Source: Synechococcus sp. Cruz-7E5
GTDB lineage: Bacteria; Cyanobacteriota; Cyanobacteriia; PCC-6307; Cyanobiaceae
Assembly (NCBI RefSeq): GCF_024345995.1
Contig: NZ_JAGQCE010000010.1
Location: forward strand, 1-64,000
Length of the DNA stretch: 64,000 nt
Direction of reading: 5' to 3'
Below the pieces are notes generated by a model, which was not told where the DNA came from, made no database searches, and saw only the letters and a program-made list of their open reading frames with translations. Position 1 is the stretch's first letter, and every line of letters begins with the position of its first letter. Both the position numbers and the translations under genes were made by a program. This document shows positions 1-64,000 of the stretch, in pieces.

Positions 1-2
1 AG

Positions 3-1436
3 TTAGCTGGATAATCGCCCCGCCTTGAAGTTATGGATGTCAGTTATCTGGCAAATCTGCACGTGCAGAGGACGAGACTGTGTGTTCTCAAGGCTGCTTC
101 GATAATCGCAATATTTCGAGGTTCCCTCAATACCCCTGGCAGTGTCATCATAGTTTCCGCTGAAATAGTCAATCAGAAACTTTCGATGGGAGTGAGGCTC
201 ATAGCCAGCTGCGGAGATATCTTTGTCATCAAAACCAAAACCGATGTCGTCATGGCAGCGCACATAGGTCAACCAGGTCGCGCGATCCAGTTTGCTGGGC
301 AGGCTCTTGATGCCTTCCCGCAACAACTTGGTATTGCGGGTAGCGATCCCATCCCAGAGCAACGCCATCAAGGTTGCATTGTAGGCAATCTCACATTCCT
401 TTGCCACAATCGCATCTTCGCCAAAATATTTCGCCATCTCCCCTGGAGCAACAATGGCTTCGGCGATGAACAGGACTCCTGGTGCCGTGACCTGGCAACA
501 GTCCTTGAGCAGCTGCAGAATCAAGTGAGCTTTCCGCTCGTTCTGACAGCTTGATCCCATCTTTTTCCAGAGAAAGGCAACTGCATCGAGCCGAAGCACG
601 TCCACACCCTGGTTGGCCCAGAACAGTACAATCGAGAGAATCTCAATAAAGACCTCCGGATTGCGATAGTTCAGGTCCCACTGGTAATCGTGAAACACGG
701 TCATGACCCAGCGCTTCATCTGCTCGTTCCAGGTGAAGTTGCCTGGGTCAGTCTCCGGGAACACCCAGGGCATACCCTGCTCGAACACATCCGGAACTAT
801 ACGGTCTTCAAAGGTGAGGTAGTAGTTCTGAAAACGCAGATCACCATCCTTGGCCTTTAATGCCCACTCATGCTCGTCAGATGTGTGGTTGAGAACAATA
901 TCTAGAACCAGGAGAATGCCATTCTTCCTGAACTGCTCAGAGATGCGCTGGAGATCATTGAGATCGCCAACACGGCTATCGATTTCCCGAAAGCTGCTGA
1001 TGGCATAGCCACCATCACTTTTGCCAGCCGGGCACTTCAGAATAGGCATGATATGAACCATATTTATGCCAAGCTCATTGAAGTAGGCGATCTTGGTAGC
1101 CAGATCCGCCAGATCGTTGGCAAATCCGTTGGTGTACAGCGCCATGCCTACCCACTTCTGAGAGAGGAACCAGTTGTGGTCCTGCTCGCGGCTCATGTCA
1201 ATCCGCTCAGACTGCTCCGATCGATTGATGTAGCCCTCAGCCATAGCTTCCACCAACCGCACCATCTGTGCCTGAAAATCAGATCGCTCTCCATACAGCG
1301 CCGAGAAAAGCGAATGGATTGCGTAGAAGTTAGCACCCAGTCGTGTATAGAAATAGCGGAGATTCTGGCGCTTGATTTCTGGCTTCAGTTCATCCAGAAT
1401 CGAGTTCAGCAGGGAATGGGAGATCTGCTCGTACAT
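3..1436 (-). CDS. Amylosucrase-like GH13 glucosyltransferase, C-terminus missing
   Basis: Family role: amylosucrase cleaves sucrose and transfers the glucosyl unit to an alpha-glucan. Seen: 477 residues with a GH13 TIM-barrel, including LVLDIVLNHTSDEH, the nucleophile segment VDVLRLDAVAF, the acid/base segment VLFIAEAIVAP and the transition-state pair in VRCHDDIGFGF, preceded by a helical N-domain typical of GH13_4. Family members run to about 640 residues; here recognisable similarity stops soon after the DDTARG segment and an unrelated tail of about 40 residues runs to a stop at the window edge, so the end of the barrel and domain C are absent. I infer truncation or frameshift, so the enzyme may be inactive. 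It is the last gene of a sucrose operon behind sucrose-phosphate synthase and phosphatase, which supports sucrose as substrate. A sucrose hydrolase or trehalose synthase relative is possible. Confidence 0.72.
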   Translation of the reverse strand: MYEQISHSLLNSILDELKPEIKRQNLRYFYTRLGANFYAIHSLFSALYGERSDFQAQMVRLVEAMAEGYINRSEQSERIDMSREQDHNWFLSQKWVGMALYTNGFANDLADLATKIAYFNELGINMVHIMPILKCPAGKSDGGYAISSFREIDSRVGDLNDLQRISEQFRKNGILLVLDIVLNHTSDEHEWALKAKDGDLRFQNYYLTFEDRIVPDVFEQGMPWVFPETDPGNFTWNEQMKRWVMTVFHDYQWDLNYRNPEVFIEILSIVLFWANQGVDVLRLDAVAFLWKKMGSSCQNERKAHLILQLLKDCCQVTAPGVLFIAEAIVAPGEMAKYFGEDAIVAKECEIAYNATLMALLWDGIATRNTKLLREGIKSLPSKLDRATWLTYVRCHDDIGFGFDDKDISAAGYEPHSHRKFLIDYFSGNYDDTARGIEGTSKYCDYRSSLENTQSRPLHVQICQITDIHNFKAGRLSS

Positions 1437-1643
1437 CAGGATCAGGTCGTGAGTAAAGGGTGGAAGAAGATTGGGAAGTGATTGCCGGGAGCCTGTCGGA
1501 AGTGACGTGTCAGGAGAAGCACGAAGAGCTCACACTTCAGGAGTTCGGCTGCTGGCTTGCTGAGCTGAACGATCAGAGGTCAATCAACAATGTCGACCAG
1601 GCAGCAGCCCTGCGAAAACTCAGCCCGAGCCCAACGATTGGCA

Positions 1644-2507
1644 CTACGTGATCCAGGCCATGGTGTCGGGATGAAAGTGCACAAGACCTTCAAGAATTCC
1701 GGCGCTGTAATTACCATTCATCGCCAGAAAGTCTCCCTGGGCCAAATATAGCTGGCAGCTTGTGCCCCGCTGCCTGGAGGCTTCGTGGGCCTGTTTGAGC
1801 ACATCAGGATGGGCATTGGCCACAAGAACAGAGGGAACGGAACTCACCAGAATCGGGAGATCATTACCGCTGTCTCCAGCGAAAACCGTGCTGTTGCTCC
1901 CCAATCCCAGCTGCTGCATCAGGAACTCCACAGCGTGCAACTTGGTAGCCCGTTCAGGCAGGATATCAAGCAAGCCCATCTGAGCCTGTTCATCAAAACT
2001 GTAGATCCAGCTGGAGAGAGCATGCAGCTCCTTGAGGCGAGCCTCCATCACCTGACGCAGGCTGACCAGATCAACACCCAGGGGCAGAAAGTAACTGAGC
2101 TTGTACTTGCTCTGGCGATCCTGTCCCTGCAGGATGGGGCCCTCAATTGAGGTGAAGGCCTCCAAGATGTCCCGACTGGTCAGCCCTGGCCAGTCAGAGG
2201 CAATCTCCATTTGCCAGGCCGTCGACTCCAGCCATCCCCCTGGGAGCTGCCAGTGATACATCCGGCTGCCGACATCACTGATCACCCAATCGGGCCTGGG
2301 AATCCCGTACTGCTCGATCGCCTGCTCCACCAGCGTCAGATCTCGACCTGAGACATAGGCCAGGGTCAACTCAGGCCGGGCCACGACCGCCGCAAAGCGA
2401 TCGCGGGCTACCGGCGACTCCGGGGCCTCTCCATTAGGGAGAAGGGTGCGATCCAGATCTGTGCAAAGCAACAGTCGCGTCATGGCTGAGGGGATGATTT
2501 GGTCCAT
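1644..2507 (-). CDS. spp: Sucrose-6-phosphate phosphatase (HAD superfamily)
   Basis: Removes phosphate from sucrose-6-phosphate, the last step of sucrose synthesis in the cytoplasm. Seen: 287 residues with HAD motif I LLCTDLDRTLLP near the N-terminus, a cap domain of the IIB type, a lysine-containing segment TKLHAVEFL, and motif IV VFAGDSGNDLPIL near residue 215. Length fits stand-alone cyanobacterial phosphatases. It lies 50 bp downstream of sucrose-phosphate synthase on the same strand, so the two steps of the pathway are probably co-transcribed. The start is uncertain: an ATG at 2507 and a second at 2483 (MTRLLL) are both possible, and the shorter form resembles the usual N-terminus. Family assignment is firm; sugar specificity is inferred from context. 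Confidence 0.88.
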   Translation of the reverse strand: MDQIIPSAMTRLLLCTDLDRTLLPNGEAPESPVARDRFAAVVARPELTLAYVSGRDLTLVEQAIEQYGIPRPDWVISDVGSRMYHWQLPGGWLESTAWQMEIASDWPGLTSRDILEAFTSIEGPILQGQDRQSKYKLSYFLPLGVDLVSLRQVMEARLKELHALSSWIYSFDEQAQMGLLDILPERATKLHAVEFLMQQLGLGSNSTVFAGDSGNDLPILVSSVPSVLVANAHPDVLKQAHEASRQRGTSCQLYLAQGDFLAMNGNYSAGILEGLVHFHPDTMAWIT

Positions 2508-2557
2508 TCAAGCTCTGTGAATCAGGACCCGATCAGTCCTGATTCAAATAATGGTGA

Positions 2558-4696
2558 TCAGAAGAAGCCGTAATGCCTGATCGCTTCAAGGATGCCCCAG
2601 GCATGGGCTCCATTGGCGAAATATACCTGCTCATTCTCACTTAGATTGGAGAGTTCTTCCTGGTGCCGATTAGCAACCACCACCCCCAGGGTATTACCAC
2701 GGAGCATGTCTGCGTCTCCACCAGATCCACCGGTGACCAGGGTTCGCTCCAGCGGGATGTTGTACTGATTGGCGACATAGCGCAACGCCTGACCCTTGGA
2801 GGCCCGGGCAGGAACAACATCAAGGTATTGCCCGAAGGAGAGAGTGGCATTGACTGAAAGCTCCTGCTTACGCAACAGAGCATGAATGTCGTCGAGAGAG
2901 GGCGCCAACTCGGAGTCGTAGTAGTACGACACCTTGAAGCGACTCTGTTCAGTCTTGGGCTGGGGGGACAGCCCCGGAAGCGACTCCAGCACCCGGCGTA
3001 GAACCTGGGGGGTCCAGGAGTGATCAATGTGATGGCTCCAGGCAATATCCGCAAACAACTCAGAGGTGTAATAGATCTCCGTTCCCAGACTGGTGATCAG
3101 CACATCGGGGGCGGGGATATTGTTGCGCTTGAGGATGGTCAGAACGGCATCAAGCCGCCGGCCTGTAGCGATCCCGAACAGAAATTGACGGCGATGGGCG
3201 CGAACTACCTTGGCGAACTGGTCAAGAGCCTCAGCATCACCCATCAAGGTGTTGTCGATGGCCGTGAACAGAGCCCGATTCCTGTAACTGCTGAACTGAT
3301 GGGTCGCTGGTGGCTGGGCCAGCGGCTTCGGCTTCGACACCACCGGCTGGAGCATGGCCAGATAAGCCTTGGCGTGTGCTTCCCATGAATAAAAGCGGGC
3401 GATGTTTCTCAGCCCATTGCCGGAAAATTCATCCCAGCGCCTGGGCTTATCCAGGATGGAGAGGATGGCTTCAGCGATGGCCTCCCGGTTCAGTGGGTCC
3501 ACCAGCAAGCCATTGCGGCAATTGCCGATGATGTCAACCGGTCCACCATTCTCAGTGGCCACCAGCGGCAGTCCGCTGGCGGCGGCCTCGAGCAGGGTGA
3601 GACCGAATGGTTCAGTCAGGGCTGGATTGACGAACACCCCCCTGGAGGCCGCTGCGAGACGATAGATCTCGGGTACCTCCTCAGCACTGTGGTGCTTAGG
3701 CAGAGCCACATGCCCATACAGCTCGAAGTAATCGATCACGAAGAGCAGTTCTGTCAATACCAACTGGGCGCCATCATTAAGCTCACGGATGTCGTCACGA
3801 TTCCCAGCCACAATCACCAGATTCGCCAACTCCTGCAAACGACGGCTCTGGCCATAGGCCTCCAGTAACGAGACAATGTTCTTGCGTTCATCTGGCCGCG
3901 AGAGTGCCAAAATCATCGGCTTATTCGGATTGCGCAGGAACTGGCTGAGGATGCACTGAAACGAGGTGACAGCTGAAGACTGATCCTGGCTAGGCGGATG
4001 AAACTGCTGGAGGTCAGTACCCGGCGGTATCACTGCCATCTTCTCAGGTGTGTAGTAGTCGTAGAGCTCGTATTGGCTTTCAATTTCGTTGCGCGTACTG
4101 GTGATCACCAAATCAGCGCAACTGAGCGTTTCTTCCTCAGCGCTGATCCGAGCCTGCATGTGATAGCGCTGCTCGATCTGATCGATGCCCATACCAACGG
4201 CGAGCAAGCGCCGATATTTGTCGCGACCGAGGGAGTGGCCCGTATGAATCAGTGGCAAACCTGTGAGATTAGAGAGCCGCACGCCCACGTAGCCTGCATC
4301 GGCATAATGGGTGTGAACCACATCCGGCATCCTGGGCTGCTCCGCCAACCATGTGGAGAGGTGGTCAGCAAAGCTGTCCATGTGGGGCCAGAGCTGCTCC
4401 TTGGGCAGATAGTCGTTCGGGCCTGCCTTGACCCTGACAATCTGAAGGTTCTCAGCCAGCTTTTCAATCGGAACAGCATAGTCGGGGCTGACACGATCAT
4501 CTACAATCAGGCGTGTTACCAGATCCACCCGCTCGACACCTTCCTGGATAGCAAGGGCCTTGGCCAGTTCCACCACGTATTTCGTTTGACCGCCCGTGTC
4601 GGCATCACGGCCGAGCTCGAGATTCTTGCCTCGAATCAATCCATGCACACTAATGAGCAGGACGTAGAGCCGACTGGGGTTGGCCGCATCAACCAT
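2558..4696 (-). CDS. spsA: Sucrose-phosphate synthase, two-domain cyanobacterial type
   Basis: Joins UDP-glucose (or ADP-glucose) and fructose-6-phosphate to give sucrose-6-phosphate. Sucrose is a compatible solute in these cyanobacteria. Seen: 712 residues. Residues 1-460 are a GT-B glycosyltransferase of family 4, starting with LISVHGLIRG and RDADTGGQTKYVVELAKAL, with HTGHSLGRDKYRRLLAVG and the nucleotide-sugar region EPFGLTLLEAAASGLPLVAT. Residues 470-712 form a HAD phosphatase-like domain: FTAIDNTLMGD replaces the usual catalytic DxD with DN, so this domain is probably not catalytic. The following gene supplies a separate phosphatase, which agrees with that. It heads the sucrose operon behind the promoter at 4884-4912. 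Confidence 0.92.
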   Translation of the reverse strand: MVDAANPSRLYVLLISVHGLIRGKNLELGRDADTGGQTKYVVELAKALAIQEGVERVDLVTRLIVDDRVSPDYAVPIEKLAENLQIVRVKAGPNDYLPKEQLWPHMDSFADHLSTWLAEQPRMPDVVHTHYADAGYVGVRLSNLTGLPLIHTGHSLGRDKYRRLLAVGMGIDQIEQRYHMQARISAEEETLSCADLVITSTRNEIESQYELYDYYTPEKMAVIPPGTDLQQFHPPSQDQSSAVTSFQCILSQFLRNPNKPMILALSRPDERKNIVSLLEAYGQSRRLQELANLVIVAGNRDDIRELNDGAQLVLTELLFVIDYFELYGHVALPKHHSAEEVPEIYRLAAASRGVFVNPALTEPFGLTLLEAAASGLPLVATENGGPVDIIGNCRNGLLVDPLNREAIAEAILSILDKPRRWDEFSGNGLRNIARFYSWEAHAKAYLAMLQPVVSKPKPLAQPPATHQFSSYRNRALFTAIDNTLMGDAEALDQFAKVVRAHRRQFLFGIATGRRLDAVLTILKRNNIPAPDVLITSLGTEIYYTSELFADIAWSHHIDHSWTPQVLRRVLESLPGLSPQPKTEQSRFKVSYYYDSELAPSLDDIHALLRKQELSVNATLSFGQYLDVVPARASKGQALRYVANQYNIPLERTLVTGGSGGDADMLRGNTLGVVVANRHQEELSNLSENEQVYFANGAHAWGILEAIRHYGFF

Positions 4697-4883
4697 AATC
4701 GTCTAGCAGAAAAGTGATTCAATAACTCACAGCAACTAGCCTGGCATGACAGAAAGTGAATAGCCGTGCACGTCAGGCGATCTAAACGCTGACACAGAAA
4801 AGCACTCAGAAGTGAATCCTCTAAAGCAAAATATGCATAAACGAAGGGGCGCATCTCATTTTCATTAGCTCGCCAATAACTTG

Positions 4884-4912
4884 ATAATACACATCGCCAG
4901 GCATTTGGTCAA
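4884..4912 (-). promoter_or_regulatory. Sigma70-type promoter for the sucrose operon
   Basis: Read on the minus strand, TTGACC is followed by exactly 17 bases and then TATTAT, a close match to the -35 and -10 consensus with ideal spacing. It faces the sucrose-phosphate synthase start at 4696, giving a predicted leader of about 180 nt. The surrounding 4697-5044 stretch is AT-rich and otherwise shows no gene I recognise. Confidence 0.6.
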
Positions 4913-5044
4913 GTGATTATTGCAACTGCAGGACTATCTTGCAGGACAACAAAGCCTGATGGTCGTCCACCAGAGAGGAGCCTCAGTCGCAGTCAGGCTG
5001 GGGACAGCCCAGATCCGACAGCTGGCTCGACGGGTGGAGACGGT

Positions 5045-5512
5045 TCAATCGGCGATGCTCGCTCCCCAGGTGAGGGGGCCGAGCACCCCCTCCTGATTGG
5101 AGACCGGCACGCCGGAGCTCTGGCTACGAATCACAGCCGCCTTCGTGCGTGGGCCGAAGATGCCCTCCTCCGGACCGGCGTCGAAACCCTGGCGATTCAG
5201 GCCCTGCTGGAGCCGAAGCACATCGCGCCCCTGATCACCCTGGCGCAGAAATTCGCCAGGCAGCCGGGGCCAGGTGGGAGGGCCGGAAGGCTTGGGCGCC
5301 AGTGTCCCCCAGGTGTGAGCACCCACGACACCATCCACGGTGATCCCTCGATTGGCCTGAAAGTCGCGGACGGCCTGCTCGGTCTTCGGGCCGAAATCGC
5401 CATCAAAGCCACCCAGTACAGCGACGGACACTGGGCTACGAAAGTGCAGAAGGTATTGCAGATCGACAACTTCGGGGCCCTGAGAGCCTCTGCGCAGAAC
5501 GGTGATGGCCAT
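5045..5512 (-). CDS. Double peptidoglycan-binding-domain protein
   Basis: Two tandem PG_binding_1 modules fill the protein. The first (about residues 5-75) runs from GSQGPEVVDLQYLL to DGDFGPKTEQAVRDFQ and ends GVVGAHTWGTL; the second (about 85-155) has QGDQGRDVLRLQQGLN, EGIFGPRTKAAV and GVLGPLTWG. Such modules bind cell-wall glycan. No catalytic domain, signal peptide or membrane segment is visible, so this is a binding-only protein, or one half of a lysin or secreted effector. I prefer the ATG at 5512 because GGAG lies 4-5 bases upstream and the repeat begins at once; an in-frame start at 5581 adds 23 residues without known features. It stands alone at the edge of an accessory stretch. Confidence 0.72.
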   Translation of the reverse strand: MAITVLRRGSQGPEVVDLQYLLHFRSPVSVAVLGGFDGDFGPKTEQAVRDFQANRGITVDGVVGAHTWGTLAPKPSGPPTWPRLPGEFLRQGDQGRDVLRLQQGLNRQGFDAGPEEGIFGPRTKAAVIRSQSSGVPVSNQEGVLGPLTWGASIAD

Positions 5513-5983
5513 GGCTCTCCGGCGGATCACCTGATCGTATGCAGGGTTGAGACAAGAGACCGTGAAGGAGCATGAAGCCATGCTCGAAGGATGAGAGGCC
5601 TTGTTCTGCGTAAGCAGCTGGCCAGTCTGAAGTGGGTCTGCCTGTCATGTCGTCACAGCCGATGGCATCGCAACGCTCATCGAGCTTTGGTCAATACAAT
5701 TTCAGCAACCATGCTCAGGGCCTGCCCGCAGGCAATCCAAGCCCGAGGGATTCGATCAGAATTTACGCCACCTGGGCACTGACCACGACTGCATGGCCGG
5801 ATGTGAGCCGGCTAAGATTATGGCGGAATGTGCAGGAGATTATCCCTGAATAATCCATAGATCTTAGCTAAGATCTGTCTTTTGCCATAGACCTTTAGTG
5901 CTTGACATCATCTAGTCGCAAGGTGAAAATGGGATGCACAGGGCTCATACGACGGCGGCTCAGGTGAATGGCGATGCTAGAAG
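5513..5983. other. Intergenic stretch, no gene recognised
   Basis: About 470 bases between the start of the peptidoglycan-binding gene and the 3' end of the mrr-like gene. Short open frames exist but none shows a conserved domain or ribosome-binding site. The right part is AT-rich (for example around 5855-5910). Confidence 0.5.
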
Positions 5984-6865
5984 TCATACCTTAAACTTTT
6001 CAAAGTAAGCAGGATCTACATCATAAACAGTTCGCTTGACTACACCCAGCTCAACCCTCTGGAACATCTCAACCAATTTGTCACCGTCGACAAGTTCGAC
6101 TTGAGGTGCACCCTCCCTGCTCGCTTCCTGGATGGCCGCATTGCTAAACCCTGATGTAGTGAGGATGATTCCTTTTTCAGCGCGACCAAGCATGGTATTT
6201 CTGAAATCACCGACTTGAGAGCGAGATACAAGGTTGCCTTTGGCGTAGCGCTTGCATTGAAAGAGGACTCTAAAGCTCACGAATGGGTTGATCTCAAGTG
6301 TTCCATAGCCATCGATCCCTCCATCAGCAGAGCCACCTGTGACTTCAACGTTCTCAAAGCCTGACTCTCTGAGAAGCTCTCTGCAGACTTTCTCAAACCC
6401 TGTAGGACTGATGGACCTCAGGGTACTCAAAAGATCGAGCTTCTGATCTTCTTCTGGATCATCTGAGATGGCACCAGTCGGGAGCACTTCCTCTTCAGTT
6501 TCTTGCGCACCTCGTTTCTGCTTTCGATTCTCGGCGTGAATGGAAACCCACTTCAGGAATATGTCTCGTGCTTCCTTGTCACCAAGATGTGCATTACGCC
6601 CCTTCTCTGTCAGTGTCCAGGTTCCATGCTTGGATGAATCCAGGAGCCCTTCCCACACTAAATACTGCCTTGCCCAAGCAACCTGATTATGAAACTTACT
6701 TCCACCTGACTTGAGTGTCTGATCAAGCAATTCATCAGGCAGGTTGAGGTTCTTTGAGATGCGTGCAGACACTTCTCTTGGCCGACCTGAATCGCCAAGA
6801 TCCCGAAGGGCATCAAGCAAGGGGCCGAACTACCGAATGAACTCAGCTTGGGCTTTCTTGGCCAT
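5984..6865 (-). pseudogene. mrr: Mrr-type (type IV) restriction endonuclease interrupted by an in-frame amber codon
   Basis: Mrr enzymes cut methylated or otherwise modified DNA. Seen: an N-terminal winged-helix domain (about residues 12-110) and a C-terminal PD-(D/E)XK domain with GGSADGGIDGYG and VLFQCKRYAKG, the expected catalytic Asp and Gln-x-Lys, ending near LTTSGFSNAAIQEA. The natural start appears to be the ATG at 6863-6865, giving MAKKAQAEFIR; codon 12 is then TAG (6830-6832), and the same frame continues as FGPLLDALRDLGDSG, the usual continuation of this family. So one base change, probably CAG to TAG, breaks the gene. A TTG five codons later could restart translation and give a nearly full-length protein of 278 residues. 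The catalytic core itself is intact, so phase-like restoration by suppression or reinitiation cannot be excluded. Confidence 0.8.
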
Positions 6866-7073
6866 TAATAACGGGATTCCTCATGAGTGTAGCTGCCGTT
6901 AGCTCAGCCTCCTCCCTTGTACTTCTAACGGCAAGATCACCTGAACGCAAGAATCTCAGGTAGAAATCAAAGCTCCATAGGAGGCGTGCCAGGTGTATCT
7001 TGATGTTATACGGCACTTGATTTCTCGCCTGAATCGACCATGGGATAAGTCCCGCATGTGTGAGTCACCCTTC

Positions 7074-7472
7074 TTATCGCGGCCGGTGCTGAGTGCCCAA
7101 GCCTGCGGTAATGAACACTGCTGTTGCCTCGTGCTCCACGTCAGCCGTGTGCCAGATGCCAGGTGCATTGACTGCGTACTGGCCAGGGCCCAAAGTTACG
7201 GCCGAACGGGCACCATCAGGATCCTCTTGGTGGAGAATCATTGATCCGGACGTGCATAGAACGACTTCGCTTCCATGCGGGTGCATTTCCCACATGGCCC
7301 ACGACACGTTGAATTTGTGCATGCTTACGAGACGCCCCTCAGCGCCATCCCCTGCATGCCGAGAAATGTAGTCCTCGTACCAATCCATTGCGCCTGTGAA
7401 AAATGGTTCAACCTCGGCAGTTGCGCCAAGACCCAGATGCAGTGGATAAGCAGTCATGTCGCGTACGCCCAT
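7074..7472 (-). CDS. Small cupin-domain protein
   Basis: A single-domain cupin of 132 residues. The first cupin motif is visible as MHPHGSEVVLCTSGSMIL (His, His-equivalent spacing and Glu) and the second as GPGQYAVNAPGIWHTADV, which would hold the metal-binding His residues of the beta-barrel. Family members bind a metal and act as dioxygenases, isomerases or sensors; the substrate cannot be inferred. The start may be the ATG at 7472 or the ATG at 7457 (MTAYPLHLG). It is isolated, between the broken mrr gene and an integrase remnant, in AT-richer DNA, so recent acquisition is plausible. Confidence 0.7.
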   Translation of the reverse strand: MGVRDMTAYPLHLGLGATAEVEPFFTGAMDWYEDYISRHAGDGAEGRLVSMHKFNVSWAMWEMHPHGSEVVLCTSGSMILHQEDPDGARSAVTLGPGQYAVNAPGIWHTADVEHEATAVFITAGLGTQHRPR

Positions 7473-7559
7473 GGGAAATACCCCGAGTCATCATGGCAAG
7501 AAATTTATCAGACGAAATCATAGATAGTTGTATGGGATCCGTATAACTTGTCATTGGTC

Positions 7560-7708
7560 GGTTCTGAGAACCAGCCCCGCTCACGCCGTTGCTTCTGTGA
7601 ACCCAGGCCATCAAATGGATGCGAATCCTTTAAAAACCTGAAGCAGCCTAGGTCCTCCTGATCCATAAGGAGAACCCGCATGTGGTTCTCTGATCAGAGA
7701 ACCACATG
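7560..7708. repeat. Cluster of GGTTCT/AGAACC hairpins including a 30-bp perfect palindrome
   Basis: Positions 7679-7708 form a perfect 30-bp palindrome centred on TGATCA (half-site CATGTGGTTCTCTGA). The same arm GAGAACC occurs again at 7670-7676, so the right-hand GGTTCTC can pair in two ways. A third small hairpin GGTTCT-G-AGAACC lies at 7560-7572. The cluster sits just beyond the 3' end of the integrase remnant. A related hairpin with the arm GTGGTTCTCGG recurs at 56623-56646. There is no T-run, so a simple terminator is not the obvious explanation. Confidence 0.7.
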
Positions 7709-7717
7709 TTCGATCTG

Positions 7718-8300
7718 CTACACAAAGTCTACGGGGCCGTTCACGCGCAGGGGTCCACGGTTTAACACATGGGTGAAGATCATGGCGTTGCTCACATCCT
7801 GATGGCCCAGCAATTCCTGGATCATATGGATATCCTTGCCACGCTCCAGCAGGTGCGTGGCAAGGGATGGATCGATGTGGTGCCTGCCATCGGTTCGATC
7901 CTTCCGATCTCAGCAGCGGCGAACCTGCGGAACTACCCATTGCCAAGCCCACTCTGAAGCTGCGGTGGCCTCAGCTGCCTGGATTGACAGTCCACATCCT
8001 CAATCCGGAGCCGCAACGCATCCATCAACTGCAAGCCACTGCCGTACAGCAACTACGCCAAAGCTTCTCCACACCATCGAGGCGATCGAGCGCCGCCCAG
8101 CACCTTCCTGCATAGAAACAACGATGCCGCCAGCGCCTGGTTCTGCGTGTAGGCACTCACCTGACCCAGCGTGGCCAGATGCGTCAGAAATGCATTGAGC
8201 TCCTGCGCGACGCCCAGCAGCACGTTGCACCTGGGAGCGAAGTGGGTCGGATCGAACTGCCAGCAGGTGCCGCAGTCGATGCCGCTGGCATCCACTCGGA
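7718..8300 (-). pseudogene. Integron-type tyrosine recombinase (IntI-like) remnant
   Basis: Fragments in three reading frames line up in order with an integron integrase. From 5' to 3': ELNAFLTHLATLGQVSAYTQ then NQALAASLFL (N-terminal SAM-like domain), LDRLDGVEKLWR, LYGSGLQLMDALRLRIEDVD (catalytic Arg region), and [20 protein letters not shown] plus [20 protein letters not shown] with the final His and Tyr boxes. The C-terminal part ends with a proper TAG at 7718-7720. The catalytic domain is shortened between the Arg and His boxes and at least two frameshifts are present, so the gene is dead. XerC/D proteins share the boxes, but the FLTHLA...STQNQAL-like N-terminus and the THVLNRG ending are those of IntI. 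Confidence 0.75.
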
Positions 8301-8387
8301 TGGAAGGGCTCAGGCGACTTCCCCGGCCTGGTGGACCATCCACGCCAGCGCTCGTCTAACTTGCGCGCCGCCGTAGCGTGGGTTGCG

Positions 8388-9692
8388 ATGGCCCACTCCC
8401 TGGTGTTGCTGGCGAGCGCGTCGCGCGTGGAGGAGCTGCTCCACTGGCTGGATCGGCATGGCCGATCCCTGGCCGGCTTTCCCCTGCTCGCCACCGCCGA
8501 ACTCGCCCGCCGCCTGCGTGAGGTTGTCCCAGCTGGCGATCATCCGCTCGACGAGCTCCCCGCCCTGGCTGATGGGGGCGACATCATGGCCGCCGCGCGT
8601 GTGCTAGCCGGCGAGGTGGTGGCGGTGATCGCTTTCGCTGACCCCTGCGACCCGCCGGGCTCCGCCCCCGATACGGCGCTGTTGCTCCGCGCCTGCGACC
8701 TGGCCGCAGTGCCCCTGGCGCTCAACGCGGCCAGCGCCGACCTGGCCCTGCGCGGTCTGGCCCATGGACGCATGGCCTATCTCCTCTTCAATCCGGTGGC
8801 CGGCCAGGGGGATCCCAATGCTGAGCTGGCACTGATCCGCTCGATTCTCGAGCCGCAGCTGCTGGTCACCGTGCTGCTCACCCGCCCTGATCTCGATCCG
8901 GCCGAGCAGACGCGCGAACTCGTCGACATCCTGCAGGCTCGGCCAGCCGGCGATCCCGGCGACGTGATGATCGTGGCCTGCGGCGGCGACGGCACCGTTT
9001 CGGCCGTGGCGGGAGCAGTTGCTGGCACAGGGATTGTTCTCGGTGTGATCCCCCGCGGCACCGCCAACGCCTTCGCGGCGGCGCTCGACATACCCACCGA
9101 CCTGCTCGGTGCCTGCTACACCATCCTGGCTGGCCATACCCATGTGGTGGACGCCGCGCGCTGCAACGACGTGCCGATGATCCTGCTGGCCGGCCTCGGC
9201 TTTGAGGCCGGAATGGTGGATCGCGCCACCCGAGAGCTCAAGACCATGCTGGGTCCCATCGCCTACGTGCTCGCCGGCGCCCAGCAGCTCGTGACCCAGC
9301 AGCCCTTCCAGGCCCGCATCGAGATCGACGGGGCCCTCACCGTGGTGCAGGCCGCCGCCATCACCGTGGCAAATGTGGCGCCCGCCACCTCCGTGCTCGC
9401 CCAGGGCTTCGGCCAGGTGATCCCCGACGACGGTCTGCTGGAGGTCACCATTGCCTCCCCCACCACTCGCCTCCAGGGCTTCAACGCCCTGGCCTCCCTG
9501 CTCGCCTCCGCCGTGGTGCAGTCGCCCACCACCCATCCCGACCTGCTCTGCCTGCGCGCTCGACAGATCACGATCACCACCGATCCACCCCAGAAGCTGG
9601 TGATCGATGGAGAAATGCTGGAGGCCGATCCCGTCACCTTCACCTGCCTGCCAGGTGCCCTCACGGTGTTCGCCCCGCTGCCGCTTCCGTGA
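8388..9692 (+). CDS. Methylglyoxal-synthase-like / diacylglycerol-kinase-family fusion protein
   Basis: Two domains. Residues 1-120 resemble methylglyoxal synthase: GGDIMAAARVLAG corresponds to the GGDQQ loop with its Asp, and VIAFADPCDP to the FFxDPL strand, followed by ALLLRACDLAAVPLALN. The catalytic His of the HDPD-type segment appears to be replaced (SAPD), so synthase activity is doubtful. Residues 130-435 are a YegS/DAGK lipid-kinase domain: AYLLFNPVAGQGDPN, the ATP-loop CGGDGTVSAVAGA, GVIPRGTANAFAAAL and IDGEMLEADP. Known role of the second domain: ATP-dependent phosphorylation of a lipid. I take the ATG at 8388 (MAHSLVLL) because homology begins there. The next gene starts inside its stop codon, so the two are translationally coupled. 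Confidence 0.82.
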   Translation: MAHSLVLLASASRVEELLHWLDRHGRSLAGFPLLATAELARRLREVVPAGDHPLDELPALADGGDIMAAARVLAGEVVAVIAFADPCDPPGSAPDTALLLRACDLAAVPLALNAASADLALRGLAHGRMAYLLFNPVAGQGDPNAELALIRSILEPQLLVTVLLTRPDLDPAEQTRELVDILQARPAGDPGDVMIVACGGDGTVSAVAGAVAGTGIVLGVIPRGTANAFAAALDIPTDLLGACYTILAGHTHVVDAARCNDVPMILLAGLGFEAGMVDRATRELKTMLGPIAYVLAGAQQLVTQQPFQARIEIDGALTVVQAAAITVANVAPATSVLAQGFGQVIPDDGLLEVTIASPTTRLQGFNALASLLASAVVQSPTTHPDLLCLRARQITITTDPPQKLVIDGEMLEADPVTFTCLPGALTVFAPLPLP

Positions 9693-11266
9693 ATCTCGCC
9701 TCCGAGGCGGGCATCGCCACCAAGATCCGCCGCATGGCGGCGCGGGTGCGCTGGGGCCATCCCGAATTCGCAAGCAAGGGCATCGATCCCTGCCGCCTGG
9801 CGATCGAGGGGGATCCGGGCACTCCCGAGGCCTTCTCCTTTCTCGTACTCGGTGACAGCGGCACCGGGCGCCACCGCCGCAGCAGCCCCCAACGCCAGGT
9901 GGCTGAGCTGCTGCTCAGCCATGGGGCCGATGCCCGCTTCCTGCTCCACACCGGCGACGTCGTCTACCTGACGGGCTCCAGCGAGCAGTACCGCGACAAC
10001 TTCATCCGCCCCTACCGCGAGTGGCTCGTGGGGGGCGATACCTGGCGCCGTCTCCGCTACGACCAGCTCGTTTTCAAGGTGCCCTTCCTGCCGGTGCTCG
10101 GCAACCACGACTACTACGACCTCCCCCTGCCGCTCAGCCTGCTCGCCGGCCTCACGGCGCCGCTGCGCCGGCTGCTGCGTTCCTGGATCGACCTCGACGT
10201 GGGCTGGCATGGCTCCTTCGTGGGTCAGGCCTGGTCGCGCGCCTTCCTCGACATGCTCGATGCCGTGCCGGAGGCTCGCCTCAGTGCCCATCTCCTACGC
10301 ACCCGCAGCGCCGTGGTCGACGGGGCCCGCTGCCTGCTCTACCGCCCGGGTGCCTTCACTCGTCTGCCCAACCGCTACTACGCCATGCGCTGGGCCGGCA
10401 TCGATGTGTTCGCGCTCGACTCCAACACCTTCAACCAACCCCTGCCGCCCGATCCTGCCGACCTGGCAGAAGCGACCCGCCGTGACGATGCCCTGAACCA
10501 CCGCCGCCGCTCCCTCGCAGCCGAGCGCCTGGCCCTGCTGAGCGATCTCGTCCGCGACCCCGGCGACAACGAGGTGGAGGCCCGGGAGGATCGGGCAGCC
10601 AAGGCGGAGCAGCTCGACGAGCAGATCCGCGACATCGACAAGCAGCTGGCCAGCGGGCTCCGGGCCCGCACTGGCCAGGCACCGGAGCTCGACGACGCCC
10701 AGCTCAACTGGTTCGCCACGGCCCTGATCGACTCCTGGCGAAACCCGGCGGTGCGCGGTCGCCTGCTGGTGCTGCACCATCCACCCTTCGTCACCGAAGC
10801 CACCAAGTGGGATCAGGGGCAGACCCTGGCCGTGCGCGCCCAGCTGCGCCGCGTGCTCGATCGCGTAGCCGCCGACCTGGGCGATCGCCCGGCCGGCCGG
10901 CCCCTGCTCGATCTGGCCTTCAGCGGCCATGCCCACTGCCTCGAGGTGGTGGAGGTGGCGGACACCGGCCATGGCGATGCCGGCATCCCATGGGTGATCT
11001 GCGGCGGCAGCGGTTACAGCCTGCGGCGGCAGCGGCCGGAGGGTGCGGAGCTGCGTGAGGGGCCACCCGGCGCTGATCGCGTCGTGGCCCGCTCCCGCCT
11101 GTTCGTGGGCCGCAGCGGCCGCGGCTCCACCCTGCGCCGCGCCTACTCCGCCCTGCGCGTCGACGTGGCGGACGGCACCCCGCTGCGGATCAACCTCACT
11201 CCGCTGGTGACCGAAAAGGCCGAAGGGCGCTGGCAGTCGAGCCGGCTGCCGGCGATTCAGCTGTAG
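9689..11266 (+). CDS. Calcineurin-like metallophosphoesterase
   Basis: A 525-residue phosphoesterase of the calcineurin fold. Motifs in order: FLVLGDSGTGRH (motif I, GDxG), LHTGDVVYL (motif II, GDxx), FLPVLGNHDYYDLP (GNHD), VLHHPPFVTEA and FSGHAHCLEVVE (the two metal-binding His motifs). Residues 260-320 are an inserted charged, probably coiled-coil helix pair. No signal peptide is seen, so it is probably cytoplasmic. The GTG start overlaps the stop of the lipid-kinase fusion gene (GTGA), implying coupled expression. A role in phospholipid or nucleotide phosphate turnover is an inference from this pairing; the substrate is unknown. Confidence 0.8.
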   Translation: MNLASEAGIATKIRRMAARVRWGHPEFASKGIDPCRLAIEGDPGTPEAFSFLVLGDSGTGRHRRSSPQRQVAELLLSHGADARFLLHTGDVVYLTGSSEQYRDNFIRPYREWLVGGDTWRRLRYDQLVFKVPFLPVLGNHDYYDLPLPLSLLAGLTAPLRRLLRSWIDLDVGWHGSFVGQAWSRAFLDMLDAVPEARLSAHLLRTRSAVVDGARCLLYRPGAFTRLPNRYYAMRWAGIDVFALDSNTFNQPLPPDPADLAEATRRDDALNHRRRSLAAERLALLSDLVRDPGDNEVEAREDRAAKAEQLDEQIRDIDKQLASGLRARTGQAPELDDAQLNWFATALIDSWRNPAVRGRLLVLHHPPFVTEATKWDQGQTLAVRAQLRRVLDRVAADLGDRPAGRPLLDLAFSGHAHCLEVVEVADTGHGDAGIPWVICGGSGYSLRRQRPEGAELREGPPGADRVVARSRLFVGRSGRGSTLRRAYSALRVDVADGTPLRINLTPLVTEKAEGRWQSSRLPAIQL

Positions 11267-11313
11267 GGCCGCAGGGCACCTCCCCGCCGCTGCTGGTGGG
11301 AAGGCCGATCACA

Positions 11314-11889
11314 ATGAGCATCCCGCCGCGTTCTCAGGTCTTGAGCCTCGCCATCGCCCTGCTCACGGTCTCCGACCGGCGCAGCGCCGACCCGTCCAGC
11401 GGCGATCCCTCCGGGGACGCCCTGCAGGAGCGGCTGGAGACAGCCGGTCACCGGCTGATCGAGCGGCGCCTGGTGCCCGACGACCGCTACGCCATCCGCG
11501 CCGTGATCAGCGGCTGGATCGCCGACGCCGCCGTGCAGGTGGTGATCAGCACCGGTGGCACCGGCCTCACCGGCCGCGACGGCAGCCCTGAAGCCGTCGC
11601 CCCCCTGCTCGACAAGACGATCGAGGGCTTCGGTGAGCTCTTCCGCGTGCTCTCATTCGAGTCGATCGGCACCAGCACCCTGCAGAGCCGAGCCCTGGCC
11701 GGCGTGGCCAACGGCACCGTGATCTTCGTGCTGCCGGGCTCCCTTGATGCCGTCACAACCGCCTGGGACCGCCTGATCCGCGCCCAGCTCGACGCGGGCA
11801 CCCGCCCCTGCAATCTGGTGCAGCTGCTGCCGCGGCTGGGCGAGTCGCCCGATGGTGCCGTCGTGTCGGCGCCTCCCCCGCACGGTTGA
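11314..11889 (+). CDS. moaB: Molybdenum cofactor biosynthesis protein B (MoaB/MogA family)
   Basis: Family role: adenylylation of molybdopterin before molybdenum insertion. Seen: about 190 residues with LAIALLTVSDRRS at the start, VVISTGGTGLTGRDGSPEAV (the conserved GGTG motif that binds molybdopterin) in the middle, and FVLPGSLDAVTTAWD near the end, where the family has LPGSP. The ATG at 11314 is chosen because conserved sequence begins shortly after it. It is one of three Moco genes in the window (with moaA and mobA) that would serve nitrate reductase NarB and the YdeP-like oxidoreductase. Confidence 0.88.
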   Translation: MSIPPRSQVLSLAIALLTVSDRRSADPSSGDPSGDALQERLETAGHRLIERRLVPDDRYAIRAVISGWIADAAVQVVISTGGTGLTGRDGSPEAVAPLLDKTIEGFGELFRVLSFESIGTSTLQSRALAGVANGTVIFVLPGSLDAVTTAWDRLIRAQLDAGTRPCNLVQLLPRLGESPDGAVVSAPPPHG

Positions 11890-11892
11890 TCG

Positions 11893-12648
11893 GTGCCGAT
11901 CCTGGCCGATCCGCTCCTGCTCGCCGCCCTGGCCCTGGTGGCGTTGCTCTACGCCAGCGTCGGCCATGCTGGAGCCTCGGGCTACATCGCAGTGCTAGCC
12001 CTGGCCGGACTGGATCCGGTGGTGATCAAGCCCACCGCCCTGGTGCTGAACGTGGCGGTGGCGAGCCTGGCCAGCTGGCAGTTCGCCCGCGCCGGCCACC
12101 TGCGCTGGCGCACCTTCTGGCCGGTGGGGCTGCTGTCGGTGCCGATGGCCTTCCTGGGCGGTGCCATCGATCTGCCCGTCGTCTGGTTCCAGCGGCTGGT
12201 GGGCCTGGTGCTGCTGGCTTCCGCCCTCCGCTTCCTCAGCCAGCCCAGCGATCCCACCTGCCTGCGGGAGCCGCGGCCGGCCGTGCTGCTGCTCAGCGGC
12301 GGCGGGCTGGGTCTACTGGCCGGCCTCACCGGCACCGGCGGTGGCATCTTCCTCACGCCGCTGCTACTCCTGCGCAGCTGGTGCACTACACGGCAGGCGG
12401 GGGCGGTGTCGGCGCTGTTCATCCTGAGCAACTCCCTGGCCGGTCTCGCCGGGTTGCTGCTCAGCCCGCTGGGGCGGGTGGGTCCAGTGCTGCCGGGCCC
12501 GCTGTGGCCCCTGCTGGCGGTCGTTGTGGTGGCCGGCGGCGTGGGAGCCCGGCTCGGCAGCCGCCACCTACCGGTGGCCGCGATCCGCTGGCTGCTGGCC
12601 CTGGTGCTCGTGGTGGCCGGTCTGAAGCTGCTGGGTCTGGGCGCCTGA
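11893..12648 (+). CDS. TauE/SafE-type (DUF81) membrane permease
   Basis: A 251-residue, strongly hydrophobic protein with about eight membrane segments in two homologous halves. The conserved half-signatures are visible: SVGHAGASGYIAVLALAG in the first half and GLTGTGGGIFLTPLLLL in the second. Family members export sulfite, sulfoacetate or related small organic anions across the cytoplasmic membrane. A GTG start at 11893 lies 3 bases after moaB, so the pair is probably one operon. Substrate is not inferable; a sulfur or oxyanion compound is the family expectation. Confidence 0.8.
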   Translation: MPILADPLLLAALALVALLYASVGHAGASGYIAVLALAGLDPVVIKPTALVLNVAVASLASWQFARAGHLRWRTFWPVGLLSVPMAFLGGAIDLPVVWFQRLVGLVLLASALRFLSQPSDPTCLREPRPAVLLLSGGGLGLLAGLTGTGGGIFLTPLLLLRSWCTTRQAGAVSALFILSNSLAGLAGLLLSPLGRVGPVLPGPLWPLLAVVVVAGGVGARLGSRHLPVAAIRWLLALVLVVAGLKLLGLGA

Positions 12649-12742
12649 GCGGCCGGCCGGATGGTGTGGGCTGAACGGTGCGGAACGCGACTACCGCCTT
12701 GGATGGGGCGTGCAGCACGACGGCCGCGGGCCGGGGGACGGG

Positions 12743-13504
12743 ATGACCGAGCGGATCGTGGGTGAGGTGGAGGCGCTGTGGCGTTACCCGGTCAAGTCGA
12801 TGCTGGGGGAGAGACTCGAGGGGATGGCCGTCACCGAGCGCGGTGTCTTCGGCGACCGTGCCTACGCCCTCTTGGATCACGCCACCGGCCGGGTGGCGTG
12901 ATCCAAGAACCCGCTGGTGTGGAAGGCCCTGCTGGGCTTCCGCGCGACGTTCGTGGACCCGCCGCAGCCCGCCGCGACCGCCCTGCTCGGCCGCCCCGTG
13001 ACCCTGCTCGATCAGGCCCCCGAGCGCACCAGCCTCTATCAGTACTGGCCGGATGTGAAGGAGCGGGACTTCCAGGACGTGGTGAATGAACTGGTGCTTC
13101 CCGGTGGCACGTTCTTCGATTCCTGCCCGATCCACGCCATGACCACCGCCACCCTGGAGCGGTTGCGGCAGCTGGAGTCCCAGCTGGATTTCGCGGTGGA
13201 GCGCTTCCGCCCCAACCTGCTGATCCGCCCTGCCGATGGCGCCGAGGGCTTCGTGGAGGAGGCCTGGATCGGCCACACCCTCCGGATCGGCGACAGCCTG
13301 GTGCTTCGGGTCGACGACGGCTGCCCCCGCTGCGTCGTCACCACCCTGGCCCAGGGCGGCGTGCCGCAGGAGATCAAGATCCTGCGCGCCACCGCCCGCC
13401 ACAACAAGGTGGTGGCGGGCATCCGGCTCTCGGTGCTCACCCCCGGGCCCGTGGCGCTGGGCGATCCGGTGACGCTGCTGGATCCCGGCTCAGAACAGCG
13501 GTGA
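12743..13504 (+). pseudogene. MOSC-domain (YcbX/mARC-like) protein split by an in-frame TGA
   Basis: MOSC proteins carry molybdenum cofactor and reduce N-hydroxylated compounds or bind sulfur. Seen: an N-terminal MOSC_N beta-barrel starting GEVEALWRYPVKSMLGE, and a MOSC domain with SCPIHAMTTATLERL, RFRPNLLI and the cofactor-binding cysteine in DDGCPRCVVTTL. The frame is open from 12743 to 13504 except for one TGA at 12899-12901, between ATGRVA and SKNPLVWKALL, where relatives read on without a gap. The stop lies inside a perfect 16-bp inverted repeat (12871-12907). Everything after the stop is well preserved, so the damage is recent, or the UGA is read through. MOSC genes near moaB make biological sense. 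Confidence 0.82.
12871..12907. repeat. Perfect 16-bp inverted repeat with 5-nt loop inside the MOSC gene
   Basis: CTTGGATCACGCCACC at 12871-12886 is the exact reverse complement of 12892-12907, separated by GGCCG. The left arm encodes the conserved LLDHAT segment, whereas the right arm contains the TGA that breaks the gene. Confidence 0.9.
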
Positions 13505-13528
13505 GCTGCGCCTGAATCGCGCCGGAAT

Positions 13529-15463
13529 TCAGTATTGGATTCCGGCGCCGATGCACTCCTGCTGGGCCTGCCGTTTGTACTCCGCACTGTCCTTCGAGAG
13601 ACTGGGATCCGGACGTAGTTTCGGGAAGCCGAACTGGGCGATGGCGTCCTGGTGGCGCTGATCGGCGATCTCCAGGTTGGATTGGAAGTCCCTGATCGCC
13701 TGGTCCAGCGCCACCTGCTTTGACCTGCCGAGCAGCGGACGATGCTGTCCCTCGATGACGAGGTTGGAATCATCGCTGGAGAACGCGTAGTCGCAATCGT
13801 AGAAAAGGGTGGTGTTATGGGGAAGGTAGAAGAGAAGGTCGGCCATCTTGGCGTAGGTGAGATCACCGGGAGTGCCAAGGGGAATCAGTTTTTCAGAATG
13901 CGTCACATCCCCTGTCTTCTGCTCAAGCCACGCACCGAAGCGCGCCACGACTCCACCTTCATCTTCCAGAGATTCGCTCAGGTGGTTGAGCAGAGTCCGC
14001 ACACTCTTCGGCACAACCTCTGTGGTGACGGGCACATCAGGTTGTTCCGGCGGAGCTGTACGCAACACGAAGGGAACGGGGCTGTCGCTCATCATCTTGT
14101 GCAGAGTTGCATGATCACTGGTATGCACTATGGCGGCATTCCAGATCAGATAGGCCAGCACCCGTGAGAGCGTGTCTCGGTTGCAGATGGCCTGCCAATC
14201 TGGGAAACCAGGCGTGAACTTTCTGCACTCCTCTGCCCAGTGCTGCAACTCCAGCCATTCCAGATCGTCATGGTTGGCCGGGTTGGCCGGTGGGTGAGGG
14301 AGCTGGTCCACCACCTGGCGAACGAAATCGAGCACCGGCTTGTAGTAGTCATGCTGGAATTCGCTGTATCGTGAAAGGCCAAGACCAATGAAACTCGGCA
14401 CTGTGGCATGATCCGGATCGCGGGGATCCGGAATCGTTTCCGGGTCGAGGCTGAAGCGGTAGGGCGGGAAGGAGTCCGTAGCTTCATCCATCCCATAGAA
14501 TGCTGCACCGGCCCAGGCGAAGGGCAGCAGGCGGCGCACTTCCGCCCCCTTGGCCACGAACGGGCTCCACGGATACCAGGTGTCCCGGTTGATCAGGGAG
14601 CGCTGGCCTTCGAGAACCGCGTTGTTGACCGGGAGCGTCAGCCGGAAGTGAGGCATCAGCAGCTTGTGGATGAGATGCCACTTCGGCAACACCGTCTTGC
14701 TGATCGCATTGATGGCATCGCTCGGGAAGTGCACTTTCACATGATCGATCAAGTTGATGCGGTGAATCGCACCCTGCAGCACGAAATACCGAGCCAACCA
14801 CCAGTTCGCATCGGCCGGCCTGAAGATCGGGGCTTCCCGGATCGGCAGGTAGTCGCTGGCGACATCGGCTTTGTGGCTCAGGGCGATCGCGATGGCTTCC
14901 CAGGCGTAGCGCTGGCCCGGATCACGGGGCCTGCGAACAAGGGCGATCGAAGGGGCCGCATACTCGCCGGGCCAGGTGTTGCGCACCACGGCCATGCAAC
15001 TGTAATCTGACTTGAAGTATTCGTAGTTGGCCGTGTCGGTGAGATCACTCGCGAACTGAGCGTCATCCTGCGCATTGAGCGGTTCCAGGAATTTGCTGTA
15101 GAGCCCTTCGCAGAGCAGCTCAGCGAACTGATCGTCGTTGATCTCGTCATAGCCCCGCAAGCCGTTTCTCTCGAGGCAGCCGGCGGCGAATTCGGCGGCT
15201 TGGATGCCAAACGGGGTCAGTCCGGTATGCAGGGATCCAAGCGCATTGTCTTTATAGTATTGGGCCACGTTCTTATCCCAGTCAGCCATTTCAGCCGCGG
15301 GAACATTCGTCACCTCCGGTGCCTGCCCGTAGGGATAATCGAAAGAGGCCTGGGGCCAGGGAGCATCGTTGGCATACAGAAACTCCGCTTCGTCATAGAG
15401 CACTTCCAGTTTGCGCAGTGTCTGTGAGTAGAACGAGCTGAATTCTGTGGTGGTGTCGCCCAT
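13529..15463 (-). CDS. Lipoxygenase-like protein
   Basis: Lipoxygenases add oxygen to polyunsaturated fatty acids to make hydroperoxides, precursors of oxylipins. Seen: 644 residues with an Ala-Arg-Tyr-Phe-Val segment, then IDHVKVHF and the hallmark WHLIHKLLMPHFRLTLPVNN, and further on LIWNAAIVHTSDHATLHKM, matching the second His/Asn iron-ligand helix with His at the Asn position. Two things are atypical: the first ligand pair is spaced H-x3-H rather than H-x4-H in the ungapped reading, and the protein ends IQY rather than with the iron-binding Ile. Activity is therefore uncertain. It starts 3 bases after the stop of the upstream cyclase/ATPase gene, so the two are surely one operon. No signal peptide is seen. 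Confidence 0.65.
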   Translation of the reverse strand: MGDTTTEFSSFYSQTLRKLEVLYDEAEFLYANDAPWPQASFDYPYGQAPEVTNVPAAEMADWDKNVAQYYKDNALGSLHTGLTPFGIQAAEFAAGCLERNGLRGYDEINDDQFAELLCEGLYSKFLEPLNAQDDAQFASDLTDTANYEYFKSDYSCMAVVRNTWPGEYAAPSIALVRRPRDPGQRYAWEAIAIALSHKADVASDYLPIREAPIFRPADANWWLARYFVLQGAIHRINLIDHVKVHFPSDAINAISKTVLPKWHLIHKLLMPHFRLTLPVNNAVLEGQRSLINRDTWYPWSPFVAKGAEVRRLLPFAWAGAAFYGMDEATDSFPPYRFSLDPETIPDPRDPDHATVPSFIGLGLSRYSEFQHDYYKPVLDFVRQVVDQLPHPPANPANHDDLEWLELQHWAEECRKFTPGFPDWQAICNRDTLSRVLAYLIWNAAIVHTSDHATLHKMMSDSPVPFVLRTAPPEQPDVPVTTEVVPKSVRTLLNHLSESLEDEGGVVARFGAWLEQKTGDVTHSEKLIPLGTPGDLTYAKMADLLFYLPHNTTLFYDCDYAFSSDDSNLVIEGQHRPLLGRSKQVALDQAIRDFQSNLEIADQRHQDAIAQFGFPKLRPDPSLSKDSAEYKRQAQQECIGAGIQY

Positions 15464-15466
15464 GAT

Positions 15467-18400
15467 TCATGCGGTCCTGTGGGTGGGTTGGAGGCTGGAA
15501 CCCCGTTGGTCTACGGGCCTGCCGCAGCCAGTGGGTTCTGCCTGGCCGGCAGGGTTCTTTCGGTTGTCGAACCTTCGCTGCAGATCGGCCAGCAGCGCCC
15601 TGGCTTCGCGGAGCGCCTGATCGCCGCTTTCCTCAGGCGGGAATGGAATCAGGGCGGCCTCCAGTGTGTCGAGCGCCTCCCGCCCATGCTGCCTCTGATT
15701 CAGTGAATGCGCCAGATTCAGGGACGCTTGCAGTCCCCACCCTGGGGATCCCCGTTCGGCAGCGGAGGCGATGGCCCTGCGGTATTCCGACTCATAGACG
15801 GCCGGCTCTGATCCCTGCTTCTTCAGCACCTCTCCGCGCAGTCGATGGAGTTCCGGCTCTGCCCAGCGCTCGCAGCTGGATTTCAGGCGAGCCATGGCTT
15901 GATCCAGGCTCTGGTGAGCACCATCCCAATCACCCTGCCCGGCGCGCGCTAATCCAAGAGCGGCTTCCCAATGGGTGAGAAAGCATCGGGCTCCGGTTGC
16001 TCGGAAGAATTCGATGGCAGCCTCCAGCGGGTGGGTTGGAAAGTCAGCGTCATCGCGTAGCTGCTGGAGCAGGGCCTCGAGAACCTTGCCGTGCGCCAGA
16101 AACACCAGGATCTCCTGCTCCGTGCACAGTTCAAGATCGGCAGCGATGAGCTGGGCGGCACGTTCGAAATCACCGCTGAACAAGGCGTGCCAGCCTGTGA
16201 GGGAAAGAACGAAGGAGTGGGTAAAGGGGTGATCGAGTGAATCACTCAGTTCGAGCGCCTGTTCAGCGTGAAGCAGTGCTCTTGACGGACGCCCGAAGAT
16301 CCAGTGGATCCAGCTCAGGTAGGCCAGTGCCACAGCAGCGGGATCCTGCCCGAACTGATAGCGGTGGGAGGAATGACGTTCCTTGTCATAGCGTCCGACA
16401 ACGGCTTCAAGGTGACGGGACGCTGTGCTGGTCTCTCCCACGAAGAAGAGGGCGATCCCATTGATCAGGTCTGCTTCGAGCAGAAGATCGTCATTCCCCG
16501 AGGTCTCGGCAAGGTTCAGGAAGCGTCGTGCCAGATCCAGGGATTCCTGATGGTTCCCGCTGACCACGTGAAACGTCCACAGCCCAAACAGCGCCACAAC
16601 CAGATTCGGTGAATCAGGAAGCTGGTTGCACAGTTCCAAGGAGCGTTCACAGAAGTTCTGAACCTCAGAATCGGCATACCCCTTGGCGGCGATCAGGCCA
16701 GGGATGGCGCTGACCCGAAGCTCAAGCTCTTGGCCAATCCGTCGATTCTCCTCGGCGATCAAGGGCAGAAGCTCCAGACCGCTCTTCACGTGGGCGATCG
16801 TTTCCAGGTGGGCGTTCTGTTGCAGCGCTGCCTGGGCAGCAGCAATGCGGTAGGCGCAGGCTTTCTCGCCGCACTGGGCGGCGGTGAAGTGCTGCGCCAG
16901 AATCTCTGGCTGCTGCGAGGCCGTGGCGGGGAACTCGCGTTCCAGCACTTCCGCAATCGCGCGATGCTGCTCAATCCGGACACTCCTGAGGATGGATTCA
17001 TAGGCGGCATCCCGGAGCAATGCATGCCTGAACGAATAGGTTCTTTCGTTCTCGCTTTCCTGGCTCAGGAGAATCTGGCCTTTCACCAACTGGGTGATCC
17101 CTGTACTGAGCACATCGGGATTTCCGGGCCAGATGGCCGCCAGGATCTCGTGGCTCATGTCTCGTCCCAGCATCGAGGCCATCTGAGCCACCGCCTTACC
17201 CTGCACCATCCGGTCCAGCCGGGAGAGCAGCGAGTCGTTGAGCGATCCGGGGATCGGCAGCTCTGGACCGAATCCGCTGCGGGCCATCCGTTCCGTCGCC
17301 GCCGGCGACCAGGATTCCATGACGGAGCGTGCCATCTCCTCCACGAACAGGGGAATGCCATCGGTCTGCTGGACGATGCGCTCCAGCAGCTCGGGCGGCA
17401 GAGCCACCTCCCCGCTGGCGTGACCAGCCACGGCCAGGGCGGCGTCATGGTCGAGCCGATCCAGCGACAGCCGCCGGGATTGCGGGCCGCTCCACTCCGG
17501 TGGTCGCTGCTCCGGACGCATGGTCGTAAGCACCATGACCGGTTGACCCTCCAGCGTCGCCGCCAAAGCGTCGAGCAGGTCGAGCGTGGATGGATCCGTC
17601 CAGTGCAGATCCTCGATCACGATCAATCGGGGGATGCCCTGCCGGCTCTGGAGCAGGGCCTTCAGCCGTTGCTGCGTCTGTTGGCGCCGGCTTTCCGGTG
17701 TCGTCGCCAGGAGCGCTGCGGGGATGCTCGTCTCCAGGTTCAGCAGGAGCGACAGCAATGGCAGCGCCATGTCGTCTGCAGGGAGTGCCTGATCAATCAG
17801 GGTGTCAAGGGCTTGGCGGCGCAACCATTCCTTGACGGGGAACAGCGCGCTCTGTGCCTGCAGGGGGGAACACTGAAGGACGCAGCGGTCGTGCCGTCCC
17901 TGCTCTGAGCGGAGCCGATCGAGGAAGTCCTGCACCAAACGGGATTTGCCGATCCCGGCCTCACCGATCAGGTGGACGGCCTGCGGTCGGCCGCAACACG
18001 CTTCCTGCCAGCAGACCGCCAATGTGGCGGACTCCTTCTCCCGGCCACACAGCGGAGCAACTGCGGAGTCCGTGGCGAGGGCCCGGAACCGGGTCGGGCT
18101 CGATCTCGGCTGCAGTGGTCTCCAGTGGCGTATCGGTGCGGAGAATCCCTTCAAGCGGGCTTCACCCAGATCCAGGAGGTTGAACTGGTGGCCGATCAGA
18201 CGTCGCGTCGAATCGGCGATCACCACCGTGTCCGGTTCTGCGGCGCTCTGAAGGCGTGCGGCCAGATTGGTTGTTTCGCCATAAATTCCATCTTCAATCT
18301 GGCCCTTGCCGTCAACCACCACCAGACCTGTGGCAATCCCCACCCGCACATGGACGGGTTCACCCATTCCCGTAGCCAGCGAACAGGCAGCTGTCACGAT

Positions 18401-18796
18401 ATCCAGCCCCGCATTCACTGCACGCTCGGCAGCGTCTTCATGGGCGGTGGGATAGCCGAAGTAGATCAGAACGCCATCACCGAGAAAGTTGGCGATATGT
18501 CCACCCAGACTTTCGACGACTTCAACACAGAGACTGTAGTAACTTTTGATCAAGTCTCTGAGGTCTTCTGGGTCAAGCGTGGCGGCCAGTTCGGTGGAGC
18601 CCACCAGGTCGCAGAAGGCCACCGTCACCTGGCGGCGTTCGCCACGCATCAACCAACCGCAGCTGATGCAGAGATGCTGATCCAGCTTGACCGGATCACC
18701 GCAGCCCGGACAGGTGGCAATCGTCAGGATTGTGCCGCACTGACCGCAGAACCGATTGCCGGGGGGATTGTGGGCCTTGCAGCCGGGGCACTTCAT
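15467..18796 (-). CDS. Zinc-ribbon, class III adenylate cyclase, AAA/STAND ATPase, TPR regulator
   Basis: A 1109-residue multidomain signalling protein. Residues 1-50 contain two zinc ribbons (MKCPGCKAHNPPGNRFCGQC and CPGCGDPVKLDQHLCISCGW). Residues 54-230 are a class III nucleotide cyclase: VTVAFCDLVGSTELAA with the metal-binding Asp, NFLGDGVLIYFGYP with the second Asp, and VRVGIATGLVVVD. Residues 245-560 are an ATPase with Walker A HLIGEAGIGKSRLVQ and Walker B LIVIEDLHWTDPSTLDLLD. The C-terminal 450 residues are helical TPR-like repeats. This architecture (cyclase-AAA_16-TPR) is known in bacteria, but its inputs are usually undefined. Its position just upstream of the lipoxygenase-like gene suggests it controls or senses fatty-acid oxidation; that link is inference. 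Confidence 0.88.
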   Translation of the reverse strand: MKCPGCKAHNPPGNRFCGQCGTILTIATCPGCGDPVKLDQHLCISCGWLMRGERRQVTVAFCDLVGSTELAATLDPEDLRDLIKSYYSLCVEVVESLGGHIANFLGDGVLIYFGYPTAHEDAAERAVNAGLDIVTAACSLATGMGEPVHVRVGIATGLVVVDGKGQIEDGIYGETTNLAARLQSAAEPDTVVIADSTRRLIGHQFNLLDLGEARLKGFSAPIRHWRPLQPRSSPTRFRALATDSAVAPLCGREKESATLAVCWQEACCGRPQAVHLIGEAGIGKSRLVQDFLDRLRSEQGRHDRCVLQCSPLQAQSALFPVKEWLRRQALDTLIDQALPADDMALPLLSLLLNLETSIPAALLATTPESRRQQTQQRLKALLQSRQGIPRLIVIEDLHWTDPSTLDLLDALAATLEGQPVMVLTTMRPEQRPPEWSGPQSRRLSLDRLDHDAALAVAGHASGEVALPPELLERIVQQTDGIPLFVEEMARSVMESWSPAATERMARSGFGPELPIPGSLNDSLLSRLDRMVQGKAVAQMASMLGRDMSHEILAAIWPGNPDVLSTGITQLVKGQILLSQESENERTYSFRHALLRDAAYESILRSVRIEQHRAIAEVLEREFPATASQQPEILAQHFTAAQCGEKACAYRIAAAQAALQQNAHLETIAHVKSGLELLPLIAEENRRIGQELELRVSAIPGLIAAKGYADSEVQNFCERSLELCNQLPDSPNLVVALFGLWTFHVVSGNHQESLDLARRFLNLAETSGNDDLLLEADLINGIALFFVGETSTASRHLEAVVGRYDKERHSSHRYQFGQDPAAVALAYLSWIHWIFGRPSRALLHAEQALELSDSLDHPFTHSFVLSLTGWHALFSGDFERAAQLIAADLELCTEQEILVFLAHGKVLEALLQQLRDDADFPTHPLEAAIEFFRATGARCFLTHWEAALGLARAGQGDWDGAHQSLDQAMARLKSSCERWAEPELHRLRGEVLKKQGSEPAVYESEYRRAIASAAERGSPGWGLQASLNLAHSLNQRQHGREALDTLEAALIPFPPEESGDQALREARALLADLQRRFDNRKNPAGQAEPTGCGRPVDQRGSSLQPTHRTA

Positions 18797-18949
18797 GAAT
18801 GCTGGCGAAGATGGTCTGATCCCTGCCCGGGAATCTGGCCCTGGGATATGGAGCCGGTCCGCACCCTAGTTGGGGTGTCCCTGCTCCATGCCCCCTTGCT
18901 TTTGCAATATCCACAAGTCTCCGCCTTTCCCGGTATTGATTGTTACTGG

Positions 18950-19877
18950 ACGGGTGTGTCTGGGGAGAGGCGGAGCGGTTCTCCGGCTCCCGTTGCCGTG
19001 GCCAGCGCGATGGCCTGCCCGTCGGCGCCGGCGGCGGGCCGTGAGCCAGGCCACCAGCCTCTCGTAGGAGCGGCGAGCGGGCCAGCTCCGCCTCCAGCCA
19101 CGTCGATCAGGAAGAAACCCCCAAGCTGCTCCTTGGTGTCGGGGAACGGCCCGTCCTGCACCGTGCCGCTGCCCGTGGCGCAGCCGCACGGTGGTGGCGG
19201 CTGTCATGGGTTCAGCCCCGCCGGAACGTGTCCAACTGGCTTTCGTTCCAAGTGATCCCCCCGAGCCAGCGGCCCAGGGCGGCGCCGCCGGCCGATCCGG
19301 TGAGCAGCAGCGCCAGCAGGCTGGGCTCGTTCTGCAGACTGAACACGAACAGGCCGCACCCCCGCCAGGGCGGCACGCTGCTCGGGCGGCAGGCCCCCCC
19401 AGCCGGGGCAGGGCGGCCCACCAGGGGATGGCGCCGTCCTCTCCCTGCAGGGCCGCCCCGAGCAGGGGAGCAAAAAGCCGCTCCGAGCCCAGCGCCCTCG
19501 CCGATGGCCGCCACCAGGGCCGGTGGCAGCTTCCGCAGCGGCGCCAGCAGGATCGAAGCACCGAGGGCGGCGGAAGGGAATTCGGTACCCACGGACAGAC
19601 TCGCCAGAGCCCGTTCCTGCAGGGGCTGTTCCTGGTTGTCCTGCAGCACCAGGATGCCCGTGATGCCGCGGCCGCGTCCAGCCGCCAACGGTCCCCAGGC
19701 CAGCGCCATGAACAGGGCCGTGCCCACCAGGGGCAGGGCCGCCAGCAGGGGCGATCGCGGCGCACCGCCGCCCAGGGGCCAGAGCGCCTGCAGCCAGAAC
19801 CCCGCTTCCGAGAGCCACTGGTAGTGCCACTCGGCCACGCCGATCAGCAGCCCGGCCAGCCGATCAGATCGGTGCAA
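18950..19877 (-). pseudogene. Decayed ClC-type chloride channel/antiporter
   Basis: Minus-strand fragments in at least two frames are rich in membrane segments and keep the order of a ClC protein: VAEWHYQWLSEAGFWLQALW, PLLAALPLVGTALFMALAW, GRGRGITGILVLQ, ALASLSVGTEFPSAALGASI (the place of the GSGxSLGPEGP filter loop) and GEGAGLGAAF continuing in another frame as FAPLLGAALQGEDGAIPW (the AxFNAPLAGxxFxxE helix). The filter motif is degraded and frame is lost near 19500. I see no intact frame long enough for a working channel. Family assignment is by pattern only. Confidence 0.45.
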
Positions 19878-20009
19878 CGCCGGCCCATGTTTCAGCGGCC
19901 TCGAGCGGCTGGCCCACCGAGTCGATGGGGCAGGTTCAGGCTGAGGGAGACCGCACCGAACTGCTGTGGACTGGAGCCAAGGCCCTGCCCAAAGATGTCG
20001 CTCATCTCC

Positions 20010-20669
20010 CTACTCAACTGCCGATCGCTGAAGACATCCCTCAGCCAGGCTCACCCCATCGAAGAGATGGCGGCCAGGCGCCTCCTGGGAGGGATCGAAC
20101 CAGTACTGCTCCACCAGCGTGAGGAAGGCGTCCCGCGGGAGCAGACCGGGCGGCAGGCCCAGGACGGTGAGCATCCGATCGAGATTGGCGGCGATGCCGC
20201 CGGTGGGATGGCCGTAGGCGGCGGCGAAGGCCGCCAGGTCGTCGAGGTCGAGTACGCCGTCACCATCGAGGTCCAGCACATCGAAGAAACCGCCGGCGGA
20301 GCGGGCGATGAACCGCCTTGCGCCATTCGGATCGGCCCTGAAGGCGGCGAACACGCGGGTATGGGAGACCACGAACTCTTCCCGATCCACCTGGCCGTCA
20401 TGGTCGCGGTCCCGGCGCTCATTTTCGTGCTGATAGGTGTCGCGCAGAAGTTGCAGCAGATTCGGGAAAGGGGTTGAACGGCCCTGCCAGCGAGCGTCTA
20501 TGCGAGCCGCCACCGGCTCGAAGTCGCCGCTCAGGGTGTGACGGCCATCGCCATCGCGGTCGTAGAAGGCAAACAGGCGCAGGTAGCGCTGGATCAGCTG
20601 GGCCGGCAGTGGCGCTGCCGGGGCCTGCTGGAGCCTGGCCGGCTCGGGTGGGTCGGAGCCGCTCGCCAT
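20010..20669 (-). CDS. EF-hand calcium-binding protein
   Basis: A 219-residue acidic protein with three clear EF-hand loops: DRDGDGRHTLSGDF near residue 37, DRDHDGQVDREEF near residue 87, and DLDGDGVLDLDDLAAF near residue 132. A fourth, less conserved hand may lie around PRDAFLTLVEQYWF. It resembles calcium sensors of the calerythrin type. No signal peptide or membrane segment is seen, so it is probably a cytoplasmic calcium buffer or sensor. It is 130 bp downstream of the P450 gene on the same strand, and co-transcription with it is possible. Partner proteins are unknown. Confidence 0.82.
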   Translation of the reverse strand: MASGSDPPEPARLQQAPAAPLPAQLIQRYLRLFAFYDRDGDGRHTLSGDFEPVAARIDARWQGRSTPFPNLLQLLRDTYQHENERRDRDHDGQVDREEFVVSHTRVFAAFRADPNGARRFIARSAGGFFDVLDLDGDGVLDLDDLAAFAAAYGHPTGGIAANLDRMLTVLGLPPGLLPRDAFLTLVEQYWFDPSQEAPGRHLFDGVSLAEGCLQRSAVE

Positions 20670-20799
20670 CCGTCTGACCAGGGATTCGGCTCACCGTACC
20701 GGCCCTGACGGTGGATGCCGCGCAGTTCTGGCGCCTTTCGCCCATGGCTTCAGCGTCCCAACGACTGCGCTCCCATCTGACCGGCTCAGATCCACATGG

Positions 20800-22047
20800 T
20801 CATTGCACCTCCAGGATCAGACGATCGAAGCCGCGGAATCGGTCACCCATGAACCGATGCGAGGCTTGTTCGTGACAGTGGATGGCCTGAAAACGTTGGC
20901 GGAAGGCGTCGAGCACTGCCCGTCCCTGCAGGCGGGCGAGCTGGCGTCCGAGGCACTGATGGAGCCCCGGAGCGAAGCTGAGGTGGGGATTGGGATCCCG
21001 CTCGATCCGGAACATATGCGGATCGTCGAACACGCGGGGATCACGGTTGGCCGCTCCCACCAGGGCCGTGACCGAATCGCCGGCAGCGATGGTGTGTCCG
21101 GCCAGTTCGATCGGCTCGGTGGCGGCACTGGCATTGAGGGCCTGGGCCGGCGGATCCCAGCGCAGCACTTCCTCCAGCGCCGGCCCCACCAGGGAGCCGT
21201 CGGCCCGCAGCCGCTCGAAAGCCTCGGGGTGGCGCGCCATCGCGCAGGCCAGCGTGCCCACGAGCAGGCGCAGGGTGAACACACTGGCGCTGTAGAAGTT
21301 GCTGGAGATGAACAGCAGCAATTGCTCATCGCTGATGTGCGTGCCATCGCGGGGATCGACCATCAAGCGGCTGAGCAGATCGTCCTGGGGGTTGGCGCGG
21401 CGCTGGTGGATCAGGGGGAGGAAGAACTCCCGGTAAACGTCGATGGCTTCATCGCCGCTGGCGGTCGTCTGCTCGGTCTGCGTGAGACCGCGGGAGCGCA
21501 CGAAGGAGGGGACATGCCTGAGCACCTCCTGTTGCAGATCGGGGGGAACACCGATGAGCTCGCTGGTGACGGCCACCGGCAGCGGATCAGCCAGCAGGGG
21601 CACAAGATCGAAGGGTTCGCCCGTGGAGATCGATTCCAGCCTCTCGGCAATGAAGTTCCGCGTGAACATCTCGAGGCTCGGGATGTCGATGGCGCAAAAG
21701 GCGTCGATCACATGGTGACGAACCAGCGCATGGGGCTCGCCGTCCATGTAGGGGATGTCGAGCTTCTGGTCGTGGAAGATATGGCCGCTGCCGAAGCGCT
21801 CGATCAGCTTGTCGAGATGGCGCTGACGGCTATAGCGCGGATCGTGCATGTGGGCCACGGCCTCAGGGTGGCCAAGGATGATCCACATCTGCGCCCCCTC
21901 ACACCATTGCAGCGGGCATTCGGCGCTCATGGCCGCATAGATGGGGTAGGGGTCGTGATGGCCCGGCAGACAGGGATTGAGCTGAAACGCTGCGCGGTCG
22001 GCGGAGGCCAGGATCATGAGGGCGGCGGCATCAAACACCACAGCCAC
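20800..22047 (-). CDS. Cytochrome P450 with altered oxygen-activation helix
   Basis: A soluble bacterial P450 of 415 residues. The ExxR motif is in LEEVLRWDPP, the heme-binding loop is FAPGLHQCLGRQLARLQ with the axial Cys, and DPRYSRQRHL and DGEPHALVRHHV match helix C. The I-helix is unusual: where other bacterial P450s have AGHETT, the aligned segment reads ASVFTL, so the acid of the acid-alcohol pair is Phe, although the Thr is kept. P450s without this acid often use peroxides instead of O2 plus electrons; I infer that possibility here. No dedicated ferredoxin or reductase gene is nearby. A lipoxygenase-like gene, a possible peroxide source, lies 5 kb downstream on the same strand. Confidence 0.9.
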   Translation of the reverse strand: MAVVFDAAALMILASADRAAFQLNPCLPGHHDPYPIYAAMSAECPLQWCEGAQMWIILGHPEAVAHMHDPRYSRQRHLDKLIERFGSGHIFHDQKLDIPYMDGEPHALVRHHVIDAFCAIDIPSLEMFTRNFIAERLESISTGEPFDLVPLLADPLPVAVTSELIGVPPDLQQEVLRHVPSFVRSRGLTQTEQTTASGDEAIDVYREFFLPLIHQRRANPQDDLLSRLMVDPRDGTHISDEQLLLFISSNFYSASVFTLRLLVGTLACAMARHPEAFERLRADGSLVGPALEEVLRWDPPAQALNASAATEPIELAGHTIAAGDSVTALVGAANRDPRVFDDPHMFRIERDPNPHLSFAPGLHQCLGRQLARLQGRAVLDAFRQRFQAIHCHEQASHRFMGDRFRGFDRLILEVQ

Positions 22048-22429
22048 CCATCTTGGCTGGGAACTGACTGCTCCGCTCGAAGCGTTCGCCTCGTGCGTCC
22101 TCTGGCGGGCGCGGTCAGAAGCCTCATTGGCAGGTGGTGATCACAGCCGGGACATCGCGTCGAACTTTCCATACTGAGGTTTGCCTAAAAAGCGCCCTAA
22201 CTCAGACATCATCAACAAGGCATCTTTGCACATATTTTACCTACGCCGAGGAGCATAAGAGCTATCGTCCACCACTCGGGGAAGGGGCCTAAAGAGCACG
22301 CATTCAACGCCTCCATGCAATGACTCGATGAGCAGGCAACCGCTCGATGGATCCAGTCTCCTGGCACCTCCATCCCGCCACTTTCTTCCCTCAGCGGGGA
22401 TGCAGCACAAGGTCAGGACATCTTCAGGC

Positions 22430-22582
22430 AGAAGTGCGCCTTCTACCCGGCACTCCTGGGCCCCACTCCTTCAACCGACGAACATGCCCCATCGCTTCAG
22501 TGGAGCACTCACGGATCAGGAGGCCTGGGATCTGGCCACATTCATCGATCGCCAGGAGCGTCCTGCGGGCCCACCTCAGTAG
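22430..22582 (+). pseudogene. C-terminal remnant of a class I c-type cytochrome
   Basis: Plus-strand text in two frames resembles the end of a soluble cytochrome c: GTPGPHSFN (the LWGPxSFN segment) and, one frame over, NMPHRFSGAL followed by LTDQEAWDLATFIDRQERP, the usual methionine-ligand loop and C-terminal helix. No CxxCH heme motif survives upstream. The rest of 22048-22430 shows no gene. Confidence 0.5.
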
Positions 22583-23637
22583 GCGCTGGGCCAGAGATCG
22601 GGCTGATCGATCATGGGGTGCCGCATCGGCAGAACATGAAACCGGCGGCGGATCTCAAGCAGCGGTTCCGCGGCGATGGCCAGGTGATCCAACTGGCTGA
22701 AGTCTCCCTTGCAGGCCGCTCCCCGCACAAGAGACTCCGCGAAGAGCTCCGCCGAGCCGGGAAGATCGAGAGCGCCGCGGCGGCCGTCGACGCCGTGATA
22801 CGGCTCTCCGCCGCCACCGTAGGGGATGAACTGCAGGTCGGTACCGTGCTTGAACAGACCCACCTCATGGATCAGGAAATTCGTGAGAGAGGCCATCCAG
22901 TTGGCATCGCTGTTGTTCAGCGCCAGCTTGAACGCGCCCAGGGCGATTTCCCCTGGGCCTGTGGGTTCATAGCCGGTGATCACATGATTCATGTCATGGC
23001 AGACGTAGTAGCCAGGATTCGGCGTGCTGCGACTGGGCACGGTCATGCCGTTGCGTTCATAGAGCTGGGTGAAGGCCCACCCCAGGCTGCCGTAGGGCAT
23101 CTCGGCCAATCGTTCGATGGCTTCGAAGAAGGAATCGTCGAAGTACTGCTTGCCGCTGCCAGTCTGATGATCCTGATGCTCGGAGAGTTCTGGCATGTAG
23201 TTGTCGTACATGCGAACGAACTTGGCGGTTGCCTCCGCTGCAGAGAGATGGGCGAAGTCGCGCACGATCTCGAGTTGCGGTGGATCTATCCGCAGGGCCT
23301 CCGCATAGGTTTCCAGACGCTTCAGCTGAGCTTCGCTCTTGGGATGCCGGCAAAGATCCAGGATGATGGCCATCTGAAGGAACAATCGCCGCCAGTCGGA
23401 ATCCACAAGCTCCCCAGCCAGCCGGTCGGGGGTGAGGGGTTCCATCGTGGCCAGCGTGCTCGTCTCCTGCCCGAGGAGATGGGTGGCCAGGGCCGTGAAG
23501 ACACGTTGCTGCTCAGCGGTCGGTCCGCCGTTGACCTCCATCAATCCGCACAGCCCACGCGAGATGGCTCTGGCTGCCGTAGGCATGACCGGGAAGGGAA
23601 TGGTGGCGAGCGTCACGGCAGCGGATCCTTGCGTCAC
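22576..23637 (-). CDS. Coq4-like zinc-site protein
   Basis: A 353-residue protein with a helical N-terminal half (about residues 1-150, reminiscent of TerB-like helical bundles) and a C-terminal half with YYVCHDMNHVITGYEPTGPG followed by EIALGAFKLAL. This keeps the HDxxHx(11)E zinc-binding pattern that defines Coq4, a protein needed for ubiquinone synthesis. Cyanobacteria make plastoquinone and not ubiquinone, so a role in another quinone or a lipid-like substrate is more likely. The stop codon lies against the cytochrome c remnant. It precedes the P450 on the same strand, with a gap of about 530 bp, so it probably has its own promoter in 23638-23700. Confidence 0.65.
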   Translation of the reverse strand: MTQGSAAVTLATIPFPVMPTAARAISRGLCGLMEVNGGPTAEQQRVFTALATHLLGQETSTLATMEPLTPDRLAGELVDSDWRRLFLQMAIILDLCRHPKSEAQLKRLETYAEALRIDPPQLEIVRDFAHLSAAEATAKFVRMYDNYMPELSEHQDHQTGSGKQYFDDSFFEAIERLAEMPYGSLGWAFTQLYERNGMTVPSRSTPNPGYYVCHDMNHVITGYEPTGPGEIALGAFKLALNNSDANWMASLTNFLIHEVGLFKHGTDLQFIPYGGGGEPYHGVDGRRGALDLPGSAELFAESLVRGAACKGDFSQLDHLAIAAEPLLEIRRRFHVLPMRHPMIDQPDLWPSAY

Positions 23638-24334
23638 TCAGCGTAGAGATCCAAGCTGAGAATGGCACTGATGCGTCCAGTCAGGGGTCATCGATGGATG
23701 ACGGAAATCATGATGTTGAATCGCCGCCGGGGCCTTCGCCAAGCGGACATCCTGTGAAAGCCAGGGCTGAATCTGGACATCGTCCTCGCCCACCATCGGC
23801 AAGATTCGCGGACATCACGATCGCCACGCTCGGCAGGGCGTCGCGCTTCTCCCATCCGTTGGCACTAGCCATTACGGCACATTCCTCGAATTTAACTCCT
23901 TGTTTCTGTGGATTCGCGATCATGCCCTTGTGAGGATTGCCACGCTTGTTGCGACGCAACTGATTGCAGCGGACTTCATCCAGCAGAAGGTGGCCAAAAC
24001 CTACGTGGGCAATCTAAAAAAATCCACTCACCGTATCGGCCGCAAGTAAATCAATGGGCAAATGCTTTGGGGAACGAGCCTCGTTAGATTATCTCTTTTA
24101 AAGGCAAGATGGTCGAGTTTCATGACCATTCGGGAATGGCAGGGAAGCGGCAATCTTCAGGCCAGCTAGGCACAGGGCCGGGGGCTTTCGCTTAAATCGT
24201 CCAACCAACATCTCTGATTTCATTTACTCAGACAGAAACCATGGCTGAATTGAGAAAACAAAGTTTCTGGAGAAACGTGGATCACAGCGATATCCAGTGC
24301 CATCGGGGGACTTGCTCGACCGGGAGAGGCACGG
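23638..24334. other. Long intergenic stretch, possible gene remnant
   Basis: About 700 bases with no gene I can name. A plus-strand frame ending at 24050 reads LVRIATLVATQLIAADFIQQ then KVAKTYVGNLKKSTHRIGRK and stops; it looks protein-like but has no clear start and no family that I recognise, so it may be the tail of a lost gene. The 24040-24110 part is AT-rich. Confidence 0.3.
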
Positions 24335-25624
24335 TCATCGACCCGGGGCAAGGCGGCCGTAAGCGCGCACCAGCAGCGCCAGGATCCCGCCAAGGGCCAA
24401 CAGGGCAAGGGCCAGGGGCACCTGGGAGCTGACGGATATACCCACAGCCATGGCCACCAGCAGGCCCGTTCCCTCCTGCTGCAGGAAGCCCGTGAGCGCC
24501 GTGGCCTGTCCGGCCTGGGCGGGGAAGGCCTGCATCGGCATGGCCAGGCCGATCGGCACCAGCAGGCCCGCCCCCAGGGTGACCACAAGCATCGGCAGCA
24601 GCAGGGAGGCGGCATCGAAGCGGCCCGCCAACCCCAGTCCCAGCATCAACCCCGCACCGGCCAGCACGGCGCCAAGCCCGCCCCGCAGCAACCGCTCCTG
24701 GCCCAGGCCCATCACCCAGCGGCTCACCACGGCGGCGCCCAGCAGATAGGGGAGGCTCAGGCTGAGGGAGATGGCACCGAACTGAGACGGGCTGAAGCCA
24801 AATCCCTTCTCGAAATCAAATGGACTGACCGCGCCGTAGACCACCATCAGTCCGGTGCCGAAGGTGGCAATCAAGGTGGGCACCAGGAAGCGGGAATCAC
24901 GGGCCAGGCGGCCATAGCCCAGGGCGATCTCGCCCAGGCGCAAGCCTGCTCGCCGCTCCGCCGGGGCCAGGCGGCGGGCTTCCTTGAGCCCACGGGAGAG
25001 CAACACTGCCGTGGCTGTCCCCAGGAGCGCCAGCAGCAGGAAATCGACGCGCCACGGGGCCACCCGGGCGATCAATCCGCCCAGGAAGGGCGCCAGGCCG
25101 AGGGCAATCGCATAGCTCATGGCCACGAACGACATGGCCCGGGTCAGCAGCCGGTCGCTGAAGACATCGCGCAGGCAGGCCCGTGACACCGAGGTGCCGC
25201 AGCCGGCGCCGATGCCCTGGATCAGGCGCATGATCAGGAATGGAGCAAAGCCCGAGACCACCACCAGCAGCAGGCTGGCCAGGCTGAACAGAGCGAGCCC
25301 CGTGAGAGCCGTGGGCCGGCGTCCCCAGCGATCGGAGAGCGGGCCCCAGACCAACTGCGAGAAGCCATAGCCCAACGCGTAGGCGGTGATCGACTCCTGA
25401 CTGCCAGCGGCGCTCACCTGAAAGTCGCGCGCCATCAGCGGCAGCGAGGGCAGATCGATGAACAGCCCCGACTGGCCCAGGAACGTGCCGGCGCAGCCGT
25501 AGAGAATCTGGCTTCGGTGCGCTGCGACTGGGGGGATGCCGGATCCTGCGGCTGGGGCTTGATCGTATCGGCGGCAACAAGCCGAAACCCGCGACTGGGC
25601 CCTGCGGGTGCCGGGGCGCGCCAT
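24335..25624 (-). CDS. MFS drug-efflux-type transporter (Bcr/CflA-like)
   Basis: Twelve predicted membrane segments in about 430 residues. The MFS loop 2-3 signature is GPLSDRWGRRPTALTGLAL and the antiporter motif C region is MSYAIALGLAPFLGGLIA. IDLPSLPLMARDFQVS near TM1 and RLIQGIGAGCGTSVSRAC near TM4 are typical of the Bcr/CflA group, which exports bicyclomycin, chloramphenicol and other small molecules. The start is uncertain; ATG 25624 leaves only nine bases to the divergent oxidoreductase gene, so the promoters of both genes must overlap coding sequence or one start is wrong. Substrate unknown. Confidence 0.85.
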   Translation of the reverse strand: MARPGTRRAQSRVSACCRRYDQAPAAGSGIPPVAAHRSQILYGCAGTFLGQSGLFIDLPSLPLMARDFQVSAAGSQESITAYALGYGFSQLVWGPLSDRWGRRPTALTGLALFSLASLLLVVVSGFAPFLIMRLIQGIGAGCGTSVSRACLRDVFSDRLLTRAMSFVAMSYAIALGLAPFLGGLIARVAPWRVDFLLLALLGTATAVLLSRGLKEARRLAPAERRAGLRLGEIALGYGRLARDSRFLVPTLIATFGTGLMVVYGAVSPFDFEKGFGFSPSQFGAISLSLSLPYLLGAAVVSRWVMGLGQERLLRGGLGAVLAGAGLMLGLGLAGRFDAASLLLPMLVVTLGAGLLVPIGLAMPMQAFPAQAGQATALTGFLQQEGTGLLVAMAVGISVSSQVPLALALLALGGILALLVRAYGRLAPGR

Positions 25625-25633
25625 CCTGAAGGA

Positions 25634-27952
25634 GTGGCCGTCGCAGCGAGCATCGTGAAGGCAGAACCGCCCGGATCCAGCGGCAACCCCAGCGTGGGCG
25701 GCGGCTGGCCCGTGATCGAGGGCTGGGCCAAAGCCACCCTCTCGCCCCGCGGCCCGCTGCTCTGGCAGACCCTGCTGCACAAGAGCGCCTGCCTCTCCTG
25801 CGCCTGGGGCACCGGCGGTCAGAACGGCGGCTTCGTCGATGAGCTGGGTGAACCGCTGCAGAGGTGCCTCAAGAGCGTGGAGGCGATCAGCGCCGAATTG
25901 CAGCCCGCGGTGCCGGAATCCGTCTTCTCCGGCCGCAGCATCAGCGAGCTCCAGGGCCTGAGCTCCCTGGAGGCGGACCGGCTCGGCCGGCTCAGCCACC
26001 CCCTGATCCTGCGCGAAGGCCGCAGCCACTACGAACGCCTCGCCTGGGACGACGTGCTTGAGCTGGCCGAGGCCGCCTTCAAGGTGCCGCCGGAGCGGCT
26101 GGCCTCCTACAGCTCCGGCCGCTCCTCCAACGAGGCCGCCTACCTGCTGCAGCTGCTGCTGCGGGCAATGGGCTCGAACAACCTGGCTGACTGCTCCGAT
26201 CTATGCCACGCCCCCTCCACCGTGGGGCTGGGCGAGGTGTTCGGCTCGGGCACCTCGATGGTGAGCCTGGAGAGCCTGCAGCAAGCCGACTGCGTGGTGC
26301 TGGTGGGCTCCAACGCGCCGGCCAACCACCCGCGGCTGATGAACGAGCTGATCCGCCTGCGTGAGCGCGGCGGCAGCGTAATCGTGATCAACCCGGTGCT
26401 GGAGGTGGGGCTGCTCAAGTTCGGCTCGCCCGCCTTCCCGATCAAATCAATGCTGCGGGGATCGGAGATCGCCTCGCTGTTCCTGCAGCCGGTGCCGGGC
26501 AGCGACACGGCCGTGTTTGTTGGGATCCAGAAGGCGTTGCTGGAAACCGGCCACGTGCGCCATGACTTCCTCGCCGCCCACACCGAAGGGTCCGAGGCGG
26601 TGCTGGAGCAGCTGCGCGCCACCGCCTGGGAGACGATCACCACCTGCTGTGGCCTCAGCCGTGAGGAGATCGAGCACGCCGCCGCCGTGATCGCCCGCGC
26701 CAGGGGCGTGGTGTTCGCCTGGGCGATGGGCATCACCCATCACGCCAACGGCACCAACAACGTGCACGCCATCGCCAACACGGCCCTGCTGAGCGGCAAC
26801 GCCGGCCGGAGCGGAGCGGGCACGATGCCGATCCGCGGTCACTCCAACGTGCAGGGCTTCGGCTCGATGGGCGTCACGGTGAAGCTGCGCGCCGAGATGC
26901 AGAAAGCTCTTGAGGCGCTGCTGGGCCGCCCGCTCAGCCGCGTACCCGGCTACGACACCCGCGCCCTGATCGGGGCCGCCGAAGCCGGTGCGGTCGACAC
27001 CCTGCTCTGCCTGGGCGGCAACCTCTGGGGCGCCAACCCGGATTCGGAGCAGGCCCGCCGCGCCCTCGGCCGTATCGACACCGTTATCTATCTGGCCACC
27101 AAGCCCAATCAGGGACATTTCCATGGGCTTGGCACCCGCCAGACCCTGGTGCTGCCGGTGTTCAACCGCTTCGAAACACCGCACCGCACCACCACCGAAG
27201 CGGGCAACAACTTCGTGCGCCTCAACGAACCGGGTCACACCCACCTGAAACGAGCCGATCTGATCAGTGAAGTGGGCTTCCTGGCCGAGCTGGCCAGGCG
27301 TCTGATGGGCACCGACCCGATCGACTGGGGCCAGCTGCAGGATCCCGTCTATGTGCGCCAGCTGATCGCCCGCACCGTGCCCGGCTACGGCCCGATCGCC
27401 ACGATCGATGCCACCAGACGCGAATTCAGTGTGGAAGGGCGGGTGTTCGAGCGGCCCAGCTTCCCGACCCCATCAGGGAAAGCACGGATGGCCCCCACAC
27501 CCCTGCCGGCGCTGACGCTGCCTGAGCCGGCCCAGTTCGGCGGCCTGGCGCCGGGAGAAACCGGCCTGGTGCTGGCCCTGATCACCGCCCGCAGCTACTC
27601 ACAGCACAACACGGTTGTCTACAAGCCGGGCGATGCCTACCGGGGCATGCCGCACCGCCAGACAATCCTGATGAACCGGGCGGATCTGGCCCGCTCAGGC
27701 CTGACGGCCCACCAGCGCGTGACAGTACAGGGCGAAGCCGGAAGCCTGAAGGGGATCGAAATCATCCCCGGCGAGATCCGCGAGGGCGCCGCACTGATGT
27801 TTTACCCGGAGGTGAATGCGATCATCCGAGCCCCGGTGGATCCCCGCAGCGGCACGCCGGCCTTCAAACGGGTGCCGGTGCTGGTGCGGGGCGGGATCAG
27901 GCCGGCGGCGATGGCGTCAGGCGCCGCGTCAGCCGGTGCAGGGGAAAGCTGA
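25634..27952 (+). CDS. YdeP/FdhF-like molybdopterin oxidoreductase
   Basis: A molybdopterin-guanine-dinucleotide oxidoreductase of about 770 residues, of the YdeP type (formate-dehydrogenase alpha-like). Seen: an N-terminal segment KSACLSCAWGTGGQNGGF, LASYSSGRSSNEAAYLLQLL, the cofactor-binding FAWAMGITHHANGTNNVHAI with GTMPIRGHSNVQG, LCLGGNLWGANPDS, and a C-terminal domain with ITARSYSQHNTVVYKPGD and YPEVNAI. E. coli YdeP is linked to acid resistance; the true substrate of the family is unsettled. The start is uncertain (GTG 25634 or GTG 25655, neither with a well-spaced ribosome site). Its 3' end overlaps the convergent permease gene by 56 bases. It depends on the moaA, mobA and moaB genes of this window. 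Confidence 0.85.
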   Translation: MAVAASIVKAEPPGSSGNPSVGGGWPVIEGWAKATLSPRGPLLWQTLLHKSACLSCAWGTGGQNGGFVDELGEPLQRCLKSVEAISAELQPAVPESVFSGRSISELQGLSSLEADRLGRLSHPLILREGRSHYERLAWDDVLELAEAAFKVPPERLASYSSGRSSNEAAYLLQLLLRAMGSNNLADCSDLCHAPSTVGLGEVFGSGTSMVSLESLQQADCVVLVGSNAPANHPRLMNELIRLRERGGSVIVINPVLEVGLLKFGSPAFPIKSMLRGSEIASLFLQPVPGSDTAVFVGIQKALLETGHVRHDFLAAHTEGSEAVLEQLRATAWETITTCCGLSREEIEHAAAVIARARGVVFAWAMGITHHANGTNNVHAIANTALLSGNAGRSGAGTMPIRGHSNVQGFGSMGVTVKLRAEMQKALEALLGRPLSRVPGYDTRALIGAAEAGAVDTLLCLGGNLWGANPDSEQARRALGRIDTVIYLATKPNQGHFHGLGTRQTLVLPVFNRFETPHRTTTEAGNNFVRLNEPGHTHLKRADLISEVGFLAELARRLMGTDPIDWGQLQDPVYVRQLIARTVPGYGPIATIDATRREFSVEGRVFERPSFPTPSGKARMAPTPLPALTLPEPAQFGGLAPGETGLVLALITARSYSQHNTVVYKPGDAYRGMPHRQTILMNRADLARSGLTAHQRVTVQGEAGSLKGIEIIPGEIREGAALMFYPEVNAIIRAPVDPRSGTPAFKRVPVLVRGGIRPAAMASGAASAGAGES

Positions 27953-29282
27953 GCAGGATCAGGCCGAGGGCGCCGGCGCTGTTGGCGGTGTCGTTGCGGA
28001 TTGCGGCGATCAGGAAGGCGAAGGACCCCAGCCACACGATCGCGGCGCTGATCGGATAGCCAGGATCGCGGAAAGGACGCTCCAGATCCGGCTCCCGCCA
28101 GCGCAGCAGGACCAGGGAGGTGATCCCGCTCAGGTAGAGCAGCACGTAGAGAAAGGAGGCAATGCCCAGCAGGATCGTGAAGTCGCCGAAGATCACCAGA
28201 AGGCCGGCGCTGGCCGTGGTCACCACCAGCCCCAGCACGGGGGTGCCGCTGGCGCTCACCGCAGCGAACTGGGGCAGGAACAAGCCCTCGCGGCTGAGGC
28301 CGAAGAGGATGCGCGGCGCGCCCATCACCACGGCATTGACGAGCCCGAACGAGGAGATCAGGGCCAGCACCACGATCAGCTGAGCGCTCCAGGCCCCGAA
28401 GATCACCTCGGCCGCATCGGCCAGAGGCAGCACCGACCCGGCGATCCGCGAGACCGGCAGCAGCCGCAACAGCGCCAGATTCACCAGCAGATACAGCCCC
28501 GCCACGCTGAGCACACCACCCACCAGGGAGCGGGGCAGATCCGAGCTGGGCTCGGCGAATTCCTCGGCGAAATAGATCGGGCTGTGCCAACCGTCGTAGG
28601 TGGTGATCACGGCCTGCATGGCGAACACCACGCCGATGCCGAGGCTGATGCCTGAGGCCGCAATCGGCTCAGCGGAGCCTGTGGCATCCAGCAGCGGTTC
28701 GGCCAGGCCCGCCAGATCTCTGAGAGGGGCATGCAGGAAGCAGGCCGTGATCAGGCCGAGGAAGGCGATGGCCTTGCCGAGGCTGAGGATCTTCTGGCTG
28801 AGGCTGCCGGCCTCCAGGCCCAGCTGCTGGATCAGGGCGAAGGCCAGCAATACCAGCAGGGCCACCGCTTTGCTGCCCACGGGCAGGGCCGGCAGCAGAC
28901 CGATCGTGTAGTCGCCAATGGTCACAGCCACCCAGGCCAGGCCGGCGCAGTGCCCTACCCAGTCGATCCAGCCCACGGAGAAGCCGGCCTGATCCCCCAG
29001 GGCCCGCCGGGCATATACGGTCCAGCCGCCGGCACGGGGCAGGCTGGCGCCCAGCTCAGCCACCGCGAGCGCACCGAGCAGGGCATAGAGCGCACCCGCC
29101 ACCCAGGCAGCCACGATCAACGGGGCGCTGCCCAGTTGCGCAGCCACCAGCCCCGGCGTGCGCAGGATGCCGGCACCCACGGTGCCCCCCACCGCCCCGG
29201 CGATCCCGAAGCTCACCCCCAGGATGTGCAGCAGGGTGGAAGGCGGGGCCGGTGGGGCCGCAGCCTGGTCGGGTGAGGACAT
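27897..29282 (-). CDS. APC-superfamily amino-acid permease
   Basis: About 460 residues with 12 predicted membrane segments. The N-terminal GIAGAVGGTVGAGILRTPG is the helix 1 signature of the amino acid-polyamine-organocation family, and GGWTVYARRALGDQAGFSVG follows at helix 3. Members import amino acids or amines across the cytoplasmic membrane. The ATG at 29282 (MSSPDQ) is chosen because the sequence before it has no domain content. It points the same way as the transglutaminase and glutamine-synthetase-like genes just upstream, suggesting import of an amine or amino acid that the neighbours process. The 3' end overlaps the convergent oxidoreductase gene. Confidence 0.85.
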   Translation of the reverse strand: MSSPDQAAAPPAPPSTLLHILGVSFGIAGAVGGTVGAGILRTPGLVAAQLGSAPLIVAAWVAGALYALLGALAVAELGASLPRAGGWTVYARRALGDQAGFSVGWIDWVGHCAGLAWVAVTIGDYTIGLLPALPVGSKAVALLVLLAFALIQQLGLEAGSLSQKILSLGKAIAFLGLITACFLHAPLRDLAGLAEPLLDATGSAEPIAASGISLGIGVVFAMQAVITTYDGWHSPIYFAEEFAEPSSDLPRSLVGGVLSVAGLYLLVNLALLRLLPVSRIAGSVLPLADAAEVIFGAWSAQLIVVLALISSFGLVNAVVMGAPRILFGLSREGLFLPQFAAVSASGTPVLGLVVTTASAGLLVIFGDFTILLGIASFLYVLLYLSGITSLVLLRWREPDLERPFRDPGYPISAAIVWLGSFAFLIAAIRNDTANSAGALGLILLSFPLHRLTRRLTPSPPA

Positions 29283-29424
29283 CGAGCACCTGGAGATCAG
29301 CGCGGGATCCGAGCCGGCTCCCAGCTTGGGCGAGTCTGCTCGCTGGTGAGAATGCCTTCCGTCTTGGCTGCAGAACACCTCCCCCAGCTAGTTGTGTAGT
29401 CCCACCAGGCGTGGTTCATGGCTG

Positions 29425-29971
29425 TCAGTCGGGCAGGGACTGGCGCAGGGCAGCCAGGGGCTCTGCGAACACATGCGGATCGGTGCGCTCACCGGGGAGG
29501 CGCGCCGAGTAGGCCAGAGAGAATGCCGGCGGCTCGAAGCGGGTCGCCACGCCCTCGCGATCGCCGCGAGCATCGAGCGGATGCCAGCCGAAACCGGGCA
29601 GCGCCACCCAGTTGAAGCCATGCAGGGCGAAGGGCGGGCCGCTGTCGTCGAGACAGAGGCGCTGATAACCGAAGCCAGCCGGGATCCCGTTCGCCCGCAA
29701 CAGGGCCGCCAGCAGATGGCTTTTGGCGAAGCAGATACCGCTGCGCTGCTCAAGCACCTCCGAGGCCGTCGAAGCTGTGGCGCACACGGTCGCGGACCCA
29801 GAGAAAGCAACGCTCGGCAACCTGCAGCTGGGTGCCATCGCCCAGTTGCCGCGCCAGTGATCGCACGACGGGTGTGCGCCAGTCAACGATCGCGCTGCTG
29901 GCCAGATGCTCTTCGGCTGGTGTGGTCGTTGGACTCAAGCTGGTCGTGAGGCTCGGCTCGTTCATGCTCAA
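29425..29971 (-). pseudogene. Transglutaminase-like cysteine protein, frameshifted
   Basis: Two frames join to give one transglutaminase-like protein. The N-terminal part (29971 to about 29765) reads LQVAERCFLWVRDRVRHSFD and then runs into a stop. The C-terminal part, one frame over, has the catalytic core: ASEVLEQRSGICFAKSHLLA (Cys), LHGFNWVALPG (His) and WHPLDARGD (Asp). Relatives have about ten more residues between RHSFD and ASEVL, so a small deletion with loss of frame is the likely cause. A sequencing error is the alternative. Its start overlaps the stop of the glutamine-synthetase-like gene by 4 bases, so they form one operon. Confidence 0.75.
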
Positions 29972-31380
29972 AGACCGGTTAGGGGCCAGGCGCGGGTGGA
30001 GGCGATCAAGGCCTCGTCGGGGAGGGCCTCACTGCGGCGCACCTCAGCCCGGCGTGACTCCGCCACGGTGCGCTGCAGAGCCTCCCCCATGGCCTCCCTC
30101 AGCACCGGGCTGGCCTCGAACGCCCGCACCGCCTCCGAGAGGGTCTGGGGAAGCCTCGGGGCCACGGCGGCAGACGCGGCGGCGGGATCGCCCGAAAGCG
30201 GCGGCGGCAGGGGCCTGGGCTGCTGCAGGGCGTTCTGCGCCATCGCCAGCACAGACCCCACCAGCAGATAGGGGTTGGCGCTGAGATCGGCCACTTTGAG
30301 CTCCAGATGGCCGGGCTCGCCCCCGCCGGCCGGCACCAGGCGCAGGGCCGCCTCCCGGTTCTCCACCCCCCAGACCTGGAAAGGCGCCGCCCAGCGGCCC
30401 GGGGCCAGCCGCTTGTACGAGACCGCCAGGGCGCAGGCCAGGGGCATCAGGGCCGGCAGCTGCTCCAGCAGACCCGCCAGCAGCGCTTCCCCCCGGGCAG
30501 TGAGGCCAGCGGTGCCCGTGCCGCCACCGAGAAGGGGCACACCCTGGTCCGCCACGCTCAGGTGCAGGTGGCCGCCATTGCCCACCAGATCAGCCGTCAC
30601 CACAGGGGCAAAGCTGCAGATCCAGCCGAAGCGACGGCTCACCTGCTGGATCACCAGGCGCGCCGCCACCAGGCGATCGGCGGCCTCGAGCGGCGGCGCC
30701 GGCGCCAGCGACAGCTCGAACTGGCCGGCGCCGTACTCCGGGTGCAGCTGCAGCCAGGGCAGCTCGGCCGCATCAAGGGCCTCGGCTACGGCAGCGAGGT
30801 AATCGAAGCCCTGCACCAGGCGATCAGCGCCGTAGGGGCCTCCCACCACCGCCGGACTCCAGCCCCCGGCACCGCCAACCGGCTGGGGCAGCCCCACCAT
30901 CCACTCGATCTCGAAACCGGCCAGGGCGCTCAGGCCGGCAGCCGCAAAAGCCGCCTGCTGCCGGGCGCAGAAGCCGCGCTGATCCAGGGCATAGACCTCA
31001 CCATCGCGGCCATGGCGGACGCCCGGAGCCCAGGCCCAGCCGGAGGCAGGGTCGAGCGGGCGCAGCGCGGCGAGATCGGGCTTCAGGCGCAGGTCGCCAT
31101 CAGGGCGGGCCAGGCTCTGCTGCGGATCGATCAGGCCGGTGGCTCCGAAGGCATCGGCCACAGGTGAAAAGCCCACTCCCTGGCTTGCCACCAGCGCCAA
31201 CCGCTCCAGCGGCACCCCCTTCACCAGCACCGATCCGGCGTGATTCACGAAGGTGATCGCCAGCCGGAGCAGGCCGCGCTCCAGCAGTTCCGTGATCTGG
31301 GCAGTGGCGCTGGGGAGGTCCGGCACGGCAAGGCAGCCACGGGCCCGCAAATCATTGCCCGATTCAGTGACAGAGGCCAT
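29968..31380 (-). CDS. Glutamine-synthetase-like ligase
   Basis: A 470-residue protein of the glutamine synthetase I catalytic fold, lacking the short N-terminal region that forms the ammonium site in true GlnA. Conserved metal and ATP motifs are present: GFEIEWMVG (ExE), HPEYGAGQFELSLAP (ExxxGQxE), GNGGHLHLSV (GNGxHxH), ENREAALRLVP (NRxAAxR) and ADLSANPYLLVGSVLA. Relatives join glutamate to amines (gamma-glutamyl-polyamine or ethanolamine ligases). The substrate here is unknown, but linkage to a permease, a transglutaminase-like protein and an amidohydrolase-like enzyme suggests amine uptake and conversion. Its ATG (31380-31378) overlaps, back to back, the ATG of the divergent isochorismatase-fold gene. 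Confidence 0.82.
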   Translation of the reverse strand: MASVTESGNDLRARGCLAVPDLPSATAQITELLERGLLRLAITFVNHAGSVLVKGVPLERLALVASQGVGFSPVADAFGATGLIDPQQSLARPDGDLRLKPDLAALRPLDPASGWAWAPGVRHGRDGEVYALDQRGFCARQQAAFAAAGLSALAGFEIEWMVGLPQPVGGAGGWSPAVVGGPYGADRLVQGFDYLAAVAEALDAAELPWLQLHPEYGAGQFELSLAPAPPLEAADRLVAARLVIQQVSRRFGWICSFAPVVTADLVGNGGHLHLSVADQGVPLLGGGTGTAGLTARGEALLAGLLEQLPALMPLACALAVSYKRLAPGRWAAPFQVWGVENREAALRLVPAGGGEPGHLELKVADLSANPYLLVGSVLAMAQNALQQPRPLPPPLSGDPAAASAAVAPRLPQTLSEAVRAFEASPVLREAMGEALQRTVAESRRAEVRRSEALPDEALIASTRAWPLTGL

Positions 31381-32032
31381 GGTGGAGGCCGCGGTCCCTG
31401 CTCCATTGGCTCCCACGGCCCTGCTCCTGGTTGACATCCAGAACGGCACCTGCGGACCGGCCGGTCCCACCAGCAGCGCTGGAGCCACTCCCCTCGCCAC
31501 GCTGCCGCAACCGCGGCAGCCAGCTCGGCCGCCCGGCTTCGACGCCCACTTCCAGGCGGCGGTCCTGCCCCGGCTGGAGCAGGCGCTGGGCCACGCCCGC
31601 TCGAGCGGCCTGGAGGTGATCCACACCGTGATCGCCAACCTCACCGCCGACGGCCGCGACCGCAGCCTCGATTACAAGCGCTCCGGCCTGGGCTTTGCCC
31701 CGGGCAGCTGGGAGGCCCGGGTGATCGAGGCCCTTGCTCCTTGGCCCGATGAACTGGTGCTGCCGAAGAGCTCCTCCTCCCCCTTCAATTCCACCAGCCT
31801 CGATTACCTGCTGCGCAACATCGGCATCACCGAGCTGGTGGTGGCAGGCCTGCTCAGCGATCAATGCATCGATCACACCGTCAAGGACGCCGCAGATCGC
31901 GGCTACGACGTGATCTGCCTGATCGATGCCTGCATGGCCGAATCAGCCGAGCGGCACCGGGCGGCCCTCAGCTGCTTTCGGGGCTACTGCAGGCAGCTCT
32001 GCGTGGCTGAGTTCATCAGCACGTTGGCTTGA
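31379..32032 (+). CDS. Isochorismatase-fold cysteine hydrolase
   Basis: A 217-residue hydrolase with the family's catalytic triad in place: Asp in ALLLVDIQNGT, Lys in ELVLPKSSSSPF and Cys in GLLSDQCIDHTVKDAADRGY, the last following the usual cis-peptide region. Such enzymes hydrolyse amides or ureides (nicotinamide, biuret, ureidoacrylate, N-carbamoyl compounds). A long Pro/Gln-rich insertion after the first strand (about residues 20-45) is unusual. Its start codon overlaps that of the divergent glutamine-synthetase-like gene. Together they suggest release or recapture of amine nitrogen; the substrate is not inferable. Confidence 0.8.
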   Translation: MVEAAVPAPLAPTALLLVDIQNGTCGPAGPTSSAGATPLATLPQPRQPARPPGFDAHFQAAVLPRLEQALGHARSSGLEVIHTVIANLTADGRDRSLDYKRSGLGFAPGSWEARVIEALAPWPDELVLPKSSSSPFNSTSLDYLLRNIGITELVVAGLLSDQCIDHTVKDAADRGYDVICLIDACMAESAERHRAALSCFRGYCRQLCVAEFISTLA

Positions 32033-32045
32033 ATCCCAGCCTCAT

Positions 32046-33122
32046 TCACCCCCCCAGGTAGGCCATTTCTGCATGGGAGCGTTGGGTTGTGGCAGGCCCT
32101 GAAGAATGCTCTTCGGCGCGCTCCTCGCTGTAACGGTCGTGGCGTCGGCTCCAGAGACTCCGCATGGCCCTGCTCAGAGTCTCCCCAGCGGCTGAAGGCG
32201 AGCGCAACCAGGGCTTGAGATCCAGGCCACTGGAGGCGAACAGGCAGGTGTAGGCCACCCCGTCGGCGGTGATGCGCAGCCGGTCGCAGTCGCCGCAGAA
32301 GGGGGCCGAAATCGAGGCCACCACGGCCAGATGCCCCCCACCATCGCGGTAGCGCCAGCGGCTGGCCGTGCCATGGGCCTGGCGACCCAGGGGCTCAAGG
32401 GGCCAGTGGGCGCCGATCCGGCGCACCATCTCGGCTGCGGGCAGCACCAGATCCGGCTGCCAGCCATTGCGGTTGCCCACGTCCATGAACTCGATCAGCC
32501 GCAGCTCGATCCCCCGTTGCCGGGCCAGCTGTGCCAGGGGCAGCAGCTGATCCTCGTTGCGGCCGCGGGCAATCACGGCGTTGAGCTTGAGAGCACCACT
32601 GGCGGGATCAAAACCAGCGCCAGAGGCATGGTCGAGGGCCCTGAGCACCTTCTCGAGCACGGCCTCTCCGGCCATTGCCCCGCCGGCGAGGCCCGCCATG
32701 CGCGCCACGCTGGCGCCATCAGTGCCATCGAGGCTCACGGTGATCCGATCCAGGCCCGCTGCCCGCAGTTCCCGGGCCCGCTGGGCGCTGAGCAACACCC
32801 CATTGGTGGTGAGGGCGATCTCGCTCAGCCCCGGCGAACCTGAGCCGTCCCGGGCTCCGCGCAGGGGCCTCAGGGCCTCCACCAGCTCCTCCAGACCCCT
32901 GTGCAGCAGGGGCTCACCGCCGGTCAGCCGCAACCTGCTGAAGCCCAGCTCCGCCGCCGCGCTCACGAGCCGGAGCCGCTCCGCGTGGGTCAGCAGCTCC
33001 GGAGGGTCATGGCTGTCCGGGCAGCAGTAGGGGCAGGCAAGGTTGCAGCGGGCGGTGAGGGAGAGACGCAACACTCCTGGCGGGCGGCCCAGTTGATCGA
33101 GGAGAGGGGTCGGAGCTGCCAC
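32046..33122 (-). CDS. moaA: GTP 3',8-cyclase, molybdenum cofactor biosynthesis
   Basis: Radical-SAM enzyme that opens the molybdenum cofactor pathway by rearranging GTP. Seen: the SAM cluster motif CNLACPYC (C-x3-C-x2-C) after LRLSLTARC, the GGEP motif in RLRLTGGEPLLHRG, IEFMDVGN, and the second 4Fe-4S cluster cysteines in APFCGDCDRLRITADG followed by VAYTCLF. The C-terminus extends about 40 residues past the family's usual end. The GTG at 33122 gives a normal N-terminus; an ATG at 33224 would overlap mobA by about 70 bases. It follows mobA directly, which fits a Moco operon for nitrate reductase. Confidence 0.9.
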   Translation of the reverse strand: MAAPTPLLDQLGRPPGVLRLSLTARCNLACPYCCPDSHDPPELLTHAERLRLVSAAAELGFSRLRLTGGEPLLHRGLEELVEALRPLRGARDGSGSPGLSEIALTTNGVLLSAQRARELRAAGLDRITVSLDGTDGASVARMAGLAGGAMAGEAVLEKVLRALDHASGAGFDPASGALKLNAVIARGRNEDQLLPLAQLARQRGIELRLIEFMDVGNRNGWQPDLVLPAAEMVRRIGAHWPLEPLGRQAHGTASRWRYRDGGGHLAVVASISAPFCGDCDRLRITADGVAYTCLFASSGLDLKPWLRSPSAAGETLSRAMRSLWSRRHDRYSEERAEEHSSGPATTQRSHAEMAYLGG

Positions 33123-33156
33123 ATCTGCCCGGCCTGGGCGGCCGGCTGCCGGTGGC

Positions 33157-33837
33157 TCAGCCTGGCGCAGACCTGCTGAAACCGTCGCCTGGCCCTGGCT
33201 GGCAATCCCCAGGCGTGTTGGCATTGAGCAGCTGGGCTGGATCAAGCTCCACGGCACTGACGCAGCGGGTCTGCTCGAGCCAGCGCAGCAGGCTGCGCCC
33301 GCCCCGGCCGGTGAAGGCCTCCGCCGCCGCCCGGTTGGAGGGGGTGGCCGGATAGAGACCCAGCAGAGGCTGCAGCCGGCGGCCATCGTGGGCCAGATGA
33401 ATGGTGTCGGGATCGAAGCCGGCCTCGGCAGCCGCCACCAGGGCCCGCAGGCTCTCGAGCTCCAGCCGGGGCATGTCGACAGGGGCGAGCAGCAGGCGCT
33501 GGCCGGGGTGCAGCGCCATCAGCCTGGTGAGGGCCAGCAGCGGCCCCTCCCGGGGGGGCGGCTCCAGCAGCACCTCGATCTCCAGCCCGAGCCGCTCGTT
33601 CAACTCACGGGCAAGGTGGCCGTGGGCGCGATGGCGACTCACCAGGGTGAGCGGCGCCCCGAGGCCGGCCAGCAGCCGCAGGGCCTGCTCCAGCCAGGTG
33701 CCGCCGTCGGGGTGGCTCAGCAGGGCCTTGTCGGTGCCCATGCGCCGGCTGTCGCCGCCGCTGAGCAGGCAGGCCCGCAGCGGGGCCGGCTCCGGTCTGG
33801 GGTCAAGGCGCGACGGGCCGCCGGCTGATCCGCTCAT
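33157..33837 (-). CDS. mobA: Molybdenum cofactor guanylyltransferase
   Basis: Attaches GMP to molybdopterin to give the bis-MGD form used by NarB-type nitrate reductases. Seen: 226 residues, the nucleotide-binding LLSGGDSRRMGTDKALL near the N-terminus (LAGGxSxRMGxDKA), PREGPLLALTRLM, LLAPVDMPRLELESL (the CDMP equivalent) and LLNANTPGD near the end, the usual NxNTPxD motif. It overlaps the preceding hydrolase gene by about 35 bases and precedes moaA, so hydrolase, mobA and moaA are probably one transcript. Confidence 0.9.
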   Translation of the reverse strand: MSGSAGGPSRLDPRPEPAPLRACLLSGGDSRRMGTDKALLSHPDGGTWLEQALRLLAGLGAPLTLVSRHRAHGHLARELNERLGLEIEVLLEPPPREGPLLALTRLMALHPGQRLLLAPVDMPRLELESLRALVAAAEAGFDPDTIHLAHDGRRLQPLLGLYPATPSNRAAAEAFTGRGGRSLLRWLEQTRCVSAVELDPAQLLNANTPGDCQPGPGDGFSRSAPG

Positions 33838-34576
33838 GGACGAACTGAAGCACGGTCGCGATCACGGCTCCTTGCTCGCCATCACGGAAGAGCTCATGGC
33901 CGCTGCGCTCGAACCAGGCCATGCGCACCTGCTGCTCGGGAGTTCCCAGTACTGAAGCGAGCAGATCCGCGGCGGCGGGGGCCACCACGCGGTCAGCCCG
34001 GCTGTGGAGAATCAGAACCGGCAGGTGCACATCAGCCAGGCGGCGGCGGACCACCACACTCAGCTGCAGGAAGGAGAGCAGGGCATCCATCGGCACCCAG
34101 GGATAGCTGGTGTCGCTGGACGCGAGGGCAGGGTCGGCGTAATGCCTGGGCAAGGGCCAGCGGGGCAGCAGGCGCCCCAGCAGTGGCGTCAGGAACTCGA
34201 AGGGACGTCCAGGCGCCAGGGGGGAGGCCAGCTGGATCGGTGCCGCCGCCAGCACAAGGCTGTCGATCAGCTCCGGCTGCTCGGCAGCCAGCAGTGCGGC
34301 CAGCAGGGCACCCATGCTGTGGCCCACCACGATCACCGACCCGGCGCGGGCGCGTAAGTCATTGAGTGCAGTCCTGGCGTCTTCCAGCCAGTCAGGCCAG
34401 CTGACTCCCGAGAGGGCCTGGGGGGAATCGCAGCCGTGGCCGCGCAGCATCGGCACCTGCACCGCGATTCCGATCTGGATCAGGGCTGGCTCCAGGGCGC
34501 TGAAGGTGGCTGTGCTGCCGCTGAAGCCATGCAGCAGGAGCAGACCAACCGGGCCCCCGAGGGGCTGGCAGCTCAC
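33803..34576 (-). CDS. Alpha/beta-hydrolase, carboxylesterase-like
   Basis: A 257-residue single-domain alpha/beta-hydrolase with a complete triad: nucleophile Ser in VIVVGHSMGALLAALL, Asp in LILHSRADRVVAP and His in FERSGHELFRDGEQ; the oxyanion segment is LLLHGFSGSTATFS. It resembles thermostable carboxylesterases and monoacylglycerol lipases. No signal peptide. It overlaps the PsiE-like gene by 4 bases (ATGA) and mobA by about 35, so it is embedded in a transcript whose other members serve molybdenum metabolism, but no functional link is evident. Confidence 0.82.
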   Translation of the reverse strand: MSCQPLGGPVGLLLLHGFSGSTATFSALEPALIQIGIAVQVPMLRGHGCDSPQALSGVSWPDWLEDARTALNDLRARAGSVIVVGHSMGALLAALLAAEQPELIDSLVLAAAPIQLASPLAPGRPFEFLTPLLGRLLPRWPLPRHYADPALASSDTSYPWVPMDALLSFLQLSVVVRRRLADVHLPVLILHSRADRVVAPAAADLLASVLGTPEQQVRMAWFERSGHELFRDGEQGAVIATVLQFVHERISRRPVAP

Positions 34577-35115
34577 TGTTTAAAGAAGGGCCCCGACCTC
34601 ATCCGTTCGGAAACCTTGGCTTCCGGATCCACCCCGGCGAAGGTGGGCGGCAGCCAGACCCTCACCACCATCAACACGGCCATCGTGATCAGGAACATGC
34701 AGACCGCCAGGATCTGGTGCCAGTCGGTTTCCAGCACACCGTTCACGATCACCTCCCGCAGCACCGACACGATCGCGATCTCCACAGACACGCCGATCGA
34801 CACCCTCTGCTCCTGCAGATAAATGATCAGCAGGCGGAACAATTCCACCAGGATCAGGATGAAGAGGATGTCGGCTGTGATCGCGTGGAACTGCGGCGCC
34901 GAGAGCAACGTGGAGAAGAGGATGCGCATCTGCAGCACCATCACGCAGAACAGGCCCACACAGAGCGAGACCGCGATCAGATCCTGAATCGCCTCGAGCG
35001 ACTGGACTATCTGGACACGGCGGAACTGCTGGTACCAGGGCACCACGCTGGGGGGTGGGGCGAGTGGCCGCTCGACGGTGATCGGATCGACGGCATTGGG
35101 GATGCTCGTGCTCAC
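34573..35115 (-). CDS. PsiE-like membrane protein
   Basis: A 180-residue membrane protein with about four hydrophobic segments, for example IAVSLCVGLFCVMVLQMRIL, ILFILILVELFRLLIIYL, and ILAVCMFLITMAVLMVV. LQEQRVSIGVSVEIAIVSVL and REVIVNG match the PsiE (phosphate-starvation-inducible E) family, whose biochemical role is unknown. The N-terminal 30 residues are Pro-rich and probably cytoplasmic. It heads the hydrolase-mobA-moaA transcript and is divergent from narB; the roughly 150 bases between them should hold both promoters, but I see no convincing NtcA box there. Confidence 0.75.
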   Translation of the reverse strand: MSTSIPNAVDPITVERPLAPPPSVVPWYQQFRRVQIVQSLEAIQDLIAVSLCVGLFCVMVLQMRILFSTLLSAPQFHAITADILFILILVELFRLLIIYLQEQRVSIGVSVEIAIVSVLREVIVNGVLETDWHQILAVCMFLITMAVLMVVRVWLPPTFAGVDPEAKVSERMRSGPFFKQ

Positions 35116-35269
35116 AGGGTTCAGGCTCTCGTGCCGGGGATCAGTGGGCGAACCTTAGGCGGCATTTTTCTTATGGGTCAACCGGCAATTGATGAGCTTC
35201 GTTGATTGGCGCCATAGGCCTTGCGCTCACTCCGACTTCGCCCGTCTCCAACGCAGCCCATGGGTCAGC

Positions 35270-37468
35270 ATGGAGAGCGACTCCCGTTGCACCACCTGCC
35301 CAGTGCCCGCTCCATCCAAGGCTCAATGCCCCTACTGCGGGGTCGGCTGTGGACTGGAGCTCAAACCACTGGCAACGGACACCAACCATCCGGACACCCC
35401 AGCCGAAGCCGCAGCCCCAGCCGAGGCGATCTGGACCGTCCGGGGTGACCGGCAGCATCCCTCCTCCCTCGGCCAGGTATGCGTGAAAGGGGCCACCGTG
35501 GCCGAAACCCTGCACCACAACCGCCTGACCACACCGTTGTGGCGCGAGCAGCGCGACCAACCCTTTGAGGCGATCAGCTGGGAGCGGGCCTTCACGATTC
35601 TGGTGGAGCGGATCCAGGCGATTCAGGCTGAGCGGGGGTCCAGCGCCATCGCGATGTATGGCTCCGGCCAGTTCCTCACCGAGGACTACTACGTCGCCAA
35701 CAAACTGATCAAAGGGGCCCTGGGCACGAACAATTTCGATGCCAATTCACGGCTGTGCATGAGCTCCGCGGTGTCGGGCTACAAGCTCAGCCTGGGCTCC
35801 GATGGCCCCCCCTGCTGCTACGACGACCTCGACCTGGCCGAAACGGTGGTGCTGATCGGCACCAACACGGCCGAATGCCATCCAGTGCTGTTCCAGCGGC
35901 TGCTCAAGCGCAAGCGCCGCCAGAAGGAGGCGCTGCAGCTGATCGTGGTCGATCCCCGTGCCACCGCCACCAGTGATGTGGCCGACCTGCACCTGGCCAT
36001 TCGCCCCGGCACGGATCTGGTGCTGCTGCACGGAGTGGGTCATCTGCTGCTGGAGCGGGGCGCCATTCACCCTGAGCGGGTGGCAGCCACGGCCGACGGC
36101 TTCGCTGAGCTGGCGGCCCTCTGGGCCGGCTGGACACCGGAGCGGGTCTGCGCCCTCTGCGGAATCGAGGAGGAGGCGCTGCGCCGTCTGGCGTCGCTCT
36201 GGGCCGCCAGCTCCGGGGTGCTCAGCCTCTGGTCGATGGGTGTGAACCAGAGCGTGGAGGGCACCGCCACCGTGTCTGGGATCATCAACCTGCATCTGGT
36301 CAGCGGCCAGATCGGCAGAGCCGGCGCCGGCCCCTTCTCGCTCACCGGGCAGCCCAATGCCATGGGCGGACGGGAAGCCGGCGGTCTGGCCGCACTGCTG
36401 CCTGGGTACCGCTCGATCCATGAGGCCAGCCACCGCTCCCAGATCGAGCAGCACTGGGGCTTTCCCCCAGGCACGATCTCCGAGCGGGATGGCCTCACAG
36501 TGTGGGAGCAGATCGAGGCGATGGAACGCGGCGAGCTGGGCCTGTGGTGGGTGGCGGCCACCAACCCGCTGGTGAGCCTGCCCTGGCTGGATCGGGTGCG
36601 ACAGGCAGTGGCCCGCTGCCCAATGGTGGTGCTGAGCGAGGCCTACGCCGGCACCGAAACCGAAGCGGTGGCCCATCTGGTGCTCCCGGCCGCCCAGTGG
36701 AGCGAAAAGGTGGGAGTGATGACCAACTCGGAGCGCCGGGTCACCCTGTGCCAGGCCTTCCGGGAACCCCCGGGCGAAGCCCGTCCCGACTGGTCCATCT
36801 TCGCGGAAGTGGGCCGGCGGCTGGGCTTTGGCCAGCAGTTCGCCTACGGCTCCTCAGCTGAGGTCTACGCCGAGTTCGCGGCGATCACCGCCGGGCGGGT
36901 CTGTGACCACAGCGGTCTCAGCCACAGCCTGCTGGCCGAGCACGGACCCCAGCAGTGGCCCTTCCCGGCCGGCACGGCGGCGGGAGGCGGCCAGGCGCGG
37001 CTGCACACCCAGGGGGTCTACCCCACGGCCAACGGCAAAGCCCGCCTGGTGGCCCAGCAACCCCTGGGGCTGGGGGAGCCGCCGGATACCGGCTTCCCCC
37101 TGGTGCTCACGGTGGGGCGCTACCTGGGCCACTGGCACACCATGACCCGCACCGTCCATGTGGAGCGGGTGCGCCGCAGCCACCCCGAGCCCCTGCTGGA
37201 GATCCACCCGGCTGACGCCGAGCGCTGCAACCTCGACGATGGCAGTCTGGCCCGGGTGAGCTCCCGCCGCGGCGATCTGAGCGTGAAGGTGCAGATCAGC
37301 GATCGGATTCGCCCGGGCACAGTGTTCCTGCCGATGCACTGGGGTGCCGCCCAGGAGCAGGCCTGTGAAGCCAACCGGCTGATGCATGCCCTGGGCTGCC
37401 CGATCTCGAAACAACCCGAACTCAAGGCCGCCGCCGTGCGGGTGGAGCGGGCCGAGACAGCTGGCTAG
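35270..37468 (+). CDS. narB: Ferredoxin-dependent assimilatory nitrate reductase
   Basis: Reduces nitrate to nitrite with electrons from photosynthetic ferredoxin. Seen: about 730 residues; an N-terminal 4Fe-4S cluster motif in QCPYCGVGCGLEL with the fourth Cys in LGQVCVKG, then MYGSGQFLTEDYYVANKL, NSRLCMSSAV (the Mo-ligand loop of the Nap/NarB group) and ECHPVLFQRL. The bis-MGD site continues with VNQSVEGTATVSGIINLHLV, QPNAMGGREAGGL, and the C-terminal domain with TVGRYLGHWHTMTRTVHVER. The ATG at 35270 (MESDSRCTTC) is chosen because conserved sequence starts just after it. It is convergent with the Crp-family gene and belongs with nrtABCD and nirA. Confidence 0.93.
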   Translation: MESDSRCTTCPVPAPSKAQCPYCGVGCGLELKPLATDTNHPDTPAEAAAPAEAIWTVRGDRQHPSSLGQVCVKGATVAETLHHNRLTTPLWREQRDQPFEAISWERAFTILVERIQAIQAERGSSAIAMYGSGQFLTEDYYVANKLIKGALGTNNFDANSRLCMSSAVSGYKLSLGSDGPPCCYDDLDLAETVVLIGTNTAECHPVLFQRLLKRKRRQKEALQLIVVDPRATATSDVADLHLAIRPGTDLVLLHGVGHLLLERGAIHPERVAATADGFAELAALWAGWTPERVCALCGIEEEALRRLASLWAASSGVLSLWSMGVNQSVEGTATVSGIINLHLVSGQIGRAGAGPFSLTGQPNAMGGREAGGLAALLPGYRSIHEASHRSQIEQHWGFPPGTISERDGLTVWEQIEAMERGELGLWWVAATNPLVSLPWLDRVRQAVARCPMVVLSEAYAGTETEAVAHLVLPAAQWSEKVGVMTNSERRVTLCQAFREPPGEARPDWSIFAEVGRRLGFGQQFAYGSSAEVYAEFAAITAGRVCDHSGLSHSLLAEHGPQQWPFPAGTAAGGGQARLHTQGVYPTANGKARLVAQQPLGLGEPPDTGFPLVLTVGRYLGHWHTMTRTVHVERVRRSHPEPLLEIHPADAERCNLDDGSLARVSSRRGDLSVKVQISDRIRPGTVFLPMHWGAAQEQACEANRLMHALGCPISKQPELKAAAVRVERAETAG

Positions 37469-37471
37469 GAA

Positions 37472-38074
37472 TCAGCCGATCGGCAGCATCGCCTCCACCA
37501 GCTCAGGCGAGAGGCGCAACACAGGAGGGCCACTGCCGGCGGGATGGTCGTCCACCAAGCCCGACTGACGCAACCGCGTGAACATCTTGGTGACGGTGAC
37601 GCGGGTGTTGCCGATCAACTCAGCCAGGCGCTCATGGGTGATCCGGATCGGCAGCTCGTACCAGAGGCCATTGCGTCGTCCCATCCGCTCCACCAGCAAA
37701 GCCAGCAGCGCCCTCAGTCGCTTTTCGGTATCGGGGTGGTGGCGGATCATCAACAGCTCCAGGGTCCAGGTGCTGAGATCCGTGAGATCGCCCAGCTCTT
37801 CCCTGCGCTCGACCCGCTCGATCTGCACCAGGGTGAGGGCTTCAAGGCCAACCCAATCGCGACGAAGGTTCAGGGCATCGCAGACATCATCCGGCTGCAG
37901 AAAGCCGATCGTGATTTCCTGGCCAGAGGAGGCCAGCAGAAACACCCGGAGAATGCCGGAGAGGACCCGCATCGGCGAGGTGGCGGCAGCGTGGCCGCCA
38001 TCAAGCAGGAGAGTCTGGCCGACCGCCATCGACAGCTGGCAGAACGGCGGCTGATCGGGAAGTGCTGTCCTCAC
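37472..38074 (-). CDS. Crp/Fnr-family transcription regulator of the nitrate cluster
   Basis: A 200-residue regulator. Residues 1-110 form a cyclic-nucleotide-binding-like barrel (SGILRVFLLASSGQEITIGF, LQPDDVCDALNL), and residues 145-175 hold the helix-turn-helix ITHERLAELIGNTRVTVTKM, followed by a wing at RLRQSGLVDD. The barrel lacks a clear phosphate-binding cassette, so it may not bind cAMP. It resembles NtcA in plan but is divergent. It overlaps nrtD by 4 bases and is the last gene of the nitrate-transport operon, so nitrate-linked autoregulation or control of narB is likely; the effector is unknown. Confidence 0.82.
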   Translation of the reverse strand: MRTALPDQPPFCQLSMAVGQTLLLDGGHAAATSPMRVLSGILRVFLLASSGQEITIGFLQPDDVCDALNLRRDWVGLEALTLVQIERVERREELGDLTDLSTWTLELLMIRHHPDTEKRLRALLALLVERMGRRNGLWYELPIRITHERLAELIGNTRVTVTKMFTRLRQSGLVDDHPAGSGPPVLRLSPELVEAMLPIG

Positions 38075-38904
38075 GTGTCGTCGTGGGCGAAACGGCGGTA
38101 GAGAAAATCAAGGGCTCGGTTGCGGTAGTCGAAGTATTCAGGAAGCTCCATCAGCCGGGCTCGATCGCGGGGCTGCGGGAAGGGAAGGTCAAGGATTTCG
38201 CCGATCTTCGCCGCCGGTCCATTGGTCATCATCACCACCCGATCCGCCAGGAACAGGGCCTCATCGATGTCATGGGTGATCATCAGGACGGTGACCTTGT
38301 GCTCGGCCCAGATCTTGAGCAGCTCTTCCTGGAGCTCCTCCCTGGTGATCGGATCAAGAGCGCCGAAGGGTTCATCAAGCACCAGCACCTTGGGTTGCAG
38401 GGCCAGGGCCCGGGCGATCGACACCCTCTGCTTCATGCCACCGGAGAGGCTCCCTGGCTTCTTGGCTGCGGCTTCGGTGAGGCCCACCATCGCCAGATGC
38501 TTCTCCACCAGGGCCCTGGCCTGGCCGTTGCGCTTGAGCTCAGGGAAAACGCTGTTCACCGCCAGAGCGATGTTGTCGTAAGCCGACAGCCAGGGCAGCA
38601 GGCAATAGTTCTGGAACACCACCATGCGATCGGGGCCTGGCTCCACGATCGGTTCTGACTCCAGCCGCACCTGTCCCGTGGTGGGCTCGCGAAAGCCGGA
38701 GACCATGTCGAGCAGGGTGGATTTGCCGCAACCGGAGTGGCCGATCACGCAGATGAACTCCCCTTCACGCACCTCGAGGTGAACATCATCAAGGACGGTA
38801 TAAGGGCCGTTGGGTGTGGGATACACCTTCGAGACCCCATCGATCACCAGGAACGGCTCCGATCCCTTGGTGGTGGCTGCTGTCGTGGAGGGAAGAGTCT
38901 GCAT
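38071..38904 (-). CDS. nrtD: Nitrate ABC transporter ATP-binding subunit NrtD
   Basis: ATPase subunit of the high-affinity nitrate/nitrite importer. Seen: 277 residues with Walker [17 protein letters not shown], the ABC signature [17 protein letters not shown], Walker [13 protein letters not shown] and the H-loop MITHDIDEALFLAD. It pairs with the ATPase half of NrtC. The gene lies 20 bases after nrtC and overlaps the Crp-family gene, so all are one transcript. Confidence 0.93.
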   Translation of the reverse strand: MQTLPSTTAATTKGSEPFLVIDGVSKVYPTPNGPYTVLDDVHLEVREGEFICVIGHSGCGKSTLLDMVSGFREPTTGQVRLESEPIVEPGPDRMVVFQNYCLLPWLSAYDNIALAVNSVFPELKRNGQARALVEKHLAMVGLTEAAAKKPGSLSGGMKQRVSIARALALQPKVLVLDEPFGALDPITREELQEELLKIWAEHKVTVLMITHDIDEALFLADRVVMMTNGPAAKIGEILDLPFPQPRDRARLMELPEYFDYRNRALDFLYRRFAHDDT

Positions 38905-38924
38905 CGGTTGAAGGGTTAAGGAGC

Positions 38925-40952
38925 TCAGCGGAGCGACGCAGCTGGCTCGAGGGAGCTGGGTCTGGCGGGCAACGGGACTGTTTCGTAACGGATGGGTCCG
39001 GCGGTCGGCAGTTGCTTGAGGTAAGCGATCGGATCGTTGGGATCCAGGAGCTGGTTTTCGAACAGCGGCACAGGCAGCAGACGCTGGCCATTGGCGCTGG
39101 GCTCAGCAGGGAAGTCGGCGCTGGCCTGGGCGAAGAGATCCGGTCGCTGGACGCGATCGAGCACGTCTCTCCAGTTCTCGGGGAAGGCGCTGATCCCCCA
39201 ACGGGCCAGTTGGGTCAGGATCCAGAGGCCGTCGCGACTGGAGGGAGCATTGACCTGGGCGCCGAAGAACTGATTGAACTCCGGAATCAGCTCAGGGGTG
39301 CCGGTACCGCGGTCGTAAGGATCGACAAGGCCGGGAAGGAGCGTGTCCAGCTCAGTGCCCACGTACTCCCGACGCGACAGCAGTGCGGCCACCTCCGGGC
39401 GATTGTCGGGGTCCTGGCAGTACTGACAGGCCGCCAGCAACGCCTTGATCAGGGCCTGGTGGGTGCGGGGATGGGCGGCGGCCCAGTCTTCGCGGACACC
39501 CAGCACCTTTTCGCAGTGGCCGGGCCAGAGATCGGCATCGGTGGCGATCACCGTGCCCAGCTGTTGCTGAACGGCACGGGTGTTCCAGGGTTCACCGACA
39601 CAGAAGCCATCGATGCTGCCCGCCTTGAGCGTGGCCACCATCTGGGGCGGCGGGATCACGATCAGGCTGACGTCGCGGTCTGGATCGATGCCGCCCGAGG
39701 CCAGCCAGGCCCGCATGATCAGGTTGTGCATCGACGCGGGGTGCACCATCGCCAGCACCGGCTTGCGCTGGGGATGGGCAACGATCCAGGCCTTGAAATC
39801 GGCCAGGCTGCGCACCCCGGCTTCATGGAAGCGGCGGTGCAGAGTGATCGCATTGCCATTGCGAGTAAGGGTGAGGGCCGTGACCATCGGCAGCGGCGAC
39901 GTTCCCTTGCTTCCCAGAGTGATGGCCAGGGGCATGCCGGCCACCATCTGACCACCATCGATCACACCCTGGCGCAGGTCGGCCTCAAGAGTTTTCCAGT
40001 TAGTTTCCCGCCGCAGGCTGACCTGATCCAGGCCGTACCTGGCAAAAAATCCCTTCTCGTGTGCCACCACAAGCGGGGCACAGTCGGTGAGGGGAATGAA
40101 GCCGAGAGTGACGTTGATCTTCTCGAGGTCATTGGCGGCAATGGCCGCCGAGGGGTTGAGGCGCTGTTTGCGGGCTTCCTTCTGCTGGGTGAGGAACTGA
40201 ACCACCTCACCCCGCAGGCTGTAGTAGCGGGGATCCTTCACCACGGTGAGGTGGGTGCGGGGCCGGGGCAGGGGCACGTCGAGAATCTGACCGATATAGG
40301 CCTCTGGCCCATTGGTCATCAGCACCACCCGGTCGGAGAGCAGCAGTGCTTCATCGACATCGTGGGTGACCATCACCGTGGTGACCTGGGCCTCCTCACA
40401 GATGCGCATCAACTGCTCCTGGAGATTGCCCCGAGTGAGGGCATCAAGGGCACCGAAGGGCTCATCCAGAAGCAACAACTTTGGCCGCAGGGCAAGGGCC
40501 CGGGCGATTGCCACCCGCTGCTTCATTCCTCCAGAGATTTCATGGGGGAATTTCTCGGCAGCAGCCGTCAGACCCACCAGCTTGATATTGTAATCAATGA
40601 TGGATTCACGCTCCTCTCTGGAGGAGACACGCATCACATTATGGACAGCAAGAGCTATATTCTGCCGGACGGATTTCCAGGGGAGAAGTGAGTAGTTCTG
40701 GAACACCACCATCCGGTCTGGCCCAGGCTCTGTCACCTCCCGGCCATTCATCAGGATGCCACCTTCGCTGGCACGAGTGAGGCCAGCGAGCAGATTGAGC
40801 AGCGTCGACTTGCCGCAGCCGGAGTGACCCACCAGAGAGAGGAATTCCCCATCAGCAACGTTCAGAAAAATATCCTTAAGGGCTACGTAGGTGCCACCAT
40901 CCTTGAGAGGAAAGGCCTGAGTGACGTTGTCAACGGTGAACAGAGCAGGCAT
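38925..40952 (-). CDS. nrtC: Nitrate transporter NrtC: ATPase fused to an NrtA-like regulatory domain
   Basis: A 675-residue fusion, as in other cyanobacterial nitrate importers. Residues 1-255 are the ATPase: [62 protein letters not shown]. From about residue 285 onward it resembles the substrate-binding protein NrtA ([51 protein letters not shown]). In Synechococcus elongatus this domain mediates ammonium-promoted inhibition of uptake and is not needed for transport. It starts 2 bases after nrtB ends. Confidence 0.94.
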
Positions 40953-40954
40953 CG

Positions 40955-41785
40955 TCAGTGTCCTCCACTGACCTTCGAGCCCGCGAAGGCCACAAGGCGA
41001 TCGAGAGCCAGGCCTACAATCCCGACATAAACAATCGCCAGAATGATCTGACTGGCACTTGTATCTCCACCAGCATTGTAGGCATCCCAGATGAAATAGC
41101 CAATTCCACCGTCAGCTTTGAGCATTTCCGCCGCCACGATCGCCAACCACGCCAGACCCACGGCAATGCGTAGGCCGGTGAACACATAAGGAACGGTAGC
41201 TGGAATCACGATCTCCCGGATGTAGGAGCGTTTGCGCAGGCGCAGCACCCTGGCCACGTTGGTGTAATCCTGAGGAATCTGGCGGATGCCCACGGCCGTG
41301 TTGATGATCACAGGCCAGATCGAGGTGATGAAGATCACGAAGACTGCCGATGTATTGGCGTCCTGGAACACCATCAGGGCAATGGGAAACCAGGCCAGAG
41401 GTGGAACCGTGCGCAGTACCTGAATCACCGGGTCAAACCCCTTACCGATGAAGCGGTTGAGGCCAAGAAGTCCACCGATGGCGATACCCACGATTCCCGA
41501 GAGCCCGTAGCCGATCGCCACCCGCTGCAAGGAGATCAGAATCTGCCAGCCAAGGCCCTTGCTGGTCCCCCCGTCATCAAAAAAGGGATCGCTGATGTAG
41601 GGATCCCAGGTGTCCGCCACCACCTGAATGGGTCCTGGCAGCCGGGCCGCTCCAAGGATGCCTGAGAGCAACTGCCAGCTGATCAGAAAGGCCCCGATGC
41701 AGATCACATAGGGAACCACTGCTTTGAGAATGGCGGAACTGAACGGGCGGGGGCGCCGCCGGTCGAGGGGAGCAGTGAGAGTCAT
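40955..41785 (-). CDS. nrtB: Nitrate ABC transporter permease NrtB
   Basis: Membrane channel subunit of the nitrate importer, 276 residues with about six membrane helices. The ATPase-docking EAA loop appears around IRQIPQDYTNVARVLRLRKR, and the helices VIPATVPYVFTGLRIAVGLA and WLAIVAAEML are typical of the NrtB/SsuC/TauC family. It lies between nrtA (about 40 bases upstream) and nrtC (2 bases downstream). Confidence 0.93.
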   Translation of the reverse strand: MTLTAPLDRRRPRPFSSAILKAVVPYVICIGAFLISWQLLSGILGAARLPGPIQVVADTWDPYISDPFFDDGGTSKGLGWQILISLQRVAIGYGLSGIVGIAIGGLLGLNRFIGKGFDPVIQVLRTVPPLAWFPIALMVFQDANTSAVFVIFITSIWPVIINTAVGIRQIPQDYTNVARVLRLRKRSYIREIVIPATVPYVFTGLRIAVGLAWLAIVAAEMLKADGGIGYFIWDAYNAGGDTSASQIILAIVYVGIVGLALDRLVAFAGSKVSGGH

Positions 41786-41824
41786 GAATTAGGCGTTGGT
41801 GAGTCGGGCAGGATCCCGATCAGG

Positions 41825-43135
41825 TCAGGCCAGAGCTTTGAATTTGAGCGAGTCGAGGTAGGCCTTGGGATTCTCCGGGTCGAAGACCACACCGTCAAAG
41901 AATGTTTCCTTGCCTCGGGAATCGGAGGCGGGGATGGCCTTCTCCTGACCGATGGCGATGGCAGCTTCCTTCCAGAGATCGGAGCGGTTGACCTTGTCGA
42001 TCAGGCTCTTGGTATCCGTGGTCTGGGGGAGATAGCCCCAGCGAATGTCTTCGGTGAGGAACCAGAGGTCGTGACTCTTGTAGGGGAAAGAGTGGGAATC
42101 GGTCTCCTTCCAGAAGTGCATCCTCAGGGGTGAATCGGTGACACTGCGTCCATCACCAAAGTCGAAAGTACCAGCCAGGCGAGGCTTGATGTCTTCCACA
42201 TTGCACTTGAAGTACTTATCCTTCGACGTAATCTCGCAGAGTTCCTGGAGGTTTGCAGGATCCTGACACCACATCTGGGCTTCCTGGACAGCAATCAGCA
42301 TTGCTTTGGTTGCCTTGGGGTTCTTGTCGACCCAGTCAGCGCGAATCGAGAAGGCCTTCTCGGGGTGATCCTTCCAGAGTTCACCGGTGATCGCACCGGT
42401 GTAGCCGATCTTCTTGTTGACGGTCCGCTGGTTCCAGGGTTCACCCACGCAGAAGGTGTCCATGGTGCCGGTCTGAAGGTTGGCCACCATCTGGGCCGGA
42501 GGCACCACCACCAGATCCGCCTCCGAGACCGGATTGACACCGTTGGCGGAAAGCCAGTAGCGCATCCAGAGATCGTGAGTGCCGCCAGGGAAGGTCATGG
42601 CAGCCTTGAGCGGCTTGCCTTCAGCCTTCTTTCGGTCGGCGATCTCCTTGATCTTGGGACTTTGAAGCGTAACCTTTTCCTTAAGGAATTCATTGGACAG
42701 AGAGAGGGCCTGGCCATTCACATTGAGCCGTGCCAGGAGATACATGGGCAGCGGCTTGCTGGTCTTGGTGATGGTCCCCGCCGTGAGCAGGTAGGGCATC
42801 GGCGTAAGGATATGGGCGCCATCAATACCACCTCGATCAGAACCCAGCTCGAGGTTGTCCCGGGTGGCGGCCCAGGAAGTCTGCTTCACCACCTTCACAT
42901 CGGGCATGCCGTGCTTGGCAAAGAAGCCCTTTTCCTTGGCGATGATCAGCGGTGAGGCGTCCGTTAGGGCAATGAAGCCCAGAGTGGCCCCCTTCACCTC
43001 TGTATCACTTCCCCCAGCAGCAGTCGGAGCGGTGGTCGTTTCCGACTTCTTACCACCGCAGGCACTCAACCAGACCGCACCAGCTGCCGTGCCGGCTGCG
43101 GTAACAAGGAATCTACGGCGTGAAAGATTGGACAT
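41825..43135 (-). CDS. nrtA: Nitrate-binding lipoprotein NrtA
   Basis: Periplasmic solute-binding protein that captures nitrate and nitrite. Seen: 436 residues with a Tat-like signal (SRRRFLVTAAG) ending in a lipobox LSAC, so it is probably anchored to the outer face of the cytoplasmic membrane. A short acidic-Thr linker follows, then [31 protein letters not shown] and a C-terminal DLWFLTEDIRWGYLP, all close to known NrtA. It is the first gene of the transport operon. An NtcA-like box lies about 150 bases upstream. Confidence 0.94.
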   Translation of the reverse strand: MSNLSRRRFLVTAAGTAAGAVWLSACGGKKSETTTAPTAAGGSDTEVKGATLGFIALTDASPLIIAKEKGFFAKHGMPDVKVVKQTSWAATRDNLELGSDRGGIDGAHILTPMPYLLTAGTITKTSKPLPMYLLARLNVNGQALSLSNEFLKEKVTLQSPKIKEIADRKKAEGKPLKAAMTFPGGTHDLWMRYWLSANGVNPVSEADLVVVPPAQMVANLQTGTMDTFCVGEPWNQRTVNKKIGYTGAITGELWKDHPEKAFSIRADWVDKNPKATKAMLIAVQEAQMWCQDPANLQELCEITSKDKYFKCNVEDIKPRLAGTFDFGDGRSVTDSPLRMHFWKETDSHSFPYKSHDLWFLTEDIRWGYLPQTTDTKSLIDKVNRSDLWKEAAIAIGQEKAIPASDSRGKETFFDGVVFDPENPKAYLDSLKFKALA

Positions 43136-43279
43136 GGAGCCTGGAACGGTTGGGGAAGTGTCGGGCTGCGATGAATCGCAATCCGGACGGGCTTCGCAAT
43201 CAAGCGCACCGAACCGGGGAAATGCTGGCGCTCAGGCTGACCAACGCACTCAGATCATCACGAACGACCACCCCTCGGG

Positions 43280-43293
43280 GTGTTCATTGATAC
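43280..43293. promoter_or_regulatory. Candidate NtcA box upstream of nrtA
   Basis: GTG-N8-TAC (GTGTTCATTGATAC) matches the NtcA consensus GTA-N8-TAC except one base and lies between the end of the nitrate-reductase-associated gene and nrtA. NtcA activates nitrogen genes in cyanobacteria. The expected -10 element about 22 bases downstream is weak, so this is tentative. Confidence 0.35.
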
Positions 43294-43329
43294 CAACAAC
43301 AGGGAATGAGGACGGTTCTCTGCGCCTGG

Positions 43330-43785
43330 CTAGAGGCCGAACTCCCGCAGGGCCCGGGGAAGATTGCGGTGCTCATGACCAGGATGGCTGAGCTTCACCA
43401 GGGCAAAACGCTGCAGCTCATCCAGGGATTGCCACTGGCTGGGCTCGAGGGACGCACCCAGCTGGGCGCAGGCGGCCTGCAGCCGCTCGGGAATGACCTC
43501 TGCCTGCTGCCAGTCGAGGCCTGCGGCCGGTTCAATCCCCCGGGCGGGGCCATCGGCAAGGGTGGCCGTTCGCCCCTGCAACCAAAGCCGCAGATCACTG
43601 ATGGCTCCGGGGTGATCCGGCCACGCCAACAGCTCGGCCCGCTCACCCGCCGTCAGGGCATTCCAGTGGCTCAGCCGGAGTTTTACGCCGGCCAGATCGA
43701 GCTTGCGGCGCACCGCCATCGGCAGGCAGCGCAGATCAGCAACGAAATCGTCTTCGAACGCGAAGCAACGGTCGTGCAGGCTCAT
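43330..43785 (-). CDS. Nitrate-reductase-associated protein
   Basis: A 151-residue cytoplasmic protein of the family found beside cyanobacterial nitrate reductase and nitrite reductase genes. It starts CFAFEDDFVADLRCLPMAVR and has LSHWNALTAGERAELL; the second half is helical with ALVKLSHPGHEHRNLPRALR. Its biochemical role is not established; a helper in nitrate reductase maturation is the usual guess. The ATG at 43785 is chosen since conserved sequence starts there; it overlaps the TrpD2-like gene by 4 bases, so they are co-translated. Confidence 0.8.
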   Translation of the reverse strand: MSLHDRCFAFEDDFVADLRCLPMAVRRKLDLAGVKLRLSHWNALTAGERAELLAWPDHPGAISDLRLWLQGRTATLADGPARGIEPAAGLDWQQAEVIPERLQAACAQLGASLEPSQWQSLDELQRFALVKLSHPGHEHRNLPRALREFGL

Positions 43786-44855
43786 GCCGAAAGCTCCTGA
43801 CGCAAACGTTCGCCGCTGCGGGCCGCCAGCAACCCCCTGGCCTGCTCCAGTCCGGCTTCGAGGCAGTCGCAGCGGTCTGCCTGCCACCAGTACACCGCCA
43901 GATTCCAGAGCAGGGCATCGGCCAGGGGACCCACCCCCACCAGAGCCGCCAGGGCCTGATCGCGCCAGATCTCCAGGTTCTGCCAGGCCACCTCCTGGGC
44001 GGTGATGCCGTGATCGCGAGGATGCAACAGGATCCGGGTGATGGTGCCGTGGCGCAGCCGGGCCGAGATGCCTGCCCTGGTGGTGGGCAGGTCGGTGGAA
44101 CCCTCCAGGCCCTTGACCGTGTACACATCGGTTTCACCGGCATGGCCGAGGGCTTCCCAGGCCCGGCTTTCCGTGGGGGGATGCACGAAGCCACTCACCA
44201 GCAGGTGCGGCCCCTGGTGAGGCGTCCAGAGCAACTCCAGGCTGGCCACCGGCGGCCGCTTGCCGATGGCGTCGCGGACCGGCAGCAGACGCTCGGCTCG
44301 CGGGAAGTGATCAGCCTGGTGGGTGAGGGCCAGGCCATGGCGATCCAGCCGTTGTTGCACGGCCTCCAGGCTCAGCCCTCGCCATTCGATCCCCAGGGCG
44401 GCGAACAACTCCGCCAGGGTGACGCCGTATTTCACCGGCATGGGGCCGCCGCCATGCAGCACCACGGGCTGATCCGCCGACGCCAGCACCAGGGCCAGCA
44501 GCGGCAGCACCGGTGCCGTGCGGTTGCGGCCGTCGTAGGGAGCGCCAAAGCAAAGAGGGCTGCGCCCCGGGGTGACCAGGGTGGGCCCCAGGGCGCGGTA
44601 GCTGTCGAGCATGCCGGTGAGCTCGATCGGTGACGGTCGGCGAATGCGGTGGGCGATCAGAAAAGCCCCCAGCTGGGCATCGCTCACCTGGCCCAGAAGC
44701 ATCAGGTCCATGGCCTCGCGGGCCTCGGCGCGTGTCAGCCCCGTGCTGGTGTGCTCGCCGCTGCCCACCTTGGCCAGCAGCTCACGGAAACGCACCGCCT
44801 CGGCAGGCATCGGCGGCCGCCTTGGCAACTCCCCACGGATCCCCTGTGGAGCCAT
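43782..44855 (-). CDS. TrpD2-like anthranilate phosphoribosyltransferase-family protein
   Basis: About 357 residues with the glycosyltransferase family 3 fold: an N-terminal helical domain with LTRAEAREAMDLMLLGQVSD and AQLGAFLIAHRIR, then a catalytic-type domain with VVLHGGGPMPVKYGVTLAEL in place of TrpD's HGNR-type sequence. The family (YbiB/TrpD2) binds nucleic acid in E. coli and is not the tryptophan enzyme. Cyanobacteria often keep it next to nirA. An upstream ATG at 44873 is also possible. It is divergent from nirA with a gap of about 80 bases and overlaps the next gene by 4 bases. Confidence 0.75.
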   Translation of the reverse strand: MAPQGIRGELPRRPPMPAEAVRFRELLAKVGSGEHTSTGLTRAEAREAMDLMLLGQVSDAQLGAFLIAHRIRRPSPIELTGMLDSYRALGPTLVTPGRSPLCFGAPYDGRNRTAPVLPLLALVLASADQPVVLHGGGPMPVKYGVTLAELFAALGIEWRGLSLEAVQQRLDRHGLALTHQADHFPRAERLLPVRDAIGKRPPVASLELLWTPHQGPHLLVSGFVHPPTESRAWEALGHAGETDVYTVKGLEGSTDLPTTRAGISARLRHGTITRILLHPRDHGITAQEVAWQNLEIWRDQALAALVGVGPLADALLWNLAVYWWQADRCDCLEAGLEQARGLLAARSGERLRQELSA

Positions 44856-44934
44856 GTTTGGTAAAGCTTGCAACAGGATGACGGGGCTCGTGCTGAGACG
44901 CTAGTGGGTCAGGTCTCAGCATTCGGGAGCCACC

Positions 44935-46515
44935 GTGAGCGCAGCTCAAGCATCCGCCGAGGGGCCAGCGTCCCAGGCCTCCAGCAGCGCAAAGTTGAAC
45001 AAGGTGGAGAAGGCCAAGGCAGAGGCATGCGGGCTGGATCTGGCCCCGCGCCTGGCTGAACTGGGAGCCGCGGGATGGGAGTCCCTGGATGAGGCCACCC
45101 TCACCATCCATCTCAAATGGCTGGGCATCTTTTTCAGGCCCGTGACTCCGGGACGCTTCATGCTGCGCCTGCGGCTGCCCAACGGTGTGATCAGCGCCGA
45201 TCAACTGGAGGTGCTGGCCGACGTCATCGATCGCTGCGGCGAGCACGGCAGTGCCGACATCACCACCCGGCAGAACATTCAGCTGCGGGGCCTGCTGCTG
45301 GAGGACATGGCCCCCCTGATGATCGCCCTGGAGTCAGTGGGGCTCACCAGCCGCCAGTCAGGCCACGACAACCCTCGCAACGTCACCGGCAATCCACTGG
45401 CGGGTCTGGATCCGGAGGAATTCCTCGACACCCGCCCCCTGGTGGACGCCATTCAGGAGGCTCTGCTGGGACCAGACGGCCCTCGCAACCTGCCCCGCAA
45501 GTTCAACGTGGCCGTGGGCGGGGCGCCCGACAGCTTCCTGCTGCACAACGATCTCGCCTTCCTGCCGGCCCATCACGGCGGTGAGCTGGGCTTCACGGTG
45601 ATGGTGGGCGGATTCTTCTCCGCCCAGCGCAACGAGCTGGCCGTTCCCCTGGGGCTGTGGCTGCGAGGCGAGCAACTGCCTGCCTTCAGCCTGGCGGTGC
45701 TGCGCCATTACGAGCGGGAAGGCAGCCGCGAGAATCGCAACAAGACCAGGTTGATGTATCTCATCGACGCCCTCGGGCTGGAGAACTACCGCTCCCAGGT
45801 GCTGGACACTTTCGCCGAGTTCGTAGGTGTGGAGGAAGCCGCCGCCACCCCCGCCCATGACGGCTCCCATCTGGTGTGCCAGGCCCCACGCGACATCTGC
45901 GGGGTCCACGCTCAGAAGCAGGAGGGACTGCACTGGGTTGGCCTGCACGTGCCGATGGGGCGGCTGGAGGCCGCCGGCATGGTGGAACTCGCCCGTCTGG
46001 CCCGGGAGTACGGCACAGGCGAACTGCGGCTGAGCGAAAGCCAGAACGCCCTGATCGCCAATGTGCCCGAGGGCAGGCTGGATGCCCTGCTGGTGGAACC
46101 CCTGCTGGAACGCTTCCAGGTGACCCCAGGGGCCCTCCAGGCAGAGGCGGTGAGCTGTACTGGAAACCGCTACTGCAGCTTCGCTCTCATCCCCACCAAG
46201 AGCACGGCCCAGGCGGTAGTCGACGAACTGGAGCGGCGTCTGGAGCTGCCCCATGGGGTGCGCACCCACTGGACCGGCTGCCCCAACGCCTGCGGCCAGC
46301 CCTATATGGGCCAGATCGGCCTGATGGGCGCCAAGACCCGGGTGGATGGTCAGATGGTGGAAGCCGCCAAGATATTCCTTGGTGGCGCCATGGACGCCAA
46401 CCCCAAACTGGCGGCCCTGCACGACAAGGGCGTGCCCCTCAGCGAGCTCCCAGACGTGCTGGAGGCGTTGCTGGTGGAGCACTACGGCGCCCGCCCGCGC
46501 GTGGCTGTGAGCTGA
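44935..46515 (+). CDS. nirA: Ferredoxin-nitrite reductase
   Basis: Six-electron reduction of nitrite to ammonium with siroheme and a 4Fe-4S cluster. Seen: 526 residues with two pseudo-repeats. The cluster/siroheme ligands are CTGNRYC and TGCPNACGQPYMGQIGLMG (C-x5-C ... C-x3-C). GEHGSADITTRQNIQLRGL is the siroheme-binding Arg segment in the first half. The GTG at 44935 gives the normal length; the first 40 residues are Ala/Ser-rich. The short divergent gap to the TrpD2-like gene should hold a nitrogen-regulated promoter; the imperfect box GTA-N8-AAC at 44861-44874 is not convincing. Confidence 0.94.
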   Translation: MSAAQASAEGPASQASSSAKLNKVEKAKAEACGLDLAPRLAELGAAGWESLDEATLTIHLKWLGIFFRPVTPGRFMLRLRLPNGVISADQLEVLADVIDRCGEHGSADITTRQNIQLRGLLLEDMAPLMIALESVGLTSRQSGHDNPRNVTGNPLAGLDPEEFLDTRPLVDAIQEALLGPDGPRNLPRKFNVAVGGAPDSFLLHNDLAFLPAHHGGELGFTVMVGGFFSAQRNELAVPLGLWLRGEQLPAFSLAVLRHYEREGSRENRNKTRLMYLIDALGLENYRSQVLDTFAEFVGVEEAAATPAHDGSHLVCQAPRDICGVHAQKQEGLHWVGLHVPMGRLEAAGMVELARLAREYGTGELRLSESQNALIANVPEGRLDALLVEPLLERFQVTPGALQAEAVSCTGNRYCSFALIPTKSTAQAVVDELERRLELPHGVRTHWTGCPNACGQPYMGQIGLMGAKTRVDGQMVEAAKIFLGGAMDANPKLAALHDKGVPLSELPDVLEALLVEHYGARPRVAVS

Positions 46516-46888
46516 GAACGCCGCGGCGGGGTGCCCCGCCACCCCAGCCCCAGCGGAACCCACGCCGGGGTTCGACGGCAGCCTGCATGCTCCAGCTCGC
46601 ATCAAGGGCCATCAGGCCCTGGCGGTCGTCGCAGGACTGACCGCCGTAGAGCAGGGCGGTGATGCGATCAGGGTCGATCTCCAGCGCCGCCACTTCCTGC
46701 CAGAGCCGGCGGGTGAGCTCCCGGTCGGCGCGCACGAACTGGGCTTCGGCCAACTGGCGCACCAGGGTGAACACCAGCTGCTGCTGCTTGAGCTCGGAGA
46801 AACTGGCCGACGACTGACTCCTTGGCCCGGCGCCGGTGCGGACACAGGCTCCTCGATCCATCGGAAGTTCAGTGGTGGCGTTGTCCAT
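46439..46888 (-). CDS. Small protein of unknown function antisense to the nirA 3' end
   Basis: I do not recognise the family. The first 105 residues look like a real helical protein: FSELKQQQLVFTLVRQLAEA, ELTRRLWQEVAALEIDPDRI. The last 40 residues are Arg/Pro/Gly-rich, low in complexity and lie opposite nirA coding sequence and the hairpin after it. I infer that the original stop was lost and the frame now runs on. The ATG at 46888 is favoured because it precedes the ordered part. Its position between nirA and the siroheme genes suggests a nitrogen-related role, nothing more. Confidence 0.5.
   Translation of the reverse strand: MDNATTELPMDRGACVRTGAGPRSQSSASFSELKQQQLVFTLVRQLAEAQFVRADRELTRRLWQEVAALEIDPDRITALLYGGQSCDDRQGLMALDASWSMQAAVEPRRGFRWGWGGGAPRRGVLSSQPRAGGRRSAPPATPPARLGAR
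46525..46540 (+). terminator. GC-rich hairpin after nirA
   Basis: GGCGGGG-TG-CCCCGCC is a perfect 7-bp stem starting nine bases after the nirA stop. No T-run follows, so intrinsic termination would be weak; it could instead protect the 3' end. Confidence 0.4.
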
Positions 46889-47036
46889 GGCGTCCTTGTC
46901 CTGACGGCTGTATCTCATTCCTTGCTAGAGGGGCTCTGGCACCACGCCAGTCCTGACCCATGAAACGTATCAATGGAGACACTTTGCCGCTCAGGGCAGG
47001 TTCCGGGCGGCACCTGATGGCGCAGGAACAGCCCCA

Positions 47037-48335
47037 GTGACACCTCTTCCCTCCCAGCTGCCGCCTGAAGGCAGCCAGGAGCGCTGGCCCTGGCTGCAGC
47101 GTCTCAGGCGGTCGGAAGCGGTGGCCACAGGCCCCTGGCTGGATGCGCTGGAACAGGGCCTGCTGCCTGCGGCCAGTGACCTGATGGCGGTGCTGGTGGA
47201 GAAGCTCGATGGAGCTGGATCAGCCCGTCTGCTGCGCTGGTGGCTCAGCCTGCCCGACACCAGCGAGCCCGCCGAGGTGGCCCAGCGACAGGAGCTGCTC
47301 GATCTGATCGGTCGCCGCCGTGATCCCGCCTGCGCTGCCCAGCTGCGAGGCGCCGTGGCTGAGCGGCCGAATGTGTCCCTGCTGCCCCTGCTCGGGCACC
47401 AACGCGACAGCCAGGACTTTGCCCGTCTCGAACATCTGGCCCGTCAGCCCGGCCCGTCTCCGTTGCGTCGCGCCGCCCTGGAAGGCCTGGCCGTGGGACT
47501 GAGCGTCTGGCCCCAGGCGGCGCTGCAGCAGCTGCTGCTGGAGCTCTGCAGCGACCTCGATGGAGCGCTCGCCTCCCAGGCCGTGGATCTGCTCGCCCGC
47601 CTGCCAAGCGGCCGCCAGGGGCTCGAGCAGGTGCTGGCCGGACCCCTCGACCCTGGGGCCGAAGCCCGGGCCCGGCGGCGGCTGGCGGCCCTGCCCCGCA
47701 GCCCGCTCCTGCTGGTGGTTCATGGACGCGCCGGGGGGGTGATCCCCGAGGAGCTGCAGGCCCTGGCCCTCAACCTGGAGCGTCGCCGGCGCGCTCCTGT
47801 GCGTCTGCAGCCACTGAGCGGCAGCGTGGCTCAGCCCGATCCCGCCGCCCCAGGGCTGGGTAACGCCCAGCGGCCGCTCACCCTGGTGCCCCTGCTGCTG
47901 CTCCCCGGCACCCACGTGCGCCACGACATCCCGGCGATCGCGGCGGCCTGGCGCCGCCGCGGCCCGCTGCGGCGGATGCCCTTCCTGGGGGCCTGGCCCA
48001 GCTGGCAGGCGGCGATCGCCGCCGAACTGGCTGATCTGGCGGCCAGCCACGGCCAGGAATCGCCGCCGCTGTTGCTGCACCACCCGCTAGAGCGGGGCCT
48101 GGCTGACCGCTATCTGGCGCACCTTGCGCGCCGCTGTTCAGCGACTTGTCAAGCAGCTCCATACACTGCGACTGATCTCGAGGACCTGACTCTGGCAATC
48201 CGCGGCGCTGCCCTGCCCCTGGCCCTGGCCGCGAACCGGCTCACCGAGAGCCTGCCCGCTGCGCTGGGGGCCCCGCTGCTGCAACGTCCACGCTTCCAGG
48301 CCCTGCTGCTCGATCAGCTCGAGGCCCTGCCATGA
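47037..48335 (+). CDS. HEAT-repeat / CbiX sirohydrochlorin chelatase fusion
   Basis: Residues 1-220 are HEAT-like helical pairs (ARLEHLARQPGPSPLRRAAL, LASQAVDLLARLPSGRQGL). Residues 225-340 are a CbiX-type chelatase: SPLLLVVHGRAGG with the metal-binding His, LVPLLLLPGTHVRHDIPAIA with the second His region, and GPLRRMPFLGAWPSW. Family role: insertion of iron (siroheme) or cobalt into sirohydrochlorin. Next to cobA and nirA, iron for nitrite reductase siroheme is most likely. The GTG start at 47037 is chosen by position. The stop overlaps the cobA start by 4 bases (ATGA). Confidence 0.78.
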   Translation: MTPLPSQLPPEGSQERWPWLQRLRRSEAVATGPWLDALEQGLLPAASDLMAVLVEKLDGAGSARLLRWWLSLPDTSEPAEVAQRQELLDLIGRRRDPACAAQLRGAVAERPNVSLLPLLGHQRDSQDFARLEHLARQPGPSPLRRAALEGLAVGLSVWPQAALQQLLLELCSDLDGALASQAVDLLARLPSGRQGLEQVLAGPLDPGAEARARRRLAALPRSPLLLVVHGRAGGVIPEELQALALNLERRRRAPVRLQPLSGSVAQPDPAAPGLGNAQRPLTLVPLLLLPGTHVRHDIPAIAAAWRRRGPLRRMPFLGAWPSWQAAIAAELADLAASHGQESPPLLLHHPLERGLADRYLAHLARRCSATCQAAPYTATDLEDLTLAIRGAALPLALAANRLTESLPAALGAPLLQRPRFQALLLDQLEALP

Positions 48336-49147
48336 GCGCAGGCACGGCAGATCCTGCGCAGCCAGCTGTCGAGCCTCTGGGCACCGTGTATCTGGTGGGT
48401 GCCGGCCCGGGCGATCCCGAGCTGATCACGCTCAAGGCCCACAGGCTGCTGCGGTGCTGTGATGCCCTCGTCTACGACTCCCTCGTGCCGACGGCCCTGC
48501 TGGATCTGACCCCGGCAGGCTGCGAGCGGCACTTCGTGGGCAAGCGCCGGGGGCACCATTCCGTCCCCCAGCCGAGCACCAACGCCGTGCTGGTCGACCT
48601 GGCCCACCGCCACCGCACGATCGTGCGTCTGAAAGGCGGCGATCCATTCCTGTTCGGCCGGGGCGGCGAGGAAGCGGCCCACCTGGCCAGCCATGGGGTG
48701 CCGGTTCAGGTGGTGCCGGGTGTCACCGCCGGCATCGCCGCACCTGCCTACGCCGGCATCCCGGTCACCCACCGCAAAGCGGGCTCCAGCGTCACCTTCG
48801 TGACAGGCCATGAGGAGATCGACAAGGGGCGGCCCGGGGTTGATTGGCGGGGCCTGGCCCGCAGCAGCGATGGACTGGTTATCTATATGGGGCTGCACAA
48901 CCTCCGCCGCATCTGCGATGAGCTGATCGCCGGTGAGCTGGCGCCAGACACCCCCGCAGCGGTGATCCAGCAGGGGACCGTCAGCGGCCAGCGGCAGTTG
49001 GTGAGCACCCTGGGGGAGCTGGCTGATGCGGCCGAAGCCGAGGGCTATGGCTCCCCCTCGATCGTGGTGATCGGCCATGTGGTGCTCGAGCGGGTGGCGG
49101 CCTGCGCGCCCCCACCAGCGGATGTGGAGATGCCGATCCCGTTCTGA
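48332..49147 (+). CDS. cobA: Uroporphyrinogen-III C-methyltransferase
   Basis: Adds two methyl groups to uroporphyrinogen III to give precorrin-2, the branch-point to siroheme and cobalamin. Seen: 271 residues with VYLVGAGPGDPELITLKAHR (SAM-binding GAGPGD), DALVYDSLV, VRLKGGDPFLFGRGGEEA, VVPGVTAGIAAPAYAGIPVT and VIYMGLHNL, all standard for stand-alone SUMT. No CysG-type oxidase domain is present, so precorrin-2 dehydrogenase must be elsewhere. Translationally coupled to the chelatase. Confidence 0.94.
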   Translation: MSAGTADPAQPAVEPLGTVYLVGAGPGDPELITLKAHRLLRCCDALVYDSLVPTALLDLTPAGCERHFVGKRRGHHSVPQPSTNAVLVDLAHRHRTIVRLKGGDPFLFGRGGEEAAHLASHGVPVQVVPGVTAGIAAPAYAGIPVTHRKAGSSVTFVTGHEEIDKGRPGVDWRGLARSSDGLVIYMGLHNLRRICDELIAGELAPDTPAAVIQQGTVSGQRQLVSTLGELADAAEAEGYGSPSIVVIGHVVLERVAACAPPPADVEMPIPF

Positions 49148-49247
49148 ACCGGATGGCTTGGCAGAACGCCCTGCCGTGGGACGGGGTACGGCAAGCCGCC
49201 CACAGGGGACCGCCCACAGCTTGTAACGTTATGTAAAAATACCTTTC

Positions 49248-49424
49248 ATGAACACCTCCCTCTCGCGCGAATTCTCCACAGCCGTGCACTCACGGGCCAT
49301 CGACAACTGCAACGACATCGAGGAGCTGCGCCAGGTTGCCAAGACCCTGCTGCGCGCCTGGCAGCTCCAGGCCGACTTCACGGCCGACTACGGCGCCAAA
49401 CTGCTGAACATCAAGCCCCGCTGA
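49248..49424 (+). CDS. Small conserved-looking protein of 58 residues
   Basis: A short frame from ATG 49248 to TGA 49424. The product is helical and ordered: DNCNDIEELRQVAKTLLRAW and then QLQADFTADYGAKLL. I do not recognise a named family, but such small proteins are common in marine Synechococcus. Immediately upstream is an unusually AT-rich element, TTGTAACGTTATGTAAAAAT (49221-49240), which contains GTA-N8-TAA and may be a promoter or regulator site. Confidence 0.6.
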   Translation: MNTSLSREFSTAVHSRAIDNCNDIEELRQVAKTLLRAWQLQADFTADYGAKLLNIKPR

Positions 49425-49452
49425 CCAACCGGCCCAACACCAGCGGCCGGAA

Positions 49453-50307
49453 TCACTCCAGCTGCAGCACCCCGCGGGTGCGTTCACGCCGCTGCTGCTC
49501 CTGAGCCTCGAAGCTGGCCATGCAGTTGCCCTTGGGCACCAGCAGACAGCTCACATAACTGGAGGCATCGATCAGCGCGGCACGGATGGCCTTGGCAGCC
49601 GGGGTGCGCTGGGCCTCGGAACTGTTGGAGCCGAAGCGCAGGGTGCCGGCAGCCCCGGTAAGGCCCTGGCCGGTGCGCCCCATGTTGGGGGCAAGGAAAA
49701 GCGCCAGACCGGCTGCCGGCAGCAGATTCACCCCGTCCTCACGGGCGGAGGCGGTGTTGCTGGCTCGCCCCTCCACCGTGCGCTGGCCCACCACCTCACC
49801 GGTGGTGCTGTCCACCACCCGCACGTCGATCGCCACGTAGTCCTTGGTTTCGGCCTGCTGCTTGTTGGTGCCGAAGCCCAGCAGGCCGAAATTGCTGCCG
49901 GAGGTCTTGCTCTCGACGTTGGATTCGTAGGAGCTGACAGTACCGAGCACGATGTAGCGGGCCCCGGTCATCTGCCCACGCTGAGCGGAATTGGCGCTCT
50001 TGCGAACGATGCCCAACTCAGCGAGTTCCTGCTCGGAAAGCACCGCCTTGAGGTTGTTGCGCTCCACCACCTGGAGGTCGCCGGTGGCCTGGAGTTCATT
50101 CGAAAGCATCGCCGCCAGATCGGTGGCCACGGGTCCCTGCCACCACCAGGTCTGCTGGGTGACGGTGTTCTTGAAATCCGGCACCGAGACGGTGGGCCGG
50201 CCCGCGGGCCGGGGCTGCGACAGAACCGGGGGCGCGGCGAGGGCCAGCCCAAGCCCAGCGGCCAGAGACACAACGGTGAGAAAGATGGGGCGATCGGGCA
50301 AGGCCAT
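49453..50307 (-). CDS. CsgG-like secreted protein
   Basis: A 284-residue protein with an N-terminal signal peptide (FLTVVSLAAGLGLALAAPPV) and a CsgG-type domain: TVSVPDFKNTVTQQ, DLAAMLSNELQATGDLQVVE, LAELGIVRKSANSAQRGQMT, GARYIVLGTVSSYES and VAIDVRVVDSTTGEVVGQ. CsgG forms an outer-membrane secretion pore in curli systems, but no curli genes are seen nearby and no lipobox Cys is evident, so this may be a periplasmic CsgG-fold protein. A longer start at 50331 is possible; 50307 (MALPDR) starts at the signal peptide. Confidence 0.75.
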   Translation of the reverse strand: MALPDRPIFLTVVSLAAGLGLALAAPPVLSQPRPAGRPTVSVPDFKNTVTQQTWWWQGPVATDLAAMLSNELQATGDLQVVERNNLKAVLSEQELAELGIVRKSANSAQRGQMTGARYIVLGTVSSYESNVESKTSGSNFGLLGFGTNKQQAETKDYVAIDVRVVDSTTGEVVGQRTVEGRASNTASAREDGVNLLPAAGLALFLAPNMGRTGQGLTGAAGTLRFGSNSSEAQRTPAAKAIRAALIDASSYVSCLLVPKGNCMASFEAQEQQRRERTRGVLQLE

Positions 50308-50576
50308 GGATCCCAGTGAAGGTCCATTCAAACGATGATGGCCAGGATTTCCAGGGGTACGCCCGATGAAGGCTGCCTGCCCGCTGCCTTGCCGTCATGA
50401 CCGGATCGGCATCTGTCCGCAGGGAGCCGGTTCCGTAGCGTCCTGCACGTCCGTGGGGTCAGAGGCTCTGTTGAATGGAGGGACTTCACGCCGCATGGCC
50501 GTCAGTGCCGGCGGTTGCCTCCATGGCCGCATCTTTGCTCGGTAACAGTGAACAGAAAGGGCCCAGGCCGGCTCCG

Positions 50577-51053
50577 ATGTTTGAACTGATTCCCTACGAG
50601 AAGTTCCGGGACACCCCGGCTGTGCGCTTCTTCGACATCACGGTGCCCACCTCCAACGCCCGGGATCTGGTGGTGCATACCGGTCCGGCCGTGAGCCCCC
50701 CAGACGACCCTGAGACCGGTGCCTGGCAGTTCTACCTCCATCCCCACCAGGAGGACAACCTGCTGGCGATGCACGGCGGCCGCACCTTCTTTCTGGTCAA
50801 CCTGGGCTGGAACTACCCCTTCCACATCGTCCGCCTCGACACCGGTGGCGACATCCTGCGCATCCCTCCCGGCACCTTCCACCGCTCGGTCTCCGACCCC
50901 GATGGCTCACTGGTGCTCAACCAGGCTGTGCGCGAGAAGGGGGCCTCGCTGGTGCGTGAGTTCCGTGTCTACAACAGCCACGACATCCCCCGGCTGTTCG
51001 CCGTCACCAGCCAGACGGCGCCCCTGCCGAAGCTGCACGGCGTGAGCTGGTGA
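50577..51053 (+). CDS. Cupin-fold protein of unknown substrate
   Basis: A 158-residue single-domain protein. The cupin-like core is HPHQEDNLLAMHGGRTFFLV (His-x-His ... and strand) followed by GGDILRIPPGTFHRSVSDPD, where RIPPGTFH holds the second-motif His. It lacks the classical Glu spacing of cupin motif 1. It is short, cytoplasmic and alone, the last chromosomal gene before the island boundary. The ATG at 50577 is chosen because conserved-looking sequence begins MFELIPYEKF. Confidence 0.6.
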   Translation: MFELIPYEKFRDTPAVRFFDITVPTSNARDLVVHTGPAVSPPDDPETGAWQFYLHPHQEDNLLAMHGGRTFFLVNLGWNYPFHIVRLDTGGDILRIPPGTFHRSVSDPDGSLVLNQAVREKGASLVREFRVYNSHDIPRLFAVTSQTAPLPKLHGVSW

Positions 51054-51065
51054 AGAACTGAATGA

Positions 51066-51113
51066 TGGGGGTCGCGAGGATCGAACTCGCCTAAGGCGGA
51101 TTATGAGTCCGCC
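51066..51113 (-). tRNA. 3' tRNA fragment (CAU anticodon), island attachment core
   Basis: Read on the minus strand, 51113 to 51066 gives an anticodon arm GGCGGACTCATAATCCGCC (loop CTCATAA, anticodon CAU), a short variable loop, a T-arm GCGAGTTCGATCCTCGC, and the 3' acceptor strand GACCCCC plus discriminator A. The 5' part is missing: upstream sequence does not form a D-arm or a GGGGGTC acceptor strand. This is what a tyrosine recombinase leaves at one end of an island inserted in a tRNA 3' half. The intact gene (Met or lysidine-modified Ile2) should lie at the other end of the element or elsewhere. Confidence 0.75.
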
Positions 51114-51149
51114 CTGACCCATTGCAGCACAGCACTTCTGAGGGGCTAT

Positions 51150-51188
51150 GTGCCTAGCCGGTGCCTAGCAGCGGACTAATCGTGCCTA
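51150..51188 (+). repeat. Three phased GTGCCTA direct repeats
   Basis: GTGCCTA occurs at 51150-51156, 51161-51167 and 51182-51188, so spacings are 11 and 21 bases, one and two helical turns. They lie about 40-75 bases inside the tRNA fragment. Arm-type integrase or excisionase binding sites look like this. The function is inferred. Confidence 0.55.
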
Positions 51189-51212
51189 ATTTGTCCGCCT
51201 CATTGCCCCAAA

Positions 51213-52481
51213 TCAGCCCTGGCGACGGGGCCACAGGACACCCGCGCCAGGCCGCACCGGGCCACCCTCAACGGGGCCTGGCTCGATCACCTCGCCCTGG
51301 CTCTCCAGCAGATCGACCGCAGCCTTCCGCATCACCCGGTGCTGGTAAAGGGCCGCCATCGCCGCGTAGGGCTGGCTGCGGGCATCGCTCAGGTCGGCAA
51401 AGCCGCCACTGACCACCGGCATCTCGAACAGCGCAAGCGCCGTCGTGCGAGCACGCCAGGCAAAGTCCGTGAACGAGGTCCAGCCAGCCACCGCTGCAGG
51501 CAGCGCCGCCGTGGGGAAGCTCACCCACCAGTCAGGGCTGACGCCACGGCCCAGCTGGAACAGGCTCCTGCCATCCACCAGGTCGATGCGGCCATGGACG
51601 TGCATGTTGCGTCCCGGGTAGGTCGTGTTATTGGTGTCCACCGGGCCGATCCAGAACGGCGCTGGCAGGCAGAGGGGGTTCGGGTCCACCGTGTCGCTGT
51701 AGCTCGGTGCGCCCGAGGTGGGCGTGAGCACCCTCGATTCAGGCAGCAGCGCCACCCGGCTCAGCAGACGCTGGTGCAGCGCACTCACCGTGGCGAACTG
51801 AAACGAAGGCCTCACCGAGGTAATCCGGCCCAGCCGCCCAAGGCGATTGGGCGCCATTCCCTGCAGCTGCCGCAGGCACACCGTCCACAGCCCGCTGGCC
51901 CCATCACGGGCCAGCAGGAAGGTCCAGGGGTTCGGGTTCTGATGCGTGACCATCGGGGCGGCAGCAGCATCACCGCAGAACAGGAACCACTCCGCCCCCG
52001 GCGTTGTGTCCTGCGCGAACACCAGCGCCGATGCGCCGGCCTGGGCCTGCATCGAGTCGCACACCACCGAGGCCGTCACCTCTGAGCCGCGCAGGTCCCA
52101 GCGCTGCCACTCAGACGAGCCACCGAAGGTGGTGCTCATCGCCCCGTAGCCATCGTTCCCCGTGCCGTTGTCGTAGAGCGAGCTGTGGCCGCCATGGCAG
52201 GTGACGGACGACGAGTCCTCAGCGGTGGTCGATTGCGTCCAGTACCAGATCCAGCTCTCGATCGGCCCGCCGAAACGCAGCACCAGGCCCCGCCTCACAC
52301 CGGCTGTGGAACTGCTCGGCTGCCGCAAGAGCGTCAACGGCTGGTCCGCATTGATCGGCGCCGCATTCACCGTGGCGATGAACGCAGAGAGCCGCTCGAT
52401 CAGCAGCGGGAATGGATCAGTAGCTTCCATGCCGCGCCAGTTGAGCGACGGCAGCAGCTTCACTCCGGCGCTGGTGCTCAT
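51213..52481 (-). CDS. Virion-associated protein, tandem paralogue A
   Basis: A 422-residue protein without a family I recognise. It is clearly a paralogue of the next gene: RLSAFIATVNAAP, RRGLVLRFGGPIESWIWYW, FAQDTTPGAEWFLF, PWTFLLARDG, PFWIGPVDTNNTTYPGRNM and the C-terminal GPVRPGAGVLWPR all have counterparts there at the same order. It is beta-rich by eye. It is the last gene of a coupled set running from the collagen-like fibre, so a receptor-binding or tail-tip accessory role is likely. The start at 52481 overlaps the preceding gene's stop by 4 bases. Confidence 0.65.
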   Translation of the reverse strand: MSTSAGVKLLPSLNWRGMEATDPFPLLIERLSAFIATVNAAPINADQPLTLLRQPSSSTAGVRRGLVLRFGGPIESWIWYWTQSTTAEDSSSVTCHGGHSSLYDNGTGNDGYGAMSTTFGGSSEWQRWDLRGSEVTASVVCDSMQAQAGASALVFAQDTTPGAEWFLFCGDAAAAPMVTHQNPNPWTFLLARDGASGLWTVCLRQLQGMAPNRLGRLGRITSVRPSFQFATVSALHQRLLSRVALLPESRVLTPTSGAPSYSDTVDPNPLCLPAPFWIGPVDTNNTTYPGRNMHVHGRIDLVDGRSLFQLGRGVSPDWWVSFPTAALPAAVAGWTSFTDFAWRARTTALALFEMPVVSGGFADLSDARSQPYAAMAALYQHRVMRKAAVDLLESQGEVIEPGPVEGGPVRPGAGVLWPRRQG

Positions 52482-53719
52482 GTGCCTGCCCCCCTGGGCC
52501 ACAGCACCCCAGCGGCAGGCCTGCCACCACCTTCTCCACCAGGGCCACCATCACCAGGGCCGCCCTGCTGCTCGAGCAGCTCGATGAACGCCGCTCGCTG
52601 CAGCGGATGCAGCATCGCCTGCGCCGCCGGTACGTAGGCCGCCTGATCCGTGCCGTTCAACGGCTGGATCGTGTCGTACTCGAACACCGGCAAGCCATCC
52701 ACCAGCACCAGATCGGTCATGCCAGCTGTCCAGCCGCTGTAGGCCGAGAACGTCGTCCAGCCCGAAGCCGTGGGCACAAGCGGCAGATCAGCCAGCTGGA
52801 CCTGCAACCAGGTCATCTGGAACCAGGGCCGGCCGATCAGGAACAACCTGGAGCCATCCAGATCGATCGTGCGGAACTGCTGCAGCAACCTCTCTGGATA
52901 GGCCCAATCACTGCCGGTGGTGGTCCTGCCCATCCAGAAATCAGGCGGCAGCGGCCACAGCCGCTCACTCACACTCACCACACCGGCCGCCGTGCGGATG
53001 TTGCTGCTCACCACCGCGCCGCGGGCCGCGTAACGCGCCAAGCCAAACGAACCAGACAGCGACAGCGTGCTCGAGCTCAGTGCCTCGTAGTGCAGCTGAG
53101 TGTTCAGCAGGCAGCCGACCGGGGTTGTGCCCGGGAAAAGCACGCACCAGCCATCGGTGCCGGGCTGGCGGAACAGCAGGAAGGTCCACGGGCGGCCATT
53201 GGCCTCACCGTTCGGATCGAACGGCATCACCGTCGAATCCGCATGGAACAGCCACCACTCCGCCCCAGGCGTCGTGTCCTGCGCCCAGAGCAGCACCCCA
53301 GGCGAGCAGGAGCTGGGAATCATCACGCTGCCGCCCCCGTTGCGGCAATCAACCGCCGGGTCCGTCGCGCTCACGTTCAGCAAGCTGCCGTAGCCACCGT
53401 TGCTGCCGTCATCGAGCCAGTTCTTGGCACGACCCACCAGCAGCGTCGGGGTTTGCCACAGCTCCACCGGATGGACCCAATGGAGCACCCAGTCCTCCAG
53501 CGGCGTTGATAGCCGCAGCACCATCCCCCGCCTCACATCAGTGGCGTCGGTGTTCCGCTTGAGCACCGCCAGTTGGCACGATTCGTTCCCTGGTGTGGCA
53601 TTCACCGTGGCGATGAACGCCAGGAGGCGAGAGAAGAACTGGGAGTACGCGGCGGAGCCGCCGCTGCTCTGCCAGTCCAGCGCAGACGAGGTCCGCACTC
53701 CCGCCAGCATCACCGTCAT
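52478..53719 (-). CDS. Virion-associated protein, tandem paralogue B
   Basis: A 413-residue protein paralogous to the one downstream: RLLAFIATVNATP, RRGMVLRLSTPLEDWVLHW, WAQDTTPGAEWWLFHAD, PWTFLLFRQPG, FWMGRTTTGSDWAYPERLL and the C-terminal RPAAGVLWPRGAG. It ends with a glycine-rich linker (GGPGDGGPGGEGGG). The ATG at 53719 (MTVMLAG) overlaps the preceding gene by 4 bases. No signal peptide. Function is inferred only from its place among fibre-like genes. Confidence 0.65.
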   Translation of the reverse strand: MTVMLAGVRTSSALDWQSSGGSAAYSQFFSRLLAFIATVNATPGNESCQLAVLKRNTDATDVRRGMVLRLSTPLEDWVLHWVHPVELWQTPTLLVGRAKNWLDDGSNGGYGSLLNVSATDPAVDCRNGGGSVMIPSSCSPGVLLWAQDTTPGAEWWLFHADSTVMPFDPNGEANGRPWTFLLFRQPGTDGWCVLFPGTTPVGCLLNTQLHYEALSSSTLSLSGSFGLARYAARGAVVSSNIRTAAGVVSVSERLWPLPPDFWMGRTTTGSDWAYPERLLQQFRTIDLDGSRLFLIGRPWFQMTWLQVQLADLPLVPTASGWTTFSAYSGWTAGMTDLVLVDGLPVFEYDTIQPLNGTDQAAYVPAAQAMLHPLQRAAFIELLEQQGGPGDGGPGGEGGGRPAAGVLWPRGAGT

Positions 53720-54627
53720 GGCGGCGGGATCAGCACAGCCAGATTGCCGCCGACCGTCACGCAGAACTGTCCCACCGGCAGCCCCTCGACCTGGGCCGTC
53801 CACAGCGGCGCCGAACGGGCGCGCGCCAGAAACTCAGACGGCAAGATCAGCGGCGCTTCCAGGCTCACCGGCCCGCTCTGGTGCGCGTAGGTCGTGGAGT
53901 TCACCAGCACAGGCCAACCAAAGTGATTGGTGAGCACCGGCTGCCACAACCACTGCGTTGTGAGGCGGATCAGTTGACGGAAGCCCGGTGCGATCGCTCG
54001 ACCCGTCATCATCGTGCAGCCATTCTGCAGATAGCTCATCACCAGCCACTGGCCTTCTGTGATCTCGCGAGTGATCAGAAACAGCAGGTTATTCTGAAAG
54101 CCGCCAGAGCTGACCATCGACATTCCGAAATACTCCTGGCCAGCGATCTCACCTGAGAAGATGAAGTAATCCTCCAGGTGCGGCGGGTTTGGCCCTGCGG
54201 TTGGGCTGAGCTTATTGTTCAGCCCAGTGGTGTTGCTCGTGATTGATGCAATTGAGCCACCGCTATCAGTCGTGACGGTCGTATAAACCACCCCATGCAC
54301 GCCCCGCGAGGTGTCCAGCGGGTCGTAATCCGCTGCGCGTCCGAACCACACATCAAAGCGGTTCTGGCGGTCCACCACCGGGCACAGCGGCCCGCCGGCC
54401 AACATCTGGGCCACCATCGGGCTGTACTTGTTCTCGAGCCGCAGCGTCCAGCCGCACCAGGCTGAGTCTTGCGCTGGTTCCTTGAGCACTGTGATTGGCT
54501 GCAGCGGGTAGCGCGGGTTCACCAGATCGAGCCACGCCTGCAGCTGCGGCGCAGCGCGGCGGGCCAGATCCGGCCAGTCCAGGGTCGGCCCGGCCGGCGG
54601 CAGGTTGTAGAGGGTCGCCACCATCAA
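53716..54627 (-). CDS. Virion-associated protein, tandem paralogue C (divergent)
   Basis: A 303-residue protein with weaker similarity to paralogues A and B: LQAWLDLVNPRYPLQPITVL aligns with their FIATVNA region, WCGWTLRLENKYSPMVAQML with RRGxVLRL, and DYFIFSGEIAGQEYFGM with the TPGAEWxLF region. The C-terminus ends VGQFCVTVGGNLAVLIPPP. It overlaps the neighbours by 4 bases on both sides, so A, B and C are translated together, suggesting a fixed stoichiometry. Confidence 0.6.
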   Translation of the reverse strand: MMVATLYNLPPAGPTLDWPDLARRAAPQLQAWLDLVNPRYPLQPITVLKEPAQDSAWCGWTLRLENKYSPMVAQMLAGGPLCPVVDRQNRFDVWFGRAADYDPLDTSRGVHGVVYTTVTTDSGGSIASITSNTTGLNNKLSPTAGPNPPHLEDYFIFSGEIAGQEYFGMSMVSSGGFQNNLLFLITREITEGQWLVMSYLQNGCTMMTGRAIAPGFRQLIRLTTQWLWQPVLTNHFGWPVLVNSTTYAHQSGPVSLEAPLILPSEFLARARSAPLWTAQVEGLPVGQFCVTVGGNLAVLIPPP

Positions 54628-55040
54628 TCCACCAACACGACGGCATCAATCGCCAGCACCGGCGTCACGAGGCCCGTCTGCTCCACACGCAGCCGCGCCA
54701 GCATTCGGTTCTGCGCTGGCACCTCCGCATTGGAATAGCTCGTGCCAGGCGCCAGCCGGAGCACTCCACCACCCAGCGTGGGGAAGCGCACGTCAGCGAC
54801 CACCCCACTGCCCGGCTCCGGGTCTTGATTCACAGGCCGCAGGTTGTCGGCCTGATAGGCCGCCTCGGAGTTGTAGAGCGTGATCCAGCTAGCCACATTC
54901 GTCGTGATCGCCTGCACCAGTGCATCGGAGCCCAGCTCATCGAACGCCAGCATCACCACCGCCGGTCCCACCGTCTGGCCAGAGACGATCTCCTGCAGCT
55001 CGCGCCGCGGTCGATCGATTCGCGCGACCCAGCTCGGCAT
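54624..55040 (-). CDS. Small structural protein of the island
   Basis: A 138-residue protein, no family recognised. FDELGSDALVQAITTNVASW, ITLYNSEAAYQADNLRPV and GGGVLRLAPGTSYSNAEVPA suggest a beta-sandwich of the kind seen in tail accessory proteins. Its ATG shares one base with the stop of the collagen-like gene (TGATG) and its stop overlaps paralogue C, so it lies in one coupled transcript. Confidence 0.55.
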   Translation of the reverse strand: MPSWVARIDRPRRELQEIVSGQTVGPAVVMLAFDELGSDALVQAITTNVASWITLYNSEAAYQADNLRPVNQDPEPGSGVVADVRFPTLGGGVLRLAPGTSYSNAEVPAQNRMLARLRVEQTGLVTPVLAIDAVVLVD

Positions 55041-56308
55041 CAGGGGATCACCGCCACCTTGCGGATCGCCCGGGTCTGCTGCGCAAACGTCTTGCTGTTG
55101 CCTTCCCAGTTCCCGTAGAACCAGTCCTGCAGGATCACCTGTGTCGCTGAGTTCTGCGTCGAGGTATTCATCTGGCCGTCAAAGAACGCCTCGGCACCAC
55201 CCAGCACAAACGGAGTAAACGCCGTCAGGCCAGGTACTGACAGCGTGTAGTTGGTGGTCGGAGGAACCGCGTGAGGATTGGTGCCATAGGCATCATTGTT
55301 CCCCTCATCGGAATTCGGCTTGAAGCTGCGATAGAGAATCTCCAGCTCATACAGCGCTGGCACATACCAATCGGTGTAGCCACCGATCGTGAGCGCCCGC
55401 GCCCATTGATTCGCCGGATGGGTTGCATCCTTGCTCGCCTCGCTGTTGGCGTAACCGTCGAACATGCTCGCGCTGCCGCTCGATGCGGTGTTCGAGGTCT
55501 TGGTTGCTTTCGAGCTCATGCCCGTGGACTTCGGAGCAATGATCAGCGCGTGGGTGGCCACACCATTCGCGCTCTGGGAAATCAAGCCGCCATAGATGCC
55601 GCCCTCAAAGGCAGCACCGATCGACGGCAGGCTGCCGATCGGGTATCCGCTTAGCACCGTCAGTTTGTAGACGTTCCCCGTCGCCGTATCGAGGTACATA
55701 TCCCCATCGATCTGGCCGGGGATGTCCGGCGGCGGGGCACCAGTGCCCACGAACCAGCCCGTGCCGCGGCTTCCCGCCGCGCCAGCAGGGCCGGCCGCAC
55801 CGACCGGGCCCTGAATTCCCTGGGCCCCGGCTGGCCCAGTGGCACCAGCGGGTCCGATGGCCCCGGCGGGGCCCGTGACTCCGGCAGCTCCAGCTGGGCC
55901 AGTTGGGCCAGCAGGGCCGCTGATCGAGCCCGCATCCACCCAGGTGGTTGTCTCGGTGTCCCAGACGAACAGCACATTGGTGCGATCAGGCGGCACCGTC
56001 GCGACGACGTAGGCATCACCATCGAGCTGGCCACTGCTCGGCAGGTTCGCCTGCAGCGCCACATTGCCCTTGAGGTTGATGCCGGTGCCCGCTGCACCCT
56101 GCGGGCCGGTCGGACCGGCGGGACCGACAGGGCCAGCACTTCCGGCTGGACCGGCTGGGCCGGTCCCCCCGGGATCACCAGCCGGTCCAGCATTTCCCTG
56201 GGGGCCGGCGGGTCCTTGAGCGCCACCAGGTCCAGAGGGTCCGACTGGTCCGATTGGTCCAGGGCTGCCCTGAGGGCCAAGCAGAGAGCCGGTGTTATTC
56301 CAGGGCAT
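55040..56308 (-). CDS. Collagen-like tail fibre with C-terminal Lcl-type domain
   Basis: A 422-residue fibre protein. Residues 10-75 and 133-185 are Gly-X-Y repeats (for example GPAGPAGSAGPVGPAGPTGP), which would form collagen triple helices. They are separated by a small beta module with GQLDGDAYVVATVPPDR, the pattern of tail-fibre linker modules. A second module, GSRGTGWFVGTGAPPPDIPG then QIDGDMYLDTATGNVYKL, precedes the C-terminal domain (about residues 225-420), which has WARALTIGGYTDWYVPALYE and LEILYRSFKP, as in DUF1566/Lcl adhesin domains. Receptor binding is the likely role. It is the first gene of the coupled set and probably has a promoter in 56309-56400. Confidence 0.85.
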   Translation of the reverse strand: MPWNNTGSLLGPQGSPGPIGPVGPSGPGGAQGPAGPQGNAGPAGDPGGTGPAGPAGSAGPVGPAGPTGPQGAAGTGINLKGNVALQANLPSSGQLDGDAYVVATVPPDRTNVLFVWDTETTTWVDAGSISGPAGPTGPAGAAGVTGPAGAIGPAGATGPAGAQGIQGPVGAAGPAGAAGSRGTGWFVGTGAPPPDIPGQIDGDMYLDTATGNVYKLTVLSGYPIGSLPSIGAAFEGGIYGGLISQSANGVATHALIIAPKSTGMSSKATKTSNTASSGSASMFDGYANSEASKDATHPANQWARALTIGGYTDWYVPALYELEILYRSFKPNSDEGNNDAYGTNPHAVPPTTNYTLSVPGLTAFTPFVLGGAEAFFDGQMNTSTQNSATQVILQDWFYGNWEGNSKTFAQQTRAIRKVAVIP

Positions 56309-56869
56309 CGAGGGCGAGGTCCCGCGTCACTTCACCATCTATTGCCATCACATCCAGCTACCCGAATCTCTCTCTGCTGATCAGAAGAGTTGATAGCTCG
56401 TTCTTTCCATCAACCGGAAGGCACGATCACTCATAGGGTCTGGGCCACTGAGGGAACACATGAAAACTTGCCAAGCACCTGCGTAGATCGAGCAGGACAT
56501 CCACACCATCCAGCATCTGATGTGCAATCAAGGCGTAGAAACGACCAAGATCAATACCTGTTCTCGATCGTGGACCGCTTGGGGTCAGCGGCCCAGCAGA
56601 CATTGTGTAGCTCCATGATCAAGTGGTTCTCGGGTCCGAGAACCACGGCCAAGCTTGTAGAGGTAAATCTGAAAGCTTTTGATGCGACTAGGCTCTTGCC
56701 ATGCGCCCAATGCCCTTGAGCCGTGGTTCGAGGAAAGAGGTGGACATTCAGCGGTGGTTCACGGAAACCATCCAATAACAAGTTGGGCAGACCAGAAAGA
56801 AAGATTATGCCCGGCAGCGTCCATAGAAGACTTGCCAAGCTAAGCTAACAATAACTGCCCATCTAAGAA
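56309..56869. other. AT-richer intergenic stretch with an 11-bp hairpin
   Basis: About 560 bases without a recognisable gene, separating minus-strand fibre genes from plus-strand cargo; promoters for both directions should lie here. It contains the hairpin at 56623-56646 (arm GTGGTTCTCGG, loop GT), related to the palindromes at 7.6 kb. A GTTGGGC at about 56785 would fit the attC-type R' core, but the required palindromic partner upstream is weak (GCCCAAT near 56706). Confidence 0.5.
56623..56646. repeat. Hairpin sharing its arm with the 7.6-kb palindromes
   Basis: GTGGTTCTCGG pairs with CCGAGAACCAC over 11 bp with a 2-nt loop. Nine of these bases per arm (GTGGTTCTC/GAGAACCAC) are identical to the palindrome at 7679-7708, the only other such pair I found in the window. 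Confidence 0.75.
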
Positions 56870-57274
56870 ATGCAGGATTTAGTAACTCAGGCCTTCTCGG
56901 CGTTGCAACATTCACCGCCAGCAGTTACTGGACTCTTGTCAGGGATTCTCGGTGCTTTTGTTGCAGACTGGTCGAAGTGGGGCTTTGAAAGCCGCCGAGA
57001 TCGCCGAGAAGCCAGGAGGAGACTCATAGAACAAGCGAGAAGTGTTTTGGCTGAACCACCCCCTAAGAAAGACTTCAGGGAGACGTCACTATATTTTCAA
57101 CTTTCGCCTCATCTTCTTGCTACAACAAGAGCAAAGATGACCAACACTCTATTGCCCGACGGCACGGAGGCTATTGAAATTGTGCTATGCGGCAGCAGTG
57201 CGGTTGCGAATCCATACGCTGATGCGATACTGAGAGATCTTGTGACTTTGGAAAGAAAATGGGGGCTGATCTAG
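56870..57274 (+). CDS. Small unknown cargo protein with N-terminal hydrophobic helix
   Basis: A 134-residue protein with no family that I recognise. Residues 15-35 (SPPAVTGLLSGILGAFVADW) may be a membrane or amphipathic helix, followed by a strongly basic-acidic helix (ESRRDRREARRRLIEQARSV). The C-terminal half looks globular (TEAIEIVLCGSSAVANPYAD, AILRDLVTLERKWGLI). Base use is AT-richer than the flanking virion genes. No good ribosome site precedes the ATG. An attC-like sequence begins about 40 bases after its stop, so it has the layout of a gene cassette. Confidence 0.5.
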   Translation: MQDLVTQAFSALQHSPPAVTGLLSGILGAFVADWSKWGFESRRDRREARRRLIEQARSVLAEPPPKKDFRETSLYFQLSPHLLATTRAKMTNTLLPDGTEAIEIVLCGSSAVANPYADAILRDLVTLERKWGLI

Positions 57275-57655
57275 TCTTTGAATAGCTTCATGCAGCCTTC
57301 CTGTGCTGAACGACAGCCCAACAACCCACTCCAGCCGGCGGGATATCATTACTCCTGTATTCAAGAAAGAAGATCAGCCCATTACTCCCTCCCGCGGCTG
57401 AGTGGGAGCGCTGTAATGATTTATGAATCTATGCATATCGAGCGCGCCAATAACAGCAAGATTACTAAAGCGTCTGCCCAGCGCCTATGTGGCATGAGGG
57501 TTTCAGATCATGGCTGCCTCTTATCACCAGATAGTTCATGGAGTGGATAGGTTAGTGGCGAGCAACTCTCACAACCATCCTATTGCATGTGGGCATCCGC
57601 TTGATGTCAGATAGATGAAGATTGATCAAACACTAACAACCCAAGGAGATTCGAG
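57275..57655. other. Intergenic stretch with haloperoxidase leader
   Basis: About 380 bases. The left third holds the attC-like palindrome described separately; the right part leads into the haloperoxidase gene, whose ribosome-binding site AAGGAG is at 57643-57648. No convincing gene is present. Confidence 0.5.
57316..57420 (+). repeat. attC-like imperfect palindrome, degenerate
   Basis: GCCCAAC at 57316-57322 matches the R'' core (RYYYAAC). The arm CCCACTCCAGCCGGCGGGA that follows is the near-perfect partner of TCCCGCGGCTGAGTGGG near 57390-57406, differing only by two bases left unpaired on one arm, which is the hallmark of folded attC sites. The right-hand R' core (GTTRRRY) is not conserved, so the site would be inactive. 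Confidence 0.4.
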
Positions 57656-59539
57656 ATGCCACAACCCTTCCCAAACTCTGACGAGAATCTCGTCACCACT
57701 GCTCATCCCTTCATCGGCAATTTCCACAAGACGCTGCCGCATGACGATTATGGCGAAGTCATTCCCGAGGCGTATCGCAAGTTCGAACGTACCTGCCTCG
57801 CGATCGAGGCGGGAATGCCGATCAACTTTGAGGAGGTTCCCGAGGGACAGTTGGTACTCACGGCGCAATCATCATTTAATTCGCAGGCGGCAGCGGCACT
57901 CACCGGCACCGTGGCACGCTTCACCAGCCCGCTGGCCGGCGCCGCGACGGAGGCACACGGCCCTGATCCAAAGGCGATGGAGATGCTGCCCGCACCGGGC
58001 TGCCTTTCCATCAGCACGGCCGCCGAAATGTCGGAGGTTTATTGGATGGCACTCCTGCGCGATGCCCCACTGCTCGCTTTCCAGGTCAACCGAACGCCGC
58101 CAGCTGCGGGCTGTGCAGACATTTCCGCGCACGACGTTGAACTAGGTTTCAATGTCACCAATCGAGTCGAGGATGCGCGCAAGTGGGTCAACATTCTGTT
58201 CGATTGCGCTGTAAGGCGCGACACCGACCCCGGCAAGCTGCGCGCACCGCTAGATGTTGACGCTGGCTCAGGCGGTGCTGACATTCGGCTTCAGACGCTG
58301 TTCCGCAGCGGATTGGTGGATGAAGAATTCGGTCCTTTGGTGAGCCAGTTCTTCATTCGCCCGATTGGCTACGGCACGCAGACGATCGATCAAAAGCAGT
58401 TCCCCTATATCGCAAAGCGCGATTTTCTCATCACGCATGGTGACTGGCTTCTGGCTCAGAATACCGGCAAAGATGTCTACGGTCGCGACTACGCAAATTG
58501 CAATAACTATTCTGATCAGTTAAATCGTGGCGCTTCTTATTACCCGGTTGATGGGAGTGGTCAGCCGGTCAAGCGCTACATCTCGACCATGCGCGATCTC
58601 GCTCGCTTCGTGAACCGCGATGCGTTGCATCAGGCCTACTTCAACGCCGCGCTCTTTCTCGACGGAATCCGCGCGCCGCTTGACGCGGGCAACCCATACC
58701 GTGGAAACCGTTTCAGCCGCGAAGATCCTTTCGCCTCGCTCGGCGGCCCGGATTTGCTCACGCTGGTGTCTGAGGTCGCCAGCCGTTCGCTCAAGGTCGT
58801 CTGGAGGCAAAAATGGCTGGTACACAGGCGTGCGCGGCCCGAGGTCTACGGCGGTCTTGTGCAAATGCAGCGCAAGGGTTACAACGGCGTCCCACGCCAT
58901 TATGGGCTGCCGACGACAGCTGCAGCTTGCCCGAATTTCGACGACGCCATCGACGCAACGCTTGCCGCTGTCGGCATGCACAACCAAGCGATGAACGGAG
59001 GTACGGAGACCTTCTTCCTGCCGATGGCGTTCTCCGCAGGCTCTCCAGCTCACCCCGCCTATGGCGCTGGGCATGCCACAGTCGCGGGTGCGTGCGTTAC
59101 CACGCTGAAGGCCTGGTTCGATGAGGATGCGAAACTTGCCGATGTTTTTGCCGCTGCGAATGCAGCCGCCTCCGTTAGCATGACCGCGCCCAAGGATCCT
59201 CCTGGTGGCGAACTGAAACTGCTCCAGCCTGGCTATCGCAGAGTCGGTTCAGATCTCGATGCCTTCTGCGAACCCATGGAGTACTCAGGTGGCGATGCCA
59301 GCCGAATGACTATCGGAGGCGAGCTCAACAAGATCGCCAGCAACGTGGCGATGGGTCGTTCGATGGGCGGTGTGCACTGGCGCTCTGACAACACGCGCAG
59401 CCTGCGGTTGGGGGAGGCGATTGCTATCGAAATCCTGCGTAAGCGCACACTCGAATATGCAGAGCGTCCTGTCTCATTCACCTTCCGTGCGTTCGATGGG
59501 CACATCGTGCGTATCGCCAATGGTCAAGTCCAGACGTAA
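57656..59539 (+). CDS. Vanadium-dependent haloperoxidase (bromoperoxidase type)
   Basis: Oxidises bromide, iodide or chloride with hydrogen peroxide, giving hypohalous acid. Seen: 627 residues, the length of algal-type bromoperoxidases. The vanadate pocket is in place: KWLVHRRARPE (Lys and first Arg), SPAHPAYGAGHATVAGAC (His, with Ala where algal enzymes have Ser in SGH) and GRSMGGVHWRSDN (second Arg and the vanadate-binding His). No signal peptide is seen at the N-terminus (MPQPFPNSDENL). AAGGAG lies 7 bases before the ATG. A 13-bp hairpin follows the stop. It is on the opposite strand to the virion genes on both sides and AT-richer, so it looks like cargo. Similar enzymes are known in a few marine Synechococcus. 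Confidence 0.9.
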   Translation: MPQPFPNSDENLVTTAHPFIGNFHKTLPHDDYGEVIPEAYRKFERTCLAIEAGMPINFEEVPEGQLVLTAQSSFNSQAAAALTGTVARFTSPLAGAATEAHGPDPKAMEMLPAPGCLSISTAAEMSEVYWMALLRDAPLLAFQVNRTPPAAGCADISAHDVELGFNVTNRVEDARKWVNILFDCAVRRDTDPGKLRAPLDVDAGSGGADIRLQTLFRSGLVDEEFGPLVSQFFIRPIGYGTQTIDQKQFPYIAKRDFLITHGDWLLAQNTGKDVYGRDYANCNNYSDQLNRGASYYPVDGSGQPVKRYISTMRDLARFVNRDALHQAYFNAALFLDGIRAPLDAGNPYRGNRFSREDPFASLGGPDLLTLVSEVASRSLKVVWRQKWLVHRRARPEVYGGLVQMQRKGYNGVPRHYGLPTTAAACPNFDDAIDATLAAVGMHNQAMNGGTETFFLPMAFSAGSPAHPAYGAGHATVAGACVTTLKAWFDEDAKLADVFAAANAAASVSMTAPKDPPGGELKLLQPGYRRVGSDLDAFCEPMEYSGGDASRMTIGGELNKIASNVAMGRSMGGVHWRSDNTRSLRLGEAIAIEILRKRTLEYAERPVSFTFRAFDGHIVRIANGQVQT

Positions 59540-59558
59540 CTCAACATTCGCCCAGCAA

Positions 59559-59598
59559 CCGGTTGCAGCGGCGGCGGAATGCCGTCCGCTGCAACCGG
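59559..59598 (+). terminator. Strong hairpin after the haloperoxidase gene
   Basis: CCGGTTGCAGCGG at 59559-59571 pairs exactly with CCGCTGCAACCGG at 59586-59598, loop 14 nt with partial further pairing. It starts 20 bases after the stop. No T-run follows, and the flanks (GCCCAGCAAC on the left, AACGTTCC on the right) resemble a degenerate attC, so both readings are possible. Confidence 0.5.
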
Positions 59599-59610
59599 AA
59601 CGTTCCAGCA

Positions 59611-59865
59611 TCAGTAAACATCATCAGAAGTGAACGCCACAACCCGCACAGTGCAAGCCTGAACGATCTGCTCCCAGTGATGCGTGGTGATCCCCAGCCG
59701 AGCCGGCACCTCATGAGCTGAGATTCCATGCAGCAGCAGTTTCTGGCCCCGCGCATGAAGCTCCCGCCAAGACGGCGGCAGCTTGAGCAGGAAGCCGTGG
59801 TCCCTCAGGAAGTGGCTGATCTCCCCATTGGCGTAGGAGCGCATAGTCACGAAGGCTGGAGCCAA
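59611..59865 (-). CDS. Small island protein, unknown
   Basis: An 84-residue frame starting MAPAFVTMRSYANGEISHFL. It may be longer: the frame is open upstream to about 59940 (for example HDRLQHATLALIKAGPVDSA) but without a usual start, so a TTG, or a frameshift near the palindrome at 59990, must be considered. The middle segment ISAHEVPARLGITTHHWEQI resembles a helix-turn-helix. I do not recognise a family. Confidence 0.4.
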   Translation of the reverse strand: MAPAFVTMRSYANGEISHFLRDHGFLLKLPPSWRELHARGQKLLLHGISAHEVPARLGITTHHWEQIVQACTVRVVAFTSDDVY

Positions 59866-59989
59866 TGTCTGGGCGGAATCGACGGGGCCGGCCTTGATCA
59901 GGGCGAGGGTGGCGTGCTGGAGGCGATCATGCGGGTCGACCAGGGCTGCAAGTCAGCCGAGACGGCATCGCGGGAGGCCAAATGCATTT

Positions 59990-60023
59990 CCTGCAACAAG
60001 TGGCGGCCGCCACTTGTTGCAGG
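59990..60023. repeat. 34-bp perfect palindrome
   Basis: CCTGCAACAAGTGGCGG is followed directly by its exact reverse complement, with no loop. It lies between two minus-strand island genes, about 60 bases after the stop of the 60085-60336 gene. No T-run follows. It could be a protein-binding site, a recombination site or the trace of a template-switch event. Confidence 0.85.
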
Positions 60024-60084
60024 CGCGTTTGCGCTGACGGGAGGCCGGGCCACGGGGTGATGGGCTGCTGGGGGCTATTGAGGC

Positions 60085-60336
60085 TCAGGTCAGCACCCAG
60101 GCGCTGCCGCTCCAGCGCCGGGCGGGTTTCACGATCCAGGCGCCACCGATGCGAACGCGTACCGGCTTGAGCGCCCAGGCACCGGCGATCCACACGGAAA
60201 GCAGGCCGCCACCCCCCGGTGGCTCAGCCTCGATCCCGAAGAACTCATCAGTGACGATCTCCCCGGCCGGCCCCCGGTCCCAGCGATCGGAACCACCCGT
60301 GAAGGGCAGGCGAGGATCGCGGACGTCACGGGTCAC
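60085..60336 (-). CDS. Small tail-type protein with repeated Trp motifs
   Basis: An 83-residue protein. The C-terminal half repeats a short beta unit: VWIAGAWALKPVRVRIG, GGAWIVKPARRWSGSAWVL. Such GxWxxKPVxV units are common in virion tail or fibre accessory proteins. It starts 3 bases after the stop of the upstream structural gene and so is probably coupled to it. The precise role is unknown. Confidence 0.5.
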   Translation of the reverse strand: MTRDVRDPRLPFTGGSDRWDRGPAGEIVTDEFFGIEAEPPGGGGLLSVWIAGAWALKPVRVRIGGAWIVKPARRWSGSAWVLT

Positions 60337-60339
60337 AGC

Positions 60340-61152
60340 TCAGCCAGCCGCGAAGCGCACGACACCCTTGGCCACTCCGGTGGTCGTGGTCGTGCAGAGC
60401 TGGATCAAGGCCAGGCAGGCGTCATTGGCAATCTGCGGCAGCCCGAGGCTCGCCCAGTCGAAGACCTCCGCCTTGCTCGCCACCACCGTGAAGAACCCGG
60501 CGCGGTAGCGGCTGCAGGTCACGCCGAAGTTCCCGGCGGTGCCGCTCGTGGCGCTCAACTGCACGCTGTTCACCGCCTTGATGCCAGATTTCCCGGCCTC
60601 GGGGAGGATCTGATAAAGGCCGCTGGCGCGGCTGGTGGCCACCATCGGCACCACCACGTTGCCGCTGGACTCATCGCTGTAGGTCACGGCCACCGTCGCG
60701 TTCACCGCCGTTGTGCCCGTGTCTGAGTACCACTCAAGCCACCACTGCATCTGGCTGTGATCCGCCGGGCCGATTCGCTCTGCAGGAACCCCGGCAAGAG
60801 TCAGCGGCAGGTTGGTGGTCTGCAGGGTCGCCACATTGCCCACCAGGCCACCCTGATGGCAGAGGCGATCGTGGATCTCCAGCGTGGCCGTCGCCAGGCT
60901 GGTGGCCACATCCACCCAGGCCATGTAGTTCGCCAGCGGCAACACCTGGTTCTCGAAGGGGAGAGCGCCCAGCAAGGCCTTGGTGCAGACCGCCGCCGCC
61001 GTAGGGATCGCACCCTGCCCGGGCTGGCCGGTGGCCCGCCAGAGCGAGTAGAAGCGCCCTGCAACGGCGTTCGCCAGAGAAGCCTTGTCGAACAGCGCGT
61101 GGCGGGAGTTCGCCAGCGCGGCGATCAGCTGATCGCGGGAGGTGATTGCCAT
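60340..61152 (-). CDS. Island structural protein
   Basis: A 270-residue protein, no family recognised. It begins with a helical segment (SRDQLIAALANSRHALFDKA) and continues as a beta-rich protein (VNATVAVTYSDESSGNVVVP, SVQLSATSGTAGNFGVTCSR). This plan is seen in virion decoration and tail proteins. It lies in tight order with its neighbours, 2-3 bases apart, on the same strand. No membrane segment or signal. Confidence 0.55.
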   Translation of the reverse strand: MAITSRDQLIAALANSRHALFDKASLANAVAGRFYSLWRATGQPGQGAIPTAAAVCTKALLGALPFENQVLPLANYMAWVDVATSLATATLEIHDRLCHQGGLVGNVATLQTTNLPLTLAGVPAERIGPADHSQMQWWLEWYSDTGTTAVNATVAVTYSDESSGNVVVPMVATSRASGLYQILPEAGKSGIKAVNSVQLSATSGTAGNFGVTCSRYRAGFFTVVASKAEVFDWASLGLPQIANDACLALIQLCTTTTTGVAKGVVRFAAG

Positions 61153-61154
61153 GG

Positions 61155-61361
61155 TCAGTTCGTGTCGATCCAGAGGTCACCGCTGGAGGGATTAGGCGGT
61201 GGGGTCGGCCCCACCGTCAACCGAGCGACATCGAGCTTCTGCGCCAGGGCCTGCTGCAGGTCGCTCTGATCGCCGATGGCGCCTGTGATCGCACCCCACG
61301 CAGCAGCAGGGCCAGGTGGTCCCTGGATCGAGTTACCGGTGGCGTCCCAGCCCATGCCCAC
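61155..61361 (-). CDS. Small fibre-linker-like protein
   Basis: A 68-residue protein. AAWGAITGAIGDQSDLQQAL matches the tail-fibre repeat usually written WGxITGxxxDQxDLxxAL, and the C-terminal SSGDLWIDTN is the start of the module seen in the fibre genes here. The short collagen-like patch GPPGPAA precedes it. It could be a truncated fibre or a separately encoded trimeric linker. Confidence 0.5.
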   Translation of the reverse strand: MGMGWDATGNSIQGPPGPAAAWGAITGAIGDQSDLQQALAQKLDVARLTVGPTPPPNPSSGDLWIDTN

Positions 61362-61402
61362 CTGGGGTTACGCCAGCTATTGCCATTGACCAGCCCCTGC
61401 GC

Positions 61403-62191
61403 TCAAGTCATCAGCTCGTAGACCCTGCCGGCCACCCGATCGAGATACAGGTCGCCTGGAGCCGGAGGCGGCATCAGACCGATGCTCGGCGGCGGCCCAT
61501 CGCCCGAGTACCAGCGGGTGCCGCGGCTGGCCGCGCCCGAGCCGTACATCGCCACCAGCGCAGGCTTGCCGTCCACCGGGCTCGGCAACAAAGCCAGCCC
61601 GCCCTCCGGATGCAACCGCAGCCGCCACACTTCCGTGCGGCTGCCGTTGTAGGCCAGGCCGTCGATGCCATCACCCGGCACCAGGGGCTCGATGCCAGCA
61701 AGGCCACCGCCAACGGGGCTGCTTGATCCAGACAGGCCGGCCTGCACCACACCCGGCAGCAGCGGGCAGCCGATCAGCGCCACGCTCAAGGCCGTGACGG
61801 TTAAGCCCATCGTCACCGTCACGGTCAGGTCCTGACGCTGCAGGTAGATGTGGCGAACAGCGGGCACATCAGGCCGGTACGGAGTCCAGGGCACGGTTTC
61901 AGTGCTCCCGTCCCCCCAGCTCACATCAAACGATTGCGGCGGCACCCCTGAGGGGTTCACGAGCAGCTCGATCGCTGTGCTGCCGAGCGGATCGTTCCAG
62001 CGCGTCGGCGCCGGCATCCAGAACAGCTCCAGCACACCAGCGGGCACCGGTCCGAGCCGGTAGCCCAGCTCCAGCCAGCGCGGCACCTCGTGATGCAACG
62101 ACCACTCCTCACCGCCAGGGCAGCCGATGGGCGGAAGAATCCGCACACGGGCTTCCACACCATCGGGAGCGTTCGGCAGGGGGTAGGGCAA
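61403..62191 (-). CDS. Island virion protein sharing a module with the collagen-like fibre
   Basis: A 262-residue protein. Residues 80-130 resemble a PKD-like strand pair (SFDVSWGDGSTETVPW, RHIYLQRQDLTVTVTM). The C-terminal 40 residues, ASRGTRWYSGDGPPPSIGLM and PPPAPGDLYLDRVAGRVYEL, closely match a module of the collagen-like fibre at 55040-56308 (GSRGTGWFVGTGAPPPDIPG). This module probably forms a trimeric connector. Role: fibre or baseplate-spike component, by inference. Confidence 0.55.
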   Translation of the reverse strand: MPYPLPNAPDGVEARVRILPPIGCPGGEEWSLHHEVPRWLELGYRLGPVPAGVLELFWMPAPTRWNDPLGSTAIELLVNPSGVPPQSFDVSWGDGSTETVPWTPYRPDVPAVRHIYLQRQDLTVTVTMGLTVTALSVALIGCPLLPGVVQAGLSGSSSPVGGGLAGIEPLVPGDGIDGLAYNGSRTEVWRLRLHPEGGLALLPSPVDGKPALVAMYGSGAASRGTRWYSGDGPPPSIGLMPPPAPGDLYLDRVAGRVYELMT

Positions 62192-62206
62192 GGCGAGGCC
62201 CTCCGC

Positions 62207-62911
62207 TCAGATCAGATCCATCGGAACGGTGGGCAGGGCCTCATCACCCGCAGGGGCCGCAGCAGCAGCGACAGCCTCGGCCTCAAGGCGGGTGGCCTCA
62301 GCCACCATCTCAGCCTTGGTCATGGAGGCGTCCAGCGTGACGCCGAACTCCACCACGCAGATCTCCCTGATCTCCGCCTTGGTCATCGCGGAGAAGTCGG
62401 TGGCGGTCGCATCAGGCCGAAGCGGCGCAACCGGCACTACCGGCTCTACCAGCGCGACCGGATCAGACGGAAGCACCGCTGCGGGCTCCAGAGCGTCCTC
62501 GAGCATGCGTCCGGTTTCATCCGCGCCCTCAGAAGGGGCCGAGTCATCGTCAGGCCCAGGGTCACCGCCACTGCCATCGTCGATCGACACCGGCGCATGC
62601 ACCTCCCAGCCATCACCAGCCCAGCCCGCGGCGTGGACGGGCCACACAAAGCGGTCGCTCTCGCCGCTCTTGGAGATGCGCAGCATCCCCTCGGGCGGCA
62701 GTTCGAGCACGGGCTGGTCAGTCGTCAGTTCCACGGGAATCGTCGGATCAGTGGGGCTGGTTGGATCGGTGGGCAGCTCAGGTGGCGTCTCCGGCGCGGG
62801 TGCCGTCGGCACCGTCGGATCAGTGCCGCCGCCATCGGGTTGAGGCGGTGCCCATGGCCTACCAGGTTTGGTCGGATTGAGCACCGGCAGGCCGGATTCA
62901 GGCTTGGGCAT
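62207..62911 (-). CDS. Acidic Pro-rich protein with two HeH/SAP-like helical motifs
   Basis: A 234-residue acidic protein. Residues 1-75 are Pro/Thr-rich (PETPPELPTDPTSPTDPT), followed by a short globular part (GMLRISKSGESDRFVWPVHA) and, near the end, two copies of a motif: MTKAEIREICVVEFGVTLDA and MTKAEMVAEATRLEAEA, as in HeH/LEM or SAP-like domains often found in small virion proteins next to capsid genes. It may bind DNA or capsid. Confidence 0.55.
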   Translation of the reverse strand: MPKPESGLPVLNPTKPGRPWAPPQPDGGGTDPTVPTAPAPETPPELPTDPTSPTDPTIPVELTTDQPVLELPPEGMLRISKSGESDRFVWPVHAAGWAGDGWEVHAPVSIDDGSGGDPGPDDDSAPSEGADETGRMLEDALEPAAVLPSDPVALVEPVVPVAPLRPDATATDFSAMTKAEIREICVVEFGVTLDASMTKAEMVAEATRLEAEAVAAAAAPAGDEALPTVPMDLI

Positions 62912-62919
62912 CTCTCACC

Positions 62920-63354
62920 TCACAGCTGCTCGGTGGAGGTGAGGCCCACATAGGCCCCATCAGGCGTGGAGGGCGTCAGCGTGGCCCTGGCGAAAGCAAA
63001 GGCAGGAGGCGTCACGTTGGCCGCATCAGCAGGTGCCACCGCCAGGCCCGCGCCTGAGATCAGCGTCTCCACCCGCCCGCCAGCGGCGGGAATCGCCACG
63101 CTGCCCGCATTCACGAAGGTGCCTACCGTGCCGTCCTTGAGCAGCGGCGCCACCTCCAGCTGCACCGTCACCGCAGCAGCGGCGCCAGGGTGGCTGGCCA
63201 CCAGCACAAAGCTGTTGGCGGCATCGAGCAGGGTGGTGAGCCGCACCGTTTCGCCGCTGACGCGGGTGCGCTCGAACGGGTCGGTGGCGTTGTAGTTGAT
63301 CCAGCCCACCAGGGTGGTGGCTGCATCGATCAATCGAGTGCCCGAGTGGGCCAT
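62920..63354 (-). CDS. Capsid-proximal structural protein (decoration-like)
   Basis: A 144-residue beta-rich protein: TRLIDAATTLVGWINYNATD, TVQLEVAPLLKDGTVGTFVN and AAGGRVETLISGAGLAVAP. It lies directly downstream of the capsid-like gene, where head decoration or head-tail adaptor proteins are usually encoded. No family is recognised by eye. No membrane segment. Confidence 0.5.
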   Translation of the reverse strand: MAHSGTRLIDAATTLVGWINYNATDPFERTRVSGETVRLTTLLDAANSFVLVASHPGAAAAVTVQLEVAPLLKDGTVGTFVNAGSVAIPAAGGRVETLISGAGLAVAPADAANVTPPAFAFARATLTPSTPDGAYVGLTSTEQL

Positions 63355-63414
63355 GGTCGTGTCCTCAGTGGAAAGGTGAACAGCAGCAAGGGAACTGACG
63401 GTGGCCGGTTGCCG

Positions 63415-64000
63415 TCAGGCGGCCATGGGGGCGACGTTGTAGAGCCGCCCGAGGGCGCTCTGATCCACCACGGCAAAACCCACGTACCAATCGACCCGGG
63501 TGCGGAACACGGGTGCATCCGGCACCTCGCCGAAGTCCCGCACGTTGATGCCGTAGCGACCCTCGAACGGTCCCTGCAGACCCGTCACAGCCTGGTCCCC
63601 GAGGACGGCCGCATAGATCGAGGTGGTGCCGCCGGCCTCGCCAAAGCCCAGCACCTCCTGGCCGGCCGCGTCCTTGTCCACGATCAGGATCTCGGCCTCC
63701 TGGAAGTAATGGCGGCCGTCGATCACCTGATAGAGATCACCACCGGCCTCACGGCTGAGGGTGCTGATCTGCCTGCGGCCGGCCTTGCTGGTGATCAGCA
63801 CCTTGTCGCCGCCATAGGAGTTGATCGAATCCAGCAGTGCTTCCAGCCTGGTGAGCACCAGGGAGGTGCCGCCGTTGTCGATCGTGCCCGCGCTGCCGGG
63901 GCTGCGGCGCTTGCTGAGGCCGTTGAAGGCCCGCGGGTCAAAGGTGGCGTCACCGTTGACGATCGCTGCTTCCAGGGTGAGGCGCATGGAGCGCACTTTC
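63415..64000 (-). CDS. HK97-like major capsid protein, C-terminal part (runs off the window)
   Basis: The reading frame is open at the right edge, so the N-terminus is outside. The visible 195 residues match the C-terminal part of HK97-fold capsid proteins: LEAAIVNGDATFDPRAFNGL (the INGDGTxxPxGI-like loop), LEALLDSINSYGGDKVLITS, GEAGGTTSIYAAVLGD, and the P-loop-like end FRTRVDWYVGFAVVDQSALG. A GTG near 63996 is not the true start. Its presence makes the island virion-encoding or derived from a virion-encoding element. Confidence 0.7.
   Translation of the reverse strand, partial: KVRSMRLTLEAAIVNGDATFDPRAFNGLSKRRSPGSAGTIDNGGTSLVLTRLEALLDSINSYGGDKVLITSKAGRRQISTLSREAGGDLYQVIDGRHYFQEAEILIVDKDAAGQEVLGFGEAGGTTSIYAAVLGDQAVTGLQGPFEGRYGINVRDFGEVPDAPVFRTRVDWYVGFAVVDQSALGRLYNVAPMAA

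Follow-up and report, generated by a model that had tools for sequence, protein, structure and literature searches.

Why does a vanadium haloperoxidase gene lie in the middle of phage structural genes? The window, a stretch of 64,000 nucleotides from Synechococcus sp. Cruz-7E5, contains such a gene (VBPO) near its right end. A preliminary description had proposed that a complete gene with the vanadate pocket sits between fibre and capsid genes, on the opposite strand and in AT-richer DNA, as cargo of a prophage-like or satellite element.

VBPO and the virion operon around it

VBPO (57656-59539, + strand) is an intact ORF of 627 aa whose ATG is preceded by AAGGAG, indicating a ribosome-binding site. 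Its relatives among PDB sequences were named haloperoxidase or vanadium bromoperoxidase in 10/10 cases (best 1qhb, E=4e-70), and all 12 PDB chains at E<=0.001 were vanadium haloperoxidases. The AlphaFold model had a pLDDT of 83.5, and likeness in sequence and fold spanned the full enzyme. Pfam PAP2 scored below threshold (16.2 bits, cut-off 27.2) and NCBIfam gave no match. PADLOC gave 0 models or families, so no catalogued defence protein was matched. Residues K386, R394, H466, G472, H473 and R568 were invariant across 23 sequences, and H574 was kept in at least 90% of the same alignment. If, as we assume, vanadate is bound by Lys, Arg, Gly, Arg and His and a further His acts in acid-base catalysis, VBPO carries the complete set in this alignment. 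Both the complete gene and its vanadate pocket were thus confirmed.

The enzyme shares its fold and vanadate-pocket residues with the bromoperoxidases of Corallina (1qhb, 1up8, 8vh0) and A. marina (5lpc), but identity in structural alignments is 27-30% and VBPO is phage-borne. It has Ala471 where Corallina has Ser, as do all aligned rows, and Trp383, at the R396W position of 7qvw, in place of the Arg of 1qhb.

The genes on both sides of VBPO are virion genes, all on the - strand, and every virion ORF in the window is open. To the left lie g429 (51213-52502), which has no Pfam, PHROG or PDB-sequence match, its paralogue g441 (52478-53803) and g303 (53716-54627), the last two without a Pfam or PHROG family; the place of all three is conserved in sister copies. 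They are followed by g138 (54624-55040), which matched PHROG_9627 (1.4e-14), a PHROG with no assigned function, and by the collagen-like tail fibre gene coll422 (55040-56308; PHROG 'tail protein' 1.2e-30 and 'tail fiber protein' 2e-26; Pfam Collagen). To the right, fam13 (60085-60336), found at the same place in sister copies, is followed by g270 (60340-61152), which is 68-81% identical in six same-genus copies. Comparison with same-genus copies also identified g262 (61403-62191), g234 (62207-62911) and g144 (62920-63354), which comes directly after the major capsid protein (MCP) gene. The MCP gene itself (63415-64000) runs on to contig position 64320. The full protein matched PHROG_212, major head protein (8.8e-54), and the part within the window matched the NCBIfam epsilon15 gp7 MCP model at 1.9e-20, slightly below its cut-off.

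We compared the gap between fam13 and the fibre gene in every same-genus copy, six in all, with g270, fam13 and a fibre gene. The gap measured 44-125 bp in 6/6 sister copies versus 3777 bp here. VBPO interrupts one capsid/fibre operon that is continuous in six sister copies. Its GC is 0.592 versus 0.63-0.68 in 1-kb windows over the virion genes, so that position, strand and base composition were all as first described. Some sister-phage genes are fragments or carry stops.

Relic integron parts and sister-phage DNA at the cargo borders

The inserted DNA is itself a composite. Its left switch point is a TGGCAATAG box (56339-56347, - strand), which may be promoter-like. Next comes what is left of an integron integrase gene, its 3' end (56468-56656, + strand), which aligns to the intI 3' ends of relatives; two intact intI genes of relatives matched TIGR02249 at E ~1e-136. 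This conserved left flank had been considered as a known RNA; Rfam scores were far below gathering level, none in the window reached it, and the flank is the intI relic. An attI-like site ending in GTT (56756-56784, + strand) forms the left border of the cargo. The attI-like block has 19 distinct occurrences; because it was found by its own pattern, part of the conservation ahead of GTT is a selection artefact.

A comparison free of this bias came from G058, a genome of another genus, in which contig C20 carries the same platform at the same place with different cargo. The two platforms are 86% identical over 585 nt, lose their similarity at 56784 and regain it only at 59611. The cargo has thus been swapped at the attI GTT between this element and G058. 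Here, the cargo consists of a 134-aa ORF without a Pfam match (56870-57274, + strand) and VBPO. A strong terminator-like hairpin (59559-59598) directly follows VBPO, and the right border of the cargo falls at about 59598-59611.

Beyond this border we found the 3' fragment of a sister-phage sigma-factor gene of the terminase-adjacent type (59598-59935, - strand; 88% nt identity to L143:8406-8744, where the sigma-factor gene matches Sigma70_r2), followed by the leader and 5' fragment of a sister-phage portal gene (59940-60080, - strand; 84% to L143:12875-13015). The right switch point is CAATAG (60075-60080). Altogether, the VBPO flanks aligned to sister-phage DNA at 88% over 342 nt (5e-115), 84% over 143 nt, 81% over 199 nt and 83% over 248 nt. 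They resemble the sigma-portal region of sister phages, with the similarity switching within CAATAG and TGGCAATAG. Comparison shows a platform made of a relic integron-integrase end with an attI-like site, cargo, and sigma and portal fragments, with different cargo in another genus.

Such a composite could be an assembly chimera, made by wrongly joining this genome's phage copies to either side of a VBPO contig. The genome is in 31 contigs and holds several related prophage copies. However, the flanks are just 81-88% identical to the genome's own C30 copy, and the same platform occurs at the same position in the independent genome G058. We therefore regard a mis-join as extremely improbable.

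The platform would have come from a sister phage's sigma-portal slot, through recombination at TGGCAATAG boxes. In the 34 sequences scanned, 18/38 box occurrences had an MCP, g270, fibre, scaffold or portal gene <=260 nt downstream. By gene type, the box preceded MCP in 10/32, portal in 4/19, g270 in 3/9 and scaffold in 1/1, the exact box being missing in many copies; low-complexity filtering left no separate row for fibre starts. It scored 0 at g144 (0/32), g262 (0/21), LDT (0/16), fam9 (0/14), sigma (0/13), ArdC (0/10), g429 (0/9), g441 (0/8) and g303 (0/1), and at TerL (0/14), where the query was a C-terminal piece and the count is no test of the box.

The attI-like border raises the possibility that VBPO is a true gene cassette, captured by IntI at attI and spread as a cassette among bacteria. 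VBPO lies downstream of the attI-like site at which the cargo swaps, and intact intI genes and attC sites occur in the family. A degenerate attC-like hairpin, spotted by eye (57317-57410, + strand), follows the 134-aa ORF; its R'' GCCCAAC reads exactly as the attI core GTTGGGC on the other strand, its R' is absent, and the 181-nt stretch containing it folds with z -3.2. The attC scans, at differing stringencies, missed this hairpin. The strict scan found none in the window, and the loose scan gave a single weak match within the VBPO coding region and none after VBPO. The loose scan returned 0 in 32 kb of window sequence used as a control and several doubtful sites in other loci, and the three best attC sites of L166 were seen by it alone. 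VBPO thus sits at an attI-like insertion point, but it has no attC of its own and the integrase is a 3' relic. Moreover, 27 other VBPO loci yielded three weak attC candidates in two loci, none bordering VBPO, and no IntI, which leaves VBPO as a general integron cassette unsupported. For the gene in this window we consider cassette capture improbable.

A probable prophage read from two contigs

Where does the element end? A 48-bp repeat of the 3' part of tRNA-Met(CAT) (51065-51112, + strand) marks the attachment site. At or just beside it, six congeners lose their similarity to the window, four of them at 51112 and the other two at 51051-51053. The repeat is 45/48 identical to C30:69938-69985, which lies within an intact tRNA-Met. 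Comparison shows this tRNA-Met repeat to be the left end of the element. The arm on contig C30 carries the intact tRNA-Met and integrase, TerL, sigma, portal and scaffold genes, whereas the arm on C2 carries the MCP and fibre genes. The tRNA-adjacent ORF on C30 matched a PHROG_1 integrase (1.7e-6) and has a recombinase-type C-terminus by eye, with no Pfam integrase domain. Thus, att repeats occur at a tRNA with an adjoining integrase, as in a prophage.

The island probably represents a single arm of a prophage whose two arms lie on separate contigs, C2 and C30. That the C2 capsid arm and the C30 integrase-terminase-portal arm form one prophage is well supported, although no contig spans their junction. 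The last 1500 bases of the two arms showed no overlap and short shared stretches only; provided that the contigs abut, the arms add up to ~116 kb. The element extends past the window; a homologue of ArdC lies at 76.6 kb of the contig.

The preliminary description had left open whether the element was prophage-like or a satellite. A phage satellite lacking its own packaging genes would explain why no portal or terminase match occurs on the contig (108 kb) with the MCP gene. However, the arm that ends in the matching tRNA-Met, although on a second contig, is the one with the genes for terminase, portal, scaffold and integrase. This favours a prophage, and we consider a satellite very unlikely; a stand-alone satellite capsid module was set aside once the C30 arm was found. 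The cargo part of the earlier proposal stood: comparison shows VBPO to be cargo inside a virion operon that belongs to a tailed-phage element.

Distribution, exchange and possible role of VBPO

A close full-length VBPO occurs in 1/9 genus genomes, this one, and is absent from the other 8; at E<=1e-30, VBPO was found in 10/400 family genomes. The phage family is multi-copy in its genus, yet VBPO occurs once among the phage copies and is missing from this genome's other two MCP copies. Since both these copies and the other eight genomes are without it, VBPO may be a passing acquisition. Pattern scans found no VBPO in 50,697 phage records; in IMG/VR, one VBPO protein gave 1 pattern match and no relative, and the 23-row alignment gave 20 pattern matches and 0 relatives. 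Because these searches are pattern scans, distant phage relatives could be missed. Plasmids held relatives in 6/72,556 records (27-46% identity, 2 covering >=80%).

The family's other VBPO genes belong to the same enzyme class. Those of L030 (M. elabens) and L049 (Synechococcus BO 8801) lie elsewhere in the clade; both organisms are probably in the family because its L109 and L110 score like L030 and L049. L113-L116 (33-38% lineage) form a distant clade. The VBPO tree (32/37 rows; the fragments L040 and L050 and the near-duplicates L109, L110 and L112 left out) has several long branches, and the sister branch of this VBPO with L024 and L025 has a support of only 88/78. The nearest relatives are from Competibacter, Nitrosomonas, Nitrospira and Rubrivivax, and the marine setting first suggested for the enzyme is unsupported. 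VBPO was probably acquired from outside the family. Nor did a fixed link between peroxidase and element hold up: 0/27 named VBPO loci had genes of this phage family, the family checked, beside the gene.

Could VBPO instead be a core chromosomal gene, with the virion genes as two separate insertions? This reading, named at the outset as the one that would overturn phage cargo, finds nothing for it here, although in L030 and L049 VBPO lies among housekeeping-type genes (polA- and rhamnose-type, named by eye). It is refuted by the rarity of VBPO in relatives, by the operon that is intact and continuous in sister copies, by flanks that resemble phage DNA and by the G058 platform with other cargo; we give it next to no credence.

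The sigma-portal slots of sister phages are variable as well. Proteins were scanned from six slots, three of which proved to contain defence-type genes: HEC-01A/B (1e-198, 5e-98), AriA/OLD-like (5e-73) and TIR-like (2e-9). Nine of the 15 located slot ORFs were scanned, and 3/9 proteins had no PADLOC or Pfam match. By eye, the L147 slot contains transposase-like genes. Since the flanks resemble sister-phage DNA, the cargo is swapped in G058 and the sister slots vary, VBPO is exchangeable phage cargo.

What might the cargo do? The gene has its own ribosome-binding site and runs counter to the virion operon, and a lysogen would use it to make a working vanadium haloperoxidase. With H2O2 from the cell and halide, the enzyme would produce hypohalite, which may remove H2O2 or harm competitors, grazers or incoming phage; a fitter host would benefit the prophage, a case of lysogenic conversion. 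Alternatively, VBPO could be a horizontally acquired neutral passenger: the prophage would be decaying, the gap prone to insertions, and the gene without a role for phage or lysogen. Its single occurrence among the copies, the transposase-like genes in one slot (L147) and the partly fragmented or stop-bearing sister genes are consistent with this. However, the ORF is intact with a ribosome-binding site, its pocket residues are invariant, its differences from L024 fall mostly at third codon positions (135/94/351) and the virion ORFs of the window are open; we consider a neutral passenger rather unlikely. Taken as a whole, the account of a phage-borne platform with cargo, a single two-arm prophage, the proposed route and a lysogenic-conversion function appears reasonably probable. 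Its boldest form is tentative: a temperate cyanophage would arm or shield its lysogen by lysogenic conversion, with an enzyme that makes hypohalite. The gene would sit in a type of slot that can hold anti-phage systems in sister phages, so that an oxidant-based defence or competition gene would be spread by phage and swapped at an integron-like attI.

Variable cargo at a fixed place is also seen in prophage morons and in defence hotspots, P2-type slots among them; here, the cargo is a halogenation/redox enzyme and not a catalogued defence protein. Haloperoxidases tie microbes to organohalogen and H2O2 chemistry, and a mobile prophage VBPO would let viruses carry this trait among cyanobacteria. 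Its fitness value would then be testable in lysogens with and without the gene.

Cyanophage P-SS2 shares the MCP family of this element at a low identity of 39.7%. For P-SS2 and a P-SS2-like relic prophage of Synechococcus RS9917, an integrase, a sigma factor and tRNA-associated islands have been described, with no haloperoxidase mentioned in the parts of that account consulted (PMC2784084). Integron parts in prophages are known as phage-borne integrons and CALINs, the main text of that report containing 0 matches to 'cyanobacteri'; by comparison with the integrons treated in the sections consulted, this element retains just the 3' relic of intI and a degenerate hairpin resembling attC (PMC9892861). 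The platform places integron parts within picocyanobacterial prophages and suggests a route of cargo exchange in cyanophages, by recombination at promoter-like boxes and swapping at the attI border.

Position of the haloperoxidase gene in the virion operon

The preliminary description placed a complete bromoperoxidase-type gene with vanadate pocket motifs between fibre genes and a capsid block, on the opposite strand. Both statements hold: the gene (VBPO, 57656-59539, + strand) is a 627-aa ORF with an AAGGAG ahead of its ATG, its pocket residues are kept and its PDB relatives are all haloperoxidases. It is flanked on both sides by genes of a single - strand operon, ordered major capsid protein (MCP, 63415 to beyond the window's end), g144, g234, g262, g270, fam13, then a collagen-like tail fibre (55040-56308), g138, g303, g441 and g429.

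MCP matches occur at 14 places in five of nine genomes of the genus (three in this genome, four in G004, four in G006, one of them a fragment, two in G002, and one in G001), in 54 of 400 family genomes and on 23 IMG/VR contigs. Six of the 13 genus places outside the window carry g270, fam13, and the fibre together; two have the fibre without g270, four have different genes after MCP, and one is a fragment. The fam13-to-fibre gap is 45, 81, 44, 80, 81, and 125 bp in these six copies versus 3777 bp in the window. Thus, judged from the compared sequences, VBPO breaks into an operon that is unbroken elsewhere. On two measured IMG/VR contigs the gap is absent (L055) or 989 bp long (L051); the latter has ∼0.95 kb extra (about 14200-15200), perhaps other cargo.

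Within the operon, neither Pfam nor PHROG matches g429, g441, or g303 (51213-54627). The first two are paralogous (31%), and in compared sister copies a single gene matches both. A Fic gene adjoining MCP (L002:16474-17577, that is, C2:64474-65577 on the window's contig) is 98% identical to one in G002:C23, while the neighboring MCP is only 74% identical to its counterpart there. This Fic gene is perhaps a recently exchanged cassette.

Ends of the probable prophage element

Of six fetched congeners, four lose similarity at 51112 and two at 51051-51053; these stop points coincide with the 3' part of a tRNA-Met gene or fall within it. The continuation of one congener's sequence (L180) was found on another contig of this genome, at C30:63965-69937. 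It runs up to an intact tRNA-Met, beyond which lies an ORF with a match to phage integrases (PHROG_1, 1.7e-6). By eye, this ORF has a recombinase-type C-terminus; it has no Pfam match. Between the two 48-bp ends, 45 of 48 bases are identical, and the searched pieces of C2, C30, C4, and C9 held no further occurrence (≤8 mismatches). The C30 arm also has genes for a replication-initiation-like protein, the terminase large subunit (TerL, 4.6e-71), a sigma factor, the portal, and the scaffold. If C30 and C2, known as separate contigs, abut, the element would span ∼116 kb (58.8 + 57.0 kb).

That VBPO is prophage-borne cargo whose enzyme serves the lysogen is the best overall explanation, which we hold as fairly probable; the weak integrase match and the position of the arms on separate contigs lower its probability slightly. 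The same two points slightly raise that of a phage satellite, a reading that we consider very improbable.

A tRNA scan of 14 sister-region loci found a tRNA gene in two. Both are tRNA-Pro(TGG), at G000:C4:26034 and G006:C67:68644, in two sister prophage regions.

Integron parts and the sigma-portal slot

The sequences flanking VBPO on either side are similar to DNA of the sigma-portal region in sister phages. On one side, 59598-59935 is 88% identical to the 3' end of the sigma-factor gene adjoining TerL on C30, and 59940-60080 is 84% identical to the leader and 5' end of the C30 portal gene. On the other, 56339-56536 matches the stretch directly upstream of the C30 portal gene (81%) and 56541-56786 a stretch upstream of the G006:C28 portal gene (83%). 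Capsid-module DNA gives way to portal DNA inside CAATAG at one border and inside TGGCAATAG at the other; both switch points would result if a circle had recombined at the TGGCAATAG box, or from an equivalent exchange there. In 18 of its 38 occurrences this box is found ahead of an MCP, g270, fibre, scaffold, or portal gene, though only some of these genes have it, and two sigma factors are encoded in the sister-phage family, so the box may be their promoter.

An integron-integrase 3' end lies in the left flank of VBPO. Relatives have intact intI genes (the two scanned are TIGR02249, E about 1e-136), accompanied in some cases by attC sites, of which those in L160 and L166 are the clearest. A block ending in CAATAACAAGTT occurs at 19 distinct places (≤6 edits allowed); in the nine that are gap-free, mean column conservation is 0.95 before GTT and 0.46 after, partly because the blocks were selected by a pattern covering the segment before GTT. 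The picocyanobacterial-genome integrons L160 (14503-14592), L166, L157, and L158 have an attI-like site after the intI 3' end and attC sites; attI-like blocks also lie beside MCP or portal regions in phage contigs and G004 (L053, L056, L065, L009).

The most telling comparison is with a contig from another genus (G058:C20), which has the same platform (56339-60080 in the window) in the same place, with 86% identity over 585 nt. All similarity ends at the attI GTT (window 56784) and returns at 59611; the place of the 134-aa ORF and VBPO is taken by a gene with weak similarity to DUF697/EcsC and a 188-aa ORF that has no match. In the G058 phage, the fibre gene (L164:10377-11632) seems to be broken into two ORFs in different frames (211 and 237 aa); this copy may therefore be in decay. 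An attC-like hairpin lies 3' of the 134-aa ORF; attC scans of the window found none after VBPO, and none borders VBPO in 27 other VBPO loci. The platform behaves like an integron border, with VBPO a candidate cassette at most. The AT-rich first 8 kb adjoin another integron-integrase relic (7572-8202; 46-52% identity), which also has an attI-like site; a strict scan found no attC near it.

We examined 29 sequences for the sigma-portal slot, 13 having both genes close enough to measure. Slots are 462-7040 bp long and AT-rich in 11 of 13 (GC 0.47-0.56; the others 0.61 and 0.67). Twelve slots have an ORF of at least 110 aa, and in 7 of these the longest one runs antisense to the phage genes, as VBPO does. 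Fifteen slot ORFs were located, ten scanned with Pfam and nine, from six slots, with PADLOC. These slots hold HEC-01A/B (C4), an AriA/OLD-like ATPase (L068), a DUF3800 protein (L073), and, on C30, a TIR-like protein, an HSDR_N-type protein, and a 440-aa protein without match; G004 and G006 slot proteins had no match in these scans, and L147 has transposase-like genes by eye. A large block adjoining the capsid arm (G000:C2:77310-99917; L003, L004) has PADLOC matches to a UvrD helicase (GajB, 2.5e-29), a 2202-aa DruE-like protein (2.8e-94), a type IIG restriction-methylation-like protein (9e-166), and a DrmD-like protein (2.5e-96); by eye, the C4 copy has a similar block between its capsid and portal arms.

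Enzyme, proposed role, and descent

All ten PDB sequence relatives of VBPO are named haloperoxidase or vanadium bromoperoxidase (best 1qhb, E=4e-70). At E≤0.001, the 12 chains matched by its AlphaFold model (pLDDT 83.5; input alignment of 23 window and locus sequences) are all vanadium haloperoxidases. K386, R394, H466, G472, H473, and R568 are invariant across the 23-sequence alignment and H574 nearly so; we take these seven to be vanadate-pocket positions. Where the Corallina haloperoxidase has Ser, VBPO has Ala471. Trp383 aligns with an Arg of 1qhb, and the same position is Trp in 7qvw, titled 'R396W mutant'. Such a change presumably favors chloride. Phosphatase activity occurs in folds related to vanadium haloperoxidases, and by analogy may be conceivable for VBPO. 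Differences from its relative L024 by codon position (135/94/351 over 620 codons) are as expected under purifying selection.

A lysogen would express VBPO from the gene's own signals, and the enzyme would oxidise halide using H2O2. A benefit might come from clearing H2O2, from holding back competitors or grazers, or from exposing infecting phage to oxidant stress. In the searched haloperoxidase and bromoperoxidase literature on phages, prophages, auxiliary metabolic genes, Synechococcus, and gene transfer, with subscription papers mostly outside its scope, no listed title or abstract reports a phage-borne haloperoxidase. Passages of earlier papers already describe phage integrons (PMC9892861), P-SS2-like relic prophages (PMC2784084), and a Synechococcus among integron hosts (PMC3108266); a passage of another calls lysogeny in unicellular cyanobacteria 'apparently rare' (PMC6157547).

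Within the genus, this genome alone has a close VBPO copy; the other matches are a relative in G008 (∼32% identity) and a 38-residue match in G004. At E≤1e-30, 10 of 400 family genomes match, and VBPO and MCP occur together only here and in G291, on different contigs in the latter. The nearest relatives among 27 named loci (∼69-73%) are from Competibacter, Nitrosomonas, Nitrospira, Rubrivivax, and another betaproteobacterium. In the tree, VBPO falls within a clade of ten rows (support 98/99), with seven proteobacterial or Nitrospira rows and two cyanobacterial ones (L030, L049) that nest apart from it; its sister is Competibacter + Nitrosomonas (88/78). This placement suggests that VBPO was acquired from outside the family.
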